From Salinigranum marinum (GTDB lineage Archaea; Halobacteriota; Halobacteria; Halobacteriales; Haloferacaceae), in the NCBI RefSeq assembly GCF_024228675.1, contig NZ_CP100461.1, positions 2,849,398 through 2,913,397 of the forward strand: a DNA stretch of 64,000 bases. The letters are read 5' to 3'. Below are positions 1 through 64,000 of the stretch, one piece after another. The notes beneath the pieces were generated by a model. It did not search any database. It had not been told where the DNA came from and saw only the letters and a list, made by a program, of their open reading frames with translations. Positions within the stretch are counted from its first letter, which is position 1. Every line of letters starts with the position of its first letter. The translations under genes were made by a program, and so were the position numbers.

Positions 1-1307
1 TCGTCGACGCGCTCGACCCGTCCGTCCGCGTGTTTGATCACGTCGACGTGGAGGTCGACGTACCGTACGACGTCGGGGAAACACTCGACGGGCGTACAGA
101 CGTTGACGTACGTCCCTTTCAGCTTCCCGCCGGCGCTCCGGTAGACGGTCGGATACCACCAGCGCCCCTCGCGGAACTTCGTGAGCGCGGTGTCGCCCTG
201 CTCGCGCGGGATGTCCAGCGCGTCGTAGCTGCCGCCACCGGAGAGTTCGCGCCGGACGGCGACGGTCCCGTCGGGGTCGTGTTCGACCACCTCACCGCGG
301 CCGAGCGTGATGAGCCGACCGTCCGGCTTGCCGTGGCCGATCGCGACCGTCTCCCCCTCGACGGGGCCGAACTGTCGGGTGACAACGCCGAACGGAAACT
401 CGTCCTCGCCCGCGGGCGAACAGAGCGCCTCGGCGAAGTCGACGCCGGCGCTCGCCGACTCCGATCCCGCCTTGATCCGGTGGTGCCCCGGCATCGTCGC
501 CGTCACCGCTCGACGGTGGTCGTCGAGAGCGAAGCGCGACTCGCGGCCGAACCACAGCCACGTCGACGCCGCCGGCGAGGCGCGGCGGGTGGGCCCGCCG
601 ACCGGTTCGCCACGGACGGCGTCGAGCGCCTCGGCCGTCTCGACGGCGCGTTCGAGCGCGCCGCGGAGCGTCTCCATGTCGGCTGCCGTCGCGGCGTGTC
701 GCCAGCGGACGCCCCAGCCATCGGGCACCTCGACGCCGAGGAGATCGGTCATGCCGGCGAGTTCGCGCCCCGCGGCGTCGTCGCGCGTGTCGACGCGCAC
801 CCCGTCCCGGCCGGCGTCGAGCGTCGCCAGTCCGGTCCCGGCTTCGAGCCCCGTTCCGAGTTCTGGCCGCCTGTCGCACCACGGTGGCCGGTCCGTGCGG
901 ACCTGCACGCGGAGCGTGTCGCCGTCGTCGACGTGCGCCTCGGCCGCGTCGTACGGGAGATACCCCTCTGCCGGGCCGAGGTCGCAGACGGCACCGCGCC
1001 CCCGCGTCTCGACCACGCGGGCGTCGAACACCGCTCCGACGGGCGTCGGCGACGGCCACGCGAGCGTGTCGGCCGCGACCCGCAGTTCCGCCGTCGCCGA
1101 CGCGACCCGCGACGACGCGCCGGTGACGCCGACGCCCTGGCGGTCGTCCGTGGTCTCGACGGCGACGTCGTGGTCGGCGTCGTCGAATGACTCCTCGAAC
1201 CGTCGGCGGATCGGCGGCGACGCCTGGACCACGTCGTGTCCCGCTTCCAAGAGCACGTGGGTGAGCGCAGTCGCGTAGATGCCCCGGACCCGGACCCGGA
1301 CCGTCAT
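1..1307 (-). CDS. Probable ribonuclease FAU-1 (DUF402), 3' end outside window
   Basis: Minus-strand frame starting with ATG at 1307 and open to the window edge (about 435 codons, no stop). FAU-1 proteins combine an N-terminal RNase E/G-like S1-type domain with a C-terminal DUF402 domain and bind or cut AU-rich RNA, as described for the Pyrococcus protein. The N-terminus (MTVRVRVRGIYATALTHVLL) fits, and a DUF402-like stretch with GTYVNVCTPVECFPDVVRYV lies near the truncated end. The start overlaps the stop of the upstream gene as ATGA (1304-1307), indicating translational coupling. Longer plus-strand frames here are GC-driven shadows. The family call is from memory of the haloarchaeal homologues. 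Confidence 0.75.
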   Translation of the reverse strand, partial: MTVRVRVRGIYATALTHVLLEAGHDVVQASPPIRRRFEESFDDADHDVAVETTDDRQGVGVTGASSRVASATAELRVAADTLAWPSPTPVGAVFDARVVETRGRGAVCDLGPAEGYLPYDAAEAHVDDGDTLRVQVRTDRPPWCDRRPELGTGLEAGTGLATLDAGRDGVRVDTRDDAAGRELAGMTDLLGVEVPDGWGVRWRHAATAADMETLRGALERAVETAEALDAVRGEPVGGPTRRASPAASTWLWFGRESRFALDDHRRAVTATMPGHHRIKAGSESASAGVDFAEALCSPAGEDEFPFGVVTRQFGPVEGETVAIGHGKPDGRLITLGRGEVVEHDPDGTVAVRRELSGGGSYDALDIPREQGDTALTKFREGRWWYPTVYRSAGGKLKGTYVNVCTPVECFPDVVRYVDLHVDVIKHADGRVERVD

Positions 1308-1678
1308 ATCTGCGCGGGATCCCGGACGAACCTGACGCGGTCGTTGACCGTCCCGCCGAGCGTCAGTTCGACTTTCTCCTCCCCCAGTACGCGGCCGCCC
1401 TCGACGGGGACGCCCCACGAGTCGAAGCGGAGGTAGCCGCGGATCTCCGCGCCGTGGGTGTAGAGATCGACGTACTGCACGGCGTGTTCTGTGACGTCCG
1501 CGGAACTGTGGGCCATCTCCATGTCGGAGTGGACCGTCTCGACGCCGTCGAAGAACGACTCGATCGCCTCCGCGTCGCGGCTGGTGGCCTCGGCGACCGC
1601 TTTCGAGACGCGCCTGATCTCGGCGCGGGAGAGCCCGGCGTCGCGGAGCGCCGCCTGCGTTCGCTGGTCGAAATGCAT
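1304..1678 (-). CDS. Conserved haloarchaeal protein of unknown function (DUF7532-like)
   Basis: A 124-residue soluble acidic protein beginning MHFDQRTQAALRDAGLS. It has an N-terminal helical half and a C-terminal half rich in beta-prone segments (GYLRFDSWGVPVEGGRVL, EKVELTLGG). I recall similar short proteins beside FAU-1 in other haloarchaea, possibly the family Pfam lists as DUF7532, but no function is known to me. No metal motif, signal peptide or membrane segment is visible. It overlaps the FAU-1 start by 4 bp and is probably the first gene of that operon; a divergent PrsW-like gene starts about 150 bp away. Confidence 0.75.
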   Translation of the reverse strand: MHFDQRTQAALRDAGLSRAEIRRVSKAVAEATSRDAEAIESFFDGVETVHSDMEMAHSSADVTEHAVQYVDLYTHGAEIRGYLRFDSWGVPVEGGRVLGEEKVELTLGGTVNDRVRFVRDPAQI

Positions 1679-1824
1679 ACTCGCACGTGGACCGCGGGGG
1701 TCTTCAACGCTTCAACGTTCGGCGCGTCACCCTCGGCCGAGACGGCGACGGGTTTCGGTGTCGGACGACAGACACACACGACGGGTGACAAGACATTAAC
1801 CTCCCCCGCCTCAGATACGGGTGT

Positions 1825-2835
1825 ATGAGTGACAGAATCGATCCCGTCAAGTCCGCCTCGGACGACGGGGTCGACCTCTACGACGTCTCGACGTGGGAGG
1901 AACGGACGTCGCTTGATGGCCTCGCAGTCGCGATCTACCGGCTCATCGTCGGCACGGCGCGGATCGGCGTCGTTGTGCTCGCGTTCTTGATCCTCTTGGC
2001 GATCGGCGGGCTCGCGGCGCTGACGGACCTCCAGGTCGGCGCGCTCACGATCCTCTCGGCGGTCCCGGCGCTGGGGCTCGCGGCGTACGTCTGGTACAGC
2101 GACGTGACGACGAGCGAACCGCTGTCGCTTTTGGTCGCGACGTTCCTGCTGGGCGTGCTCACGGCGAGCTTCGCGGCCATCCTCAACTCGATCGCACAGC
2201 CGGCGTTTCAGGCGTTCCAGTTCGTCGGCTCGGTCGCCTTCTTCTACCTCGTCGTCGGCCCGGTCGAAGAGACCGTCAAGCTCCTCGCGGTTCGACTCCA
2301 CGCCTACCGCCAAGACGAGTTCGACGCCGTCGTCGACGGGGCCGTCTACGGCGCGATGGCGGGGCTCGGCTTCGCGACCATCGAGAACTCGCTGTACATC
2401 ACACGGAACCTCGGGACGGGGACCGAGATGGACCTCGGCCTCGGCCTCATCGGGATGGGGGGCGGCATCACCGCCGTCCGCGCGCTCGCCGGCCCCGGGC
2501 ACGTCATCTACTCGGCCATCGCGGGCTACTACCTCGGGCTGGCGAAGTTCAACCGCGAGAACGCGGGGCCCATCGTCATCAAGGGGCTGCTCCTCGCGGC
2601 GGTCATCCACGCCACGTACAACTCCACCGTCGGAATCGGTTCCGGAATAATCATTGCGGTGACCGGGCTCCCGCCGCTCGTGGCCTTCTTCGCGTACGTG
2701 CTCCTGTTCGACGGCGTGTTCGGGCTGTTCCTCATCGGCAAGATCAAGCGCTACCGCGACGCCTACCGGTCCGCCCACCGCGACGGAGCGGCATCCGGGG
2801 ACAGGTTCCGGTCCGAACAGAACGAATTCGAGTGA
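1825..2835 (+). CDS. PrsW family intramembrane metalloprotease
   Basis: A 336-residue polytopic membrane protein. After a roughly 30-residue cytosolic acidic N-terminus come several hydrophobic segments (from about residue 45). The PrsW-type motifs are present: GPVEETVKLLAVR with the paired glutamates, ATIENSLYI, a histidine-containing segment (GPGHVIYSAIAGYYLG) and VIHATYN near the last helices. Bacterial PrsW performs site-1 cleavage of anti-sigma factors. Archaea lack such sigma factors, so the haloarchaeal substrate is unknown. Translation starts at ATG 1825, divergent from the FAU-1 operon. Confidence 0.88.
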   Translation: MSDRIDPVKSASDDGVDLYDVSTWEERTSLDGLAVAIYRLIVGTARIGVVVLAFLILLAIGGLAALTDLQVGALTILSAVPALGLAAYVWYSDVTTSEPLSLLVATFLLGVLTASFAAILNSIAQPAFQAFQFVGSVAFFYLVVGPVEETVKLLAVRLHAYRQDEFDAVVDGAVYGAMAGLGFATIENSLYITRNLGTGTEMDLGLGLIGMGGGITAVRALAGPGHVIYSAIAGYYLGLAKFNRENAGPIVIKGLLLAAVIHATYNSTVGIGSGIIIAVTGLPPLVAFFAYVLLFDGVFGLFLIGKIKRYRDAYRSAHRDGAASGDRFRSEQNEFE

Positions 2836-2839
2836 CCCA

Positions 2840-3457
2840 TCACCGGCCGGCGAGTCGGTCCTCGACGCCGTCGAGGTAGCCCTCGAGCATCGATTCGACG
2901 TACTTCGCGACGACGTCGACCTCGACGTGGATCGGGTCGCCGGCTTCTTTCTCCGAGAGCGACGTCAGGTCGTACGTCGTCGGGATGATCGCCACGTCGA
3001 ACGTCTCCGTCCCGCGGGCGGCGACCGTCAGGGAGATGCCGTCGAGCGCGACCGACCCCTTCGTGACGACGTACTGTCCGATCTCGGGCGGGAGCGAGAA
3101 TGTGTATCGCCAGTCCTCGCCGACGCGGTCGACCGCCTCGACCGTCGCGGTCGTGTCGACGTGCCCCTGCACGAGGTGGCCGTCGAACCGGCCGTCGGCG
3201 GCGAGCGCGCGTTCGAGGTTGACTACGCTCCCCTCGACCACGGAGCCGAGATACGTCTTTTCGACCGTCTCCGCCGCGAGGAACACCTCGAAGGTGTCCT
3301 CGTCGAACCGCTCGACGGTGAGACAGACGCCGCTGACGCTGATCGACTGGCCGTGGTGGAGGGCGTCGAAGTCGTGCGAGACAGAGAGGCGGCGGCCGTC
3401 GTCGGTCTCCGCGACCGACTGGATTTCGCCCGTGGCCTCGACGATACCGGTGAACAT
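2840..3457 (-). CDS. ribE: Riboflavin synthase (bacterial-type alpha chain)
   Basis: A 205-residue protein starting MFTGIVEATGEIQSV, the near-invariant N-terminus of bacterial-type riboflavin synthase, which converts two 6,7-dimethyl-8-ribityllumazine molecules to riboflavin. Two lumazine-binding repeats are visible: residues 1-90 (with SVSGVCLTVE) and about 95-190 (with GHVDTTATVE and GSVALDGISLTVA). I chose ATG 3457 because a longer frame back to 3583 only adds Arg-rich residues atypical of haloarchaeal proteins. It converges with the PrsW gene, the stops being 4 bp apart. Other archaea use an unrelated RibC, so the bacterial-type enzyme is characteristic of haloarchaea. Confidence 0.92.
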   Translation of the reverse strand: MFTGIVEATGEIQSVAETDDGRRLSVSHDFDALHHGQSISVSGVCLTVERFDEDTFEVFLAAETVEKTYLGSVVEGSVVNLERALAADGRFDGHLVQGHVDTTATVEAVDRVGEDWRYTFSLPPEIGQYVVTKGSVALDGISLTVAARGTETFDVAIIPTTYDLTSLSEKEAGDPIHVEVDVVAKYVESMLEGYLDGVEDRLAGR

Positions 3458-3570
3458 ACCCCCGCTTGGGAGTCGGGTGTCAAACCGGTTTCCCTCTCGC
3501 TTCCGGCGACGGGAACGAGCGAGCCGGCCCCGAGCCGTACGTTTTTGTCGTCCGCCTCGCGACCGACTGT

Positions 3571-4230
3571 ATGACTCTGGCAACGCGCGTCCGGAACAGC
3601 TTCATCACGGGGCTGTTTCTCGTCGCGCCGCTCGCCGTGACGCTGTTCGTCCTGCAGGTCGTCTTCAGGTGGGTGACACGGACCATCCGGCCGGTCGTCC
3701 TCCAGGTCCAGCCGTTCCTCGCGAGCACGCTCGACTACTCGGGTGACCTCGTCTTCGTCGCACAGGTCGTCTCCGCGTTGCTCCTCGCGCTCGCGATCAC
3801 GTTCGCTGGCTACCTCGCCTCGAAGAGCATCGGGCAGCGGCTCTTCGGCGGCTTCGAGCGCGGGATCCGGCTCATCCCCCTCGTGCGGACCGTCTACTTC
3901 GGCGTCCGCCAGGTGTCGGACTCGCTCACCGAGTCCACCGAGAGCTACGACCGGGTCGTCCTCGTCGAGTACCCCCGGGAGCGCCACTGGATGCTCGGCT
4001 TCGTCACCAACGAGAGCCCACAGAGCGTCGAAGAGGCCACCGACGAGACCCTCTACACCGTCTTCGTCCCCCATAGCCCGAACCCCACCGTGGGCAAACT
4101 GCTGATGATCGCTGAGGAGGACATGTGGGAGCTGGACATGTCCGTCCGACGGGGGTTCCGTATCATCGTCACGACGGGGCTGAGCGCCGAGGACATGACC
4201 GAGGAGCTGCCGGCGGGCGTCATCGACTGA
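3571..4230 (+). CDS. DUF502 family membrane protein
   Basis: A 219-residue protein with two N-terminal transmembrane helices (about residues 10-32 and 60-85) followed by a soluble domain containing GIRLIPLVRTVYFGVRQVSD and FVPHSPNPTVGKL, typical of DUF502. Members are widespread inner-membrane proteins of unknown function. The start ATG at 3571 begins MTLATRVRNSFITGLFLVAP, the usual family N-terminus; a longer in-frame extension to 3466 is antisense to the riboflavin synthase leader and was rejected. The gene diverges from ribE. Confidence 0.88.
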   Translation: MTLATRVRNSFITGLFLVAPLAVTLFVLQVVFRWVTRTIRPVVLQVQPFLASTLDYSGDLVFVAQVVSALLLALAITFAGYLASKSIGQRLFGGFERGIRLIPLVRTVYFGVRQVSDSLTESTESYDRVVLVEYPRERHWMLGFVTNESPQSVEEATDETLYTVFVPHSPNPTVGKLLMIAEEDMWELDMSVRRGFRIIVTTGLSAEDMTEELPAGVID

Positions 4231-4320
4231 CGGTCGAGAGGCGATCGCTGGCGCCACCGTCGCTCCCGTCACGCGCGGCGAGCGGTCCCTCACCGGCCCG
4301 ACTCGCTCACATTCGAGAGG

Positions 4321-6150
4321 TCACAGCCCCCACAGGGCGACGACGCCGAGCGTGGTCACGACGGTCAAAAGCGCCTGCAGGGGCGCGCCGACGCGGACGT
4401 AGTCGGTGAAGCGGTAGCCGCCGGGACCGTACACCATGAGGTTCGTCTGGTACCCCACGGGCGTCATGAACGCGGTCGACGCCGCGAACGTGACCGCGAG
4501 GACGAACGCGAACGGGTCGGCCCCGATCCGGCCGGCGGTGTCGACCGCGACGGGGAGGAGCAAGACCACGCTGGCGACGGGGGTGATGACGTTCGCCAAC
4601 AGCCCCGTGAGGACGTAAAACGCCGCCAGGGTGGCCACCGCGGGCACGATCCCCGCGAGCGTGACCACGCCGGCACCGAGGAGCGCGACGCCGCCGGTCT
4701 CCTGCATCGCCAGCCCCAGGGGGATCACCCCCGCGAGCAGGAAGATCACGTTCCAGTTGACCGCGTCGTAGGCGTCGGCCGGCGAGAGCACGCCAGTGAC
4801 GACCATCGCGACGACGCCGCCGAGCGCCGCAATGACGATGGGGACGACGCCGAGCGCCGCGAGGGCGATGACCCCGAGGACGATCGCGATCGCCGGCAGC
4901 GTCGTCGGTTGGAGTTCGCGCTCGCGCTCGCGCTCGATGAGATCGTGCACCTCGCCCGTGACGACGAACTCGGCGGTTTCGAGCAGATACTCGACCGTCT
5001 CGTCGGTCGTCTGCAACAGCAGGGAGTCGCCGGCCCTGATGACCGTCGGCCCGAAGTTCTCGCGGATGAGGTCGCCGTTCCGGCGGCGGACCGCGATGAC
5101 CGTCGCGTCGTACCGCTCGCGGAGCCGTGCCTCCGCGACGGTGTCGCCGACGACCGACGACTGGCTCAACACCCCCAGTTCGACGAGCGTCCCCTCGGTG
5201 GGGTTGTCGAGGTCGGCGTCGTCGACGGTCGCCCGCGGGAGGTACCGGAGGTCCGCGACGTCGCAAAAGCGCTGGATCACCTCCGGCGCGCCCCGGACCG
5301 TGAGGATGTCTCGCGCCGCCAACTCCCGGTCGGAGTCGGCCGCGATGAAGTGCTCCCCGCCGCGAAGGACGTCGAGGATGTCGATGTCGAGGTCGCGCGC
5401 GGCGTCGATCGTGACCCCCGCGGCGGCGGCACCGACGAGCGGGGACCGCGTGGGGACGAGGACGCGTGCGAGGTACTCGTCCATCCCGTACCGGGTCGTC
5501 CGGTCGCCGGGCGTCACGCGTCCGGGCGTGAGCGCCTTCCCGACCGTGAGCAGGTAGACGCTCCCGACGACCAGGACGATCACGCCGAGGGAGGTGAACT
5601 CGAACATGCCGAACGGACGGTCGATGAGCGACGCCGAGAGGTCGCTCGCGACGAGGTTGGTCGCCGTCCCGATGAGGGTGAGCGTCCCGCCGAGCATCGA
5701 CGCGTACGACAGCGGCAGGAGGAGCTTCGACGGTGAGATGCCGGCGTCGTCGGCGAGGTCGGTCACCATCGGGATGAAGACGGCCACCACGGGAGTGTTG
5801 TTGATCACACCCGCGATCGGGCCGGTGAGGCCGACCACCGCGACGAGCAGGCGGTTCTCGCTCCCGCGGGTGAGGTGGGCGACCTCGGCGCCGAGTCGGC
5901 GGACGACTCCCGTCTCCTGGATCCCCTTCGAGAGGATGTACATCGCGAGGATCGTGACGGTGGCGGTGTTCGAAAAGCCCGACAGCCCCTCCTGCGGGGA
6001 GATCCCGGTCCACGGCCCGAGCACGACGAGCGCGACGACGAGCCCGATGGCGACGATGTCCGGCGGGATCGCCTCGGTCACGAACAGCACGACCGTGACG
6101 CCGATGAGTGCGAACACCAGCACGATACCGACCGGGAGCCCAAATATCAT
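4321..6150 (-). CDS. SLC13-type permease with two RCK_C (TrkA-C) domains
   Basis: A 609-residue transporter. The N-terminal half (residues 1-190) has about five hydrophobic segments with GFSNTATVTILAMYILS and VINNTPVVAVFIPMV, features of the DASS/SLC13 and arsenite-citrate permease superfamily. A soluble central region (about 210-395) holds two TrkA-C-like domains (GVLSQSSVVGDTVAEARLR, FGPTVIRAGDSLLLQ). The C-terminal half repeats the transport fold (NWNVIFLLAGVIPLG, TPVGYQTNLMVYGPGGY). These permeases move anions such as sulfate, dicarboxylates or phosphate with sodium; the substrate cannot be read from sequence. It is monocistronic. Confidence 0.87.
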   Translation of the reverse strand: MIFGLPVGIVLVFALIGVTVVLFVTEAIPPDIVAIGLVVALVVLGPWTGISPQEGLSGFSNTATVTILAMYILSKGIQETGVVRRLGAEVAHLTRGSENRLLVAVVGLTGPIAGVINNTPVVAVFIPMVTDLADDAGISPSKLLLPLSYASMLGGTLTLIGTATNLVASDLSASLIDRPFGMFEFTSLGVIVLVVGSVYLLTVGKALTPGRVTPGDRTTRYGMDEYLARVLVPTRSPLVGAAAAGVTIDAARDLDIDILDVLRGGEHFIAADSDRELAARDILTVRGAPEVIQRFCDVADLRYLPRATVDDADLDNPTEGTLVELGVLSQSSVVGDTVAEARLRERYDATVIAVRRRNGDLIRENFGPTVIRAGDSLLLQTTDETVEYLLETAEFVVTGEVHDLIERERERELQPTTLPAIAIVLGVIALAALGVVPIVIAALGGVVAMVVTGVLSPADAYDAVNWNVIFLLAGVIPLGLAMQETGGVALLGAGVVTLAGIVPAVATLAAFYVLTGLLANVITPVASVVLLLPVAVDTAGRIGADPFAFVLAVTFAASTAFMTPVGYQTNLMVYGPGGYRFTDYVRVGAPLQALLTVVTTLGVVALWGL

Positions 6151-6305
6151 GTCGCCTTACATGTCTCTCCCGACCGTGCGGCTTAGCTGTTCGCCCGTCT
6201 CGATCGGCTCGCCGCCGATCTCACCGACGTGTCTGTCGCCGAGACGCGCCGACGCGTCGATCCGCCACCGGCGTGTTTTTACCGACCCCTCGCCAACCCG
6301 AGGCC

Positions 6306-6554
6306 ATGGCGATGGGTATCGCGGAATCGATCCAGCTGGCGGCGAGTCTCGTCTTCGCCATCCCGCTCGGTGTCTTCGGGCTCACGACTCTCATGGACGG
6401 CAACACGTTCCTCGGCGGCGTTCTCGTCGGCGTCGCGGTCCTGATGATCGTCCTCCCGCGGCAGCTCACCACGCCGGCCGACGTGCCGGCGAAGGTGGCC
6501 GAGAAGGCCGTCGGCAAAGCGGTGAAGCTGCCCGACGAAGACGACGACCGCTGA
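6306..6554 (+). CDS. Small two-TM haloarchaeal membrane protein (DUF7533-like)
   Basis: An 82-residue protein starting MAMGIAESIQLAASLVFAIP. Two hydrophobic helices (about residues 8-28 and 36-56) are followed by a short cytosolic tail rich in lysine then acid (GKAVKLPDEDDDR). I recall similar small haloarchaeal proteins labelled DUF7533, function unknown. The start was set at ATG 6306; an in-frame extension to 6108 runs antisense into the permease gene and is Arg-rich, so it is unlikely. Confidence 0.72.
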   Translation: MAMGIAESIQLAASLVFAIPLGVFGLTTLMDGNTFLGGVLVGVAVLMIVLPRQLTTPADVPAKVAEKAVGKAVKLPDEDDDR

Positions 6555-6607
6555 CGCGGCGAGACGACTTTTTCCTCCTGCGGCACCGCCGAGCCGACCG
6601 CGACACC

Positions 6608-7771
6608 TCACGGCGACAGCGACGACGGGAGCGAGACGAGCCGTTCGACGCCCCCGCGTTCGTCCAGAAGGAGCGTCTCGGCGCGGGTCACCCGGTCGGT
6701 TCGTCGGTCCGCGCTCGCGGTCCCGTCCGCCGCCCGCGTGACGCTCGCGGCGACGACGACCGCCTGCCCGGATTCGATCCGGTCGCCATCCCGCGGAGAC
6801 TCCCGCACCGAGAGCCCGACGCCGTGGACCGTCACGGTCGGCTCTTCGAAGCCGTACGCCGTCAGTTCGGCCCTGACCTCGCCCGCGATGCTGCCGACCG
6901 TCTCGGTCTCGTCGTCGAGCGCAGCGGTCAGCCGCCCCCGTCCGGCGCGGTGTGCCGCCTCGAGGGCGACGTGTGCCCGACGCTCCCAGCCGCCGTCGCC
7001 GTCGACGACGAGCGTCCACGCGGCGCGGAGCCGCGATCCGTCCGGGCCGCGCGGGCGACAGTCGACCACGACGGGTCGCCCAGGGACGACTCGACCGTCG
7101 ACGCCGCGAACTCGGGTGTCGGCCGGGTCGACGCCACCGCGGGCGAGTTCGACGGCGACCGCGCGGCTGAGTCGGGTGGTCGTCGGACCGGCGTCGGCGT
7201 CGCCGTCGGAATCGCGGATCTCGGCCTCGGTGTCCACCCCGGCGGGCCAGTCGTCCGCGGCGAGTCGATCGACCGTCCGGTCGACGGCCCCCTCGACGGC
7301 GGAGCCGAGTCGCCGGAGAGCGTCGCGTTCGGCCGGCGTCTTCGTCGCCCGCGCGTCGGCGTCGGCCGCCGTCGAGGCGACGTCGAACCCAGCCCGTTCG
7401 AGAAACAGCGCCGTGTCGTGACGCACGGCACGCGGAGTGAGAGCCGTCCCGGTGGGCCCGGGCGTCAGTTCGCGGGCGAGCCGGACGACCGCCTCGGCCG
7501 GATCGTCGACCCGTCGGAGCGTGCAGTCGCCGTCTCCACCGCTCGATTCGGGATCAGCGTCGGCAGCGTCGGCGTCGGTCGGGTCGACGACGAGACCGAC
7601 GGCGCGGTCCGCCGTGACGACGACGGCCTCGGCTCCGAAGACGGCGCTGGCGGCGTCGTCGCCGGCGTGGACGAAGGCGACGGCGTCGCGCTCCGCGAGG
7701 GCCTCGCGGACGACTCGGAGGGCCCGCTCGATCCGACTCGCGCGGACGCGATCGGGGTCGAACCTGGCCAC
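6608..7771 (-). CDS. M24-like (creatinase fold) protein, probably catalytically degenerate
   Basis: A 387-residue protein with an aminopeptidase-P-like arrangement: an N-terminal creatinase-like region (1-150) and a C-terminal pita-bread region (about 160-370). The M24 metal site needs Asp, Asp, His, Glu, Glu. The first Asp (VVVDCRPRG), the His (VHGVGLSVRESP) and the last Glu (RAETLLLDE) can be matched. The second Asp is missing (GSRLRAAWTLV where SDxTRT is expected), and the first Glu is replaced (VVVAASVTR where an IEP-like motif is expected). It probably folds like Xaa-Pro aminopeptidase without dinuclear-metal catalysis. It follows the UvrD-like helicase gene by 3 bp and is likely cotranscribed. 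Confidence 0.75.
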   Translation of the reverse strand: MARFDPDRVRASRIERALRVVREALAERDAVAFVHAGDDAASAVFGAEAVVVTADRAVGLVVDPTDADAADADPESSGGDGDCTLRRVDDPAEAVVRLARELTPGPTGTALTPRAVRHDTALFLERAGFDVASTAADADARATKTPAERDALRRLGSAVEGAVDRTVDRLAADDWPAGVDTEAEIRDSDGDADAGPTTTRLSRAVAVELARGGVDPADTRVRGVDGRVVPGRPVVVDCRPRGPDGSRLRAAWTLVVDGDGGWERRAHVALEAAHRAGRGRLTAALDDETETVGSIAGEVRAELTAYGFEEPTVTVHGVGLSVRESPRDGDRIESGQAVVVAASVTRAADGTASADRRTDRVTRAETLLLDERGGVERLVSLPSSLSP

Positions 7772-7774
7772 CGG

Positions 7775-9616
7775 CTACGGTTCCGGCGCAACGGGTTCCT
7801 GCGCCGCGTCGAGCAGTTCCTCCAGGGACTCCTCGCGGAGTTCGTTGTGGAGGAGGACGCTCACCGGAAGGGTGGGTGCGCCGTCGACGAGGTTTTCGAG
7901 GATGACGAGTCGCTCGCGGGCCCGGGACATACCGACGTAGAAGACCCGGCGCTCGTTGTCGGTCAGGAGGGGAACCGGGCTCGTCGTCGAGGTGAACTCG
8001 TCGACGCCGTGGGCGGCGAGTTCTTCCTCCGACACCGAGGCGGCCATCTGCTCGACGACCTTCTCGGTGAGGTCGGTCGAGACGAACACGTGGTCGGCCT
8101 CGCGACCCTTCGCGGAGTGGATGGTGCCGAGGCGGACTCGGCCGGGATCCATCCCCTGGTAGGGTCCGTCGAAGTACGCGGCGATGGATTTGCGCTGGAA
8201 GCTCGTCACCTTCCGGACCATGTCGGAGGCGGAGGCCCCGTCGGGGACGAACGGCGCGAGCGAGCGGATCTCGTCGGCCGAGATGTCGATGGCGGCGAGG
8301 TCGTCCGTCTCCGCGGCCTCCTCGTACTCGTCGATGAGGTCGTACAGGTCGTCGCGCTCGTTCGTCCCGAACGCCGACTCCTGGAGCATGTCGGCCAGGC
8401 GGCGGGCTTCGAGCCCCGTGACGGGGTCGTCGTCGGCGAGGTTCTCGACCGCGCGGACGTAGTCCGAGAGGCGATCCGTCCACATCCGCTGGTCGGTCAT
8501 CACGGAGAAGGGCATCCCCAGCGGGAGGAACTCGTCGATGAACTGGAACATCTGGTAGCGCGCTCTGAACAGCAGCATCACGGTCCCCTCGTCCTGTTCG
8601 ACCGTGTAGCGGACGTTCCGCGCGAGGTCGAGCATCGAGGGGTTGTAGACGCCCTCGACCGTGCCACCCTCCTTGCGGGGTTTGAGGTCTTTCTCCTGGC
8701 GCTTCTCGATGTGGCGGATCTCGCGGTTGACGACGTTGAGGATCTTCGACGGGAGGCGGTAGGAGTTCGGCAGGACGACGTCCTCGTCACGCGGCGTGTC
8801 GAGGAGGAGGTCCGGGTCCGCCCCCTGCCAGGCGTACACCACCTGGTCGTCGTCGCCGGCGATGAGGACCTTCTTCATGTGGGGTTTCCACTCCTCGTAG
8901 ACGTCGTACTGGAGGGTAGTGATGTCCTGGAACTCGTCGATCACGAGGTAGTCGACGTGGGGGACGAGCGCGCGCTGTTTCACCCGTTCGAGCATGTCGG
9001 CGAAGCCGACGAGTCCGTTGTCGCCCTTGTACGCCCGCCACGCCCGGATCGTCTCGGGCACGTCGACGCGGTCGTCGTCGGACGGCCACGTCGGGGTGTA
9101 CTTGTTCCCCTCCTGGGCGTTGGGGTCGACGTCGGGCGGGAGCCGAACCTCCTCGACGTTCCACTGGAACGGGACGTCGTACCAGTCGGCGACGTCTCGA
9201 CTGGTGCGCTGGAGCCACTGCGACGTGGCGATGATCTTGTTTCCTAACGTCGTCGAGCGAGCGGTTCGCCGGCCCCCGCTCTTGTACTCGTCCTCGTACT
9301 CGACGCCGTACTCCTCGCAGAACGCCTGTTTGTCCTTCTCGCCGACGACGTCGCCGCGCGAGAGGTTCAACAGTTCGTACGCCTTCGCGTGCATCGTGCT
9401 GACGTTGCCCTTCAGCGACCGGGGCGTCGTGTCGAGCCGCTCCGCGAGCCGTTCACGGATCTCCGCGGCGGCCGCACGCGTGTACGAGACGACCAGGACG
9501 TCATTGACCTCGACGCTCTCGTCTTCGAGCAGCGTCTCGACGCGGTCGAGGAGGGCGGTGGTCTTCCCGCTCCCCGGCCCACCGAACAGTCGGGTCACGG
9601 TCTCAGCTTCGCTCAT
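7775..9616 (-). CDS. UvrD/REP-type (SF1A) ATP-dependent DNA helicase
   Basis: A 613-residue superfamily 1 helicase: Walker A GGPGSGKTTALLDRVE (residues 11-26), motif Ia YTRAAAAEIRERL, Walker B VIDEFQDIT, motif III AGDDDQVVYAWQGAD, motif V GTIHSAKGREADHVFVST and motif VI YVGMSRARERL. It should translocate 3'-5' on single-stranded DNA in repair or replication-conflict resolution. It is shorter than bacterial UvrD and lacks a RecB-type nuclease domain. It starts at ATG 9616 and is followed 3 bp downstream by the M24-like gene. Confidence 0.92.
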   Translation of the reverse strand: MSEAETVTRLFGGPGSGKTTALLDRVETLLEDESVEVNDVLVVSYTRAAAAEIRERLAERLDTTPRSLKGNVSTMHAKAYELLNLSRGDVVGEKDKQAFCEEYGVEYEDEYKSGGRRTARSTTLGNKIIATSQWLQRTSRDVADWYDVPFQWNVEEVRLPPDVDPNAQEGNKYTPTWPSDDDRVDVPETIRAWRAYKGDNGLVGFADMLERVKQRALVPHVDYLVIDEFQDITTLQYDVYEEWKPHMKKVLIAGDDDQVVYAWQGADPDLLLDTPRDEDVVLPNSYRLPSKILNVVNREIRHIEKRQEKDLKPRKEGGTVEGVYNPSMLDLARNVRYTVEQDEGTVMLLFRARYQMFQFIDEFLPLGMPFSVMTDQRMWTDRLSDYVRAVENLADDDPVTGLEARRLADMLQESAFGTNERDDLYDLIDEYEEAAETDDLAAIDISADEIRSLAPFVPDGASASDMVRKVTSFQRKSIAAYFDGPYQGMDPGRVRLGTIHSAKGREADHVFVSTDLTEKVVEQMAASVSEEELAAHGVDEFTSTTSPVPLLTDNERRVFYVGMSRARERLVILENLVDGAPTLPVSVLLHNELREESLEELLDAAQEPVAPEP

Positions 9617-9744
9617 TGTACCCGTGCACGCCCCGCTGGTTCATAAACGGCGTGCCTCGTCGTGTCATCCGCCAGTCCGAACGGCCCGCGCGAGCGAGGC
9701 CGTTCGTCGGTCACGAGCAAAAAACCGCGTCGGCGACGCCCGCC

Positions 9745-9930
9745 TCAGGAACGCGGGTTCCACCCGCAGACCGTACACTGGCTGGCGGACGTGTCGTGCA
9801 GCGCCCCGCAGTCGGGGCACTGGAGCTTGTTATACGATCGATCCCAGCGTACCGGTGTCGTGTCGTGGCCGCGGTCCGAGAGGAACTGGTCGAACAGCTC
9901 GTCGTCGTATTCGCTGGGTTCGGCTGCCAT
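9745..9930 (-). CDS. Small zinc-finger protein (HVO_0416-like)
   Basis: A 61-residue protein with two CPxC knuckles in the C-terminal half: LQCPDCGALH and SQCTVCGWNPR, a classic zinc-ribbon spacing. Its N-terminal half is acidic (EPSEYDDELFDQFLSDRG). I recall the small Haloferax zinc-finger protein HVO_0416 with similar sequence; small zinc proteins of this type are common haloarchaeal regulators. The start is ATG 9930 (MAAEPSEY); an earlier ATG three codons upstream is possible. Confidence 0.8.
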   Translation of the reverse strand: MAAEPSEYDDELFDQFLSDRGHDTTPVRWDRSYNKLQCPDCGALHDTSASQCTVCGWNPRS

Positions 9931-10063
9931 ACAGGCCATGGTAGGGCATACCGTTACTTATGCTTACTGTTACCACGATATTTGTTGACATATTATGATT
10001 TCGGATACAGTGTGTCAGCAGAGACAGTCAGTGACGACCAACACCGACCGGAAGTCCGGGCCG

Positions 10064-11590
10064 TCAGACCGAATCGAGGTCGTACAGCGCGCCGTACTTG
10101 TCGGTGACGTAGTCAGTGAAGGCGTCCGCCGAGAAGTCGTCGCCGGTGGCCTCGTGGACGAGGTCGTTCGTCTCGTAGCGCTGGCCGTGGCGGTGGACGT
10201 TGTCGCGGAGCCACTCCCGGAGGGGGTCGAACTCCCCGTCTCGGACCTGGCTGTCGACGTCGCCGAGGTCGGCTTCGGCGGCCGCGAAGAGCTGGGCGGC
10301 CATCGCGCTCCCCAGCGAGTACGTCGGGAAGTAGCCGAACGAGCCGTGCGACCAGTGGATGTCCTGCAGACAGCCCTTGGCGTCGGTCTCGGGGCGGATC
10401 CCCAGGTACTCCTCCATCTTGTCGTTCCACACCGCAGGCACCTCCTCGACCGCGAGATCCCCCGCGACGAGCGCGCGCTCGATCTCGAACCGGAGCACGA
10501 TGTGGAGGTGGTAGGTGAGTTCGTCCGCCTCGACGCGGATGAGGTTGTCCTCGTACACCTGGTTGACCGACTCGTACGCCTCCCGGGGCGTCACCCCGTC
10601 GACCTGGGGGAACGACCCTTTCATCGTCGGCAGGAACCGCTCCCAGAACGCCACCGAGCGCCCGACGTGGTTCTCCCAGAGCCGCGACTGCGACTCGTGG
10701 ACCGACAGTCCCCGGTGTTCGCCAAGCGGCGTGGCGTACTGGTCGTCCGGGAGGCCGAGGCTGTACGTCGCGTGGCCGAACTCGTGAATCGTCGCGGTGA
10801 GCGCGTCGATCGGATCCGACGGTTTGAACCGGGTCGTCACCCGGGCGTCGAACTGCGTCCCCGTCGAGAAGGGGTGCGAGGAGGTGTCGAGCCGGCCGCG
10901 CTCCCACGGGTAGCCCAGCATCGAGAGCGCCTCGCGGGCGAGTTCCTCCTGTGCGTCGGGGTCGAACTCGCCGGTGAAGGCGTCGGTCGTGATCGGCGTC
11001 TTCGACTCCCTGATCTCGTCGATCATCGGGACGAGCGTCTCGCGGATCTCGGTGAGGATCTCCTCCGCCCGGTCGAGCGAGAGACAGGGCTCGTAGTCGG
11101 CGAACAGCACCTCGTAGGGGTCGGCGTCGGGATCGATGTGTTCGGCGTACTGCCGCTTGAGGTCGAGCAGTTCCTCGACGTGCGGGGCGAACGCCGACCA
11201 GTCGTTCTCCTCGCGAGCGCGCTCCCACACCGGCAGCGCCTCCGACGTTTTCTGGGAGATGCGCTCGACCAGGTCGGTCGGGACGCGGACCGCGCGGTCG
11301 TACTCGCGGCGTACCTCCCGGACGACTGCCGCCCGCTCGGGGTCGAGGTCGCGCGCTTCGAGGTCGGCCAGGCGGTCGCCGACCCCGTCGTCGGTGAGCA
11401 GGTCGTGTTGGACCGCCGACAGCGCCGACAGCTGTTGTGAGCGCGCCGGGGTACCACCCTCGGGCATCATCACCTGCTGGTCCCATGAGAGCAGCATCGA
11501 CGCGGCCTCGACGTTGTTGATCCGCCGTATCTTCGAGAGGAGTTCGTCGTACGCGTCGGGGGCTTCGGCCGCAGCGGAATCGGTCGCCAT
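10064..11590 (-). CDS. M32 family metallocarboxypeptidase (Taq type)
   Basis: A 508-residue zinc carboxypeptidase removing C-terminal residues from peptides in the cytosol. All M32 signatures are present: FDARVTTRF (DxRxT), the HExxH zinc site in TIHEFGHATYSLGLP, HESQSRLWENHVGRS (HES(Q/G)SR with the catalytic-site Glu), and GCLQDIHWSHGSFGYFPTY (GxxQDxHW). Length matches the family (about 500). The N-terminus (DAYDELLSKIRRINNVEAA) is normal, supporting ATG 11590. It lies about 20 bp downstream of the M20 peptidase gene on the same strand, so two peptidases may be coexpressed. Confidence 0.93.
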   Translation of the reverse strand: MATDSAAAEAPDAYDELLSKIRRINNVEAASMLLSWDQQVMMPEGGTPARSQQLSALSAVQHDLLTDDGVGDRLADLEARDLDPERAAVVREVRREYDRAVRVPTDLVERISQKTSEALPVWERAREENDWSAFAPHVEELLDLKRQYAEHIDPDADPYEVLFADYEPCLSLDRAEEILTEIRETLVPMIDEIRESKTPITTDAFTGEFDPDAQEELAREALSMLGYPWERGRLDTSSHPFSTGTQFDARVTTRFKPSDPIDALTATIHEFGHATYSLGLPDDQYATPLGEHRGLSVHESQSRLWENHVGRSVAFWERFLPTMKGSFPQVDGVTPREAYESVNQVYEDNLIRVEADELTYHLHIVLRFEIERALVAGDLAVEEVPAVWNDKMEEYLGIRPETDAKGCLQDIHWSHGSFGYFPTYSLGSAMAAQLFAAAEADLGDVDSQVRDGEFDPLREWLRDNVHRHGQRYETNDLVHEATGDDFSADAFTDYVTDKYGALYDLDSV

Positions 11591-11612
11591 ACCGGAGCCA
11601 GGGCGTGCGGGC

Positions 11613-12722
11613 TTATGAATTGTCGAGCCGGTCGGCCGGCCCGATGGACTCCGCCACCCCGCGGTAGATCCGGTAACACCGCTCGACGACGGCGAGGCTC
11701 ACCGACTCCGTCTCCGTGTGTGCCTCACCCGGTTCGGCGGCACCGCAGACCACGCAGGTCGTCCCCGCCGCCGCGAGCCACCCCGCGTCGGTCGCGTGCG
11801 GCTTCACGACGTGTTCCGGCGTCGCCTCCTGAGCGTCGGTCGCCGCGTCGAGCACGAGATCCGCGAACCCCGGGTCGTCGCAGGCCATCGGCGGGAGGTC
11901 CTGATCGACGCGCCACGTCACGCCGTCGAGTTCCGTCACCCGCTCGAGCGGGGCGCGCTCGTCGGGGACGGTCCGCTCGTCGACGGTCACCGTACACCGC
12001 TCGGGGATGACGTTCCAGGCTGTCCCGCCGTCGATCTCGGTGACGGCGACGCTCCCCTCCAGTTCGTGGCCGAGCACCTCAGTCGTGGGGAAGGTGAGTT
12101 CACGGACGACGTCGACGGCGTCGCACGCCCGGTAGACGGCGTTCGTTCCCGCCTCGACCTCGCTCGCGTGGGCCGCCTCGCCGCCGGCGACGAGCGTGCT
12201 CCCCCGCCGCCCCTTGTGGGCGACGGCGACGTCGGTGACGCCCGGCGCGGAGTAGCCGGTCGATCCCTCGCCGACGACCGCGTAGTCGGGTGAAAAGTCC
12301 GCGTCGATCGCCGCGCGCGCGCCGATGCCGCCCTGTTCCTCGCCGACGAACGAGACGAACACGAGTTCGCAGTCGATCGCGGCGTCGCGGAACGCACACA
12401 TCGCCGCCGCGACCGCGCCCTTCATGTCGGCCGTCCCGCGGCCGTGGAGTCGGCCGTCGCGCTCTTCGACCACGTAGCCGTCGCCCGCCGTCTGCGTCTC
12501 GGCGGGCGGGACGACGTCGTGGTGTCCCACGAGCGCGAGCGACGGCTCGCCCGTCCCCCGGCGGGCGATCACGTTGCCCGCGTCGTCCCGCGTCACGTCG
12601 GCGTCGGTCTCCACACGGAGCCACCGTTCGATGGCGTCGCCGGCGTCGGTTTCGTCCTCGTGGCTCGGGATCGAGACGAGATCACGGGTGAGATCGCCGA
12701 TCCCGTCGGCCGGTGTCTGCAT
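11613..12722 (-). CDS. M20 family metallopeptidase (ArgE/DapE/ACY1-like)
   Basis: A 369-residue dizinc hydrolase. Metal and catalytic motifs are in order: LALVGHHDVVPP (His and Asp), GRGTADMKGAVAAAM (bridging Asp), FVGEEQGGIGARAA (general-base Glu pair) and GEAHTETESVSLAVV near the end with the final His. The central part (about 170-290) is the dimerisation domain. Members deacylate amino acids or split succinyl-diaminopimelate; the substrate is not deducible. ATG 12722 gives the normal N-terminus MQTPADGIGDLTRDLVSIPS; the in-frame extension to 13340 covers the kinase gene antisense. Confidence 0.9.
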   Translation of the reverse strand: MQTPADGIGDLTRDLVSIPSHEDETDAGDAIERWLRVETDADVTRDDAGNVIARRGTGEPSLALVGHHDVVPPAETQTAGDGYVVEERDGRLHGRGTADMKGAVAAAMCAFRDAAIDCELVFVSFVGEEQGGIGARAAIDADFSPDYAVVGEGSTGYSAPGVTDVAVAHKGRRGSTLVAGGEAAHASEVEAGTNAVYRACDAVDVVRELTFPTTEVLGHELEGSVAVTEIDGGTAWNVIPERCTVTVDERTVPDERAPLERVTELDGVTWRVDQDLPPMACDDPGFADLVLDAATDAQEATPEHVVKPHATDAGWLAAAGTTCVVCGAAEPGEAHTETESVSLAVVERCYRIYRGVAESIGPADRLDNS

Positions 12723-12831
12723 ACGACCCACTCCTCGGCGGTCGATCAAAAACCCCGCTGGCCCGGCGGTGAGAGCCGGTCCACGTCGACCGTGGTCGGC
12801 CGGGGGAGTCAGCCGTGATCGGCCGGAGGAG

Positions 12832-15426
12832 TCAGCCGTGGTCGGTGGCGTCGGTCGCACGCGCCGCGGCGGGGTCGACACCGGCGAACTCGAACCGTGC
12901 GCCGCCGTCCCGCCCCGTCGTGAGCCGACAGTCCCAGCCGTGTTCCTCGGCGATCCGTTCGACGATCGCGAGTCCCAGTCCCGTCCCCGACGCGGACGTG
13001 GAGTAGCCCACCTCGAACACGTCCTCCCGAACGTCCGGTGGCACGCCGGGGCCGTCGTCCTCGACGAAGAAGCCCGGCTCGTCGGCCAGCGATCCGACCC
13101 GGATCTCGACGTCGTCCGGTCGCCGCTCGGTCGCCGCGCCGTTCGTGGCGGTGTTCGCCGGCCGGCTCCGTCCGCTCGACCGTTCGTGGCCCGGTCGGTC
13201 GCCTGCGCCGGAAACCGATCCGTTCCGGCTGGGCCTCGGCCCGTCGTCGGCCTCCGGCCGACTGCTCGCGGGACTGTGTTCCACGCTGTCCTCGTGAGCC
13301 TGCGAACGAGGGCTCGTCGAGCCACGCTCGACGGCGTCACCGGACTGTCGTGCAGTCCGGTTGCCTGTGGAACCGTGTTCCACAGCGTTCCGAAAGAGGT
13401 TCTCCAGCAGTCGCTGGAGCCGGCTCCGGTCGGCCACGAACCGAACGTCGGCGGTCACGCTGACCTCGCCGTCGACCCCCTGCCAGCAGTCCGCCACGGT
13501 GCGTTCGAGCGAGACGACGACGGTGTCGTCGGCTCCGCCGTCCCCCCGCGCGAGCGACAGGACGTCGTCGATGATGCGGTCCATCCGGTCGAGCGCCGCG
13601 TCGGCCGCGTCGAGGCGGTCGGTCGCGTCCCCGTCGGTCGTCCGGGCGAGTTCGACGTTCCCCTTGGCGATGCCGAGCGGTCCCCGGAGGTCGTGAGAGA
13701 CCACGGAGGCGAACTCGTCGAGCCGACGGTTCCGCCGTTCGATCTCCCGTTCGGCCTCCCGGCGCTCCGTGACGTCACGCACGACGCAGACGAACTCTTC
13801 GCCGTTCAGTTCCGTCAGCGAGACCTCCTGGGGGAACGCCGTCCCGTCGGCGCGCCGTCCCACCGCCTCGCCGCGCCAGTGGCCGGTCCGCCGGAGTTCG
13901 GGGATGACCTCCGTCTCGAACCGCTCGCGCTCGTCGGCCTCGTAGAGGCGTTGCCACGATCCACCGACGAGTTCGTCCGCGTCGTCGTAGCCGTACAGCC
14001 GCGCGTGGGCGTCGTTGAGGTAGTCGAACGTGCCGTCGGGACCGACGATCGCCATCCCGTCGATCGACGCCTCCATCGCCTCGGCCTGCGTCACGACCCG
14101 CCCCGCCTGCCGCTGGTCGGTGACGTCGACGAACAGCGTGAGCGTGCCGACTGTCTCGCCCGCGACGTCGTACCGGGGCACGGCGCGGAGCAACGTCTCG
14201 ACAATCTCGCCGTCGGCCGTCAGCAGCTGTCGTTCCTCCTGGGAGAACTCGCCGTCGAGGGCGCGTTCGTACCCTCCTTCGTCGAGCAGTTCCGACGCCG
14301 AATCGGCCGTGTACAGCGCCGAGAGCGGGGAGCCGACGACCGCCTCACGGTCGTACCCCAGCCGGTCGAGGAACCGCTGGTTGCAGCCGCTGACGATCGG
14401 TGAGCCGCCCTCGTCGCGCGTGAGCGCGTACATGACGGGGGCTGTCTGGAAGAGGTCGCGGTACTGGCGTTCGAACCGCTCGCGGATCCGGATCGCCTCC
14501 ATCGCGTGGCCGATGGCGTCGCCGAGTTCCCCGAGGAGGGCGCGCTCGGTGTCGTCGAACGCGTCGGCGTGGGCGGCGTAGACGGTCAACACGCCGTGGA
14601 CCGTCCCGTCGTGTGTCAGCGGGATGCCCGCGACCGACCGGAAGCCCCGTTCGAGCGCTCGGTCGCGCCACGGCGTAAACGACGGGTCCTGCCGGACGTC
14701 CTGGGCGACGCTCACCGTCCCCTCGCGGAGTGCGGTGCCTGCCGGGCCCCGGCCCGTCGGTGTGTCGTCGACCGTGACGGTCAGCTCGTCGAGATAGCCG
14801 TCGTCGACGCCGGCCGAGGTCCGGGGCTGGATCCTGGTGCCCGCCCCGTCGTCGACGCCGATCCACGCGAAGAGATACGGATCGGAGTCGGCGATGCGGT
14901 CACAGACGGCCCGTTCGATCCCGTCGCGGTCGGTCGCACCGACGAGCGCGCGCGTCACGTCCCGAACGAGTTCGCTCACCCGACGGTGGTGTGCCGCCTC
15001 GCGCTCGGCGCGGTAGCCCGCGACCGCGTTCCGGATCCGGTTCGACAGGATCGTGTACTGTTCTCTCCCCCCACCCTTCTGGAGGTAGTCGGTGACGCCC
15101 GCCGAGATCGCTTCGCTCGCGATCTCCTCGCTGCCCTTCCCGGTGACGAGCACGAACGGGAGGCCGGGACGCCGCTCGCGCGCCGCCGCGAGGAACTCGA
15201 GACCGTCCATCCCTGGCATGTCGTAGTCCGAGACGACGCAGTCGAACGAAGCCGAGGCGAGTCGCTCGAGCGCGTCGCCCGCGCCCGACTCGGTCACGAT
15301 CTCGAAGCGGTCGTCCTCACGCTGGAGGAACTCCGCGGCGAGCGCCGCGAACTCCTCCTCGTCGTCCACGTAGAGGATCCGGATCGAGTCGATCCCGTCA
15401 ACGGCGTTCTCCCGCCGGTCAGACAT
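12832..15426 (-). CDS. Hybrid sensor histidine kinase (receiver-GAF-PAS-PAS-HisKA-HATPase)
   Basis: An 864-residue soluble kinase. The N-terminal receiver domain (about 15-135) has ILYVDDEEEF, the phosphoacceptor DYDMPGMDG and VTGKGSEE. A GAF domain follows (about 160-300), then two PAS domains (about 315-430 and 440-560), then HisKA with SVVSHDLRGPLGIAKGN and a HATPase. The N-box (NLFRNAVEHG) and the G1 box (VEDDGPGVP) are separated by roughly 100 low-complexity residues containing repeats of the (A/S)VExGST type; the G2 region (GTGLGLAIVERIAEEHGW) is intact. There is no transmembrane segment or output domain. A start at ATG 15441 is also possible. Confidence 0.9.
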   Translation of the reverse strand: MSDRRENAVDGIDSIRILYVDDEEEFAALAAEFLQREDDRFEIVTESGAGDALERLASASFDCVVSDYDMPGMDGLEFLAAARERRPGLPFVLVTGKGSEEIASEAISAGVTDYLQKGGGREQYTILSNRIRNAVAGYRAEREAAHHRRVSELVRDVTRALVGATDRDGIERAVCDRIADSDPYLFAWIGVDDGAGTRIQPRTSAGVDDGYLDELTVTVDDTPTGRGPAGTALREGTVSVAQDVRQDPSFTPWRDRALERGFRSVAGIPLTHDGTVHGVLTVYAAHADAFDDTERALLGELGDAIGHAMEAIRIRERFERQYRDLFQTAPVMYALTRDEGGSPIVSGCNQRFLDRLGYDREAVVGSPLSALYTADSASELLDEGGYERALDGEFSQEERQLLTADGEIVETLLRAVPRYDVAGETVGTLTLFVDVTDQRQAGRVVTQAEAMEASIDGMAIVGPDGTFDYLNDAHARLYGYDDADELVGGSWQRLYEADERERFETEVIPELRRTGHWRGEAVGRRADGTAFPQEVSLTELNGEEFVCVVRDVTERREAEREIERRNRRLDEFASVVSHDLRGPLGIAKGNVELARTTDGDATDRLDAADAALDRMDRIIDDVLSLARGDGGADDTVVVSLERTVADCWQGVDGEVSVTADVRFVADRSRLQRLLENLFRNAVEHGSTGNRTARQSGDAVERGSTSPRSQAHEDSVEHSPASSRPEADDGPRPSRNGSVSGAGDRPGHERSSGRSRPANTATNGAATERRPDDVEIRVGSLADEPGFFVEDDGPGVPPDVREDVFEVGYSTSASGTGLGLAIVERIAEEHGWDCRLTTGRDGGARFEFAGVDPAAARATDATDHG

Positions 15427-15669
15427 CTCTGTGTATGTCATCCACCAGGGGTAAATGCGTTCGTGCCCGAGAATCAAAACGGATATTCGAGGCGAGCGCT
15501 GCCCCCCCGGGCCGGCGACCACACCGTGTCCCGGCGGGGTGCGACCACGGGCCACTTGATCCGGGGACACCGGCTGGCGGCCGTCGTCGACGCGACCCGA
15601 GCCGGCGGCAGACCGGCCGTTGTGTGCCCGCTTGAACACCCTTATCCCGACGCCGCCTCTACCACGCGT

Positions 15670-17532
15670 ATGAAGATACTGCCGGACACGAGCGCGGTCA
15701 TCGACGGCCGCGTCTCCGAGCGGGTCGACGACGGCTCGTACGAGGGGGCGACCGTCTTCGTCCCCGAGGCGGTCGTCGGCGAACTCGAGTCGCAGGCCAA
15801 CGACGGCCGCGACACCGGATGGGAGGGACTCGGCGAACTCCAGCGCCTCGCCACGCTCGCCGAGGAGGGCGAACTCCACCTCGAGTACGTCGGCCGTCGC
15901 CCCAGCGCCCAGGAACAGCGGGCCTCGGGCGAGGGCGACATCGACGCGCTCATCCGCGACCTGGCGGACGACCACCAGGCGACGCTGTTGACGAGCGACG
16001 CCGTCCAGGCGGAGGTCGCCCGGGCGAAGGGGATCGGCGTCGAGTTCGTCGAGGCCCGGGTCAGAGGCTCGGGCGGACTAATCATCGAGGAGTTCTTCGA
16101 CGACGAGACGATGTCGGTCCACCTGAAGACGGGGACCCGCCCCAAGGCCAAACGCGGTGCGCTCGGCGAGATGCACTACGAGGCCATCCGCGAGGAGGTG
16201 ACCGACGAGGCGACCATGCGGGAGTGGGCCGACGACATCGTCAGCTCCGCGCGTTCCTCTCCGGAGGGGTTCATCGAACTCGACGAGCCGGGGATGCGCA
16301 TCGTCCAGTTCCGCGACTACCGCATCGCCGTCGCCCATCCCCCGTTCGCGGACGGCATCGAGATCACCGCCGTGCGACCGATCGCCAAGACGGACCTCGA
16401 CGACTACGAGTTCGCCGACGAACTCCGCTCTCGACTCAAAGAACGCCAGCGCGGCGTCCTCATCTCGGGGTCGCCGGGGGCCGGAAAGTCGACGTTCGCC
16501 CAGGCGGTCGCGGAGTTCCTCAACGACTCCGACTACGCGGTGAAGACGATGGAGAAACCGCGCGACCTCCAGGTCGGCCCCGAGATCACGCAGTACACCG
16601 CCCTCGACGGACAGATGGAGAAGACCGCCGACTCCCTCCTCCTGGTGCGGCCGGACTACACCATCTACGACGAGGTGCGCAAGACGAACGACTTCTCGGT
16701 CTTCGCCGACATGCGGCTCGCGGGCGTCGGGATGGTCGGCGTCGTCCACGCGACCCGCGGGATCGACGCCCTCCAGCGTCTCGTCGGCAGGGTCGAACTC
16801 GGGATGATCCCGCAGGTCGTCGACACGGTGGTCTACATCGAGGCGGGCCGCGTCGACACGGTGTACGACGTCACGACCGAGGTCAAGGTGCCCGAGGGAC
16901 TCACCGCCGAGGACCTCGCCCGACCGGTCATCCAGGTGGCGGACTTCGAGACGGGTCGCCCGGAGTACGAGATCTACACGTTCAACCGGCAGGTCGTCAC
17001 CGTTCCGCTCTCCGAAAGAGAGGCAGACGAGTCCGGCGTCGACCGCCTCGCCCGCCAGGAGATCGAACGCGAGATCCGCTCGATCGCCCGCGGCCACGTC
17101 GACGTCCAACTGCAGGGACAGAACAAGGCCGTCGTCTACGTCGACGACGACGACATCTCCTACGTCATCGGGAAGGGCGGCGGCCGCATCTCCGACGTGG
17201 AGGACCGGCTGGGGATCGACATCGACGTTCGGACCCACGACGAGAAGCCCGCCGGCGCGTCGACGGGGTCGGCGTCCGGCGCGGGCGGGTCGGGTGCGCC
17301 GGGAGGCGTCGACGGCGAGATCGTCACGCCCGAGGTCACCTCGCGGCACGTCGTCATCCGGATGGACGACCACGTCGGCGAGACGGTCGAGGTGCGCGCC
17401 GACGGCGAGTACCTCTTCACCGCCACTGTCGGGAGAGGCGGCGACGTGCAAGTCTCCCGCGGGAGCGCCATCGCCGACGAACTGGAGGCCGCGATCGACC
17501 GGAAACAGCGGATCACCGTGGTTCCGGCCTGA
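15670..17532 (+). CDS. PINc/VapC-type ATPase (PINA-like)
   Basis: A 620-residue protein: an N-terminal PIN domain (residues 1-130; MKILPDTSAVIDGRVSER, GDIDALIRDLADD), then a PilT/VirB11-like ATPase with Walker A GSPGAGKSTF and Walker B LLVRPDYTIYDEVRKTND, then a KH-like RNA/DNA-binding domain (YVIGKGGGRISDVEDRLG) and a C-terminal TRAM-like segment. Archaeal PINA is a hexameric ATPase that promotes Holliday-junction migration in Sulfolobus. Length and order match that family. Its 3' end overlaps the convergent Agl23-like gene by 20 bp. Confidence 0.9.
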   Translation: MKILPDTSAVIDGRVSERVDDGSYEGATVFVPEAVVGELESQANDGRDTGWEGLGELQRLATLAEEGELHLEYVGRRPSAQEQRASGEGDIDALIRDLADDHQATLLTSDAVQAEVARAKGIGVEFVEARVRGSGGLIIEEFFDDETMSVHLKTGTRPKAKRGALGEMHYEAIREEVTDEATMREWADDIVSSARSSPEGFIELDEPGMRIVQFRDYRIAVAHPPFADGIEITAVRPIAKTDLDDYEFADELRSRLKERQRGVLISGSPGAGKSTFAQAVAEFLNDSDYAVKTMEKPRDLQVGPEITQYTALDGQMEKTADSLLLVRPDYTIYDEVRKTNDFSVFADMRLAGVGMVGVVHATRGIDALQRLVGRVELGMIPQVVDTVVYIEAGRVDTVYDVTTEVKVPEGLTAEDLARPVIQVADFETGRPEYEIYTFNRQVVTVPLSEREADESGVDRLARQEIEREIRSIARGHVDVQLQGQNKAVVYVDDDDISYVIGKGGGRISDVEDRLGIDIDVRTHDEKPAGASTGSASGAGGSGAPGGVDGEIVTPEVTSRHVVIRMDDHVGETVEVRADGEYLFTATVGRGGDVQVSRGSAIADELEAAIDRKQRITVVPA

Positions 17533-19324
17533 GTTCGACCGCTCTCTCCACCGACCCTGTTTCCATCCCCGTCCCCGATCCCGCCGAGACGTTTCCACGG
17601 CGGCCGACGAAGAGCGTCGTCTCCCGTCCGGACGCCCGGAGGAAGACGGTTCGCGTGTCGTAGCCGTCGAGCGTGGCGGAGAGCGGCCCGGCGTCGTCCG
17701 CCGCCGCGACGATCAGCGCGGGCCTGTCGTCGCCGGGGAGCGCCGCGAGCGCTGTCCGGTTGACCGCGCAGGCTGCGTCTAGATCGGCCCGGGCGAAATA
17801 CCACTGGAGCGGCAGGGTCGTCCCCATGTCGGCACAGGCGGGCGGGATCGCGCTCTCGCTCGCGTCGGCGACGAACGTCTCGCCGTAGAAGACGACGTCG
17901 GGGGTGGGGCCGTCGTCCCCGGTCGGGAGCGAGTCGACCGTCGGTCGAACGTCGTCGGTCGGCTGTGCGTACTGCACCAGCGGGTTGTCCGCCGACTGGG
18001 GCTGGACATAGACCGTCGTGGCGGCGGTCGCCCCGACCTGGCCGGCGACGAGGAGGAGCGCGCACGCGACGACGCTCGCTCGCCGGCGGTCGCCCGAGGC
18101 GAGGGCCGCCCGGCCGCGGCGATAGACGACCCCGACGCCGACGGCCGCCGGGACGGCCAGCGGGACCAGCGCGTTCACCGTGATCCACGCGCCGTAGATG
18201 TCGGTGCCGAGCGGGTAGCCCACGACGCTGACGAGCCCCCAGTACGAGGCGAAGAGAACCAGTGGCCGTGGGTCCGGCGTCGCGTAGCGTTCGACGAGAA
18301 GCCCCCCGAGTGCGAACGTCGAGAGGGCACCGGCCCCCAGCGCGAGCGTTTCGAGAAAGCGCCCGAGGAAACAGCCGTAGGCGGTCACGACGCTGTCTTT
18401 GTGACAGCCCGGTTCCGTCGTCCCGCCGAACCAGTACGACAGCCCGTTCCTAACGTCCGTCGTCGCCGCGTCGACCACGGACGGGAACAGCCGCGGGCGT
18501 CGCAGCGCGTCCCACAGGCCGGCCGCCTCGGCACCGACGCCGGTCCGCGGGGCGAAGAAGAAGAGCGTGACGAGGAGCCAGACGCCCACGACGCCGACGG
18601 CGTGGGCCGCGAGACGGCGGTGGCGCGGTGTCGGACTCCGGACGGCGGCGAGTGCGGCCCGTCCGTGCCGACGGACGACGTCGATGCCGGTCTCGGGGGC
18701 GTGTGGGCGGAAGAGTTCGTGGTCGACGAGCAGTGCGGTCGCCCCGACCCAGACCAGGAGATAGACGAGGGCGTTCTCCTTGGCGGCGAAGCCGAGCGCG
18801 ACGAAGAGGGCGGCGGCGTAGACGTAGCTGACGCGGCGCGTGTCCGCGGCCCGGACGAGACAGCCGAAGGCGACGAACGAGAAGGCCGCCACGAGGAGCG
18901 TGCTCCGGAGGAATCGCGAGTAGTAGAGGAGGACGGGATTGAACGCGAGGAAGACGGCGAGCGCGACGAGTTCCACATCGCGGAGTCGCTCGCGGAACAG
19001 GAGCGCCGCGAGCGGGAGGAGCCCCCCGACGACGGCGACGGGGAGTCGGGCCACGGCGTCGCTCGGCCCGAGCAGGCCGAACAGGGCCGCGTCGGCGTAC
19101 TGGACCAGCGGCCCGTGGACGATGTAGCGGTAGGAGATCGATCCCGTCTCCAGGTAGCGGAGCGCCCAGTACGCGACGCGGCCCTCGTCGAAGTGTGCGG
19201 TCCGGCCTCCCAGACCGACCAGTCGGACGAGGAGCGCGACGCCGGCCACGACGACCACCAGCCGGCGTGGGTCGGAGAGGAGGCGTCGGAGGTGACCGGT
19301 GCGGTGGGCGGATTGATCGGCCAT
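17513..19324 (-). CDS. Flippase-associated membrane protein, Agl23 family (TIGR03663-like)
   Basis: A 603-residue membrane protein with about a dozen hydrophobic segments and an ArnT/PMT-like N-terminal signature (AHFDEGRVAYWALRYLETG), followed by HGPLVQYADAALFGLLG. The C-terminal roughly 150 residues form an extracytoplasmic domain. I recognise the haloarchaeal Agl23 family, linked to N-glycosylation and the flipping of lipid-linked sugars. ATG 19324 (MADQSAHRTGHL) is preferred over an upstream in-frame start at 19387 because the extension lacks acidic character. A tandem-repeat array lies just upstream. Confidence 0.82.
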   Translation of the reverse strand: MADQSAHRTGHLRRLLSDPRRLVVVVAGVALLVRLVGLGGRTAHFDEGRVAYWALRYLETGSISYRYIVHGPLVQYADAALFGLLGPSDAVARLPVAVVGGLLPLAALLFRERLRDVELVALAVFLAFNPVLLYYSRFLRSTLLVAAFSFVAFGCLVRAADTRRVSYVYAAALFVALGFAAKENALVYLLVWVGATALLVDHELFRPHAPETGIDVVRRHGRAALAAVRSPTPRHRRLAAHAVGVVGVWLLVTLFFFAPRTGVGAEAAGLWDALRRPRLFPSVVDAATTDVRNGLSYWFGGTTEPGCHKDSVVTAYGCFLGRFLETLALGAGALSTFALGGLLVERYATPDPRPLVLFASYWGLVSVVGYPLGTDIYGAWITVNALVPLAVPAAVGVGVVYRRGRAALASGDRRRASVVACALLLVAGQVGATAATTVYVQPQSADNPLVQYAQPTDDVRPTVDSLPTGDDGPTPDVVFYGETFVADASESAIPPACADMGTTLPLQWYFARADLDAACAVNRTALAALPGDDRPALIVAAADDAGPLSATLDGYDTRTVFLRASGRETTLFVGRRGNVSAGSGTGMETGSVERAVELRPEPR

Positions 19325-19422
19325 ATCGACGCCGCCGTCCGGACCGAGCAAGTAGCTACCCGAGGGTACGACGATCGTTTTACCCACCGTCCCCAGGCGT
19401 GAGCGTCTGGCGGGAGACGGGA

Positions 19423-19569
19423 GAGTTCGGCGACTCGGCGGGTTAGGGAGTTCGGCGACTCGACGGGTCGAGAGTTCGGCGACTCGGCGGGTTAGGGAGT
19501 TCGGCGACTCGACGGGTCGAGAGTTCGGCGACTCGGCGGGTTAGGGAGTTCGGTGACTCGGCGGATCGA
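19423..19569. repeat. Tandem repeat array, 24/25-bp units, six copies
   Basis: Alternating units GAGTTCGGCGACTCGGCGGG+TTAGG (25 bp) and GAGTTCGGCGACTCGACGGG+TCGA (24 bp) form a compound 49-bp repeat: units start at 19423, 19448, 19472, 19497, 19521 and 19546. The first five are identical within their class and the last carries changes (GGTG, GCGGATCGA). There are no spacers, so this is not CRISPR. It lies between the 3' end of the HTH gene (19584) and the agl23-like start (19324). The near-identity of the copies suggests recent slippage or unequal exchange. Confidence 0.92.
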
Positions 19570-19583
19570 ACAGAACGTGACCG

Positions 19584-19871
19584 CTACTCGGCGGCGCAGG
19601 CTTCCGCGTCGGCTTCTTCGCCGTTCTTCAGCTCGTCGGCCGTCTCGTTGAGTTGGTAGAGGTTCTGCCGGGCGTCGGCGAAGTAGACGTCCTCGTCGAC
19701 GACGCCGATCCCCTCCAGCCGTTCGAGGGCGTACCGTACCGTCCGCGCCGACAGCATCGACTCCTCGACGATCCCCTTCTGGGTGAGTGGGCCGTTGTAT
19801 TCGAGTACCTTGAAGACGAGTTTCGCGCTCGGGGGGAGGTCGTCGAGACTCTCCTCTTCGGATCCAGCCAT
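19584..19871 (-). CDS. MarR/winged-helix transcriptional regulator
   Basis: A 95-residue DNA-binding protein. Residues 10-70 form a winged helix: KLVFKVLEYNGPLTQKGIV, the recognition-helix region ESMLSARTVRYALERLEGIG and a wing (VDEDVYFADARQNLYQL). The acidic tail ends in EADAEACAAE with one Cys. ATG 19871 gives MAGSEEESLDDLPPSAKL; the longer frame to 20009 runs antisense into the EMC6-like gene. It is divergent from the EMC6-like/ABCE1 operon with about 100 bp between starts, so it may regulate that operon or itself (inference). Confidence 0.85.
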   Translation of the reverse strand: MAGSEEESLDDLPPSAKLVFKVLEYNGPLTQKGIVEESMLSARTVRYALERLEGIGVVDEDVYFADARQNLYQLNETADELKNGEEADAEACAAE

Positions 19872-19973
19872 TAAGTCGTTCGAGACGCGCCACGGGCATA
19901 AAGGTTGATAGACGGCCGTGACGCGGGCGCACGGAACGAACGGCTTTTGACGCACGCTCTCGCACGGGCACGT

Positions 19974-20288
19974 ATGGCTACCGAAACGCAGACCGGCCTC
20001 TCCAAACACCTCCGGGGAGTGACCGTCACCACGCTCGCCTGTCTGGCGGGCATCGCGGCGGCGGTCGCGTCGGGCTTCGTCGTCGGGACGGATCCCGCGG
20101 CGGCCTCCGACCGGCTGACGGTGGGGATCCTCGCCGGCTTCATCGCTCTGCAGTTCCCCCTCCTGCGGGTCGTCGGGATCGACGTCGCCGACTTCGGGGC
20201 GAAGGACTACCTCTACGTCGGCTTCATGACGTTCACGCTGTGGTTCATCACCTTCGCGATCATGCTCACCGCGGGCGTGACCCTCTGA
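19974..20288 (+). CDS. EMC6-like membrane protein
   Basis: A 104-residue protein with three hydrophobic segments (about residues 17-37, 48-65 and 78-100), matching the small haloarchaeal family annotated as EMC6-like. Eukaryotic EMC6 is a core subunit of the ER membrane insertase complex; a role in membrane-protein biogenesis in archaea is inferred from fold similarity only. It overlaps the ABCE1 start by 1 bp (TGATG at 20286-20290) and is translationally coupled to it. Confidence 0.8.
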   Translation: MATETQTGLSKHLRGVTVTTLACLAGIAAAVASGFVVGTDPAAASDRLTVGILAGFIALQFPLLRVVGIDVADFGAKDYLYVGFMTFTLWFITFAIMLTAGVTL

Positions 20289-22117
20289 TGGCCGACGACA
20301 GCATCGCGGTCGTCGACCTCGACCGCTGTCAGCCGGATCGCTGCAACTACGAGTGTGCGAAGTACTGCCCCCCGAACAGAACGGGGAAGGACTGTATCGT
20401 CACCCGCGGCGAACACTACGAGGAAGACGAACCGTACGAGGGCGACCCCGACCAGGTCCGGATCTCGGAGGAGATCTGTCTGGGCGAGACCTGCGGCATC
20501 TGTGTCGAGAAGTGCCCGTTCGACGCCATCGAGATCATCAACCTCCCGACCGAGTTGGAGGAAGATCCCGTCCACCGCTACGGCGAGAACGCCTTCGCGC
20601 TCTACGGTCTGCCGATCCCCGACGCCGGCTCCGTGACGGGCATCCTCGGCCCCAACGGCATCGGGAAGTCCACCGCCGTGCACATCCTCGCGGACGAGCT
20701 CGTCCCGAACCTCGGTGAGTATGGAGAAGAGCCGGGGTGGGAGGCGGTGCTCGACCGCTACCGCGGCTCGGGCCTGCAGAACTACATCGAGGCGCTGCTC
20801 GACGACGAGGTCACCGTCGCCCGCAAGCCACAGTACGTCGACCAGATCCCCAAGCAGTTCGACGGGAAGACCAGCGAACTCCTCGCGGCGACCGACGAGC
20901 GGGGCGTCCTCGACGACCTCGTCTCCAGGTTGGGGATCCGGCCCGTCATCGACCAACCGATCGACACCCTCTCTGGGGGAGAGCTCCAGCGGGTCGCGCT
21001 CGCGGCGACGATCGCACGCGACCGCGACTTCTACTTCCTCGACGAGATCACCCCCTACCTGGACATCGGCCAGCGCGTCACCGCGGCGCGGCTCGTGCAG
21101 GAACTCGCCGACGACGACGACCGCGCCGTGCTGGTCGTCGAACACGACCTGGCCGTGCTCGACCTGCTCGCCGACTCGCTGCACGTCGGCTACGGCCGAC
21201 CGGGCGCGTTCGGCGTCATCACCGACCCCAAGAGCGTTCGAAACGGGATCAACGAGTACCTCAAGGGCTACCTCTCGAACGAGAACATGCGCATCCGCCC
21301 GAACGCGATCACGTTCGAGGAGCACGCCCCCCGCGAGACCACCAAGAGCGCGCCGCTCGTCGAGTACCCCGCCCTGGAGAAGTCCTACGGCGACGGGGAG
21401 TTCTCGCTCACGGTGGAGGGCGGCACGATCTACCACTCGGAAGTGCTCGGGATCGTCGGGCCGAACGGGATCGGCAAGTCAACCCTCGCGAAGCTGTTCG
21501 CCGGGCAACTGGAGCCCGACGCCGGCGAACTCGACTTCAGGCTCGACATCGCGTACAAGCCGCAGTACATCGATATCGACCAGCCGATGCGTGTCGACGC
21601 CTTCCTCTCTTCGATTACCTCAGACTTCGGCACCTCACTGTGGGACACGGAGATCGCGGGGCCACTCCAGCTAGAGCGGATCATGGAGCAACAGCTCACG
21701 GACCTGTCGGGCGGGGAGCGCCAGCGGGTGGCGATCGCCGCGACCCTTTCCGAAGACGCCGACCTCTACGTGCTGGACGAGCCGTCTGCCCATCTGGACG
21801 TCGAACAGCGGGTGCGGGCGACCACGGCGATCCGACGGTACGCCGAGAACCACGACGCGACCGTGATGGTCATCGACCACGACATCTACATGATCGACCT
21901 GCTCGCCGACCGCCTGATGGTGTTCGACGGCGAACCCGCCGTCGAGGGCCACGCCGGCACCCCCCAGGAGATGCGCGAGGGCATGAACGACTTCCTCTCG
22001 GACCTCGACATCACGTTCCGCCGCGACGAGCGCACCGGCCGGCCGCGGATCAACAAACCCGACTCGCAGCTGGACCGGAAACAGAAGCGGGCGGGCGAGT
22101 ACTACTACGCCCCCTGA
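20288..22117 (+). CDS. Ribosome recycling ATPase ABCE1/Rli1
   Basis: A 609-residue protein with two 4Fe-4S ferredoxin motifs at the N-terminus (CQPDRCNYECAKYCP and CLGETCGICVEKCPFDAI) and two ABC ATPase modules with Walker A GPNGIGKST twice and signatures LSGGELQR and LSGGERQR. Hinge and helix-loop-helix regions are present. ABCE1 splits 70S ribosomes after termination together with aRF1/Pelota and is essential in archaea. Length is typical (about 600). It is coupled to the EMC6-like gene, linking ribosome recycling and membrane insertion in one transcript. Confidence 0.97.
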   Translation: MADDSIAVVDLDRCQPDRCNYECAKYCPPNRTGKDCIVTRGEHYEEDEPYEGDPDQVRISEEICLGETCGICVEKCPFDAIEIINLPTELEEDPVHRYGENAFALYGLPIPDAGSVTGILGPNGIGKSTAVHILADELVPNLGEYGEEPGWEAVLDRYRGSGLQNYIEALLDDEVTVARKPQYVDQIPKQFDGKTSELLAATDERGVLDDLVSRLGIRPVIDQPIDTLSGGELQRVALAATIARDRDFYFLDEITPYLDIGQRVTAARLVQELADDDDRAVLVVEHDLAVLDLLADSLHVGYGRPGAFGVITDPKSVRNGINEYLKGYLSNENMRIRPNAITFEEHAPRETTKSAPLVEYPALEKSYGDGEFSLTVEGGTIYHSEVLGIVGPNGIGKSTLAKLFAGQLEPDAGELDFRLDIAYKPQYIDIDQPMRVDAFLSSITSDFGTSLWDTEIAGPLQLERIMEQQLTDLSGGERQRVAIAATLSEDADLYVLDEPSAHLDVEQRVRATTAIRRYAENHDATVMVIDHDIYMIDLLADRLMVFDGEPAVEGHAGTPQEMREGMNDFLSDLDITFRRDERTGRPRINKPDSQLDRKQKRAGEYYYAP

Positions 22118-22198
22118 TCGCTCTCTCCACCCGCATCAGGGCCGGGCACCGAGCCGGGCGGAACGCTGATGGTGTCACTCTCCATACACGAGCGTGTG

Positions 22199-22651
22199 AT
22201 GCGACTCACCAGCGACGCGTTCGACGACGGTGACGCGATCCCCGAGCGGTACGGCTACCGCGCGGAGAACCTGAACCCGCCGTTGGCGATCGAGAGCCCT
22301 CCCGAAGAGGCGGAGGCGCTGGCACTCGTCGTCGACGACCCCGACGCGGTCGAACCCGCGGGGAAGGTGTGGGATCACTGGGTGGTGTGGAACCTCCCCG
22401 CCGACCGGACCGAGGTCCCCGTCGGCTTCGACCCGACGGGCGTGGGGGGACGCGAGGGGACGAACGACTACGGCGAAGTCGGCTACGGCGGGCCGAATCC
22501 GCCGGACCGCGAGCACACCTACCGCTTCGTCGCGTACGCGCTCGACACGACGGTCGACCTCGGGTCCGGGGCGACGAAAGCCGACCTCGAAGCCGCGATC
22601 GAGGGGCACGTCCTCGCGGCCGCACGGCTCACCGGGACGTACGCGCCCTGA
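22199..22651 (+). CDS. YbhB/YbcL family (PEBP/Raf kinase inhibitor-like) protein
   Basis: A 150-residue PEBP-fold protein with LVVDDPDAVEP (the DPD motif) and VWDHWVVWNLPADRTEVP at the ligand pocket, followed by GYGGPNPPDREHTYRF, the family's GPxPP-DxxHRY-like signature. Prokaryotic members are soluble, and their ligands and roles are poorly known. I prefer ATG 22199 (MRLTSDAFDDGDAIPERYG), the usual family start; an in-frame ATG at 22169 adds ten residues and cannot be excluded. It lies about 80 bp after ABCE1. Confidence 0.9.
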   Translation: MRLTSDAFDDGDAIPERYGYRAENLNPPLAIESPPEEAEALALVVDDPDAVEPAGKVWDHWVVWNLPADRTEVPVGFDPTGVGGREGTNDYGEVGYGGPNPPDREHTYRFVAYALDTTVDLGSGATKADLEAAIEGHVLAAARLTGTYAP

Positions 22652-22702
22652 GTTCGCGAGCCACACCGGATCGACCGACGCAGAGGCCTCTCGTCCTCGT
22701 GT

Positions 22703-23701
22703 TCAGCCCGACAGGACGACGCCCTCGTCGGCCGCCTCGTCGACGGCCAGGTCGTAGCCGAACGTCTCGACGAGCTCTCGGTTCGTCCGGACGTGCGCCG
22801 TGAGCCGCGGGAGCCGGACGGAGCCACCGGCGAGCGCCAGCGGGACGACGAGCTGGTCGGCGAGGTGAGCGTCGACGACACCCGGGCCGTCGAGCCACTG
22901 GTCGCACGCGTCGACCGCGCCGTCGGCGACGTCCTCGGCGGGGACACCGCGCTCACCGAGAGCGTCGAACCCCGCACGCGTCCCCCCGGCGACCGACAGG
23001 AGCAACGCGAAGCCGGGGCAGTCGGTCTCGGCGACGGTCGCGGTGGTCTCGGCGACGGGAAGCGAGAGCCGGTCACGGACGCGGCCGAGCGCGCGGTCGG
23101 GAACGTCGTCCGCGAGGTCGGTCGCGGCGACGGCGTGTGCGCTCGCGACGAGGTCGCCGCGCGAGTCGACGGCGAGCGGGCGGAGCGGCGAGGGGGCGAC
23201 GTGGAGCGTGGCGCGGCCGCCCCCGACGGGGTAGAAGCCGCGACGCCGGAGGGCGACGTCGGCCGCGAGACCGTACCGTGCGAGCAACGGCAGTTTGACC
23301 CGGCGCAGGTAGTCGAGCGTCGGTGCCCACTTCACGTCGGTCCCGCCCGACGCCGTGACGGAGATCGGCGCGTCGATCCCGGTCGCGAGCGGGACGACGG
23401 TGTCGAAGACGAGCGCGACGCTGCCGGCGGTGCCGACGTCGACCGCCACGTCGCCGGCCGGCGACCGGGTCGGCGCGAACGAGAGCGTCTCCGACCCGAC
23501 TGCGTCGCCGTCGACCGTCGCGTCGGTGAGTTCCGCGGCCGCCTCGACGCAGGCGAGGTGTTGTGGTCGCAGGCCAGGCGACGGCCGGTCGGCGCGGACG
23601 CCCGTCATCTCGAACGGTCGACCGGTGAGGCTGGCGAGCGTCAGGGCCGTCCGGAGGAGTTGCCCGCCGCCGGCGGAGCCGTCGAGTTCGAGCGCGTTCA
23701 T
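22703..23701 (-). CDS. rtcA: RNA 3'-terminal phosphate cyclase
   Basis: A 332-residue enzyme starting MNALELDGSAGGGQLLRTAL, the conserved RtcA N-terminus, with RPSPGLRPQHLACVEAAAEL and SVTASGGTDVKWAPTLDYL, and the catalytic-histidine region VDAHLADQLVVPLALAGG. It forms RNA 2',3'-cyclic phosphate ends through an AMP-histidine intermediate. Its start overlaps the stop of the upstream UspA gene by 4 bp, so the two are coupled. Confidence 0.94.
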   Translation of the reverse strand: MNALELDGSAGGGQLLRTALTLASLTGRPFEMTGVRADRPSPGLRPQHLACVEAAAELTDATVDGDAVGSETLSFAPTRSPAGDVAVDVGTAGSVALVFDTVVPLATGIDAPISVTASGGTDVKWAPTLDYLRRVKLPLLARYGLAADVALRRRGFYPVGGGRATLHVAPSPLRPLAVDSRGDLVASAHAVAATDLADDVPDRALGRVRDRLSLPVAETTATVAETDCPGFALLLSVAGGTRAGFDALGERGVPAEDVADGAVDACDQWLDGPGVVDAHLADQLVVPLALAGGSVRLPRLTAHVRTNRELVETFGYDLAVDEAADEGVVLSG

Positions 23702-24153
23702 GTGACGACCGTCACGGGCACCGGCGAGCGCTCGATGAGTCCCTTCGCGACGCTGTCGCCGACCGCCTCCCGGTCGGCGGCGCGCCGGTGCCCGACGACG
23801 ATGGCATCGACCGACGTCTCGTCGGCGAGCGCCGGAAGCACCTCGACCGGGTCGCCGGTGGCCACGTGCGTGTCGGCGTCGACGTCGACGACGGCCGCCC
23901 GGTTGGCCGCCTCGTGGAGCAGGTCGTCGCCGGTCGTTCGGGAGTCCTCGATCGCCTCTCGGACGAATCGGGCGCCGTCGTCGCGTTCTCCGTCGTGTGG
24001 CGGTTTCGACCCGTCGCCGCCCGTCACGTGGGCCGCCGGCTCGACGACGTACGTCAACAGGAGCGACGCGCCGAGTCGGACGGCCATGTCGAGCGCGTAG
24101 TCGAGTGCGTCGGCACCGGCGTCTGTCCCGTCGATGGCGACGAGGAGTCGCAT
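23698..24153 (-). CDS. Universal stress protein (UspA family)
   Basis: A 151-residue single Usp domain. It starts MRLLVAIDGTDAGADALDYA, and the C-terminal ATP-binding motif is represented by VVGHRRAADREAVGDSVAKG followed by LIERSPVPVTVVT. It overlaps the rtcA start (ATGA, 23698-23701). A second UspA gene lies 85 bp upstream on the same strand with closely similar ends, probably an old duplication. A specific stress role cannot be inferred. Confidence 0.93.
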   Translation of the reverse strand: MRLLVAIDGTDAGADALDYALDMAVRLGASLLLTYVVEPAAHVTGGDGSKPPHDGERDDGARFVREAIEDSRTTGDDLLHEAANRAAVVDVDADTHVATGDPVEVLPALADETSVDAIVVGHRRAADREAVGDSVAKGLIERSPVPVTVVT

Positions 24154-24238
24154 GTCACGTGAGAACAGGGACCGAGTGTACTACAAGGTAGCGGCGCGCT
24201 CGGGTCCACGGGCCATGGGCCACGGCCGGCCGGCACGC

Positions 24239-24685
24239 TCACCGGACGACCGTCACGGGCACCGTCGACCGCTCGACGAGCCCCTTCGCGACGCTCCCGA
24301 CGAGCCCCTCGTACCGCCCGGAGAGTCCGCGATGGCCCACGAAGAGCCCCTCTATCTCCTCGCGCTCGGTGAGGTCGGGGATGACCTGGAGCGGCGGGCC
24401 GTACAGCAGTTCGGTCTCGACGGCGACGCCGGCGTCGCGCGCGTAGTCGGCGGCGTCGGCGAGGACGCGTTCGGCGTCCGCCTCTGCGCCCTCGACGGCC
24501 TCGGCGATGAGCCGGCCGGCCGCGTCGTCGAAGCTCGTCGGTTCGTCGCCGCCGGTGTCGACGACGGCCGGTTCGACCGCCTGCACCACGAGCAGGTCGC
24601 TGTCGAGTCGGGCCGCGAGATCCGTGGCGTACGCGAGCGCGTGGTCGCTCGCGTCGGATCCGTCGACCGCAACGAGGAACGTCAT
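24239..24685 (-). CDS. Universal stress protein (UspA family)
   Basis: A 148-residue single Usp domain: MTFLVAVDGSDASDHALAYA at the N-terminus and the nucleotide-loop region VGHRGLSGRYEGLVGSVAKG with LVERSTVPVTVVR at the end. It resembles the neighbouring UspA at 23698 at both ends and in length. The gap to that gene contains no coding sequence, so the three genes (uspA, uspA, rtcA) could share a transcript. Confidence 0.93.
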   Translation of the reverse strand: MTFLVAVDGSDASDHALAYATDLAARLDSDLLVVQAVEPAVVDTGGDEPTSFDDAAGRLIAEAVEGAEADAERVLADAADYARDAGVAVETELLYGPPLQVIPDLTEREEIEGLFVGHRGLSGRYEGLVGSVAKGLVERSTVPVTVVR

Positions 24686-24845
24686 GGATTGAGATACTCC
24701 ACGATCGGTAAACTACCTGTCGCCGGTTCCCGGTGAGTGAGGATTCGGCCGGTGAGGGCCGGGAGAGGATTGGAAACGCGCCACCGCGGCGGGTGCGGAT
24801 GGAGATCCGAAGGTGCGGCTCACTGGAGGGAAACGCGAGCGATCC

Positions 24846-25367
24846 TCAGCGGACGAGTCGGGAACAGGTGCCGCAGAGGTTCTCCTCTTTGACGTCGACT
24901 TCGCGGACCGTCGGCGAGAAGGACATGACGCATTTGGAGTTGTCACAGTGTTCGAGCCCGAGCGTGTGACCGATCTCGTGGACGACCTCCTTGCGGACGC
25001 GGTCGGCGAACACCTCGCTGGAGGGCTTCGTCGAGATGCCCCCGTCGGAGGAGGTCTGCAAGCGCGCCGTCGAGATGACAGAGCCGTTTCCGTTGAGGTA
25101 CGCGAGGCCGAAGACGTAGTTACGGCGGCGGTAGTACAGGTCCTGTGTGGTGATGCCGATGTTCTTCTCGGCGGACCCAGTGCGCGAGGCGAGTTCGATG
25201 AACTCCTCGGCGCGGTACTGGTTCCGACTGCGATCGTACGCGCCGTCGGGGATCGACTGTTCCTCGTGGACGGTCACGTCGCAGTCGTAGACGGATCGAA
25301 GCGCAGCAGAAGCCTCCCGTTTGACTTGGGCGGGAAGGTCCCCGATCGGCACGATGTCGACGAGCAT
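24846..25367 (-). CDS. amzA: Archaemetzincin zinc metalloprotease
   Basis: A 173-residue protease carrying the complete archaemetzincin signature: HEIGHTLGLEHCDNSKCVM (three His ligands, catalytic Glu, CxxxxCxM) followed by CGTCSRL, which completes the four-cysteine second zinc site. It starts MLVDIVPIGDLPAQV at ATG 25367. Archaemetzincins are soluble and likely cleave short peptides. It diverges from the UPF0146 gene. Confidence 0.95.
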   Translation of the reverse strand: MLVDIVPIGDLPAQVKREASAALRSVYDCDVTVHEEQSIPDGAYDRSRNQYRAEEFIELASRTGSAEKNIGITTQDLYYRRRNYVFGLAYLNGNGSVISTARLQTSSDGGISTKPSSEVFADRVRKEVVHEIGHTLGLEHCDNSKCVMSFSPTVREVDVKEENLCGTCSRLVR

Positions 25368-25406
25368 GCACGGAGTTAAGCGGGGGCCAGTCATAAACAT
25401 CCCGCC

Positions 25407-25808
25407 GTGGATCGCTCGACGCAGCCATCGCTCGTGGACTACCTCGCCCGCTACGACAGTCTCGTCGAGGTCGGGATCGGCCGACGGACCGACGTGGCAC
25501 GGGCGCTCGTCGCCGCCGGCAAGACGGTGACCGCGACGGACGTCCAGCCACGATCCGTCCCGGTGGGAGTCGGGTTCGTCGCGGACGACATCGTCGCCCG
25601 CGCGGCCCGAGCGCCCGGCTCGCTCTACGACGTCGACGCGGTGTACGCGCTCAACCTGCCGCCGGAGCTTCACCGCCCCGCCCGCGACGTGGCCCACGCC
25701 GCCGGTGCCGAGTTCTGCTTCACCACGCTGGGCGGCGATCAGCCCGCCGTGCCGGTCGAGCGAGTGACGCTCCCACGGGAGACGCTCTACGTCGCGCGGA
25801 CGCAGTGA
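25407..25808 (+). CDS. UPF0146 family protein
   Basis: A 133-residue protein with a Rossmann-like N-terminal half (LVEVGIGRRTDVARALVAAG, VTATDVQPR), resembling a SAM-methyltransferase fold but short and without an obvious catalytic motif. The family is archaeal and uncharacterised. Translation probably starts at GTG 25407; the divergent archaemetzincin start is only 39 bp away, so both transcripts are likely leaderless or nearly so. Confidence 0.88.
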   Translation: MDRSTQPSLVDYLARYDSLVEVGIGRRTDVARALVAAGKTVTATDVQPRSVPVGVGFVADDIVARAARAPGSLYDVDAVYALNLPPELHRPARDVAHAAGAEFCFTTLGGDQPAVPVERVTLPRETLYVARTQ

Positions 25809-25929
25809 GGCCGCGATCCCGACCCCGGATGCTCGCCGCCCTTCTCGAGCGGATCGTCGCCACCGAGCGCCGTGGTCTCCGGTGCTCGAGGCGGTGCGTT
25901 GATCACGAAGCGCTCTCGACTGCTCGGTG

Positions 25930-26271
25930 ATGGACGCACTGGTCCACTTCGCCGTCGGTCTCACCGGTGGCCTCCTCGCCCTCCTCCTCGTCGACTGGCA
26001 TCCACGACGGGAGTTCCTCGCCATGTTCGCAAGCGGCGTGTGGGCGCTGGTCCCAGACGCACACTGGATGGTCCGGGCGGTTGGCTTCGACGGCGTCGCT
26101 GACGTCTGGTTCGCGTTCCACCGGAGTCGTCTCGCGAACCTCTGTTGGTTCCACGGCGCTCTCGACCGACGCGAGACCGGACTCCCCAGGGTGGAGATGG
26201 GCGTCTCGCTTGCCGTGCTCCTCGTCGTCGTCGGGGTCTACGCGGCGGTCAACGACTGGGGCGGCAACTGA
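25930..26271 (+). CDS. Small haloarchaeal membrane protein, unknown function
   Basis: A 113-residue protein beginning MDALVHFAVGLTGGLLALLL. Hydrophobic segments lie at about residues 4-20, 30-48 and 92-110; a central loop holds HRSRLANLCWFHGALDRRET. His and Trp residues are frequent near the predicted membrane boundaries. I do not recognise a named family. The start was set at ATG 25930, one codon after an in-frame GTG. It converges with the DCC oxidoreductase gene about 30 bp downstream. Confidence 0.75.
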   Translation: MDALVHFAVGLTGGLLALLLVDWHPRREFLAMFASGVWALVPDAHWMVRAVGFDGVADVWFAFHRSRLANLCWFHGALDRRETGLPRVEMGVSLAVLLVVVGVYAAVNDWGGN

Positions 26272-26301
26272 CTCCCCTCGCGGCGGTCACGCTCTCGGGA
26301 G

Positions 26302-26763
26302 TCACTCCACGAACCGCGAGCGGAGTTCCGGCGTCGGCACCATACACTGGTCTTTCCGTCCGAACCAGTCGTATCGGCGTTCGGCGACCCGGTCGTACAG
26401 CCAGTCGCGGACCCGGCGAGGGAGGAGCCAGCCCACGCGCGCAACCCCGTAGACACCGCCGAGCAGTTCGCAGACGCGGATGGCCGCCGCGGACTTCGTG
26501 TACGCCCGCGTGCCCTCGACGAGGACGACCGTCTCCAGGTCGTCCTGCGGGAGATCGAGCCGGTCGAGGACCGCCCGTCCGACATCGGACTGCAGGGAGG
26601 CAAAGCGGATCCGTCCGCGGGGATCGCGGTCGATCACGAACTGGACGGCCCCGTTACAGAGGTTGCAGACGCCGTCGAAGAACAGCACCGGACCGTCCTC
26701 GACCGCCGCCGCGAGATCGACCGTGCCGGCCTCGCCCTCGTCGCTCGGGACGTCCTCGGTCAT
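26302..26763 (-). CDS. DCC family thiol-disulfide oxidoreductase (DUF393)
   Basis: A 153-residue protein with the family motif LFFDGVCNLCNGAVQFVIDR (DGxCxLC) at about residues 27-46, followed by RIRFASLQSDVGRAVL and a conserved C-terminal WLLPRRVRDWLYDRVA. DCC proteins are thioredoxin-fold redox proteins. Its start overlaps the stop of the upstream YqjF gene (ATGA), so the pair is an operon. Confidence 0.92.
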   Translation of the reverse strand: MTEDVPSDEGEAGTVDLAAAVEDGPVLFFDGVCNLCNGAVQFVIDRDPRGRIRFASLQSDVGRAVLDRLDLPQDDLETVVLVEGTRAYTKSAAAIRVCELLGGVYGVARVGWLLPRRVRDWLYDRVAERRYDWFGRKDQCMVPTPELRSRFVE

Positions 26764-27497
26764 GCAGTCTCCTCCACGACGGGCGACTCCTCTCGCTCCC
26801 GGTGGATCCACTGGTCGCTCCGCGAGGCGGTGACGTCGACGCCCGGACCGTAGTAGCAGACCGGCTCCGCCTCGGGTTCGGCGAAGCCGTTCGCCGCGAA
26901 CAGCGTGTTCGCCTCGGTCGTGACGGTCGCCGGGTACAGGGTCCACGGCTCGTGAGCGACGTTCGTGTAACGGAGCGCTCCGTCTCCGGCCTCCGTGTAA
27001 AAGCGGTACCGTTCCGTCAGAAACGCCGCCAGCGGGTCCTCGCCCGACTCGAACGCGTCCCCGCTCGGGCGGTAGGTCGCTCGGTAGTGGGCCGGCCGGT
27101 CGCCGGGGTGGAGCCGCCGGCTCTCGAAGCGGACGCCGCCCTCGCCGTCGCTCTCCAGCCGAACCCGGGCGTAGTAGTACGGCAGGTGATGAAAGAGCCG
27201 CGCGCCGATCACGGACGAAACGCCCTGCGCGTCGAGACTGAAGAAGTAGACGCCCGGTTCGCCGTCGCAGGTGACGTACGTCCGGAGGTTGAGTTCCGGC
27301 AGGTCGACGCCGACGGCGGCCGGGAGCCCCTTCGGGCGAACGTCGACGTTCGTGAACGGGACGACCGAGAGCCACGCGTCGCCGTCGAAGGTGTCGACGG
27401 CGAGCGGATCGGGGAGGTGCGCGTCGACGACCGCCGGATCCACGGGGTAGTTGGCGAAGAGGAGGTGCCGCCATCCCATCGCGAGAGGGAGAACCAT
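26760..27497 (-). CDS. YqjF family protein (DUF2071)
   Basis: A 245-residue protein with the DUF2071 pattern: WRHLLFANYPVDPAVVDAHL near the N-terminus, DAWLSVVPFTNVDVRPKG, then LPELNLRTYVTCDGEPGVYF and RLFHHLPYYYARVRLES. The function is unknown in bacteria and archaea. Start ATG 27497 was chosen over an in-frame extension to 27743, which runs across the putative attachment site. It is the last chromosomal gene before the integrated element. Confidence 0.88.
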   Translation of the reverse strand: MVLPLAMGWRHLLFANYPVDPAVVDAHLPDPLAVDTFDGDAWLSVVPFTNVDVRPKGLPAAVGVDLPELNLRTYVTCDGEPGVYFFSLDAQGVSSVIGARLFHHLPYYYARVRLESDGEGGVRFESRRLHPGDRPAHYRATYRPSGDAFESGEDPLAAFLTERYRFYTEAGDGALRYTNVAHEPWTLYPATVTTEANTLFAANGFAEPEAEPVCYYGPGVDVTASRSDQWIHREREESPVVEETA

Positions 27498-27657
27498 GTT
27501 CGTGGTACGGGCCGGTGACGTGTGACTGTTACGCCACGTGACCGATCGATCCAGGCGAAAGCGTGCCACGCGTCGTCTGGGCGGATCGGCGACCACGTCC
27601 GACTGTCGTCGGAGAGACCCACCGGAAAAGGTACTCTCGATTGATAAGACGTCTGAC

Positions 27658-27669
27658 GGACTCGCCGGG
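27658..27669 (+). repeat. Candidate left attachment site of the integrated element
   Basis: The 12 bp GGACTCGCCGGG is identical and in the same orientation as the tRNA-Ala 3' end at 57406-57417, 29.7 kb away. It lies about 80 bp from the integrase stop. Twelve bases is short, so identity alone is weak. Position beside the integrase, orientation, and the change from GC-rich chromosomal to AT-richer element genes together make it the best candidate for the tRNA fragment left by integration. Confidence 0.7.
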
Positions 27670-27746
27670 GCTATGTCAATACGGATGCCTGCCGAGGCTC
27701 GGGTAAAACGCACACCGCGTCGTCGTGGAGTGGAGTCCATCATTGG

Positions 27747-28820
27747 CTACACGCCCTCGATGAACTCGCGGCGGATTTCCATCTTCTCGCGTTCGGTTCG
27801 CTCGTCGTAGTGCTGATCCAGTATGTCACCGGAGACGTTCGCCCGGTCAGAGACGACCTCCTGTGCCGACCCAGTCCGTAGGTGATTGGTGATCGATCCG
27901 CGCCGAATGCCGTGCGGAGACCGCGAGGATGGACAGCCAGCGCGCTGGCTGTGGTCACGGTATTCGCAGGTCTTCGGGTCCTTGTCGTGAGGACACTCAC
28001 CGATCTCACACGGCTGGGTCACACGGTAGATCGTTTCGCGAATCGAGCCCTCACTGAGTCGCCCTCGTGAGCTGGTGATCAGCGGCTTCCGACCGTGGTC
28101 ATCCGTCACGTCCTCGCGGTTGTGTTGGATGTAGTCCTCGATCACGCTGCAGTAGTAGGAGCTGACCGCGATCAAGCGCTCAGCCCTCTTTTTGTTCTTC
28201 AGCGGCGTGCCGGACTCCGGACGATGACGGACCTTGAGACACCGACCGTCTCGATCGAGGTCCTCGACATCGAATGACCGGAGCGTTCCCAGTCGGATTC
28301 CAGTATGCCAGAGGATCGCAGTAACGACGTGCTCTCGACTGGCGTAGCCGAACCGTTTGAGATGTTCGAGTATCGGTTCTGCTCGGTCGGCCCCAAGATG
28401 TTCGTTACGTGCCTCGTCTTCAGGGTCGACTTTCGGTATCTGAACGCGCTCGCGCATCCCCGGCTCGACGGCATCGATGGCCGCGCAGAACTCAAGGAAG
28501 ACGCGGAAGGTCTGGAGGTAGCCTCGGAGGGTGACAGTCTTCACCCTCTTGCTCGCCCAGACACGATAGCGGTGGATGTCCCGACCCGTGATGGCGTTCA
28601 TATCCTCGACATCGTACTCATCACAGAATTCGAGGAACTGCTCGAGCCGATATCGTTGATTCTGTTGTGACTTCTCCGAGAGTTCGGGTTCCCGCTCAGC
28701 GAGGTACCACTCCACGGCCTCGGCAGGCGTCGTAGGTGTGAGTCCATCGCTCATAGAACCCCGACGCTCAGGTTGTGCCGCTTCGGGAAAGGTACTTCGC
28801 CGGCTGTCCGACTCGCTCAT
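27747..28820 (-). CDS. Tyrosine recombinase (element integrase)
   Basis: A 357-residue integrase. The N-terminal SAM-like core-binding domain spans about 30-130 (EAVEWYLAEREPELSEKSQQ). The catalytic domain carries Arg I in HTGIRLGTLRSFDVEDLD, HxxR in SPHGIRRGSITNHLRTG, and the nucleophile Tyr in LDQHYDERTEREK. A four-cysteine patch (CEIGECPHDKDPKTC) precedes the second motif, as in haloarchaeal XerC/D-like integrases. ATG 28820 overlaps the preceding small gene (ATGA). It lies about 80 bp from the candidate left attachment site. Confidence 0.93.
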   Translation of the reverse strand: MSESDSRRSTFPEAAQPERRGSMSDGLTPTTPAEAVEWYLAEREPELSEKSQQNQRYRLEQFLEFCDEYDVEDMNAITGRDIHRYRVWASKRVKTVTLRGYLQTFRVFLEFCAAIDAVEPGMRERVQIPKVDPEDEARNEHLGADRAEPILEHLKRFGYASREHVVTAILWHTGIRLGTLRSFDVEDLDRDGRCLKVRHRPESGTPLKNKKRAERLIAVSSYYCSVIEDYIQHNREDVTDDHGRKPLITSSRGRLSEGSIRETIYRVTQPCEIGECPHDKDPKTCEYRDHSQRAGCPSSRSPHGIRRGSITNHLRTGSAQEVVSDRANVSGDILDQHYDERTEREKMEIRREFIEGV

Positions 28821-29092
28821 AAGCCCTCCTCGAAGGCTTCTAAGATGGTTGAGGATCCATGAAGCTGAGAGCTGACCTCAAAGATAGTGCCGATCTCTCG
28901 ACGCGTGAGGGGCCTCGTTATCTCACCTTCGGCACTGGTTCGTGCGTTCTGAATTTCGGCGAGGAGTGCCAGTATGTCCTCGACTTCCTTATTTGCGCTC
29001 TCGTAGACCTCGGTTTCTCTTTCCGAGAGAGCACCGTGCGTGGCGCGGTTGTAAGCGATTCGTTGTCCGCAGACGTTGTGATCGGTCGGCAT
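28817..29092 (-). CDS. Small hypothetical protein coupled to the integrase
   Basis: A 91-residue protein beginning MPTDHNVCGQRIAYNRATHG. It has a long acidic helix (SERETEVYESANKEVEDILA) and a C-terminal part (PLTRREIGTIFEVSSQLHGS) that could be a short helix-turn-helix. The stop overlaps the integrase start as ATGA, so translation is coupled. A role as excision or integration accessory factor is plausible from position, but no family was recognised. Confidence 0.65.
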   Translation of the reverse strand: MPTDHNVCGQRIAYNRATHGALSERETEVYESANKEVEDILALLAEIQNARTSAEGEITRPLTRREIGTIFEVSSQLHGSSTILEAFEEGL

Positions 29093-29334
29093 TTGTGTGG
29101 GTCGGTCGTACCCTGTTACCGGCCGGGTACACCGACGACAACGAGACCGCTGAGAAGGCCGACGAAAACTTATGCCCCATCGGACCGAAGTCCAAGTAGG
29201 GATTCGCGGCCTTGCCAACAATCCCGTCACCGTCGTGCCGTGCTTCGAGCGAAGGTGCCCAGGTACCAATTGGAACCTTTGCTCGATTGGTCGCGGCGCG
29301 TCGTCTTCTGTCGTGTGCAGCTACAGCACTGTGG

Positions 29335-29586
29335 TCAGAGGTCCTGTGATGGATCGTACACGGGACCATCCCTGGTCGCGGATGTCCGAGGTTGAGAGGC
29401 TGTCTCTTGTGGAGGAGAACGATCCTCCGTAGTGAACGCCTCGAGTTGGTCGGGATTTTCTTGCATGTAGTGCTTGAGAGCACGTCGAATCAGCTCCGAC
29501 CGAAACGTCCCTTCCGCTTCGGACGCGGTTTCCAGTGCCTCGTTCATCTGCCGCGGTATACGGCAGGAAACGGTTGTTTGCTGCAC
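29335..29586 (-). CDS. Ribbon-helix-helix DNA-binding protein
   Basis: An 83-residue protein whose first 50 residues fit the RHH (CopG/MetJ-like) fold: a short strand (QTTVSCRIPRQM), helix A (NEALETASEAEG) and helix B (FRSELIRRALKHYMQENPD). The C-terminal 30 residues are polar and probably disordered. GTG at 29586 is chosen because it begins directly at the strand; an alternative TTG lies 15 codons upstream. It is divergent from the winged-helix gene at 29681, and the 94-bp AT-rich gap probably carries both promoters. Confidence 0.75.
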   Translation of the reverse strand: MQQTTVSCRIPRQMNEALETASEAEGTFRSELIRRALKHYMQENPDQLEAFTTEDRSPPQETASQPRTSATRDGPVYDPSQDL

Positions 29587-29680
29587 GAATAGCCGATAGG
29601 GTGCGACTGTAAAATAGATTGGTGAACCCAACTATCTGAGGAACCTCTAATTATATTGGTCTTGAAGGAATTGGTCGGGT

Positions 29681-30217
29681 ATGACCGATTTTGATCCAGC
29701 CCCCACAGAGGAGGCGCTCAAGAGAGCAAAGCAACGCTGGAAGGGCCGGAAGGATACTTTTGCGCGTGTTTACTACGCCGTGCTTGGATTAGCCGAATAT
29801 ACTCACTACCCAGAAATTGCGGACGTTGCGGATTGTTCCGAGAATTCAGCAAAGAAGCATCTCGATCGACTGGTCGAGATGGGTCTCGTCCAGCGAGATC
29901 CCAAGCTAAAGTTGGCCCGATATCGGCGGAATGAGGCATACTTCGAGTGGCTCGATGCTAGTCAGATCGCCCAGGAACTCTCTAGAGAAGAGATACTGGA
30001 ACGTGTGGAGGAGCTCGAATCACGAAGAGCGGAGTTCGAGGAACAATTTGACGCTACTGATCCCTCCAACATTGGTCTGTTCGACCAATATACCGACCAA
30101 TCCACCTTCGACCGTTTGAGATCACTCAGCGAATGGCAAAGCATCGATCGGGACATCCAGCTATACAAAATCGCGTTTCATATCGCATCAAACAACGGCC
30201 ATCTTCTTCCGGTGTAG
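29681..30217 (+). CDS. Winged-helix regulator (DUF7342-like)
   Basis: A 178-residue protein with an ArsR/MarR-type helix-turn-helix at residues 25-85 (YYAVLGLAEYTHYPEIADVA, CSENSAKKHLDRLVEMGLV) and a wing (QRDPKLKLARYRRNEAYF), then a predicted coiled coil (REEILERVEELESRRAEFEE) and an acidic C-terminal domain. I recall haloarchaeal proteins of this layout as DUF7342. Five bp after its stop comes a 154-residue protein, giving a two-gene operon resembling haloarchaeal regulator/partner pairs. Confidence 0.75.
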   Translation: MTDFDPAPTEEALKRAKQRWKGRKDTFARVYYAVLGLAEYTHYPEIADVADCSENSAKKHLDRLVEMGLVQRDPKLKLARYRRNEAYFEWLDASQIAQELSREEILERVEELESRRAEFEEQFDATDPSNIGLFDQYTDQSTFDRLRSLSEWQSIDRDIQLYKIAFHIASNNGHLLPV

Positions 30218-30222
30218 AGAAT

Positions 30223-30687
30223 ATGGCTGAACTACCAAAGATCGTCACCGGGAACGAGGTGGATTTAGAACGGGATTATCTCCCTGATAGAGTGACGCTA
30301 CGGATCATCAGACAACTCCTCGAAAGTGAACCAGCAATTTCTTGGACGAAGTTTGAGCCACACGACCATCAACCACGGTTAATCCGTGCGGGGATAGATG
30401 AATCAGTATCCTCCATGTCACCACGTTCGTTCGAAGTTGAAGTGTGGTGGTTCAAGAAGGGTGACTTTGCGGTCAGGTGTCTAGAAGCGAGCGAAGATTC
30501 TAATTGGAGTTGCCGCTGGGATCATTATGACGCCGCTGGGACAATTCAGCCCCATTTTTACCATCCTCCCGACGAACGTTCAAATGAAGCACTATCCGGA
30601 TTTCCAAGTCATCCACTAGGTATTATGACGGCTGTTCTCAGCAGTATTGAGCAAGTGCTTCAGTCACACGATAGTAGGACGCAGTAG
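30223..30687 (+). CDS. Hypothetical partner of the DUF7342-like regulator
   Basis: A 154-residue protein, ATG at 30223, five bp after the regulator. Tryptophan- and His-rich segments (RSFEVEVWWFKKGDFAVRC, NWSCRWDHYDAAG, HFYHPPDERSNEAL) end in a helix (GIMTAVLSSIEQVLQ). The pattern of W-R-W-D-H and H-P-P is reminiscent of DUF6516-like proteins suggested as toxins in haloarchaeal modules, but I cannot confirm membership. The order regulator-then-partner would fit a toxin-antitoxin or autoregulated accessory pair. Confidence 0.6.
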   Translation: MAELPKIVTGNEVDLERDYLPDRVTLRIIRQLLESEPAISWTKFEPHDHQPRLIRAGIDESVSSMSPRSFEVEVWWFKKGDFAVRCLEASEDSNWSCRWDHYDAAGTIQPHFYHPPDERSNEALSGFPSHPLGIMTAVLSSIEQVLQSHDSRTQ

Positions 30688-30704
30688 CTTGAAATCGAGC
30701 ACCG

Positions 30705-31436
30705 CTACCGCTCGTGACTATCTTTGTAGGTTTTTTCGAGATCATCGTATCTACCTCGACTAACACCACGTCCGATATTCTCCGGCTCCGGTTCTGTGTG
30801 GTACTTCCCGGGGGGATATTTTTCGAAGGATTTCGCTACAGGACCGTTCACCTGCGTGAGTACATCTCCTTTGTTCCCACATCGAGAACAAATCAAAGCT
30901 TCAATCCTTTCTGGGTTGGGCAGAATCAGATCGAGTTCGCTACATTCTGTACATCTAAACCGCATCGGCGTTCGGAATTTTCCCTCATGTCTGTGGCGCA
31001 GTTTCTTGCCCTCTTTCTCTAAAGTATAGGGCTCCATTTCCTGGATATCACTGGCACGGCTTAATCGGGTGAACTCTTCTTCTGGAGCGTTATATTCACA
31101 GTTGAGACACAGAATTGTCGTAGCCTCATCAGAACTCTCGATTTTACGGAACAGGAATTTATTTGCCGACTTGCACATTCGACATCGGAAGTCTGACTTC
31201 CAGACACGCTCACCCGGTATCTCAAAGCCCTGATTCTTTTGCTCAAACTCCCGGTGCCACTCAATCACCGCATACTCCAACGGCTTTCTTATCGCATCGC
31301 GTGCATCAATCCCCGATTTTTGGATGATCTGATTCAACGCATCCATCAGCCAATCAGTGACGCTAATTTTGACTACTTTCGAGTACCGGTCGTCGGACGT
31401 CTCCGTATCCTCCGAATCAGTAGAATACTTAGTCAT
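30705..31436 (-). CDS. Multi-zinc-ribbon hypothetical protein
   Basis: A 243-residue protein. Residues 15-65 are helical (KVVKISVTDWLMDALNQIIQ) and may form an RHH-like dimer domain. Two zinc ribbons follow: CRMCKSANKF paired with LCLNCEYN, and FRCTECSELDL paired with ICSRCGNKG. The C-terminus is charged and probably disordered. I do not recognise the family; nucleic-acid binding is a reasonable inference. ATG 31436 is preferred over a TTG ten codons upstream. It converges with the gene at 30223. Confidence 0.65.
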   Translation of the reverse strand: MTKYSTDSEDTETSDDRYSKVVKISVTDWLMDALNQIIQKSGIDARDAIRKPLEYAVIEWHREFEQKNQGFEIPGERVWKSDFRCRMCKSANKFLFRKIESSDEATTILCLNCEYNAPEEEFTRLSRASDIQEMEPYTLEKEGKKLRHRHEGKFRTPMRFRCTECSELDLILPNPERIEALICSRCGNKGDVLTQVNGPVAKSFEKYPPGKYHTEPEPENIGRGVSRGRYDDLEKTYKDSHER

Positions 31437-31533
31437 CAGGTTATATTGAATTTCTTCTTCGGTCAAGTGTCACTCTTTCTCTTCCCGTCAAGATATTGGG
31501 TTCAAACGTATCTCCGGTTACCCTGAAGAAGGC

Positions 31534-32955
31534 TCACTCATCGAGCTGCAGGCCCTTTTTATCGAGTTCCTCGAGATATGCCGCAATTTCGCTCGCGGTG
31601 TCTCCATCAGTCTTTCCGTCTCCCTCTATGTCCATCCCCGAGTAGCTTCCCAGCAAGCCGAGGCCACCACCCGCGATCGCGCCGTGTTTGCCTGAACCGT
31701 CAACATCACTCCGATTTGCGTATGCCGCACCCGCGTTTGCGCCGGCGAGAATTGCTTCAGGATCTGCAGCGTCGATCCACTTTACAAATTCCTCTGGAGC
31801 CATCTTCCCCCCGAGATAGGTGAACGCGCCAAGTAGTGATCCTGCAAGTTCCCCATTGATGTTATCCAAGTCTTTATTGGCGTCAGCCATCGCCAAGACA
31901 TGTTCAGAGAGTTCCGAAGGGTCGACATCTTTGAGGGGCGATCCTTCGATACCACTTGAGTGAAGACCTGCGGCACCACCAAGAACAAGTGTCGCAGCAA
32001 TCCAGAGCGGTGTCGATCCGGGTGCGGCGACAGCCAATGGGATGCTCGCCCGACTAACATTAAGTCCCCAATTTCCGATCTCCTCTGGGTTGGCATCGCG
32101 GAGCGCAGTCCGAGCTGACTGGAGATGCTTATCAGCAGCCTCCTTTGCTTGGCGTGTAGCTTGCTCGGCCGGGGTTTCGACGCTTTGGCGGACCTGTTCG
32201 ATGCTGGATGAACCAGCGACGACGTCATCCAGTGTTTGGCTCTCTTCGTTATAATTTTCCAATAGTTCATCGAGACCGACAACCAATTCATCTACCGAGT
32301 TCGCTTCTGCTGCGAGTGCGTCAGCTTCGTCATGGGCATCATTTGGAAGGCGATCAATCCGAGTTCGCACATCCTGAGCATCGTACTTAATGGAGTCTTC
32401 ACCGGCGATGGTATAGCCCGCCTCGTCGGAGTCTACCTCAACACCACCGCGAGCAACACCAAATTCATCACGAAGATACAGACTCAGCGCGTCCAGATCG
32501 TCCTCACTGTAATCGTTTGAGAGCGGGATTGTGCAGTGTAACGATGGCAATTCAATCACGAATCGATTGTTCGACAAGTTGCTCGAAATCCCGTTGGACA
32601 CATCGAAATTGGACGCTTGGATTGCGGAGAGTGGGAACTCCTGTACTTGATCACCTGTCTTGTTCCCAGCAATCATTAGCCAGCGTGAATCCGATATGAC
32701 GTGAACGACGCGGTGTCTGCGAGATCGCTCAAGCGCTTCTGGTGCGCCAGGACCATTGAACTCTGGCACCTGTTTTGATGCGTGAAACAGAAAATGAGGT
32801 TGTTCTTCAGGTGAAAGGTATCTATAGACTGGATTGTCGTGCAGCCGTTTGCGCCCCAGTCCAAGATCGGTTTCCATTAAGCGCTCAGGTGTTACAGACT
32901 CGTGTTTCGCGCACTCGGCGAGTTCACGAGCACGCTCAATATCTGCATCCTTCAT
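31534..32955 (-). CDS. PH-like domain protein with glycine-rich helical C-terminus
   Basis: A 473-residue protein. Residues 50-160 look like a bacterial PH (YokE-type) domain: PHFLFHASKQVPEF, RRHRVVHVISDSRWLMIAGN, FVIELPSLHCTIPLSND. Residues 200-290 are strongly acidic and coiled-coil-prone. Residues 290-460 hold Gly/Ala-rich hydrophobic stretches (PLWIAATLVLGGAAGLHSSG, GAIAGGGLGLLGSYSG) that could insert in a membrane. The family is unknown to me. It stands alone, preceding the disrupted restriction gene on the opposite strand. A membrane-acting effector role is possible but speculative. Confidence 0.65.
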   Translation of the reverse strand: MKDADIERARELAECAKHESVTPERLMETDLGLGRKRLHDNPVYRYLSPEEQPHFLFHASKQVPEFNGPGAPEALERSRRHRVVHVISDSRWLMIAGNKTGDQVQEFPLSAIQASNFDVSNGISSNLSNNRFVIELPSLHCTIPLSNDYSEDDLDALSLYLRDEFGVARGGVEVDSDEAGYTIAGEDSIKYDAQDVRTRIDRLPNDAHDEADALAAEANSVDELVVGLDELLENYNEESQTLDDVVAGSSSIEQVRQSVETPAEQATRQAKEAADKHLQSARTALRDANPEEIGNWGLNVSRASIPLAVAAPGSTPLWIAATLVLGGAAGLHSSGIEGSPLKDVDPSELSEHVLAMADANKDLDNINGELAGSLLGAFTYLGGKMAPEEFVKWIDAADPEAILAGANAGAAYANRSDVDGSGKHGAIAGGGLGLLGSYSGMDIEGDGKTDGDTASEIAAYLEELDKKGLQLDE

Positions 32956-33435
32956 GCTCCTTGTACATACATGAATAATATAATATCTAGGTTGCTCTTA
33001 TCGTATCTGGTTTTTCGGACATTACTCAAGCCCTCGAGGTAGTCTATCACTATACTGTTGGAGACGAGTGTCGAAGGTCTCCTCTATCGACCTGCCCTAC
33101 AGTTGACTTGATTTTTTGAGAGTCAGAGACCGGCTATAGGATCGGTTGAAGCCCCAAAACATATGGCTACTATCTCTTACAATACTGTATGGATAGTGAA
33201 AATTCAACTTGGTGGAAAATAAACGCCGGGGATGATGGGACATTGAGAAATGCTTGGCTGGATGGCCCAATTATCAGTATCGGATGGTCTGTTGGCGATT
33301 TTCGGGAGCTTGATGACCAAGAAATCGTTGAAAAGGATTCTAGTCCGAACTCGCAGTTATCGAAATTTGTGGGTGCTACCACCGGACCAGTCGATGAAGC
33401 AATGACTGAGGGAGACCACGTCATTGCATATGCAC

Positions 33436-34555
33436 TGCCTTGTTGAACGCAAGACAGCGTCGGGGTGGGGTTGCTGATCTACAATTTTACGGCGCTAAAG
33501 ACGGCTTCTCGCCCTCAGAAGATGCAGTAGCTGTCACTCACAGCGGTTGCTGATGAGTCAAAACTATGGTACCTTGCTCCATTGTTCCGGTGACGGCGGC
33601 GATGCCTCTCCCGGATACGTCCGGAGAAGGGGAGCAGACGGCGAGCCCTAACTCGCCGCCTGCGTCAGGTTATGCACGATGCACTTGCGAGTCAGCTCCC
33701 GGAACTGGCCATGCCAGCTCCGGGAGCGGAGCTTCTCGCCGTCGTCTTCCTTCAACTGCGAGAAACCTGTCTCGCTCATCCAGCGTTGGTTGTAGTCCTC
33801 GTTCATCCGGGCGTTGTGGGCCTTCTGCAACGGTGTCTGCTCCCTGTGCTTGATCAACGGTCGCGTTGAGTTGGAGCGACACTCCTCGCGGAGGTCGCTC
33901 CACGAATAGTTCGCATCAGCAGACAACACACGCAGGTCTTCCGCGTTCCGGCGGAAGACCTGCATCCCGATGTGGCCGTCCCAGGCTTTCTTCGTCGTGA
34001 AATGAACGTCCTTGATCGCCAGCGAGTTCACGTCGATCAAGATCGTCGTCTTCATCGACTGGAACGAGTAATTCGCGCGGTCGCGGTAGTGGTAGCTGGT
34101 TTGATCGCGCTGGAAGCCACTCGCGTCAATCGCGGCTTCACCACTCCAGCCCGCCTGCTCCGCCGAAGCGCGGAGCAGGCGGCGCAGGTCACGCATCCGG
34201 TACTCTTGTTCCCACCGGCAGAACGAACTGTAGTGCGGTGCCTCGTCAAGTTCGAACACGGCGAGGACACCGGGCATCTCGTTAAGATAGTCTTCAGTCT
34301 CACGGAGGCTCTTCTCCAACTCGACGCGGTACAGAATCAAGGCGATCTGCACCCATTTCGCGTACCCGCCCGCGCCGTCCGGCGCGGCGGGTACTTCCGG
34401 GTCGTCAACGTGCTGTTTGGCAAGATCTCGACACATCCGTGCTAGCCGTCTGAGCGATGCCATATCGCCAGACGGCGTCCAATTACGGGTTAGCGTGACG
34501 GAATCTTCCCGTGAGAGCGTCTGAAGCTGCCGTTAGTCGACCGCAAAACAAGGCA
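33436..34555 (-). mobile_element. ISH1-type insertion sequence (IS5 family)
   Basis: 1120 bp bounded by 9-bp inverted ends TGCCTTGTT / AACAAGGCA and flanked by an 8-bp target duplication ATATGCAC (33428-33435 and 34556-34563). Length, short inverted ends, 8-bp duplication and a 271-residue transposase match ISH1 as I recall it (about 1.12 kb, 8-bp duplication). Both duplication copies are identical and excision in silico restores the host frame, so the insertion is recent. Confidence 0.9.
33648..34463 (-). CDS. IS5-family transposase of the ISH1-type element
   Basis: A 271-residue DDE transposase. Visible catalytic context: AAIDASGFQRDQTSYHYRDR (first Asp), VLSADANYSWSDLREECR (second Asp) and a C-terminal region with NQRWMSETGFSQLKEDDG (Glu). 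The N-terminus (MASLRRLARMCRDLAKQHVD) and length match haloarchaeal ISH1-type transposases. The frame is complete, so the enzyme may still be active. Confidence 0.92.
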   Translation of the reverse strand: MASLRRLARMCRDLAKQHVDDPEVPAAPDGAGGYAKWVQIALILYRVELEKSLRETEDYLNEMPGVLAVFELDEAPHYSSFCRWEQEYRMRDLRRLLRASAEQAGWSGEAAIDASGFQRDQTSYHYRDRANYSFQSMKTTILIDVNSLAIKDVHFTTKKAWDGHIGMQVFRRNAEDLRVLSADANYSWSDLREECRSNSTRPLIKHREQTPLQKAHNARMNEDYNQRWMSETGFSQLKEDDGEKLRSRSWHGQFRELTRKCIVHNLTQAAS

Positions 34556-35938
34556 ATATGCACCCAAACCAGTGGGTGAGGTAATTGGCGTAGGTGTAGT
34601 TGGCCCAGCCACATACATCTCAGAGACAACTCTTGATCCACCTCATCAGAACATTCGATCAGTTGCGTGGTACGATTCTGCTCTCCCAATAGAATTAGCC
34701 AAGATCCCAGATTCACTGCGAACGGGACAAAATAAGATCTTTCCACAGGCAAGTCTCGAACGTTTCAGGGGCGATTCAACACTTCTTGAACAATCACCTA
34801 CAGAGGTTGATTTCGAGAGCGTACGTACCAGCCCTACCGAAGAACCCACGCTAAATCTACGGAAGCATCACGCGCTCGAACCGGGAGGGGTGTATTCTGC
34901 CTCAAGAATACGCTCGGAGTTCAACAAAGGCAGAACAAAAGGAATTGAGATACTCTACGACAGGGATGATAACAGGTACATTCGGCTGTTTTCATCTCCT
35001 GACAGTGAGTATGGCGATGATCTCAAGTCAGATCCGATGCGATATGTCGGTGAGAAAAATTTTGACAACCCCAAAGGAGATCAGGTACCTAACCGAGGGA
35101 ATGGAGCGCTAATCGAGTCACAAGATAGTAATTGGCCGATATACCTATTTGAAAAAGTCTCTGAGAATCCAGTTAAGCATCGGTATATTGGCCAGGTCGA
35201 AGTGGTGGATTTCGAACACAATTATAGGCCAACCAAAAGCAAGAGAGAGTTTGATTTTTATTTGCGAAGAATTGACCTCGGGGAATCATCAATCGAGCCC
35301 TCTCTCGAAGAGGAACCGACAGATGATCTCGCACCAGGGACTCTTCGGGACATACGGCCGAGGAGTCGCAATGTGCCAGAATCCGAGGAAACCATCTCTT
35401 ATGAGTCCAGTAAAAAGAAACAGGCCAAGGCGACCAATACCCATGAGCAGACTGTAGAGATTCTGAGAGACCGGTTGATAGCAGAGAATTGGGACTGTCA
35501 CGAGACAGATGAGACCGACATCCTCGCGATGCGTGATAACCAAGTTCTTCTGGTGGAGGTGAAGTCAGTCAATGGAAGCAACGACAGTCACCAGCTTCGG
35601 AAAGCACTCGGTCAATTACATGAAAATTGCTACCGTGAGGTTGTCCGTCGAGGCTGGAATGACCGGACGTTGTTAGCTAGTCTTGCATTTAGCCAGCCTC
35701 CAGCAGACCAGTATTCGGGCTACATCGAGTACCTCCGACGACATGGCATAGAGACGCTATGGATAGAGAATGAGGAAATCAGTGGCCTTCCTGAGTCGGT
35801 TGATCGTATCACGGGCGAAAGTCAGTAGTCCGGGACATCAATTATTCCGTCTCTCCGTGTGAATTGAAATCAATGCGACATTAACCTGCTTTTACAAAAA
35901 TAGAGTGATTAGCATATTTGAAGCTGAAGTAATCCGTT

Positions 35939-36589
35939 TTATAACCACGCATCTAGCTCGTCGTCGTCCAAATCATCTTCATCAAAGTGGTCTGGAGGTT
36001 CTGGACTACATTTGAGTGTGATTCGCTTAATCGTATTATTGGTCCTCAAATCTACGAACTCTAGTACGTATTCCCCTTCAGCGAGCTCACTTGCTTCACC
36101 AGATAGTTTGAGCTTGACAGGGAAGCCATCCATGTTTTGGTCTGATTTCAGTGTATTGTCTTCGAAGTGAACGGTATTAGGTTTGTTTTCAAAAGGTATG
36201 ACTTCAATGTCAGAATTAGTTTGAATATGTATCTCAAATCGAGCTGCCCAACTAGGTACATCGATATACGTTTCGATATGACCAATTCCCCCACTAATTC
36301 TAAAACGGTTCTTATGATGGTTCTCTACAGAATTTTTCGGTTGGGTTTGTATACATGATATTTTCATACCACTCAGTCTCCGTGGGACAATGAAAGAGAA
36401 CATGAAAATTACTATCCCTAATAAGCCTGGCACAATTAATGACCAAGTTCCGATGCTCCGTGGATTGTATGACGTTGTCCACATGAGTAACGCGACCAAC
36501 CCACCGATAACGCCTAGGGCGACACCAATGACCGGCCAAGGTGGCGAATAACAGAAGAGAATGAGCCTCTCAAGTAGATCCGATCCCAT
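35939..36589 (-). CDS. Two-TM membrane protein of an unknown two-gene cassette
   Basis: A 216-residue protein with two N-terminal helices (about residues 15-38, VIGVALGVIGGLVALLM, and 48-70, WSLIVPGLLGIVIFMFSF). An external or cytosolic beta-rich domain follows (HIETYIDVPSWAARFEIHI, EYVLEFVDLRTNNTIKRIT), then a very acidic tail (HFDEDDLDDDELDAWL). No family recognised. It starts 2 bp after the stop of the upstream 283-residue gene, so the two form an operon; base composition is clearly AT-richer than the chromosome. Confidence 0.65.
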   Translation of the reverse strand: MGSDLLERLILFCYSPPWPVIGVALGVIGGLVALLMWTTSYNPRSIGTWSLIVPGLLGIVIFMFSFIVPRRLSGMKISCIQTQPKNSVENHHKNRFRISGGIGHIETYIDVPSWAARFEIHIQTNSDIEVIPFENKPNTVHFEDNTLKSDQNMDGFPVKLKLSGEASELAEGEYVLEFVDLRTNNTIKRITLKCSPEPPDHFDEDDLDDDELDAWL

Positions 36590-36591
36590 TG

Positions 36592-37443
36592 TTATTCCTC
36601 GTTGTACATCGAGTGCTCGAGTGCCGCTCTACCAATGATCTTAGAGAGTTCCGTAGAGTATACCATTCTCGTAATTGGTGGGTGTTCTGAAAGGTCCCCC
36701 TTCGATGTGCGGGCGTGAATCCGATTATTTTTCAGCTCAACAAAAACATCGACGTCAAAAAATTCAAAGATTGCCACTAGCGAAGTTGGATACCGATTCC
36801 CAATATCATTAGACTGGTCGCGGACATCGGCATTGTACGGCCCGACAGACAGCTCGATGCTTGACAATTCGCTTTCACCCTCAAATTGAACGGAACGGAT
36901 TTTTTTGAGCTTGAGAGGGGTATGTCCTATAATCTGATCTGGACTCTTATACAATTCTGATAAAAATCTAGGAGAGATATCCACGTACTCGATTAAGAGG
37001 CCGTGTCTTTTGGCCTGAATGTAATTAATCGCTTGATTTACTGCAGATTTCCTACCTCTAAGAAGTAAATAGTCCTGCGAAGTAGCGAATATATCTGCCG
37101 AGACAACGTCTCGGACATGTCCTTCTCTTATTTCATCATCAACATAGACTTCTTCGGGGGTGAAAATTTCCGATTTGTATTTTCCAAACTCCAGAGAGGT
37201 CTCGGTTCCTTTATTAATTTCACGTACCTCGACAGGAACTCGGTAATCTCGTAAATCGACCCACTCAATACCTTCTCCTGGCTCGTCTGGGGTACCCTTT
37301 TCAAATCCAGGAAGTTCATCCAGGTCATCTAAGGTAGGAGGTTTGTCATCGGGTTGAGAAACGTCCAACAGAGTTTTTCTCCTCCGTATCAGCGTAGGAG
37401 TAAATACAAGATATCCCTCATATTCAAATTCTCTAGCATTCAT
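36592..37443 (-). CDS. Hypothetical protein, first gene of a two-gene cassette
   Basis: A 283-residue protein starting MNAREFEYEGYLVFTPTLIR at ATG 37443 (an in-frame start at 37485 would add 14 residues). The N-terminal third contains a linker rich in Pro, Asp and Glu; the remainder is mixed alpha/beta (EVYVDDEIREGHVRDVVSAD, IFEFFDVDVFVELKNNRIHA). No catalytic motif is evident. It is coupled to the two-TM protein downstream; a soluble sensor plus membrane partner inside a defence island is an inference from layout only. Confidence 0.6.
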   Translation of the reverse strand: MNAREFEYEGYLVFTPTLIRRRKTLLDVSQPDDKPPTLDDLDELPGFEKGTPDEPGEGIEWVDLRDYRVPVEVREINKGTETSLEFGKYKSEIFTPEEVYVDDEIREGHVRDVVSADIFATSQDYLLLRGRKSAVNQAINYIQAKRHGLLIEYVDISPRFLSELYKSPDQIIGHTPLKLKKIRSVQFEGESELSSIELSVGPYNADVRDQSNDIGNRYPTSLVAIFEFFDVDVFVELKNNRIHARTSKGDLSEHPPITRMVYSTELSKIIGRAALEHSMYNEE

Positions 37444-37615
37444 ATGATGGGATGACAACCTATCCCTACTATAATCCTGTGCCAAGTCGAGTGTAAGAGA
37501 TAGATAATCGACTTATCGTACAACCCGATTACGACCAGCCGGATTCCCTCAGCTGAATCCGATATTTGACCCTGCTGACCGAAAGAACTAGACGCATTCT
37601 CTGCGAAACTCGATT

Positions 37616-38209
37616 ATGGTTCGCGTTGACGACGCCGACGACATCACTAAGTGCTGGCTCTCCCCGGAAGAGTTGACTCGTCTCGAAAGATCGGCCGGCG
37701 AGGATGGTTGGGAGCGTGAAATTGCTGTGCAGCTGATGGGCCGCTGTGGGCTACGAGCCTCCGAGGTGAACTATCCCAGCGACGGACATCTCCGCTACTC
37801 TGAAGACGGAGACATTTGGCTGTTCGAGGTCCGCGGCAAGAACACCAGCGGTGGAGGACGCAAGATCCGTGACGCATGGATGCCTGACAGAGTCGCTGAA
37901 GACATCCACAAGTACAGCCGAGAACGTGGGTTGGACTCCTCCGAGTCATGGGTGGACGTGAGCACGCCCTCGGTACGACGCTGGGTGAAAGAAGCTGCTC
38001 ACGCGGTCGCAGACAACACCGGTGAACCGCGCTGGCAGTCAGTATCCTCGCACGACCTCAGACGCTCGTGGGCAACGTATCACCTCGTCGAGCGACAAGT
38101 CGACGTTCGAACCATGATGAGTGTTGGCGGCTGGTCCGACTACTCTGCAATTGAGCCGTACCTCGCGGAGCCGACGGAGGCCCGGATTGGAGAGGCGATG
38201 AACGTCTAA
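37616..38209 (+). CDS. Tyrosine recombinase, catalytic domain only
   Basis: A 197-residue protein consisting essentially of the catalytic domain. Arg I in LMGRCGLRASEVNY, the beta-hairpin Lys region in FEVRGKNTSGGGRKIRDAW, HxxR in SHDLRRSWATYH, the Trp in SVGGWSDYSAIEPYLAE and a candidate nucleophile Tyr in EPYL are all present. It lacks the N-terminal core-binding domain of the integrase at 27747. It is codirectional with the SNF2 helicase and starts its strand block; a role in local inversion or cassette exchange is possible but no inverted target sites were seen. Confidence 0.85.
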   Translation: MVRVDDADDITKCWLSPEELTRLERSAGEDGWEREIAVQLMGRCGLRASEVNYPSDGHLRYSEDGDIWLFEVRGKNTSGGGRKIRDAWMPDRVAEDIHKYSRERGLDSSESWVDVSTPSVRRWVKEAAHAVADNTGEPRWQSVSSHDLRRSWATYHLVERQVDVRTMMSVGGWSDYSAIEPYLAEPTEARIGEAMNV

Positions 38210-38302
38210 AACGAACCAAGGGAGTGCTCATCGACGATATCCTCACCAATAGAGATAAGTGACTATCAGGAACAGGTCTGGTCATCCGCTCAGGCCTCCA
38301 TT

Positions 38303-41170
38303 ATGAGCTCTCACCTTCCACAAAATATCCAAGCAGGATCCGTTATCGACAATAGAAACCGTCTCTGGCGGGTAGATTCCAAAGAGGGGAACGTCGTCAC
38401 GGCGACCCCACTTGACGGGAACCTTGCCGACCGACATCGGTTCTACGCCCCAGTAGAAAACATCGTTGAGGGGAGCCTCGACCCTCCGAATCCAGAGCAG
38501 ATTGGTAGTCCTGAGTTCCAGCGGCTCCTCAACCGCTCGTATCGGCTCTCAATGCTACATGGGACTGCCCCTCTGGTGAGCCTCCAACGCTCTCGTGTGA
38601 TCCCAACGGAGTATCAGCTCACTCCCGTTGTGATGGCATTAGACATGCCGCGCGTTCGGATGCTCCTGGCCGATGACGTCGGTCTCGGGAAGACCATCGA
38701 AGCAGGGTTGATCACGAGTGAGCTCATGGCCCGTAACCAAGCCGAGCGTATCCTGATCATCACCCCTGCCAACCTACGTGAGCAGTGGCGGGAGGCGATG
38801 AATTACTTCTTCCACATCGATGCGGACATCATCAGTCGTCGCCACCGGAAAGCGATGGAGAAGGAGATCCCACCGGGCACTAGCCCGTGGGAGCACCACT
38901 CCAAGCTCATCGTCAGCATCGACTATGCGAAGCAGAACAGCATCCGCAACGAGATCCTCAGTCAGGACTGGGACCTCGTCATCATCGACGAGGCACACCA
39001 GGCCGCGAAGCCCCACGAATCCTCCCCGAATGAAACGGTGGATATGCAGCGATGGGACTTCGCGACGGAGATCACCGAGCACGCCGAGCACTGTCTTCTC
39101 CTGACGGCAACACCGCACAACGGTTACTCTGACTCCTTCGCGAGCCTCCTCCGGATGCTCGATGTCGGGGCGGTATCGGGCCCTCGGCACGATCCGGACA
39201 TTAATCGACAGATTGCACAGCAGCACGTCGTTCAGCGTCGCCGTGACGACGTCAAACAATGGTTTGCGGACGCGGAGGGTGATAGTCCCTTCCCGGAGCG
39301 CGATCAGGATGAGGTCCGGGTCACGCCCACGAACTGGGAGACAGAGACGTACGACGCTGTGCGTGAGTACGGAGACCTCCTGATGTCGACGGCGAAGTCG
39401 TCGGGAGCCAAGAGTGAGACACTTGCCCGTTGGTCTGTCATCCATTTCCTCAAGCGCGCCCTCAGCAGTCCTGAAGCACTACGTCAGTCGCTGAAGAATC
39501 GCCAAGACAAGCTCGAGGAGCGGCTCGACGAACTCGACGAGGAGGACACTATCCAAGAGACAGCTGGGATCTCCGAGTCGATGGCGCAGGCCAATGCGCT
39601 TGACAACGACCCTGGCGAGGAGTATAGTGAGGAAGAAGTCGGTGAGCGGGTCGAACGGGTAGTCGCAGGCGATCGTGGAGCTATTCGGCGTGAGCTGGAC
39701 GCACTCGATGACGTACTGGAGAAGGCGGAGCGCATCACCAAGACACGCGACTCGAAGCTTCAGAAGCTTCTCGACGAGACCCTCCCGAATCGTTTCCAGT
39801 ACCCACGGGTCATCCTCTTCACAAAGTACGTCGACACGCTGGAATACCTCGAATCACAGATTCAGGAGTCGACGAACGACGAGACTGACGTCTTCACACT
39901 CCACGGCTCGCTGAACGAAGCACAACGCAAGGAACGCTTCGCTGAGTTTGAGGAGTCGAGCCGGGCAGTCCTCATCGCGACTGACGTTATCAGCGAAGGG
40001 ATGAACCTTCAGCACGCCTCGAACCAGATCATCCACTACGAACTGCCGTGGAACCCGAACCGTCTAGAGCAGCGGAACGGTCGCATAGACCGCTACGGGC
40101 AGAAGGAAGACGAGGTCGTCATCCGGACGATGGTCGTCGAAGATAAAATGGACGTCGCCGTCCTCGAGACTCTCGTCAGGAAGGCAAATCAGATCAGAGA
40201 GGACTACGGTTTCTCTCCACCGTACTTCGGCGACGACGAGGGGATTCTCAGTCTGTTGGAGGACGAAGGAATCGACGCCGGTGTTCCCCAAGCTACGCTT
40301 GAGGAGTTCGGGAGCAACACCACCACGGCTCGCAGCGACTCAGTGAACGCCTTCGACGACGACACCTTGGACCGCATTAGGTCCGAGTCGTTCTACGGCC
40401 ATACCGAAGTCGGGCTCGATGAAGTCCAGAAGCGACAGGAAGAGACCCACCAGCGTATCGGTGGTTCCGGAACACTAGAGGAGTTCGTCAAAAGCGCACT
40501 CAATCTGTTCAACTGCGACTACGAGATAAACGTCCAGGGGTACCTCGACATCGAGATGACATCCCCCCGCCTCCGTGGCCCGGATATTATGACGGAGTAC
40601 GAGAACGTCACCTTCGACCCTGGTAAGGCATCTCAGTCCTCCGACACCGAGATGCTGGACATCGCCCACCCGCTTGTCCAGCGTTTGATCGAGGCAGTCA
40701 AGGAAACTGCACTGACCGACGAGGACCGCTACGGTCGGACGGCCACCCGCGGCACCATCGAGGTCGACCAACCGACGGCAGTGTACACGGCCCTCGTCCG
40801 TTACGTGGCCGACACCGACCCGAATCCGACGATCATGGAAGAGTTGATTCAAGTCGGACTTCCGGTATACGGGAACAGTCCCTTGGATCAAGATTTGGTT
40901 GGGAGGCTAGAGGACAGCGAGGCCAAACCGGTACAGCGCTCCCAACAGGAGAAGCAGACTGACCTTCGAAGCGCTATCGAGCACGACGGTCTCGACGACG
41001 CCATCGACGACTTGGCAGAGCAACGTCGGGACCAGATTGTGGACCAACGAACGGAGATGCGTGAGCGTCTCAAGGAGTCGGGAGCCGGCGGATGGGCCAC
41101 CGGCATCGACGACGTGGAAACCGCGAGTACCGACCTGCTGACTGTCACCGTCTACTACCCGAGTGCCTAA
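38303..41170 (+). CDS. SNF2-family helicase, DISARM DrmD-like
   Basis: A 955-residue protein. A beta-rich N-terminal part (to about 100) precedes the SNF2 motor: Walker A LLADDVGLGKTIEAGLI (about 122-138), DEAH box VIIDEAHQAAKPHE, motif III LLLTATPHNGYSDSF, and the C-terminal RecA domain with ELPWNPNRLEQRNGRIDRYG. A coiled coil (DKLEERLDELDEED) lies between. This resembles the DrmD helicase of class 1 DISARM, a phage-restriction system. Two bp after its stop the adenine methylase gene begins (41173), making an operon. DrmD assignment is by motif layout and context. Confidence 0.85.
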   Translation: MSSHLPQNIQAGSVIDNRNRLWRVDSKEGNVVTATPLDGNLADRHRFYAPVENIVEGSLDPPNPEQIGSPEFQRLLNRSYRLSMLHGTAPLVSLQRSRVIPTEYQLTPVVMALDMPRVRMLLADDVGLGKTIEAGLITSELMARNQAERILIITPANLREQWREAMNYFFHIDADIISRRHRKAMEKEIPPGTSPWEHHSKLIVSIDYAKQNSIRNEILSQDWDLVIIDEAHQAAKPHESSPNETVDMQRWDFATEITEHAEHCLLLTATPHNGYSDSFASLLRMLDVGAVSGPRHDPDINRQIAQQHVVQRRRDDVKQWFADAEGDSPFPERDQDEVRVTPTNWETETYDAVREYGDLLMSTAKSSGAKSETLARWSVIHFLKRALSSPEALRQSLKNRQDKLEERLDELDEEDTIQETAGISESMAQANALDNDPGEEYSEEEVGERVERVVAGDRGAIRRELDALDDVLEKAERITKTRDSKLQKLLDETLPNRFQYPRVILFTKYVDTLEYLESQIQESTNDETDVFTLHGSLNEAQRKERFAEFEESSRAVLIATDVISEGMNLQHASNQIIHYELPWNPNRLEQRNGRIDRYGQKEDEVVIRTMVVEDKMDVAVLETLVRKANQIREDYGFSPPYFGDDEGILSLLEDEGIDAGVPQATLEEFGSNTTTARSDSVNAFDDDTLDRIRSESFYGHTEVGLDEVQKRQEETHQRIGGSGTLEEFVKSALNLFNCDYEINVQGYLDIEMTSPRLRGPDIMTEYENVTFDPGKASQSSDTEMLDIAHPLVQRLIEAVKETALTDEDRYGRTATRGTIEVDQPTAVYTALVRYVADTDPNPTIMEELIQVGLPVYGNSPLDQDLVGRLEDSEAKPVQRSQQEKQTDLRSAIEHDGLDDAIDDLAEQRRDQIVDQRTEMRERLKESGAGGWATGIDDVETASTDLLTVTVYYPSA

Positions 41171-41758
41171 TCATGAGTGGCCAAGCATCATCTGCCGACG
41201 CTGAAATGGACGCCGAACACATCCCGAAGACAGGGTCGACGACGTTCATCACCACCAGTGGTGGCCTCCTCACAGAACAGTTGGTGAGTAAGCTGCGCCA
41301 GCGCCAGACAGAAGAATCCGCAGTTCGGCCAGAAACCTTCGCCCTCCCGGAGGAGACGCCTCCTTCGGAGTCCGAGCTGGAAAACGAGATCGGCGAAGCG
41401 TGGAATGCTCTCCGTGAACGCTGGGACGAGCTCACGATGAACAACGAGCTGTTCGGGATGGATATCTCGGACGCTCGTAACAAGTGGATTCTCAGACTCT
41501 TCCGCGAACTCGGCTTCGAGCCCGTCTTCCAGCGGGAGAATTTGGAAGCAGGGGGCCTCGAAACGAACCTCTCGCATAAGGGCTGGCCTGACGAGGGGAT
41601 CTCGAACTACGGCGAGATGGAAGGACACCTCGCTCCCGTTCTGCACACGGTCCCACCCGGGCAGCAACTCGACGAGAAACCAGAAGACGCTCCGCGTGGT
41701 GCAAAGAGCCCACACGACACACTTCAGGAGTTCCTGAACGCGAGCGACAACCAAGACT

Positions 41759-43157
41759 CAGTACTTCACGAAGCCGGTTAGTTGAGACGTCTGCTTGCGG
41801 AAGGTGTGCTTAGAACCCAGCAAGCAGACAGTAGACTCCATGAGGACCAGATTCTTAACTTCCTCGTCAACACCCTTGACGAGGAAGTTTCGATCACTCT
41901 CGGTGAGAACGCTCAGATAACGTCGGAAGAGATCTGTGAGGTCCTCGTCGGCGCGTGCGCCGACGGGACCTCAATCTCGACACTTTGTGAGAATAGTGCT
42001 AACTCCCCTCGTGCCAACGCCGTCCTCTATCATCTTCGGACGAAGTTCGAGCTGGAACAGCTCGAACGAGTCGGAAACACACTCCTCCAGCGAGATATTC
42101 TCGATGCCCTTCCCAAGCAGGTGGAGGTCGTCGCTGACCTCCACCTGCGTCCCTACTACGGTGACGAAGACGGCACAGAGGGCCTCTACCACTCGGAAGC
42201 CAAGCGTGGAACAACCGCATTCCACGCGTACGCGACGCTGTACGCACGCGTGAAGAACAAACGCTACACGCTGGCGGTGCGCCGTCTTGTCGACGGCGAC
42301 ACCGCCAGCAGCGTCCTCGCCGAGTTTCTCGGTATCCTTGACGGCCTTGACCTCGGCGTCAAGGCCGTCTACCTCGATCGAGAATTCTACGACAGCAAGT
42401 GTCTCACGCTGCTGCAGGCGCACAACCACGCGTACGTCATCCCGATTATCCGGTGGGGTCAGTCGATCAAGCAAGAACTCTCCGAGGGCTGGAGTCGCGT
42501 GATTCACCACGACATGACGGCGAAACTCGACGGTCACAGCTGGACCGTCGAGTTTCCCGTCTACATCGACTGTACCTACCAGAACGGACGATACGACGAA
42601 CATGGCGTGGCGCGTCACGGCTACGCCGCTGACGCGCCGTTCATCAATTCTCCTCGCGACGCTCGATACCACTACGCGAAACGCTTCGGTATCGAGGCCA
42701 GCTACCGACTCTCCGAGCAAACGATTGCGACGACTACGACACAGGATCCGGCGGTACGGCTGCTGTACGTCGTAGTGAGTTTGCTGTTACAGAACGTGTG
42801 GCGGTATCTGCACTGGGAGTATGTGGCGACGCCCCGCCGAGGCGGGCGTCGCCTCTGGGAGTGGTCGTATAAGGAGTTCACCAACATGATCCGACGGGCA
42901 GCGTGGACGGCCCTCGCGACGCGTCGGGCCGTCCCCGCAAACCGACCGCCGGACGACCGGTTCGTCCGGTAACGACCGATCGAGTACGCCCCTGCGGTGA
43001 GTGGCAAGGCTGTCGCGTCGGCGGCGGATCGCCGCCGACAGCGACGATCTTCTCTTGATCTTCCGGTGACCCCCTCGTCAAGATCGATAGTGGAGTCGAT
43101 TCGACACGGAACTTAAGCTTCAGAGGTGGTTAGCCGAGGAAGTTTCGTGAAGTACTG
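41759..43157 (+). mobile_element. ISH3-family insertion sequence
   Basis: 1399 bp with inverted ends CAGTACTTCACGAA / TTCGTGAAGTACTG and a 5-bp target duplication AGACT (41754-41758 and 43158-43162). ISH3-family elements are about 1.39 kb and make 5-bp duplications, which fits. It splits the methylase after codon 195; in-silico excision restores the frame exactly. Confidence 0.92.
41806..42972 (+). CDS. ISH3-family transposase
   Basis: A 388-residue transposase. The start was set at GTG 41806, giving an N-terminus (LRTQQADSRLHEDQILNFLV) like other ISH3 transposases; a TTG eight codons earlier is less likely. DDE context: VEVVADLHLRPYYGDEDG (first Asp), VKAVYLDREFYDSKCLTLL (second Asp) and KRFGIEASYRLSEQTIATTT (Glu). 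The frame is intact, so the element may be mobile. Confidence 0.92.
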   Translation: MLRTQQADSRLHEDQILNFLVNTLDEEVSITLGENAQITSEEICEVLVGACADGTSISTLCENSANSPRANAVLYHLRTKFELEQLERVGNTLLQRDILDALPKQVEVVADLHLRPYYGDEDGTEGLYHSEAKRGTTAFHAYATLYARVKNKRYTLAVRRLVDGDTASSVLAEFLGILDGLDLGVKAVYLDREFYDSKCLTLLQAHNHAYVIPIIRWGQSIKQELSEGWSRVIHHDMTAKLDGHSWTVEFPVYIDCTYQNGRYDEHGVARHGYAADAPFINSPRDARYHYAKRFGIEASYRLSEQTIATTTTQDPAVRLLYVVVSLLLQNVWRYLHWEYVATPRRGGRRLWEWSYKEFTNMIRRAAWTALATRRAVPANRPPDDRFVR

Positions 43158-44333
43158 AGACTGGGCAGTCGTCACGAACGGGCTGACGCTGCGTGTTCTC
43201 CGAGACTACTACCACACGTACACGCGGGGGTACGTCGAATTCGACCTCGAGAACATGTTCACCAACCGCAACTATGGGGATTTCCGGGCGCTCTACCGCC
43301 TATGTCACGCCTCCCGGTTCATCGAACCTGTATTTGAAGACGATGAAGAGGACGCTATTGAAACTCCACTGGAGCAGCTCTACCAGGTCGCGCTCTCGAC
43401 AGGCGTGAAGGTTGGTCAAGATCTTCAGGATAACGTTGTCAGTGCACTCGAAACGCTCGGGAATGGATTTCTTACCTCGGAAATCGAAACGGCGCTGGAG
43501 GAAGGCGGACAGGATGCTGCGGAGGACTACTACCAGGATTTACTCTACGTCGTTTACCGGCTGCTATTCTTGATGTTTGCCGAACAGAGGGGCATGATGT
43601 CTCAGCGTGATAGTCTGTATACGACCGAGTACAGTGTAACTAAGCTCCGAGAAAGGGCAGAAAAACGTGATCAGAACGATCGCAACACGGACATTTGGGA
43701 AGGGCTAAAAGCGACGTTTGAGTTGGTCGGCGAGGGTGATAGAGTACTGGGAGTCCCTGGCTACAACGGCGACCTGTTTGACGACGAGAATATAGAATAC
43801 ATTCTAGATGCCGAATGTGCGAACAAGAGTCTCTTGAGTGCAGTCTATGACCTTACTCACATAGAACAGGACGGCTATCGCCAACGAATATCGTACGCTG
43901 ATTTAGGTGTCGAAGAGATCGGTGCTGTGTATGAGAGTCTGCTGGAGTTTACACCACAATTAGCTGAGACCGTCATTCAACTGGACGACCGGACAATTTC
44001 TCCGGACTCATTCTACCTTGATGACCGCGGAATGGACCGCAAAGGCACTGGGAGCTACTATACAGACCCTGGCCTTGTCGATGAGCTCATTCAGAGTTCA
44101 CTTAAGCCAGTGGTGGAGGACCGGGTTGACGAAGACGCGTCTAGCAAAGTGCAAAAGCAACAGTTGTTGGATATCACTGTTTGCGATCCTGCCTGTGGGA
44201 GTGGTGCATTTCTCATTGCTGCCAATAATTTCCTTGGCCAGAAGCTCGCAGAAATTCAGTCTGACTCCCTATATCCAGACGAACGGACCATTAGGCAGGC
44301 ACGTCGCTCAGTGGTACAACATTGTCTCTATGG

Positions 44334-45399
44334 AGGGTGTCATAGAAGAGTTCTCACACCGTGATCACGGTACTTCCCGGATTGTCTCCACGTTCGTAGT
44401 TGGTGATTGCGACGACGAGGCGAAGGCACAGGGCGAGAAATACCTGCGCCCGTGCGTGGACGCGGCCTCGGGCGTGCGTTCGCCCGAGGCCGCAGTCCTT
44501 CACTGATTCGTTGGTTCGTTCGACTCCACTACGGCGGTTGTACGTCTCATCCAACGTGGACTGCTTCAACTGAACGTCCTCGCCGTGTTCGGTGATGCGG
44601 TCTTCGACCCTGTACTCAATGTCTTTCGGGTCATCAGCGTTCCGGGCGTTGTATGGAGCGACTGGCACGACCCCTGCGGTCAGCAGGTGGTCGTGCCAGT
44701 CGAGCGTGTCGTAGGCGCTGTCACCGACCATCCAGATCGGTGTGGCGACGGCGAGCGCGTCACGCGTGACGCGCATCGCCGTCTCTTCTGGCGCTTGCTT
44801 ACTCTCGGTGAACTCCGCTCCGATCGGGATCTTTTGCCCGGTCGAGACGATCGTACAGCCGTAGCCGTAGTAGTACTCGTCGTCGGTTGGATCGTAGCAC
44901 TTTGAGGCGTCTGGATCGGCGGGCATCGCCCTCACGTCTGTTGAATCGATACAGTAGGTCAAGTCGAGCAGGCCGCGCCGGGCGGCCTGCTCGACGAGGT
45001 GGTCGAACACCTTGTCAACGACGTGTTCAAGATCGGTGAGAAAGCGATCGACCGCGTCTCTCGACGGCGGTCGATCGAATCCACAGCTCAGCCAGACGAC
45101 CGTGTTCCGAAGCTCTCGTTCAACGGGACGAATGCCGTAGATGTCCTTGTAGTAGCAGTGGAGAAAGCCACGCATCAGTTCTGGTGGTTCGTGGTCTCGT
45201 GTTCGCCCCGTCTTCGCCGGGGCGAACACGTCGAACTCTTCGAGAAACTCGAAAGAGAGGTGCTCGAACAGCGCTAGCGTCTCTGTCTCCACGGCATTGA
45301 AGAACGAGTCTACCGAAGGATCATCTTGCAGGGTCGCTGAACTCATCCACCTCAGCGTTCACCCTGCTCTTTGGTGTGCTAATCGTTCTATGACACCCT
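44334..45399 (-). mobile_element. IS5-superfamily insertion sequence (ISH11-sized)
   Basis: 1066 bp with perfect 14-bp inverted ends AGGGTGTCATAGAA / TTCTATGACACCCT (imperfect similarity extends further) and an 8-bp target duplication CTCTATGG (44326-44333 and 45400-45407). It splits the methylase after codon Gly of HCLYG. Size resembles ISH11 as I remember it, but the subgroup is uncertain. Excision in silico restores the frame. Confidence 0.9.
44354..45346 (-). CDS. Transposase of the IS at 44334-45399 (IS4/IS5 superfamily)
   Basis: A 330-residue DDE transposase: the first Asp probably in LTYCIDSTDVRAMPADPD, the second in WMVGDSAYDTLDWHDHL and the Glu in YNRRSGVERTNESVKDC (an IS4-type Y-R-E motif). 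It covers almost the whole element. The frame is complete. Family placement between IS4 and IS5 groups needs a comparison I cannot run. Confidence 0.9.
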   Translation of the reverse strand: MSSATLQDDPSVDSFFNAVETETLALFEHLSFEFLEEFDVFAPAKTGRTRDHEPPELMRGFLHCYYKDIYGIRPVERELRNTVVWLSCGFDRPPSRDAVDRFLTDLEHVVDKVFDHLVEQAARRGLLDLTYCIDSTDVRAMPADPDASKCYDPTDDEYYYGYGCTIVSTGQKIPIGAEFTESKQAPEETAMRVTRDALAVATPIWMVGDSAYDTLDWHDHLLTAGVVPVAPYNARNADDPKDIEYRVEDRITEHGEDVQLKQSTLDETYNRRSGVERTNESVKDCGLGRTHARGRVHARAQVFLALCLRLVVAITNYERGDNPGSTVITV

Positions 45400-47672
45400 C
45401 TCTATGGTGTAGACCTGAATCCGATGGCCGTTGAGTTAGCGAAAGTCAGCTTATGGATCAATTCGGCAGTTGAAGATAAACCTTTGAGTTTCCTTGATCA
45501 TCGAATCAAGCAAGGTAACTCATTAATCGGAACGACCCCTGAGTTGATGAGCCAGGGGGTTCCCGTTGATGCGTATGACACTTCGAGCGGACGAGATTGG
45601 CACAAAGGTAACGAAATTCGCAGGAGAGTTAGAAAGGAAAATGACAACGTTGATGATCAGCAACAGCAGGTCCGGTTGGATCGTCAATGGGGAGAGGTAG
45701 ATGACGATTATGTTAGTCTTGCAGAACAGCTCGAGCAAGCGGACGAGATAAAAATAGAAGACGTACAAGAAAAAGAGCGAATCTATCGAGAATTCCGTAA
45801 CGAGGACACCTTTCAACGAGAAAAGTTAGCCCATGATGTGTGGACTTCCGCTTTTTATTGGCCCCTTGATGGGTCAGCGGATGAATACCCAACACCCAAC
45901 ACTATCGAGCATATTCGCCTTGATCCACCTGAGCCATCTGATAAGCCAATTGATGAACTGACTGGGTTACAGGGGCTTCAAGTTAGAGCATCGAAAATTG
46001 CAGATGAAGAATCGTTCTTTCATTGGCCGTTAGAATTCCCGGCCGTTTTCTCAGATGGAGGGTTTGATTGCATGATTGGAAATCCTCCGTGGGAATCTTT
46101 AGAAATGCGAGTAGGTGAATTCTTTGGAGTTAGAAAGCCAGAGATTGCTACCGCAGGAACACGGTCAAAGCGTCAAAAAATGATCCAAGAGCTAAAAGAA
46201 ACGGATCCAAAACTCTTTAGCGAATACAAGAGTGCTAAATCGAATATTGAAAGTCGTGTGTCTTTCATTAAAGAAAGTGGAAGATATCCTACAACGAGCC
46301 ATGGGATGATAAATACATATGCACCATTTGCGGAATTAGCAACGGATTATATCAGTGGCTACGGCCGATCTGGAATTATAGTTCCTACTTCTCTGGTAAC
46401 TAGTTCTGATACTCAAGAGTATTTCCAGAAGTTACTAGACGGTGACCGATTAGTTAGTCTGCACGATTTTGAAAACCGACGTGGACTCTTCCCAGAGGTC
46501 GATAGCAGGTATAAGTTTAGCCTTTTAACAATCTGTGGGAAAAGAGAAAATATTGAAGAATTCGAGCTGAGTTTCTACTTACATACAACTCAAGAGTTGG
46601 GTGAGGAAGCCAGTAAAATAAATATGACTAGAGAAGAGATAGTAGCTTTAAATCCTAATACAAAGACGTGCCCAATATTTAGAAACAAAGACGAAGCCGA
46701 AACAACTGTCAAAATATATGGAAATGTTGGGTCATTCATTGATCAAACCGCAGAGGAGGAAAACCCCTGGGGGGTTGAAACTCAACGGATGTTTCACCAG
46801 TCAGATGACTCTGGTCTATTCAAAACAAAGGACGAGTTAGATATAGTAGATCAACAGACAGTCATTAGAACTCATGAAAATGAAAAATACATTCGATTTT
46901 ACGAATCTAAGTATATGCATCAATACGACCATCGATTTGCTACATATTATGGAGTAGAGTCAGGCGACTTAGATAGTGCAAAGCCCCAAAGATTGCCTCG
47001 GGACGTGAAGGACGACCCAGATATATTCGTAGTCCCTCGATACTGGATCCCGCTCGACAGCTATGAGACAAAAAGTGGTGAAGACTGGCATTTAGCTCTA
47101 CGTAAGATCACTAATCCAACCAACGAAAGAACGGTTATTTCAACAATATTGCCAAAAGTCGCCACCGGGAACTCCATGACCCACATTATAAATGCTGAAA
47201 TTGAGGATGCACTCCTCCTCATGTGTTCGTTTAACAGCTTTGTGCTCGACTATGTAGCTAGACAAAAGTTGGGGGGGAATAATCTGAGTCAATTTATCAC
47301 GAAACAACTTCCTATCCCATCACCGGAGCGCTTCGAAAATATTTATTATCAGGAAAGGCCAGTAGGAAAAAAGTTACAAGAACTTGCCACTCAACTGGTT
47401 TTTAACGCACATGACTTGAATGTCATTTCGGACAAAAATATGGATGACATTGTTGAGTACAATAAGCCGGCTGGGAGGCAGAGAGAGGAAATTAGGATTG
47501 AGATCGAGGCGATTATGTGTCATATTTACGATATTTGTGAAGATGATTTCACAAAAATATTTGATTCATTCACCCAGATTAAAAAACGGGATGAGAAAAA
47601 CCATGGATACTTCAAAACCCGAGACGATATTAAAGAAAAATATCACGAAATAGAACAAAAATTGACATTCAA

Positions 47673-48212
47673 TTAGCTAAGAGGTAGTTCACTTACTAAA
47701 TTCTCCATCGATTTGTCGGCATTCGCGGTACTAGACTCTCCAGTTAGTATTATTTTCCCGGTTCTAAAGATCATAAATGTGCCACTTGCATAGGCCGGTT
47801 TATAGAAAATACACTGTGATTGTTCCGGGTTATATTTTGTTTCCCCACATTGTAGTCTATCAAGTAAAACACTGAGCTCAAATTCAGAGGGAAGTTGCTC
47901 TACAAAGACTAGGTTTCGTATTTCAAAGCAATCCTTCTGGTCAATCGTCCAGTCTTGTAGGACATTATTCATTTCACTTTTCAACCGGTCACTGGTCTTT
48001 TGTAGCTCCTCAATTGAACTAGCTCCCGCAATGTTGTATTTTCCTGTTCTAAACAATAGGACGGTGGCCCCATCTGGGTCAAACAATAATTTTAGTGCAG
48101 GATGATACTCTGGATCATAAGTTGTCTTATGACATTCCAGTTCCTTCTGAAGTTGTGCCAGATCCAGTTCTATGTATAGATTCCCTCCTCCAACAGCGTT
48201 CACTAATTCCAT
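47673..48212 (-). CDS. Divergent TATA-binding-protein homologue (second of pair)
   Basis: A 179-residue protein spanning just the two TBP repeats. Repeat 1: MELVNAVGGGNLYIELDL, YDPEYHPALKL and TVLLFRTGKYNIAGASS. Repeat 2: KYNPEQSQCIFYK and FMIFRTGKIILTGESS. These correspond to the saddle strands and the xFxSGKxxxTG motif of TBP. Of the four DNA-kinking Phe positions, the two in the FRTGK strands are kept and the two at QF-P are replaced (H and S). Its stop overlaps that of the methylase gene (convergent). It follows the other TBP homologue by 63 bp. Promoter binding or TBP mimicry is inference. Confidence 0.82.
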   Translation of the reverse strand: MELVNAVGGGNLYIELDLAQLQKELECHKTTYDPEYHPALKLLFDPDGATVLLFRTGKYNIAGASSIEELQKTSDRLKSEMNNVLQDWTIDQKDCFEIRNLVFVEQLPSEFELSVLLDRLQCGETKYNPEQSQCIFYKPAYASGTFMIFRTGKIILTGESSTANADKSMENLVSELPLS

Positions 48213-48275
48213 GGAGAGTTGCCTCTATTAGCCAGATTCTGTTTTGTCATTATATTAATATTTATTCACGAACAT

Positions 48276-48866
48276 TCACCCGAAGCGACGAAGCTGAGAT
48301 CTGAGTTCGTCTATTGCATCTTTAGCATTTTTACGCGACCGGTCTCCAGTATATATGATGCTGCCTGTTCTAGAAATCATAAATACACCTCTATGATTCT
48401 CGGGGTCATATTTTAACTGGGGAAACTGCTCCGGCTCATACTCCACGGAACCTGGATTCAGATGCTCATATAGCTCATTGAGATCTATTTCGTATCCTAA
48501 CTCAGATTTGAATACCAGATAACGAACCTCAAAATCACTGTTTTCTGGATATATAATTAACTTCGCGATATATTCTCTTAGTCTCTGGAACGCTTGCCGT
48601 AAGTCTTGAATACTATTTGCTCCTGCGATCGAGAATGCACCTGTCCTGTAGAGAATTATGGTTGGGCCCTCTTCACTCAACTGAAAACATAGATTAGAGG
48701 CTACCTCTGGGTCGTATTGTATATTGAGTATATCATTACGCTTGGCAATAGACGGAAGGTCAACTTCCACGCCTAAGTCTCCCCCTCCAACCGCGTTAAC
48801 CAGGTGGGTCATCGAATGTTGATATACCTCGCGTAAGGTTATACCGTTTGTTGATGAGTGATCCAT
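48276..48866 (-). CDS. Divergent TATA-binding-protein homologue (first of pair)
   Basis: A 196-residue protein with two TBP repeats after a roughly 18-residue N-terminal extension. Repeat 1: THLVNAVGGGDLGVEVDL, QYDPEVASNLCF, TIILYRTGAFSIAGANS. Repeat 2: VEYEPEQFPQLKYDP and FMISRTGSIIYTGDRS. The DNA-intercalating Phe positions are A, Y, F and S, so three of four differ from canonical TBP (Y is conservative). A start at ATG 48812 (MTHLVNAVGGG) would match its sister exactly; I keep 48866 with reservation. It diverges from the large DUF1998 helicase about 150 bp away. Confidence 0.8.
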   Translation of the reverse strand: MDHSSTNGITLREVYQHSMTHLVNAVGGGDLGVEVDLPSIAKRNDILNIQYDPEVASNLCFQLSEEGPTIILYRTGAFSIAGANSIQDLRQAFQRLREYIAKLIIYPENSDFEVRYLVFKSELGYEIDLNELYEHLNPGSVEYEPEQFPQLKYDPENHRGVFMISRTGSIIYTGDRSRKNAKDAIDELRSQLRRFG

Positions 48867-49014
48867 CCGTGTTCGGATAGCTCTGTCCCCACCAACGTCC
48901 GATGTAGAGGGTTCATGAACGCACACTCTGAGGCTCAACTATCGAGTGTCAAATCGAATCCTAGACAGGAGCACTGCGGGTGAACTTTTTCAGACTGTGC
49001 ATTCATTCTAGGGT

Positions 49015-52000
49015 ATGTCCACAGTTCTCAATCCTTTTGAGGCTCTTGAACAGGTCCAATCCTCATATCAGTCGTATGTTGAGACGTTCCAGAACGTAGA
49101 TGACAGCATTATCGAGTCCTGGATCGAAGACCGCGTTCGAACGGGCAAAGTGCTTTGGAAGGAGCCATTTGTCCAACTGAACCAGCGATTCGAACACGGC
49201 GATACACTCGAACAGTTCGTTGCCGATGGTGAACTCCACGAGGGAGTTTTAGACATCTTCACTGGGCGAGAAGGGAAACCCATCGAACCCTACAAGCACC
49301 AGACTGAGGCGATCCACTCCATTCAGGCAGGGAACAACACCATCGTCTCCACGGGCACGGGGTCGGGGAAGAGCTTCGCATTCGGTATCCCGATCGTAAG
49401 CCACTGCCTCGAAGCCCAGGAACGCGGCGAGGACGGAGTCAAGGCAGTCATCGTCTACCCGATGAATGCACTTGCCAACTCCCAATACGAGGACTTCGCC
49501 GAACGTCTCGACGGCACTGGTCTCCGTCTCGGACTCTACACGGGCGATACCCCGCACAATCCTGACAGCGAGGCCGAGTTCCTCCGGCAGTTCGGCCGCG
49601 AGGAGGCGTACGACTCCGAGGTCGTCTCTCGGGAAGAGATGCAGAACGATCCCCCGGACATCCTGATGACGAACTACGTCATGCTCGACCTCATCCTTAC
49701 CAGGCATGACGACAAGAAGCTCTTCCCGGAGATGCACGAAGGAGCTTTGCAGTATCTCGTCCTCGACGAGATCCACACCTACACCGGGCAGCAGGGAGCT
49801 GACGTCGCCGCACTCATCCGCCGACTGAAACAGAACACGGGGAGCATCGGCGACCTCACCTGTATTGGAACCTCTGCGACCGTTCAGAGCGAAGAAGGCA
49901 TCGACGCAAACGAGGAGATCGCCGACTTCACCGGCCGGATGTTCGGTGCCCCCGTCGACTCAGAAAACGTCGTCCGCGAGTCACACTATCCGCTCGGGCT
50001 CACGGCTGATGAGGAGCTCCCACCCACAGTGAAAGTCACCGCATCGGATATTGAGGGGTTCAGCGGGACTCTCGACTCCGCGCTTGATCTCACGGAGAAG
50101 CTACTGGATCGCTCGCTGATACCCGCTGAGACTGAAGACGAGGAATCCCTCGGGAGTGTGCTGGCAGGCCATCCCGCTATCGAATTCCTCGACACAGAAC
50201 TCAGCAACCAGAGCCAACAGATATTCGCCGGCGATGAAGCCGGGGAGGTGGAGGACCTCGTCGCTCGCTATCAGAAGGAGCACCGCCCGGATGAGTCTCG
50301 CGAGGCGATCGAACGGGAGCTCCAGGCGGCGTTGCTCGTCGGAACGGTCGGCACAACCGCGGTTCAGGGAGAGCAGCAACCGATTTTCGTTCCCAAGCTT
50401 CACTCGTTCTTCAGTCAAGGGAGTGGTCTCGTCGCGTGTATCTCAGAGGACGCATTCGACTCGGAAACACCCCACCTCAGTGACGCTGGGGACGTGGAGT
50501 GTCGGGTGTGTGCGGAAGAAGAAGATCGTCGGCGTGACGCATATCCGCTATCGTTCTGTCGTGGCTGCGGACAGGAGTTTTACACTGTAACCATTGACGA
50601 AGACGGCCACGTATCGCAGGGAACTCTGAGCAACTTCGTCGACACGGAGGAGGACGAGCGAGCGGTATACCTGATGCAAGGCGATTGGGACTCAGACGGG
50701 ACCTCTCTCCCGGACGAGTGGTTGACCGAAGAGGGACTGCTCAAAGACACGTATAGAGAGGCTGAGCCCAGTAAAGCGACATATTTCCCGGATAATAACC
50801 GACTTACGCAGGGTCGCCCGGAAGAAGGGCAGTTCGAGGATGGCATGTTCGCGGGCCAGGGTGTCGACGTCACTATCGTCGAGTCACCGTTCCTGTTCTG
50901 TCCGAACTGCGGCGTCCACTACACTCGCCGTGTGAAGAACGAATTCAACAAGCTGTTCACCTTCGGCACGGTCGGCCGTTCGACGGCGACTGACGTGCTT
51001 GTCGGGAATACGATGCGGAACCTTCCGGAGGACCAACAGAAGACGATCGCGTTCTCCGACAATCGCCAGGATACTGCCCTCCAGGCAGCACACCTCAACA
51101 ATCTGTACCAGCGTGTTCGGTTTCGCCGAGCGCTCTACACAGCACTCCGTGAGCATCGGGGATCCATCGGACTGACCAGTCTGGGTGATCGAATCTTCGA
51201 CGTGCTGGAGGACTACGACTCATTACCACCGGCCATTGACACTGGAATGTTCGGTCCATCTGCCGACCAGCGCGAGCGATACAGCAACTACCTGCTATTC
51301 AACGCGATACTCGAACTCGGCCGCGGCCAGCAGCGGACGCAGCAGAGTCTCGAAGACGTCGGTCTACTGGACATCGAATACGAAAACCTCGACCGCCTCG
51401 CCCAACATGACGAGGTCTGGGAGGGCATCTCGAAACTCGAGACAGCCGACCCAGCCGTGCGGGAAGAGTATGTCCACGGGGTGCTGGATATCTTTCGACG
51501 GAGCAACGCCGTCGACCACGAGAGTACGCTGACCTATACCAATTTCCGGCGGGAGGTTATCAGTAAACTCGACGACGAGGTTCACTTCCACGGACAGGAG
51601 TATTTCAACTTCCCAGTAGGGTACAGCGACACCGCAAACACGGACGGTCCGAACCGTGTTCGCCGACTCACGCATCCGCGTTCACGACACGTCAAGTGGA
51701 CGACGCGGGCTCTCAACGTTGACACCGACACTGCCGCTGAGATCATCACCGCTGTCGTAGACGTCATCAGTGACAAGGAGATCCTTAAGCTGCTAAATCA
51801 GCATTCGCTCCAGTACACCGGAAAGGTGTATATGCTCAATCACAGCGCGGTCAGAGTTACTGAGGCCGACTCCAGCGATGTTCGCGTCTGCCCGAAGTGT
51901 GGGACACCGACTACGAGGTCCGAACTCAACGTCTGCCTGAACTACAGCTGCGGGTCGATGACCCCGGAAGAGACCGAGCTTGAGCACTCGTACTTCTACG

Positions 52001-54312
52001 ATCTCTACACCGAGACGTTCGATGAAGCTGTGGACATCCTCGCCGGAGAACACAGCGGGCAAGTCGAGGGAGAGCAACGGAAAGAACTGGAGTCGAAGTT
52101 CCGAGAAGGTGAGGATATCAATACCATCGTCTGCACGCCGACGATGGAACTAGGGATCGACATCGGTGACCTATCCAACGTCTACATGCGGAACGTCCCC
52201 CCGAACCCGAGCAACTACGCGCAGCGCTCGGGTCGAGCCGGTCGCCAGAATCAGCCTTCGCTCGTCACAACCTTCTGCGGTCGGGGATTCGGCCGTGGCT
52301 CACACGACCAGTACTTCTACCGACACCCCGAACGGATTATTTCAGGGAAGATCAATCCGCCGACTTTCCTGCTGAACAACCAGGACCTCATCGTCTCCCA
52401 TATCAACGCACTCATCTTGGAGACGGTGAATTTGAAGCTCTTCGGGGCACCTGAACAGATTCTCTCTATCGAACCAGAGGACAACAACTACGAGGTCAAA
52501 CCCGACTATCGGGCAGACCTCCAGCGGGAGGTGGACACCAATCGGAGTGAGATCATCCAGGCCGTGAAGGATGCGTTCGCGCGTGAACGAGAGAATACTG
52601 AAGTCGGGGAGTGGCTGACCGACGACTTCATCGAAGACCGCGTGAACGAGTTCGTTGAGAACTTCGACAGTGCGTTCGATCCGTGGCGGCGAGAGTACAC
52701 GAGATTATGGAGGGAACGCCGTCGGCTCAACAACCTCCTCGGTACTGAGAGTGGTTCGTACCAGGACAAGCGCGAGCGTGACGCCATCGAGGAACGTCTG
52801 AACGACATGCGGGCTGGCGACAAGAGCTTCTACACCTACCAGTATCTCCGCTCACAAGGATTCCTGCCGAATTACGGCTTCCCCCGTCACAGCACGACGT
52901 TGACGTTCACTTCACGCGAGGATGATATCCAGCGAGACCAGACGCGGGCAATTAAGGAATTCGCACCTGGGAACCACGTGTACTATGACGGTGAACGGTT
53001 CGCAGTCCGCTACGCCCGTCCACGGACGGAGAACGCGGAACCGGTCACCAAGCACATGCGCATTTGCTCGGAGTGTGAGGCAATTCTGATGGGTGACGAA
53101 GCCAGGGAAGCGGCCGCGTGCGTTGCGTGTGGCTCGTCGTTCGACGGAACACACTCGAATCCGGATGCGATGGAATTCCCCGATCAGCACGCACGGCCGG
53201 AGGAGTACATCACGAGCGACGAGGAGGAACGCCGACGGCAGGGGTACAACATCGATAGCTACTACGAGCAGACCGACCGCGTCGAGGAGTACAGCCTCAC
53301 TGGCAGCGATGGACTGGAAGCACGAGTGACGTACGAGGCGAACGCGAACATCGTCATCGTCAACAGCGGCCTTCGTGACTCTGACGATGACGGACTCAAC
53401 GGATTCGCCCTCTGCATGGAGTGCAATCGCTGGTTGACGAGTGAGGACCAGATCGAGAAGCACGTCGGTGACGAGGGTAACTGCTACGCGAACGCGACAA
53501 GCGAAGTCATCCGACGTGACATCGAGCTCTACACCGAGGGAGGTCACGATACAATCACTCTGACCTCACCGCTACCTGCTGGTATCGATCATGACCGGAC
53601 CGAGGAATTCTACACGACGCTCAAAGAGTCGGTCTACCAAGGTATCCTCAGGGCCTTCGACCTCGATGAGGAAGAACTGGAAACCTTCGTGAAACCAGCG
53701 ACCGACCACGGCTTGCTTACTATCGTCATCTACGAGACAAGCGAAGGCGGGGCGGGTGCGTTGCACTCCCTAATGGAAGAGGCCCGGATGCGGCAGGCCT
53801 TCCGTGAGGCTCAGACGGTCCTCCATGGAGACCCCGATGACGAGGGATGTGAGCGGGCCTGTTACGAATGCCTTCTCTCGTTCTATAACCAGATGGAACA
53901 TGAACTTCTGGACCGCACCTTGGTCGGCTCTTGGTTGGAGTCGATGACCGTAGCCGATCTTGAGGCGGTAGCGACGGAGCCTGCAGTAGAGAAAGACTTC
54001 GACGCCCTCCTGGCTGCGTGTGACTCGGGGTTCGAGCGCGAGGTACTGCAGGAGATTCGGGACGGAGGGTTCGAACTACCTGACGCGGCTCAGCACACCA
54101 TATACGACGGCGACGAGCCAGTCGCAAAGCCGGACTTCTTCTATGAGCGCTCTGGCTCGTCGATTGCTGTATTCGTCGACGGCCCAGATCATCAGAAGGA
54201 TTACGTCAAAGAAGACGACGACAAGAAGCGTAATCGACTACGTCAGATGGGTTTCCGAGTCATAGCGGTCACCTCAACCGAAGACGTGGCGAAAAACTGG
54301 GATTCGATCTGA
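49015..54312 (+). CDS. DEAD/DUF1998 helicase fused to a Vsr/DUF559-like nuclease domain (DrmA/DrmB-like)
   Basis: A 1765-residue protein. RecA1 has Walker A STGTGSGKSFAFGIPI (about 118) and LVLDEIHTYTGQQGAD (about 247); motif III is IGTSATVQ. Zinc clusters include CRVCAEEED..FCRGCGQEF and FCPNCGVHY. RecA2 has TPTMELGIDIGDLSNVYMRN and YAQRSGRAGRQNQP. Further Cys pairs follow (CPKCGTPTTR, CSECEAILMG..CVACG). A DUF1998/MZB Cys cluster CERACYECLLSFYNQMEHEL (about 1610) precedes a C-terminal domain with AKPDFFYER, IAVFVDGPDHQ and KKRNRLRQMGFRVIAV, the DUF559/Vsr nuclease pattern. Classical DISARM has separate DrmA, DrmB and DrmC; here helicase, DUF1998 and nuclease are one chain. DruE or MrfA-type relatives are alternatives. 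Confidence 0.88.
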   Translation: MSTVLNPFEALEQVQSSYQSYVETFQNVDDSIIESWIEDRVRTGKVLWKEPFVQLNQRFEHGDTLEQFVADGELHEGVLDIFTGREGKPIEPYKHQTEAIHSIQAGNNTIVSTGTGSGKSFAFGIPIVSHCLEAQERGEDGVKAVIVYPMNALANSQYEDFAERLDGTGLRLGLYTGDTPHNPDSEAEFLRQFGREEAYDSEVVSREEMQNDPPDILMTNYVMLDLILTRHDDKKLFPEMHEGALQYLVLDEIHTYTGQQGADVAALIRRLKQNTGSIGDLTCIGTSATVQSEEGIDANEEIADFTGRMFGAPVDSENVVRESHYPLGLTADEELPPTVKVTASDIEGFSGTLDSALDLTEKLLDRSLIPAETEDEESLGSVLAGHPAIEFLDTELSNQSQQIFAGDEAGEVEDLVARYQKEHRPDESREAIERELQAALLVGTVGTTAVQGEQQPIFVPKLHSFFSQGSGLVACISEDAFDSETPHLSDAGDVECRVCAEEEDRRRDAYPLSFCRGCGQEFYTVTIDEDGHVSQGTLSNFVDTEEDERAVYLMQGDWDSDGTSLPDEWLTEEGLLKDTYREAEPSKATYFPDNNRLTQGRPEEGQFEDGMFAGQGVDVTIVESPFLFCPNCGVHYTRRVKNEFNKLFTFGTVGRSTATDVLVGNTMRNLPEDQQKTIAFSDNRQDTALQAAHLNNLYQRVRFRRALYTALREHRGSIGLTSLGDRIFDVLEDYDSLPPAIDTGMFGPSADQRERYSNYLLFNAILELGRGQQRTQQSLEDVGLLDIEYENLDRLAQHDEVWEGISKLETADPAVREEYVHGVLDIFRRSNAVDHESTLTYTNFRREVISKLDDEVHFHGQEYFNFPVGYSDTANTDGPNRVRRLTHPRSRHVKWTTRALNVDTDTAAEIITAVVDVISDKEILKLLNQHSLQYTGKVYMLNHSAVRVTEADSSDVRVCPKCGTPTTRSELNVCLNYSCGSMTPEETELEHSYFYDLYTETFDEAVDILAGEHSGQVEGEQRKELESKFREGEDINTIVCTPTMELGIDIGDLSNVYMRNVPPNPSNYAQRSGRAGRQNQPSLVTTFCGRGFGRGSHDQYFYRHPERIISGKINPPTFLLNNQDLIVSHINALILETVNLKLFGAPEQILSIEPEDNNYEVKPDYRADLQREVDTNRSEIIQAVKDAFARERENTEVGEWLTDDFIEDRVNEFVENFDSAFDPWRREYTRLWRERRRLNNLLGTESGSYQDKRERDAIEERLNDMRAGDKSFYTYQYLRSQGFLPNYGFPRHSTTLTFTSREDDIQRDQTRAIKEFAPGNHVYYDGERFAVRYARPRTENAEPVTKHMRICSECEAILMGDEAREAAACVACGSSFDGTHSNPDAMEFPDQHARPEEYITSDEEERRRQGYNIDSYYEQTDRVEEYSLTGSDGLEARVTYEANANIVIVNSGLRDSDDDGLNGFALCMECNRWLTSEDQIEKHVGDEGNCYANATSEVIRRDIELYTEGGHDTITLTSPLPAGIDHDRTEEFYTTLKESVYQGILRAFDLDEEELETFVKPATDHGLLTIVIYETSEGGAGALHSLMEEARMRQAFREAQTVLHGDPDDEGCERACYECLLSFYNQMEHELLDRTLVGSWLESMTVADLEAVATEPAVEKDFDALLAACDSGFEREVLQEIRDGGFELPDAAQHTIYDGDEPVAKPDFFYERSGSSIAVFVDGPDHQKDYVKEDDDKKRNRLRQMGFRVIAVTSTEDVAKNWDSI

Positions 54313-54587
54313 GCTACAAGGCGCGCCGAGTCAGGCGCGCCGACAACCCCTTTGCTTCTGCTGGAATCCGCCGAGCGAAGCGAGGTGGTACTTTCTGCAA
54401 GTGGCTCCTTAGCCACACCCCTAACGGAGAAGTGGGTACCCCGTGCCGAAGTTGCAGACGGACACGTTCGCAGCAGCTATTCAGTGCTCATGAACCACCG
54501 GTGAGTACCCACTACCTGAGCCAAAAACAAGCAAAAAGAACCGCTAAATGGAGTGTTGGATAGTGATGCCTCTCACCAGTCACTTCG
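54313..54587. other. Intergenic segment with hairpin and inverted repeat
   Basis: No gene supported. Just after the helicase stop, two copies of GGCGCGCC (54320-54327, 54334-54341) can form an 8-bp stem with a 6-nt loop, followed by a CCCCTTTG stretch; this may end the helicase transcript. Further right, AGTGGGTAC (54431-54439) and GTACCCACT (54505-54513) are a perfect 9-bp inverted repeat 65 bp apart. The DUF7845-like gene arrives convergently. Confidence 0.5.
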
Positions 54588-56819
54588 CTATCCGGGCTTT
54601 CCGAGCGCGTCAGCGAAGTTCTTCGGTGCGTACATCGTGCCGTCAACGAGCTTCACGACAGGCGCGAATTCGAACCCGAAGCGACGGATCCTCTCTCCCG
54701 TTACTTCGGCCCAGCGTGCAGCGCCTTCTCGAAGCAGTCTGCGCGCCTCGCGGAAGTCTGCCGGCCTGAATCCGACGTCTAACCGGTCCGGATCTGCTCC
54801 CTCGGTTTGCCGAATGCTGCCACCGTACCGGTCGAGCCACCGCGTCCACGGATCATCTCGCTCACCGTACGTCTCGGCACGGAACAGCCCATCCAAGGCT
54901 CCCTCAAGCCCCTCGTGGATGCTGTCTTTGACCGAGTCGATATACCCGGTCACCTCCTGGGCAATGTACTTCGAGGCGATCTGCACTTCGCCGTAGGTGT
55001 GCTCAACGACCGGCCCGAGCCGTTTTAGCGCTCGGTAGACCGTATCGATGTGAACACCGATAGCCTGCGCAAGGTCTTTCGGCGATGTCGTTCCTCCGTC
55101 TGTCAGGAGTGTGTCGACGAGTTCCGCGTCCGTCTCGTTCATCTGGCTCGCGATACCGAACACCTGAGCGTCCTGCTTCTCTTCGATCCTGGGTAGCCGG
55201 TCACGGAGGAGCTTCCGCCATCGGCTGGAGCCTTCGACTTCGAAGTAGTCGTCAGCCACGTAGAACTGCGAGTCTGGTCGGACCGGGATGTCCGACCACT
55301 CGAGAACGTTCAGCAGCGTCTCGTCCAGCTCGCGCTCGAGTTGGTCGAGATCGTCCCAGTACAACGTCTCGTCGTGGATCGAATTCTGGAACGAGACGCC
55401 AATCTTTGGATTCTCAAGCTCCGTTCCCTCCACCGCATCGGGATTCCGCATGTAGTAGTGCTTGATCTCTTTCGCAAGGGTGTGACCGCCGATGAGATCA
55501 CGTGCTCGCATCGATCCGATCGTCGCCGTGTGGTAGTGTCCAGGGCACTCTCTGTCGTCTCGGATCGTCTTGGCATACCCCTCGCGGTCACCGGACAGCA
55601 GCAGCGAGATCCGGTGAATCGTCCCATCGTAGGCGATGACCCTGCCCGTCTTTCCATCTGTGACTCGAACGTACAGCTCTGCGTCGACGATATTCGAGGA
55701 CGAATGTGCTGCTTCGGGTGCGAAATCTTCCGGGTAGATCGGGGTGGGACTGTTGAAGCGGAACCCTTGCCTGTCAGCCAGCGATGCTAACGCACGCTGC
55801 AGGATGTGGGGGTACTGCTCGAAGTCCCAGTTCGCCCCCTCCATCTCGATATCGTATCCCTCGATATCGCACGGGTTCGACATGGATCGAGCACCCTCGA
55901 CCGTCTCGATGTTAGGCCACCGCGGGGAGATACGGAAGTACGCCCGCTTACGCGCCTCTTTCTTCGCGTCCGACCACGAGGAGTACGCGTTCGGGTAGAC
56001 GTACACGAGATACTCGCGGACCTCGTCGAGACGGAAGCTTGGATCGTCGCGAGGCGCGATACCGCACCCTTTGAATCCGAATTCAACAGCCCAGTCGTCA
56101 CCGTCGATCTCGACATCGGTACGGAGACGACCGTGTTTCTCGAAGTCGTGCTCCTTCTGCAGGGAGTTGAGACCGAAGTAGGACCGAAGCGGGTTGTCGA
56201 GGTGCGAACAGTCCCATTTGAGATACGCGTGGAACTCGTGCGGCTGTGGATCGATAAAGAGCCTCGACGCCTCTTCTTCCTCGTCTTCAGCTTCACGTTC
56301 GACCTCCTGGTCGTTGAAGGATTCGTCCTCGACTGGCTCGCTCGTCTGCTCTCGATGCTGTGCTCGCTTCTGAGCTGTCTGGTACGCCTCACAGCCGTTC
56401 AGGTGAGCTTCGAGGTCTGCCCTTCGGGTGATGGGATGCTTGCAGTAGCGGCAGTGTGCGACGCGCTCGGATGGACAGGTCCCTTCGTGAGCGCTTGCGT
56501 CGAACTTGTCGTCGAGGCGGAGCCGACAGAATCGGCACTCTGCAACATGAGTCGACGTACGCGAGAAGGTCGGTCCGACAGAGCAGCGTCCGTTCGTCCG
56601 CTGGCTTGACTGTGCGTCGGCGGTGGTGAGCTCGCCCGTGTCCCGATTGGTCGACGAATCAGTGGTCTCAGGTTCCGGCTTGACCTGGTCTGACCCTGCA
56701 TCCTTCCTGAGAGCGTCTGCCTCGGGTTGGTCGACCGAGGATTCGATAGTGTCTCTGTCGTCGCTTGTGACGGCTTCAGCTGCATCGAGTTGGTCGAAGA
56801 GGTCGTCCGGGTCCGTCAC
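54588..56819 (-). CDS. DUF7845-like protein with N-terminal zinc fingers
   Basis: A 743-residue protein of a kind common on haloarchaeal integrated elements and plasmids (I recall DUF7845). Two zinc-finger-like motifs: ECRFCRLRLDDKFDASAHEG+TC (about 95-115) and HCRYCKHPITRRADLEAHL+NGC, then a long acidic linker. The C-terminal part has a helix-turn-helix (SPKDLAQAIGVHIDTVYRAL) and closing sequence EFAPVVKLVDGTMYAPKNFA. I chose GTG 56819 because it overlaps the stop of the preceding micro-ORF (GTGA) and has a weak GGGGTGG upstream. Function unknown; DNA binding is likely. Confidence 0.82.
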   Translation of the reverse strand: MTDPDDLFDQLDAAEAVTSDDRDTIESSVDQPEADALRKDAGSDQVKPEPETTDSSTNRDTGELTTADAQSSQRTNGRCSVGPTFSRTSTHVAECRFCRLRLDDKFDASAHEGTCPSERVAHCRYCKHPITRRADLEAHLNGCEAYQTAQKRAQHREQTSEPVEDESFNDQEVEREAEDEEEEASRLFIDPQPHEFHAYLKWDCSHLDNPLRSYFGLNSLQKEHDFEKHGRLRTDVEIDGDDWAVEFGFKGCGIAPRDDPSFRLDEVREYLVYVYPNAYSSWSDAKKEARKRAYFRISPRWPNIETVEGARSMSNPCDIEGYDIEMEGANWDFEQYPHILQRALASLADRQGFRFNSPTPIYPEDFAPEAAHSSSNIVDAELYVRVTDGKTGRVIAYDGTIHRISLLLSGDREGYAKTIRDDRECPGHYHTATIGSMRARDLIGGHTLAKEIKHYYMRNPDAVEGTELENPKIGVSFQNSIHDETLYWDDLDQLERELDETLLNVLEWSDIPVRPDSQFYVADDYFEVEGSSRWRKLLRDRLPRIEEKQDAQVFGIASQMNETDAELVDTLLTDGGTTSPKDLAQAIGVHIDTVYRALKRLGPVVEHTYGEVQIASKYIAQEVTGYIDSVKDSIHEGLEGALDGLFRAETYGERDDPWTRWLDRYGGSIRQTEGADPDRLDVGFRPADFREARRLLREGAARWAEVTGERIRRFGFEFAPVVKLVDGTMYAPKNFADALGKPG

Positions 56820-56893
56820 GCCGACCACCCCACTTCAATGGTCGGTGAATTGGCGGCGTAACGCTCAATTGGCCCGGCACAGACGTTACACAC
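56816..56893 (-). CDS. Micro-ORF with CxxC, coupled to the DUF7845-like gene
   Basis: A 25-residue frame beginning MCNVCAGPIERYAANSPTIE (GTG start). A consensus Shine-Dalgarno (minus-strand GGAGGT, plus-strand 56902-56907) sits 8 bases before the GTG. The stop overlaps the DUF7845-like GTG (GTGA), and the start overlaps the previous micro-ORF stop by 8 bp. It may be a leader peptide or a half zinc-knuckle; being so short, coding status rests on the Shine-Dalgarno and overlaps. Confidence 0.55.
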   Translation of the reverse strand: MCNVCAGPIERYAANSPTIEVGWSA

Positions 56894-57026
56894 GGCCGAC
56901 CACCTCCTGGGGAACCCGCGTGGTCCCCCTGGTTGGTCGGTGCGCGCCAATAAATTGGAGCGAAAAGCCGGTGAGGGCAGATGCCTTGGAACAGTTGAAG
57001 GCCCTCACGGGTGGTTTTCGCGTCAC
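56886..57026 (-). CDS. Micro-ORF, basic 46-residue peptide
   Basis: A GTG-started frame encoding TRKPPVRAFNCSKASALTGF and a basic tail (GAHRPTRGTTRVPQEVVGRV). It has a strong Shine-Dalgarno (minus-strand GGAGGT, plus 57034-57039) 7 bases before GTG 57026. It overlaps the stop of the Cys-rich micro-ORF upstream (GTGA) and the start of the next downstream. Its net charge is basic, unusual for a haloarchaeon, suggesting nucleic-acid or ribosome contact, or a non-functional coupling peptide. Confidence 0.5.
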   Translation of the reverse strand: MTRKPPVRAFNCSKASALTGFSLQFIGAHRPTRGTTRVPQEVVGRV

Positions 57027-57142
57027 GGCTGACACCTCCCGTCCTCGAGCGCCGCGCAGCGCTTCCAAGGATAGTCGATTGCACAGCCGCAGAACTCACA
57101 GATGGGTGGGTCGCGGTCGATGCCGTCCAGACGGACGATCAC
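57023..57142 (-). CDS. Cys-rich micro-protein (39 residues)
   Basis: A GTG-started frame with ICEFCGCAIDYPWKRCAALE and a final Cys near DGRCQP, five cysteines in about 23 residues, giving a plausible single zinc site. The Shine-Dalgarno GGAGGT (plus 57150-57155) lies 7 bases upstream of the start. Its stop overlaps the next micro-ORF start as GTGA. Small zinc proteins are abundant in haloarchaea, so this one is the most likely of the chain to be functional. Confidence 0.65.
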   Translation of the reverse strand: MIVRLDGIDRDPPICEFCGCAIDYPWKRCAALEDGRCQP

Positions 57143-57404
57143 GTCGACCACCTCCGTTCCCTCACAGGATCGCAAGCAAACGGCGACCCGCGCTTGTTTT
57201 CCTGATGAACTCCCTTCTGCGAGGGAGCGTTCTCAAGCCCAGAAATGGCGAATCCGGCCGAATCAGAGTCCCTACCTTGCGGTCGTGAACCCTGAGTATA
57301 ACTGAGGAACAGTAGTGGACTCGCCGGGAGTCCCGCGAGCGAGCGCAGCGAGCGAGTGGGACTACGGCGAGTCCACGACTGAGCGAACGAAGTGAGTGAA
57401 GAAG
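57143..57404. other. Right boundary region of the element, no firm gene
   Basis: Contains the Shine-Dalgarno of the micro-ORF chain, a possible leader frame ending at 57139 without a clear start, an AT-rich patch near 57294-57306 that could be a promoter for the minus-strand chain, and the partial tRNA repeat and hairpin at 57315-57376. I see no other gene. Confidence 0.5.
57315..57376. repeat. Partial tRNA-Ala 3' repeat forming a 62-nt hairpin
   Basis: GTGGACTCGCCGGGA (57315-57329) repeats the tRNA-Ala 3' end at 57404-57418 in the same orientation. Its first 12 bases also pair with CGGCGAGTCCAC at 57365-57376; AGTCCC (57329-57334) and GGGACT (57358-57363) extend the stem around a GCGAGCGAGCG-rich loop. 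It may be a leftover attachment site from an earlier integration or a processing/termination hairpin for the tRNA transcript. Confidence 0.6.
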
Positions 57405-57476
57405 TGGACTCGCCGGGATTTGAACCCGGGGCCTCTTCCTTGCGAAGGAAGCGATCTGCCACTGATCTACGAGCCC
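57405..57476 (-). tRNA. tRNA-Ala (CGC anticodon)
   Basis: The minus strand folds into a cloverleaf of 72 nt without encoded CCA. The acceptor stem GGGCTCG pairs with CGAGTCC and includes the G3-U70 wobble, the alanine identity element. The anticodon arm is CTTCC-TTCGCAA-GGAAG, reading GCG codons. The T arm is CCGGG-TTCAAAT-CCCGG. The 3' part contains the 12-bp sequence repeated at 27658, making this the integration target; the gene is intact. It lies downstream of rpsJ on the same strand. Confidence 0.95.
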
Positions 57477-57656
57477 GCATTCCCACGCAGTCGGTGGGTC
57501 GACTTGTACCTTCTGTTTCTGCGTCGTCTCGACGTCGAACGCGAAACTGAAGAGCGGCAGACGGCGCACCTTAGCGCCGCGTCGCGACTCTGCCAGCCGG
57601 TCGGATCGCACGTCGGTGCCGGCAGCGACCGGCACACGGGTTGCGGTCCGACCGTC

Positions 57657-57965
57657 TCAGTCCTCGAGGACGATCTCGATCGAGACGTCGTTGGGGACCT
57701 GGATGCGCATCAGCTGACGCAGCGCGCGTTCGTCGGCGTCGATATCGATCAGACGCTTGTGGACGCGCATCTCCCAGTGCTCCCAGGTCGCCGTCCCCTC
57801 GCCGTCGGGGGACTTCCGAGTGGGAACCTCCAGTGTCTTCGTCGGCAGCGGGATCGGCCCGCTGAGGTTGACCCCGGTCTTGTTGGCGATCTCGCGGACG
57901 TCGCCGCAGATGTTGTCGAGGTCCTCGGGACTCGTACCGGCGAGTCGGACGCGTGCCTGCTGCAT
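57657..57965 (-). CDS. rpsJ: Ribosomal protein S10 (uS10)
   Basis: A 102-residue protein starting [20 protein letters not shown] with [20 protein letters not shown], the exposed loop that contacts 16S rRNA in the 30S head, and a C-terminal [18 protein letters not shown]. Length is typical of archaeal S10. It begins 3 bp after the EF-1 alpha stop and is cotranscribed with it, the usual archaeal arrangement. Confidence 0.97.
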
Positions 57966-57968
57966 CTG

Positions 57969-59234
57969 TTATCGCTCGTTGACCTCGAGCACCTTGCCGG
58001 CGGCGATGGTCTGGCCCATGTCGCGGATGGCGAAGCTCCCGAGCTCGGGAATCTCGCCCGAGGGCTCGATCGAGAGCGGCTTCTGGGGGCGCACGGTGAC
58101 GACCGCGGCGTCACCCGACTTGATGAAGTCGGGGTTCTCCTCGGCGACCTCGCCCGTCTTGGGGTTGATCTTCTGGTCGATGGCCTCGATGGTACACGCG
58201 ACCTGCGCGGTGTGGGCGTGGAACACCGGCGTGTAGCCCGCGGTGATGACCGAGGGGTGCTGCATCACGACGATCTGGGCCTTGAACGTCTCGGCGACCG
58301 TCGGCGGGTCGTCGGCGGGGCCGCAGACGTCGCCACGGCGGATATCGTCCTTGCCGACGCCGCGGACGTTGAAGCCGACGTTGTCGCCGGGACCGGCCTG
58401 GGGCACCTCTTCGTGGTGCATCTCGACCGTTTTCACTTCACCACCCACGTCAGATGGCTGGAAGGAGACGTTGTCGCCGGGCTGCATGATCCCCGTCTCG
58501 ATCCGACCGACCGGGACCGTCCCGATGCCGGAGATGGTGTAGACGTCCTGGATGGGGAGACGGAGCGGCGCGTCCGTCGGCGGCTCCGGCGCCGGCAGGT
58601 CGTTGAGGGCTTCGAGCAGGGTCGGCCCGTCGTACCAGTCCATCGTGCCGGACTTCTCGGCGACGTTGTCGCCCTCGAACGCCGAGATGGGGACGAACGT
58701 GGCGTCGTCGGACTTGAAGCGGACCTGCTTGAGGAGCTTCTGGACCTCCTCCTTTACGTCGTTGTAGGTGTCCTCGCTGTAGTCGACGACGTCCATCTTG
58801 TTGACGCCGATGATGAGCTCGTTGATCCCCAGCGTGCGTGCGAGGAAGACGTGCTCGCGGGTCTGCGGCGCGACGCCGTCGTCGGCGGCGACGACGAGCA
58901 CGGCGTTGTCGGCCTGCGAGGCACCCGTGATCATGTTCTTCACGAAGTCACGGTGGCCCGGACAGTCGACGATGGTGAAGTAGTACTCGTCGGTGTCGAA
59001 CTCTTGGTGGGCGATGTCGATGGTGACCCCGCGCTCGCGCTCCTCGGCGAGGTTGTCCATCACGTAGGCGAACTCGAAGCCGCCCTTGCCCTTCTCTTCG
59101 GCTTCCTCTCGGTACTGCTCGATGACGTGCTCGGGTACGGAGCCTGTCTCGAACAGGAGGCGGCCGACCAGCGTACTCTTTCCGTGGTCAACGTGGCCGA
59201 TGATGGCCAGGTTCTGATGCGGTTTGTCACTCAT
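57969..59234 (-). CDS. tuf: Translation elongation factor EF-1 alpha
   Basis: A 421-residue GTPase delivering aminoacyl-tRNA to the ribosome. G1 is [17 protein letters not shown]2 lies in [16 protein letters not shown]3 is [15 protein letters not shown], and G4 is [12 protein letters not shown]. The three-domain length and the archaeal 12-13 residue insert ([12 protein letters not shown]) are normal. It starts at ATG 59234 and leads the tuf-rpsJ operon. Confidence 0.98.
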
Positions 59235-59567
59235 GGTGAAGTCACGCGCTAAGGCGCTCTGTGGGGGACTTTTGCCTGTAACACCTAAAACGATTTCGAT
59301 ACGCTACACGGCCGAATACGGCGCTGTCAGGCGGTTTGTGCCCCGTCCGCATACGTCACAGCGGCGGTCCGGTGGCAGGTAAAAATCGACCCACTGCGGT
59401 CGACACGCTTCCCCCACGGCTCGGTCTCGTTCTGTCTCGTTCGCGCGCCGATGCGCCGGGTCGCGTCGACACTGACGGACGGCCGACTGTCCGACGAACG
59501 AGCGAGAGGAACCGAACGTGGAGCCGCCGCCATGGACGGCGGCCGTGACGATGCCGGTGCCGCCGGC
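59235..59567. other. Intergenic region upstream of tuf
   Basis: No gene supported. It holds the tuf promoter region (AT-rich CCTAAAACGATTTCG about 55 bp upstream of the start) and, at 59381-59385, AAAAA on the plus strand, i.e. a T-tract for minus-strand transcripts arriving from the homoserine dehydrogenase gene, a plausible archaeal terminator. Confidence 0.45.
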
Positions 59568-60527
59568 TTACCGTTCGAGCCGTCCGACGTCAGCGAGTAC
59601 CGCGGTGGCGGTCTCCGGCCCGCCGGCACCGCGCCCGCTGACGTTCAGCTGGCCGGCGTGTCGGGTTTCCAGCTGGACGATGTTCTGCGTGCCCGTCACG
59701 GCGAGCGCGCCGTGCTGTGGGACGAGCCGCGGGCCGACCCGAACCCGCTCCGGCGTCGCCTCCGCGATGAGCCGGATCGTCCGACCGTCCTCCGTCGCGA
59801 GGTCGAGCGCGCTGCCGGGAATCGCCTTGATCCCCTCCACGTCGGCGTCCGCCAGCGTGAACTCCTCGCCGCCGCGCGCCTCGCTCAGCACGTTCGCGAG
59901 GATGACACATTTCAGCGCCGCGTCGGTCCCCTCGACGTCGAACGACGGGTCGGCCTCGGCGACACCGAGGTCCTGTGCCTCCGCGAGGACGTGCTCGTAC
60001 CCCAGGCCTTCGGCGGCCATCCGCGAGAGAACGAAGTTCGCCGTCCCGTTCAACACGCCGCGTGCGGCGGCGATGTGGCCGGGACCGTAGTCGTCGATGG
60101 TCGACAGCACCGGCATCGCCCCGCCGACGGTCGCCTCGAACAACACCCGCCCGTCGCTGTCCGCCTCGGTCCGCCTGAGATCGCGGTAGCGTTCCGCGAC
60201 CGGCCCCTTGTTCGCGAGCACGACGTGGCGGTCCCGTTCGAGCGCCGTTCGGACGTGTGAGAAGCCGGGGTCGGCGTCCCCGAGCGTCGTCGGCGTCGCC
60301 TCGACGAGCACGTCGTAGTCGGCCGCGAGCGCGTCCGCCGGATCGCCGTCGCCGACGACGCCCTCCAGTTCCTTCCGGTCGAGCGCCGCCGCGCCGTCGA
60401 TCCCGTCGCCGTCGACGGCCGCCGACGACGAGTCCGCGAACGCGACCACCCTGTGCCCGTACGCGGCGGCGAGATCGACGACGTTGCCGCCGACCGCGCC
60501 CGCGCCGAGCACCGCGAGCCGCATCAT
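59568..60527 (-). CDS. hom: Homoserine dehydrogenase
   Basis: A 319-residue enzyme reducing aspartate semialdehyde to homoserine (threonine and methionine synthesis). The N-terminal NAD(P) Rossmann motif is LAVLGAGAVGGNVVDLAA; LANKGPVAERYRDL and the catalytic-domain signature RGVLNGTANFVLSRMAAEGL are present, as is a Lys in TDAALKCVILANVL. It lacks a C-terminal ACT domain; the upstream, overlapping gene (ATGA at 60524-60527) encodes one separately. ATG 60524 is an equally possible start. Confidence 0.94.
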   Translation of the reverse strand: MMRLAVLGAGAVGGNVVDLAAAYGHRVVAFADSSSAAVDGDGIDGAAALDRKELEGVVGDGDPADALAADYDVLVEATPTTLGDADPGFSHVRTALERDRHVVLANKGPVAERYRDLRRTEADSDGRVLFEATVGGAMPVLSTIDDYGPGHIAAARGVLNGTANFVLSRMAAEGLGYEHVLAEAQDLGVAEADPSFDVEGTDAALKCVILANVLSEARGGEEFTLADADVEGIKAIPGSALDLATEDGRTIRLIAEATPERVRVGPRLVPQHGALAVTGTQNIVQLETRHAGQLNVSGRGAGGPETATAVLADVGRLER

Positions 60528-61129
60528 TTCGAGCCCTCCGTCAGCGGCTCGATGACGTGGAGTTCCTTGTCGGCGGCGATCTCCCGGACCAACGCGAGCG
60601 CGTTCTCCGTCTCGCCCGGCCGGGTCGCCAGCCGGAGCCGCGCGCTCGACGGCTGGTCGGTCCCTTCGGGGGCCGACAGCGACAGATCCGACAGCGACGC
60701 CTCCGTCGACCGCTCGATCCGGTGGAGCGTGTCGGAGAGGTCGGTGTCGACCAGATGTCCGACGAGCAGGATGTTCAGCTCCTCGCCGTACCGCTCCGCA
60801 CCCGCCTGGATGACGGTGATGCCCTCCGTCCGGAGCGCGTCGACGATCCCCTCGAACCGGTCCGGCGGGCACTCGAGATCGACCTCGACGGGGATCCGCC
60901 CGCGCGGGGTGATGTTCCCACGTTCGTGGAAGATCGACAGGAGGTTGCCGCCGTTCTCCGCGATGGGTTTGAGCGCGGCGAGCAACTGCCCCGGTTCGTC
61001 GGCGAGTTCCAACCGGACCGTGTGCGCCTGCGGCCGTTCGCCCCCGTCGGTCTCCTGTCGGGCCTCGGCGTCCGCGTCGGCGACGCCCGCCTCCTCCCGA
61101 GCCGCGTCGTTCCGGGCGGCGTCCGTCAT
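60524..61129 (-). CDS. ACT-domain regulatory protein coupled to homoserine dehydrogenase
   Basis: A 201-residue protein. After a disordered acidic N-terminus (MTDAARNDAAREEAG) comes an ACT domain (about 40-115: TVRLELADEPGQLLAALKPI, SIFHERGNITPRGRIPVEV), then a second ACT-like region (ILLVGHLVDTDLSDTLHRIE, LRLATRPGETENALALV). ACT domains bind amino acids. Its coupling to hom suggests allosteric control of that enzyme by threonine or methionine in trans, an inference from context. Confidence 0.9.
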   Translation of the reverse strand: MTDAARNDAAREEAGVADADAEARQETDGGERPQAHTVRLELADEPGQLLAALKPIAENGGNLLSIFHERGNITPRGRIPVEVDLECPPDRFEGIVDALRTEGITVIQAGAERYGEELNILLVGHLVDTDLSDTLHRIERSTEASLSDLSLSAPEGTDQPSSARLRLATRPGETENALALVREIAADKELHVIEPLTEGSK

Positions 61130-61419
61130 CGGCTCACCCCCCTCGGCGGGAGGGTACGACTCCCTCCTGTTGTCCCCGGCAGGGAGCCCGCTGGTCGTCG
61201 CTCCGTGCCGATGCGTCTCGGGGAGTACGTACCCGTTCGCATGGTAACGAGGTGTTCTTGGTCCCGATATAAGCCTCCGTCGGTTGCGAACCGTCATGAG
61301 ACCGTAAGCGGGCGGTCATACTGTCGGCTGTAACCGTTTCAAACTATTCGGCACCCAGGTGGCCGAAACGCGCTGTGGACGTACAGCCGACAGTATCAGT
61401 TCGCCACCGCCGACGCCCG
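61130..61419. other. Intergenic region with palindromic element
   Basis: No gene supported. It contains the promoter region of the ACT-domain gene (an AT-rich ATATAAG patch at 61268-61274) and the inverted-repeat element at 61318-61396. Confidence 0.45.
61318..61396. repeat. Perfect 15-bp inverted repeat element (79 bp)
   Basis: ATACTGTCGGCTGTA (61318-61332) is the exact reverse complement of TACAGCCGACAGTAT (61382-61396). The 49-bp interior contains further pairing (GTTTC...GAAAC, CGGC...GCCG), so the whole segment can form a long hairpin. This is the structure of a small non-autonomous element or a terminator/attenuator between the small membrane-protein gene and the ACT-domain gene. Confidence 0.7.
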
Positions 61420-61734
61420 TCACCCCGAGGACCCCCGGGAGGCGCTGTGCATCCACAGCACGCTCCCCAGGACGACGACGCCGAGGAGGTTCCACACGGA
61501 GATGCGGACCGCGTTCGCGGTCGAAAATCACTCCGGTGGAGCAGAGACCCCGAGACCGCCAGCCCGAGACAGACGACCGAGCGCCGAGAGCGTGACGCCG
61601 AGCGGCGGTCGTCCGCCGACGACGAGCGGCGTGATGTTCGATGTCAAAAGCACGATCCCCGAGAGTATCAGGAGAGAGTCCGCCCACGATCGAACGCGAA
61701 GCGGGCCGACGACGGAACCGGGGCGGTCCGTCAC
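61420..61734 (-). pseudogene. Small two-TM membrane protein with an in-frame stop
   Basis: ATG 61734 opens a frame with a clear hydrophobic helix (ADSLLILSGIVLLTSNITPL) that stops at TGA (61528-61530). The same frame then continues without another stop for 35 codons and includes a second helix-like stretch (VRISVWNLLGVVVLGSVLWM) before TGA at 61420. Together the halves look like one 104-residue two-helix haloarchaeal protein interrupted by a nonsense mutation. Alternatively the first 68 residues are the whole gene. Confidence 0.5.
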
Positions 61735-61758
61735 ACTGCGGCGGAAGCCGCGTGGGCG

Positions 61759-63945
61759 TTAGATGTAGTCGACCGACGGCGGCAGTTCGAGCTTCATCCC
61801 CTTGCGCTCGCGGATCTCGGTGATCTTCTCCGTCTGGAGGTTGTCCGCGAGCACGCGGAAGCCGGCGTTCTCCGTGTTCCACGACGCGCGACCCTCCGTC
61901 GCGGAGCGGATGTCGCTGGAGAAGCCGATCATCTCCTCGACCGGCGCGATGCCCTCGATGACCATGAGATCGCCCTCCTGGTACATGTCGTCGACGCGGC
62001 CGCGGCGGCCCTGGATCTCACCGGACGCCGAGCCCATGTACTCCGAGGGGACGTCGATGCGGACGTCCTGGATCGGCTCGAGGAGGCGAATCTCGCCGTC
62101 GATGAGCGAGCGGTGGACGGCCTCGCGGACGGCGGGGATGACCTGCGCCGGCCCGCGGTGGATGGTGTCCTCGTGGAGGCGGGCGTCGTGAAGCCGGAGG
62201 AGCGCACCCTGGACGGGCTCGCCGGCGAGCGGGCCGTCCTCGAGCGCCTCTTCCATCCCCTCGATGACGAGCTCCATCGTCTCGTTGAGGTGCTGGATCC
62301 CCTTCGTGTCGTCGATGAGGATGTTCGTCCCGAACATGTGCTCGACCTCCTGGGACGAGTCCTTGTCCATGCCGAGTTCCTGCAGCGCCTCGCGGCGCTC
62401 CAGTTCGGGCATGTCCATCGCCACGTCGCCGAGCTTGATCGCCTCGACGATCTCGTCGGCGAGGGGCTCGACGGTGATGTAGAACTTGTTGTGGCGGTTC
62501 GGCGAGACACCCTCGACCTCGCGGGACTCGCCAGTCGGCGCTTCGCGGTAGACGACGATCGGCTCACCAGTGTTGACCGGGATTCCCTGGTTCTTCTGGA
62601 TGCGCTGGGTGATGACCTCCAAGTGGAGTTCACCCTGTCCGGAGATGAGGTGCTCGCCGGTGTCCTCGTTGATCTCGACCCTGATGGTGGGGTCCTCCTT
62701 GGCGACCTGCTGGAGTGTCTGGATCAGCTTCGGCAGGTCGTCCATCCGGGTCGCCTCCACGCTCTTCGTGATGACCGGCTCGGAGATGTGCTCGATCGAC
62801 TCGAACGGCGTCATCTCCACGCTCGAAACCGTGGAGCCAGCGATGGCGTCGCGGAGGCCGGTGACGGCTGCGATGTTCCCGGCGGGGACGCCGCGGTCGA
62901 GTTCCTCGCGCTCGCCGCCCATGAACACGCCGACGCTTTGCACGCGGTTCTTGCCCGCGGTGCCGGAGACGTACAGCTCCTGGCCCTTGCGGATCGTCCC
63001 GGAGAAGACGCGTCCCGTGGCGATCTCGCCCGCGTGGGGGTCCATCGAGATGTCCGTCGCCATGAAGACGACGTCGCCGTCGTCGTCGACGTCGCGCATC
63101 TGGATCGCGAGTTCCGACTCGGAGTCACCGCGCCAGATGGTCGGGATACGGCGCGGCTGTGCCTCGAGCGGGTTGGGGAAGTGCTCGGCGACCATGTCGA
63201 GCACGACGTCAGAGAGCGGCGACTGCTCGTGGAGCTCCTGGCGCTTGTCGTCGCGCTCCATCTCGATGATCTCGGCGAAGCCGATGCCGGTCTCGGCCAT
63301 CGACGGCGCGGAGACGCCCCACTTGTACAGCGCGGAGCCGAACGCGACGGTGCCGTCCTCCACCGAGACGGTCCAGTCGCGGTCCTCGTAGTCCTGGGTC
63401 ATCCCGCGGATGAGCTCGTTGACGTCGGCGATGACGTCGAGGAGCCGCTCTTGCATCTCCTGGGGCCCCTCCTGGAGCTCGTTGATGAGGCGGTCGACCT
63501 TGTTGATGAACAGCGCCGGCTTGACGCCCTCGCGAAGCGCCTGCCGCACCACGGTTTCGGTCTGCGGCATCGCGCCCTCGACCGCGTCGACGACGACGAG
63601 CGCGCCGTCGACGGCGCGCATCGCGCGTGTCACGTCGCCACCGAAGTCCACGTGGCCCGGCGTGTCGATGAGGTTGATGAGGTGGTTCTCACCCTCCCAC
63701 TCGTGGGTCATCGAGACGTTCGCCGCGTCGATGGTGATGCCGCGTTCCTGTTCGTCTTCCTTCGTGTCCATCGCGAGCTGCTGGCCGGCCGTCTCGTCGG
63801 AGATCATGCCGGCGCCCGCGAGGAGGTTGTCGGAGAGCGTCGTCTTCCCGTGGTCGACGTGCGCAGCGATGGCGATGTTCCGGATCTGCTCCGGTTTGTC
63901 CATCAGTTTCTCGCACTCTTGTACGATCTTCTTTCGTCGGCCCAT
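61759..63945 (-). CDS. fusA: Translation elongation factor aEF-2
   Basis: A 728-residue translocation GTPase. G1 is [17 protein letters not shown]2 lies in [16 protein letters not shown]3 is [15 protein letters not shown], and G4 is [12 protein letters not shown]. The C-terminal loop [17 protein letters not shown] contains the His modified to diphthamide. Full archaeal length (about 730). It starts at ATG 63945 close to the window edge. Confidence 0.98.
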
Positions 63946-64000
63946 TACAGGCTCATACCGATAGGAGGGACAAAAGGGTAGTGTTTTGCCGGAGGCGAAA

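Follow-up and report, generated by a model that had tools for sequence, protein, structure and literature searches.

Haloarchaea are known to carry supernumerary general transcription factors. Among their TATA-binding proteins (TBPs), Becker et al. 2014 described many tbpC-like ones that have lost a pair of Phe residues, and left their role open; no tbpC transcript was detected in the conditions tested (PMC4230888). Coker and DasSarma 2007 deleted tbpC and observed no apparent phenotype (PMC2121645). TBPs are also carried by TALON and TOTE, which are conflict systems of bacteria (PMC12458937, citing Aravind et al. 2022). ARMADA Type I was described by Bell et al. 2025 (PMC12458937) and consists of a YprA-like helicase with DUF1998 and a C-terminal Vsr-type nuclease, a BrxHII/DrmD-like helicase, and a PglX-like methyltransferase (MTase). 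C proteins, which belong to bacterial Type II restriction-modification (R-M) systems, are small DNA-binders that form helix-turn-helix (HTH) dimers (PMC3695507, PMC8053105).

Here we analyse two TBP genes in a 64,000-nucleotide stretch of Salinigranum marinum DNA, hereafter the window. A literature search conducted largely among papers free of subscription gave no report that links TBPs to archaeal BREX, DISARM or R-M systems, and two R-M surveys, of Halobacteria and of archaea, do not mention TBPs. A preliminary description of this DNA knew of no general transcription factor paralogue described as part of a restriction-type defence locus. This stands for the present proteins, but the bacterial TOTE/TALON TBPs were already known (PMC12458937).

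Two divergent TBPs in the window

TBP1 and TBP2 are encoded by adjacent genes on the minus strand (Table 1). Both match the Pfam TBP family (PF00352) over two repeats, TBP1 with E 9e-27 and 93.2 bits and TBP2 with E 3e-31 and 107.5 bits, against a curated cut-off of 22.9 bits. AlphaFold2 predicts a complete TBP saddle for each (mean pLDDT 95.2 for TBP1 and 95.6 for TBP2). With Foldseek, the best PDB match is 1ais_A for the TBP1 model (E 6.5e-14, TM 0.84) and 7egb_P for the TBP2 model (E 5.5e-15, TM 0.91), and the top PDB matches of both are all TBPs, archaeal and eukaryotic. Profile and structure thus bear out the preliminary description of two adjacent genes for two-repeat TBP-fold proteins.

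The set of four intercalating Phe residues of general TBPs is incomplete in both proteins. TBP1 has two of the four left, one per half and in each case the second (FRTGK type), and TBP2 has one, which is the first of its C half (YEPEQFP), in agreement with the losses first read from the sequence (only the FRTGK pair kept in one protein, only the second-repeat QF in the other). Residue comparison finds the TFB-contact stirrup retained in TBP2 and one TFB-contact Glu also missing from TBP1, which suggests that TFB contact is kept in TBP2 and weakened in TBP1. The two proteins are ~40% identical to each other, and the same genome encodes two further TBPs elsewhere, both canonical. Fold and profile therefore place TBP1 and TBP2 in the family, although they are not ordinary general TBPs.

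Table 1. Positions of the TBP pair and of the surrounding locus in the window
Feature	Position	Strand	Description
DrmD/BrxHII-like SNF2 helicase (ArmC-like)	38303..41170	+	955 aa; PADLOC DrmD 6.5e-131, BrxHII 2.6e-93
Methyltransferase N-terminal piece (PglX/DrmMI-like, ArmB-like)	41173..41796	+	tblastn, L041 residues 1-209, 67% identity
First insertion sequence in methyltransferase gene	41745..43171	+	ORF 41782-42972; imperfect 28-nt terminal inverted repeats
Methyltransferase middle piece	43159..44334	+	SAM-binding motif DPACGSG; L041 residues 196-588
Second insertion sequence	44333..45400	-	DDE transposase ORF 44354-45346; 28-nt inverted repeats
Methyltransferase C-terminal piece	45385..47676	+	NPPW motif, target-recognition half; Pfam Eco57I 5.2e-16
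TBP1	47673..48212	-	179 aa; divergent two-repeat TATA-binding protein
TBP2	48276..48812	-	178 aa from conserved start MTHLVNAVGGG; ORF open to 48938, maybe longer
Intergenic region between divergent TBP2 and ArmA-like genes	48813..49014	.	Candidate site of a shared promoter
YprA/DruE-like DEAD helicase (ArmA-like)	49015..54312	+	1765 aa; Pfam DEAD 2.6e-25, PADLOC DruE3 5.2e-132

The host locus

The TBP pair sits between the methyltransferase and the large helicase genes, on the opposite strand, as first described, but the methyltransferase is not a single gene. The intact 1350-aa methyltransferase of another locus, L041, was used as tblastn query, and because the match to this one protein is cut into three by two insertion sequences, the window methyltransferase is broken in this strain. 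The C-terminal piece corresponds to L041 residues 581-1346 at an identity of only 38%. The inverted repeats of the first insertion sequence lie at 41745-41772 and 43144-43171; the transposase of the second matches Pfam DDE_Tnp_1 (8.7e-26), and the direct repeat CTCTATGG is found on either side of it. Since the methyltransferase gene is broken, the defence system of the window may now be inactive.

The ArmC-like helicase matches NCBIfam DISARM_DrmD with E 4.2e-139, yet falls below the cut-off of that model. The ArmA-like helicase has a MrfA Zn-binding (DUF1998) domain (Pfam MZB, 7.2e-8), and its C-terminus has a weak MTES_1575/Vsr-like nuclease match (6.2e-4, below cut-off). The locus fits ARMADA Type I in the genes that it contains and in their order, and this assignment replaces the earlier label of a DISARM-like locus. 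DISARM Class 1 was rejected: the scanned locus proteins include no separate DrmA, DrmB or DrmC, only DrmD-like and DrmMI-like proteins and one DruE-like helicase. TALON/TOTE was rejected as well, with no TPR-CSD, NERD or other TOTE effector domains among the same proteins.

The region from ~28500 to 57400 is a low-G+C island (~0.40-0.62 compared with 0.65-0.73). An integrase-like gene occupies 27747-28820 and a tRNA-Ala gene 57404-57476; a search for attachment-site repeats at this tRNA gene gave no flanking direct repeats of at least 14 bases. Next to the ARMADA locus, 54588-56828 encodes a DUF7845 protein with an HTH and a possible zinc-finger region, and a relative is present at 16637-18016 of L073, near a TBP-linked DISARM-like locus. 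Also inside the island, 34572-35828 encodes a 418-aa protein with a weak C-terminal match to restriction endonucleases (YraN/CARF-PDDEXK type).

Neighbourhood of divergent haloarchaeal TBPs

TBP2 was used as query over 392 haloarchaeal genomes, which returned many divergent TBPs. Up to 20 kb of surrounding DNA was taken for each of 80 loci and of 20 further loci meant as canonical controls, and their genes were called and clustered. One control, L125, proved to be divergent and linked to a Type I system and is counted with the divergent TBPs. Of the 104 divergent TBPs, 77 directly adjoin a gene of R-M, BREX, DISARM-like or ARMADA type, and 98 have such a gene within three genes. The corresponding counts are 0 and 1 for 19 canonical TBPs, and 5 and 22 for 340 other genes of the same loci, which lie more than six genes away and are by construction biased away from the systems. 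Despite this large contrast the survey is not a census, because of that bias and because the loci were picked by similarity to the defence-linked TBP2, which places more distant TBPs outside the sample.

The neighbouring methyltransferases are PglX/DrmMI-like, Type IIG, Type ISP, DUF1156, D12 and N4/N6 enzymes, and other neighbours are DrmD, HsdM/HsdS/HsdR, BrxC/PglZ and PLD-SNF2 helicases. The systems linked are Type I R-M, BREX, Type IIG, Type ISP, DISARM-like pairs and ARMADA. The link is thus to methyltransferase-containing systems in general and not to ARMADA in particular. The co-occurrence with defence genes anticipated at first holds, in that homologues adjoin such genes, but it is shared by many methyltransferase systems. 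Neither models without a saddle nor homologues confined to places away from defence genes appeared.

Coupling is often tight, with 27 same-strand neighbours within 10 bp. Two or more divergent TBPs are present at 21 of 81 loci, and many copies are plasmid-borne. Among the locus neighbours, no TFB gene is co-encoded beside the divergent TBPs. When BREX and Type I loci were fetched from the opposite direction, most were without a TBP. A TBP is absent from most haloarchaeal BREX loci and from around half of the Type I loci sampled, so it is not required by these systems.

Phylogeny and selection

In a maximum-likelihood tree of haloarchaeal TBPs made by a quick method, 100 divergent TBPs split from the canonical ones on a branch that is starred in the tree and form a separate clade. 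Three TBP homologues fall outside the starred branch, none with such a defence neighbour; L041_8981, a very long row, is likewise placed outside, though with uncertainty. The 124 non-haloarchaeal genomes sampled from the phylum gave no match scoring above canonical TBPs. Labels for system type are clustered in the tree, with 39 changes where shuffled labels average 63.1 and none of 200 shuffles is as low, and subclades are dominated by one system (DISARM-like 19/20, Type I 11/14, BREX 5/5). A dN/dS value was obtained for nine close pairs, of which two are near saturation, and is 0.06-0.15 throughout. The divergent TBPs are under purifying selection and are therefore, as judged from their sequences, functional.

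These results bear on whether the genes are ordinary TBP paralogues hitch-hiking in accessory islands or plasmids, or decaying copies without function, an option once raised for TbpC. TBP paralogues are frequent in haloarchaea, many of the divergent copies are on plasmids, and tbpC has neither an apparent deletion phenotype (PMC2121645) nor a transcript in the tested conditions (PMC4230888), all of which would agree with such an origin. Low dN/dS, a neighbour enrichment far beyond that of other genes of the same loci, and the clustering of system labels speak against it. The explanation is already unlikely, and we give it very little credence.

Conserved residues

The N-terminal Phe pair is lost and the C-terminal pair kept (--FF) in 79 of the 104 divergent TBPs. 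The TFB-contact Glu residues, whose positions we take to be those of the known TBP-TFIIB contact, are present in 95 and 99 of the 104. Identity to canonical TBP is 46% in the C half and 29% in the N half, and conservation is 0.43 in the DNA-face strands versus 0.27 in the helices. By these measures, most of the clade retains the C-terminal TATA half and the TFB contact, and has a remodelled N-terminal half. The window pair is more altered and has lost more Phe than the average of its clade, and the TbpC-like pattern is absent from both TBP1 and TBP2.

One role proposed at first was that of a decoy. In the form considered here, such a decoy would bind TFB without forming a productive promoter complex and withdraw it from viral or all transcription during infection. 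Retained TFB contact residues together with the missing N-half Phe pair in 79/104 are what a decoy could show. It would not explain, however, why the neighbours are specifically methyltransferase systems or why the DNA-face strands are also held by purifying selection, and its constant expression should be toxic. We regard the decoy as improbable.

In Halobacterium NRC-1, the pNRC100 TBP VNG_RS12735 has the --FF pattern; its gene shares 4 bp with a helicase gene and comes after methyltransferase genes that ISH27 interrupts. Because all four Phe are present in both of the other full-length TBPs checked on pNRC100, VNG_RS12735 is probably tbpC, from its Phe pattern and plasmid. Halobacterium tbpC thus appears to be a member of the defence-linked TBP group. 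The break parallels that in the window: the methyltransferase linked to the putative tbpC is split by an insertion sequence, and the TBP and helicase are intact.

TBPs at ARMADA loci and TBP alleles

We compared 80 ArmA-like loci from public genomes, in which a TBP was sought within the fetched flanks and many contigs are short. Only Halorussus marinus (L139) and Halorientalis regularis (L155) have one; L041 and the window are two further TBP-bearing ARMADA loci. The flanks of the haloarchaeal loci L140, L141, L142, L144 and L147, and those of the bacterial and methanogen homologues in the set, contain no TBP, on contigs that are often short. Therefore, a core part of ARMADA was rejected as a role for the TBP, which is missing at roughly half of the closely related haloarchaeal loci examined and at every bacterial and methanogen one. 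Where present, one TBP is directly 5' of ArmA. The gap between methyltransferase and ArmA is variable and holds an ORF with a PLD-like look at L147 and another large ORF at L144.

At L041, L139 and L155, and also at L141 and L142, DNA that is ~80-90% identical surrounds one unrelated block, which extends from the target-recognition half of the methyltransferase almost as far as the start of ArmA. This is a sign of specificity-cassette exchange. The TBPs of L041, L139 and L155 lie in or beside the exchanged block, which hinted at a TBP that partners the target-recognition half. This candidate was dropped, since in 78 pairs from DISARM-like operons the TBP and the target-recognition half of the methyltransferase are uncorrelated (r = -0.02). 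L060 and L066 have methyltransferases that are 99% and DrmD proteins that are 98% identical, and TBPs that are 71% identical. Their TBPs (8529-9077 in L060, 8324-8872 in L066) stand at the operon end, as if two alleles had been swapped. Among 55 Type I pairs, the correlation of the TBP is similar for M (0.50), R (0.56) and S (0.61) and singles out none of them. The independence of TBP alleles from the target-recognition half in DISARM-like operons is what would be expected of a regulator, not of a specificity subunit.

This bears on a further possibility, namely that the TBPs belong to an ARMADA, BREX or R-M complex as DNA-binding subunits, which recognise or bend DNA or bind hybrids and have no transcription role. 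The close and often overlapping coupling with helicase or methyltransferase genes would suit such a subunit, and the Phe loss in the window pair suggests altered DNA contacts. In addition, PMC12458937 and PMC3710099 report TBPs in bacterial TALON/TOTE and TBP-like domains fused to RNase LS and RNase HIII. However, homologous bacterial and methanogen systems manage without a TBP, one clade serves unrelated enzyme sets, and alleles do not track the target-recognition half in DISARM-like operons. The TFB-contact stirrup, which is of no use to a pure DNA-binder, is moreover the best-kept part. We therefore consider a DNA-binding subunit unlikely, though less so than a decoy.

Candidate promoter elements

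The only strongly conserved promoter element found is TAGTCTAAGTAAAGACTATA, a palindrome plus TATA in 12 DISARM-like operons (L048, L049, L056, L059, L060, L062, L065, L066, L073, L092, L102 and L106). It is located ~28 nt ahead of the start codon of a 63-aa AbrB-like gene, the first gene of DISARM-like MTase-DrmD-TBP operons. In the other sampled loci, outside the operons opened by this gene, the element was not seen. Because it occurs only where the AbrB-like gene is present, TAGTCTAAGTAAAGACTATA may belong to the AbrB-like protein. The window contains nothing resembling TAGTCTAAGTAAAGACTATA, and no shared promoter element was found there.

Discussion

In our survey, both the neighbouring genes and the tree connect a divergent group of haloarchaeal TBPs, to which tbpC appears to belong, with immune systems. 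Methyltransferase-containing defence systems seem to have recruited this clade repeatedly and optionally, and we infer that its members would act as dedicated promoter factors, a reading we hold to be evenly poised between right and wrong. Optional presence, unrelated enzyme sets, the lack of a TBP at bacterial and methanogen ARMADA loci, and the kept TFB-binding half favour a promoter factor over an enzymatic subunit, and among the three roles first proposed, those of promoter factor, decoy and DNA-bend sensor, the first fits best. Each divergent TBP would serve its linked system, with the conserved C half binding the upstream TATA half together with host TFB. The altered N half might shift promoter choice, or weaken or inhibit the complex. 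Expression of nuclease or helicase and methyltransferase would thereby be timed or limited, as by C proteins in bacterial R-M. In the window, the TBPs might act on the promoter region between the divergent TBP2 and ArmA genes.

Several observations count against promoter factors. No TFB is co-encoded, the TBP is not required, the window pair has lost additional Phe residues, TBP1 lacks a contact Glu, and TAGTCTAAGTAAAGACTATA may belong to the AbrB-like protein. In addition, the TOTE/TALON TBPs work in bacteria, without archaeal-type transcription (PMC12458937), so that by analogy a TBP can serve defence without it. A more specific proposal is that the clade is the haloarchaeal equivalent of R-M controller proteins, timing many unrelated methyltransferase-based systems via host TFB and a remodelled N half, with alleles exchanged independently of specificity; we offer it tentatively, as slightly more likely to be wrong than right.

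If the TBPs are indeed promoter factors, what was a basal transcription factor now serves as a controller devoted to R-M and R-M-like systems. This would explain how such systems can become established in archaea without self-damage, and would provide a sequence marker for new archaeal defence loci. Since tbpC knockouts have already been made, the idea is open to direct testing.

Like TbpC and the tbpC-like TBPs, the window pair is divergent, haloarchaeal and has lost intercalating Phe residues, but the residues lost are different ones, and the TbpC papers do not report a defence context (PMC4230888, PMC2121645). The main text on ARMADA Type I (PMC12458937) names no TBP; here, the TBP is an optional haloarchaeal addition. 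With TALON/TOTE (PMC12458937), the window shares free-standing TBP-family proteins encoded in a defence locus. TALON/TOTE, however, have their own TPR-CSD and NERD or other effectors, partners that were not recognised in the window, and TALON is bacterial, with no TBP-based transcription. Like the defence-linked TBPs, C proteins are small, belong only to some systems, and are encoded beside methyltransferase or restriction genes. C proteins are HTH dimers, whereas the window proteins are predicted TBP saddles, and the likeness would be one of proposed function only.
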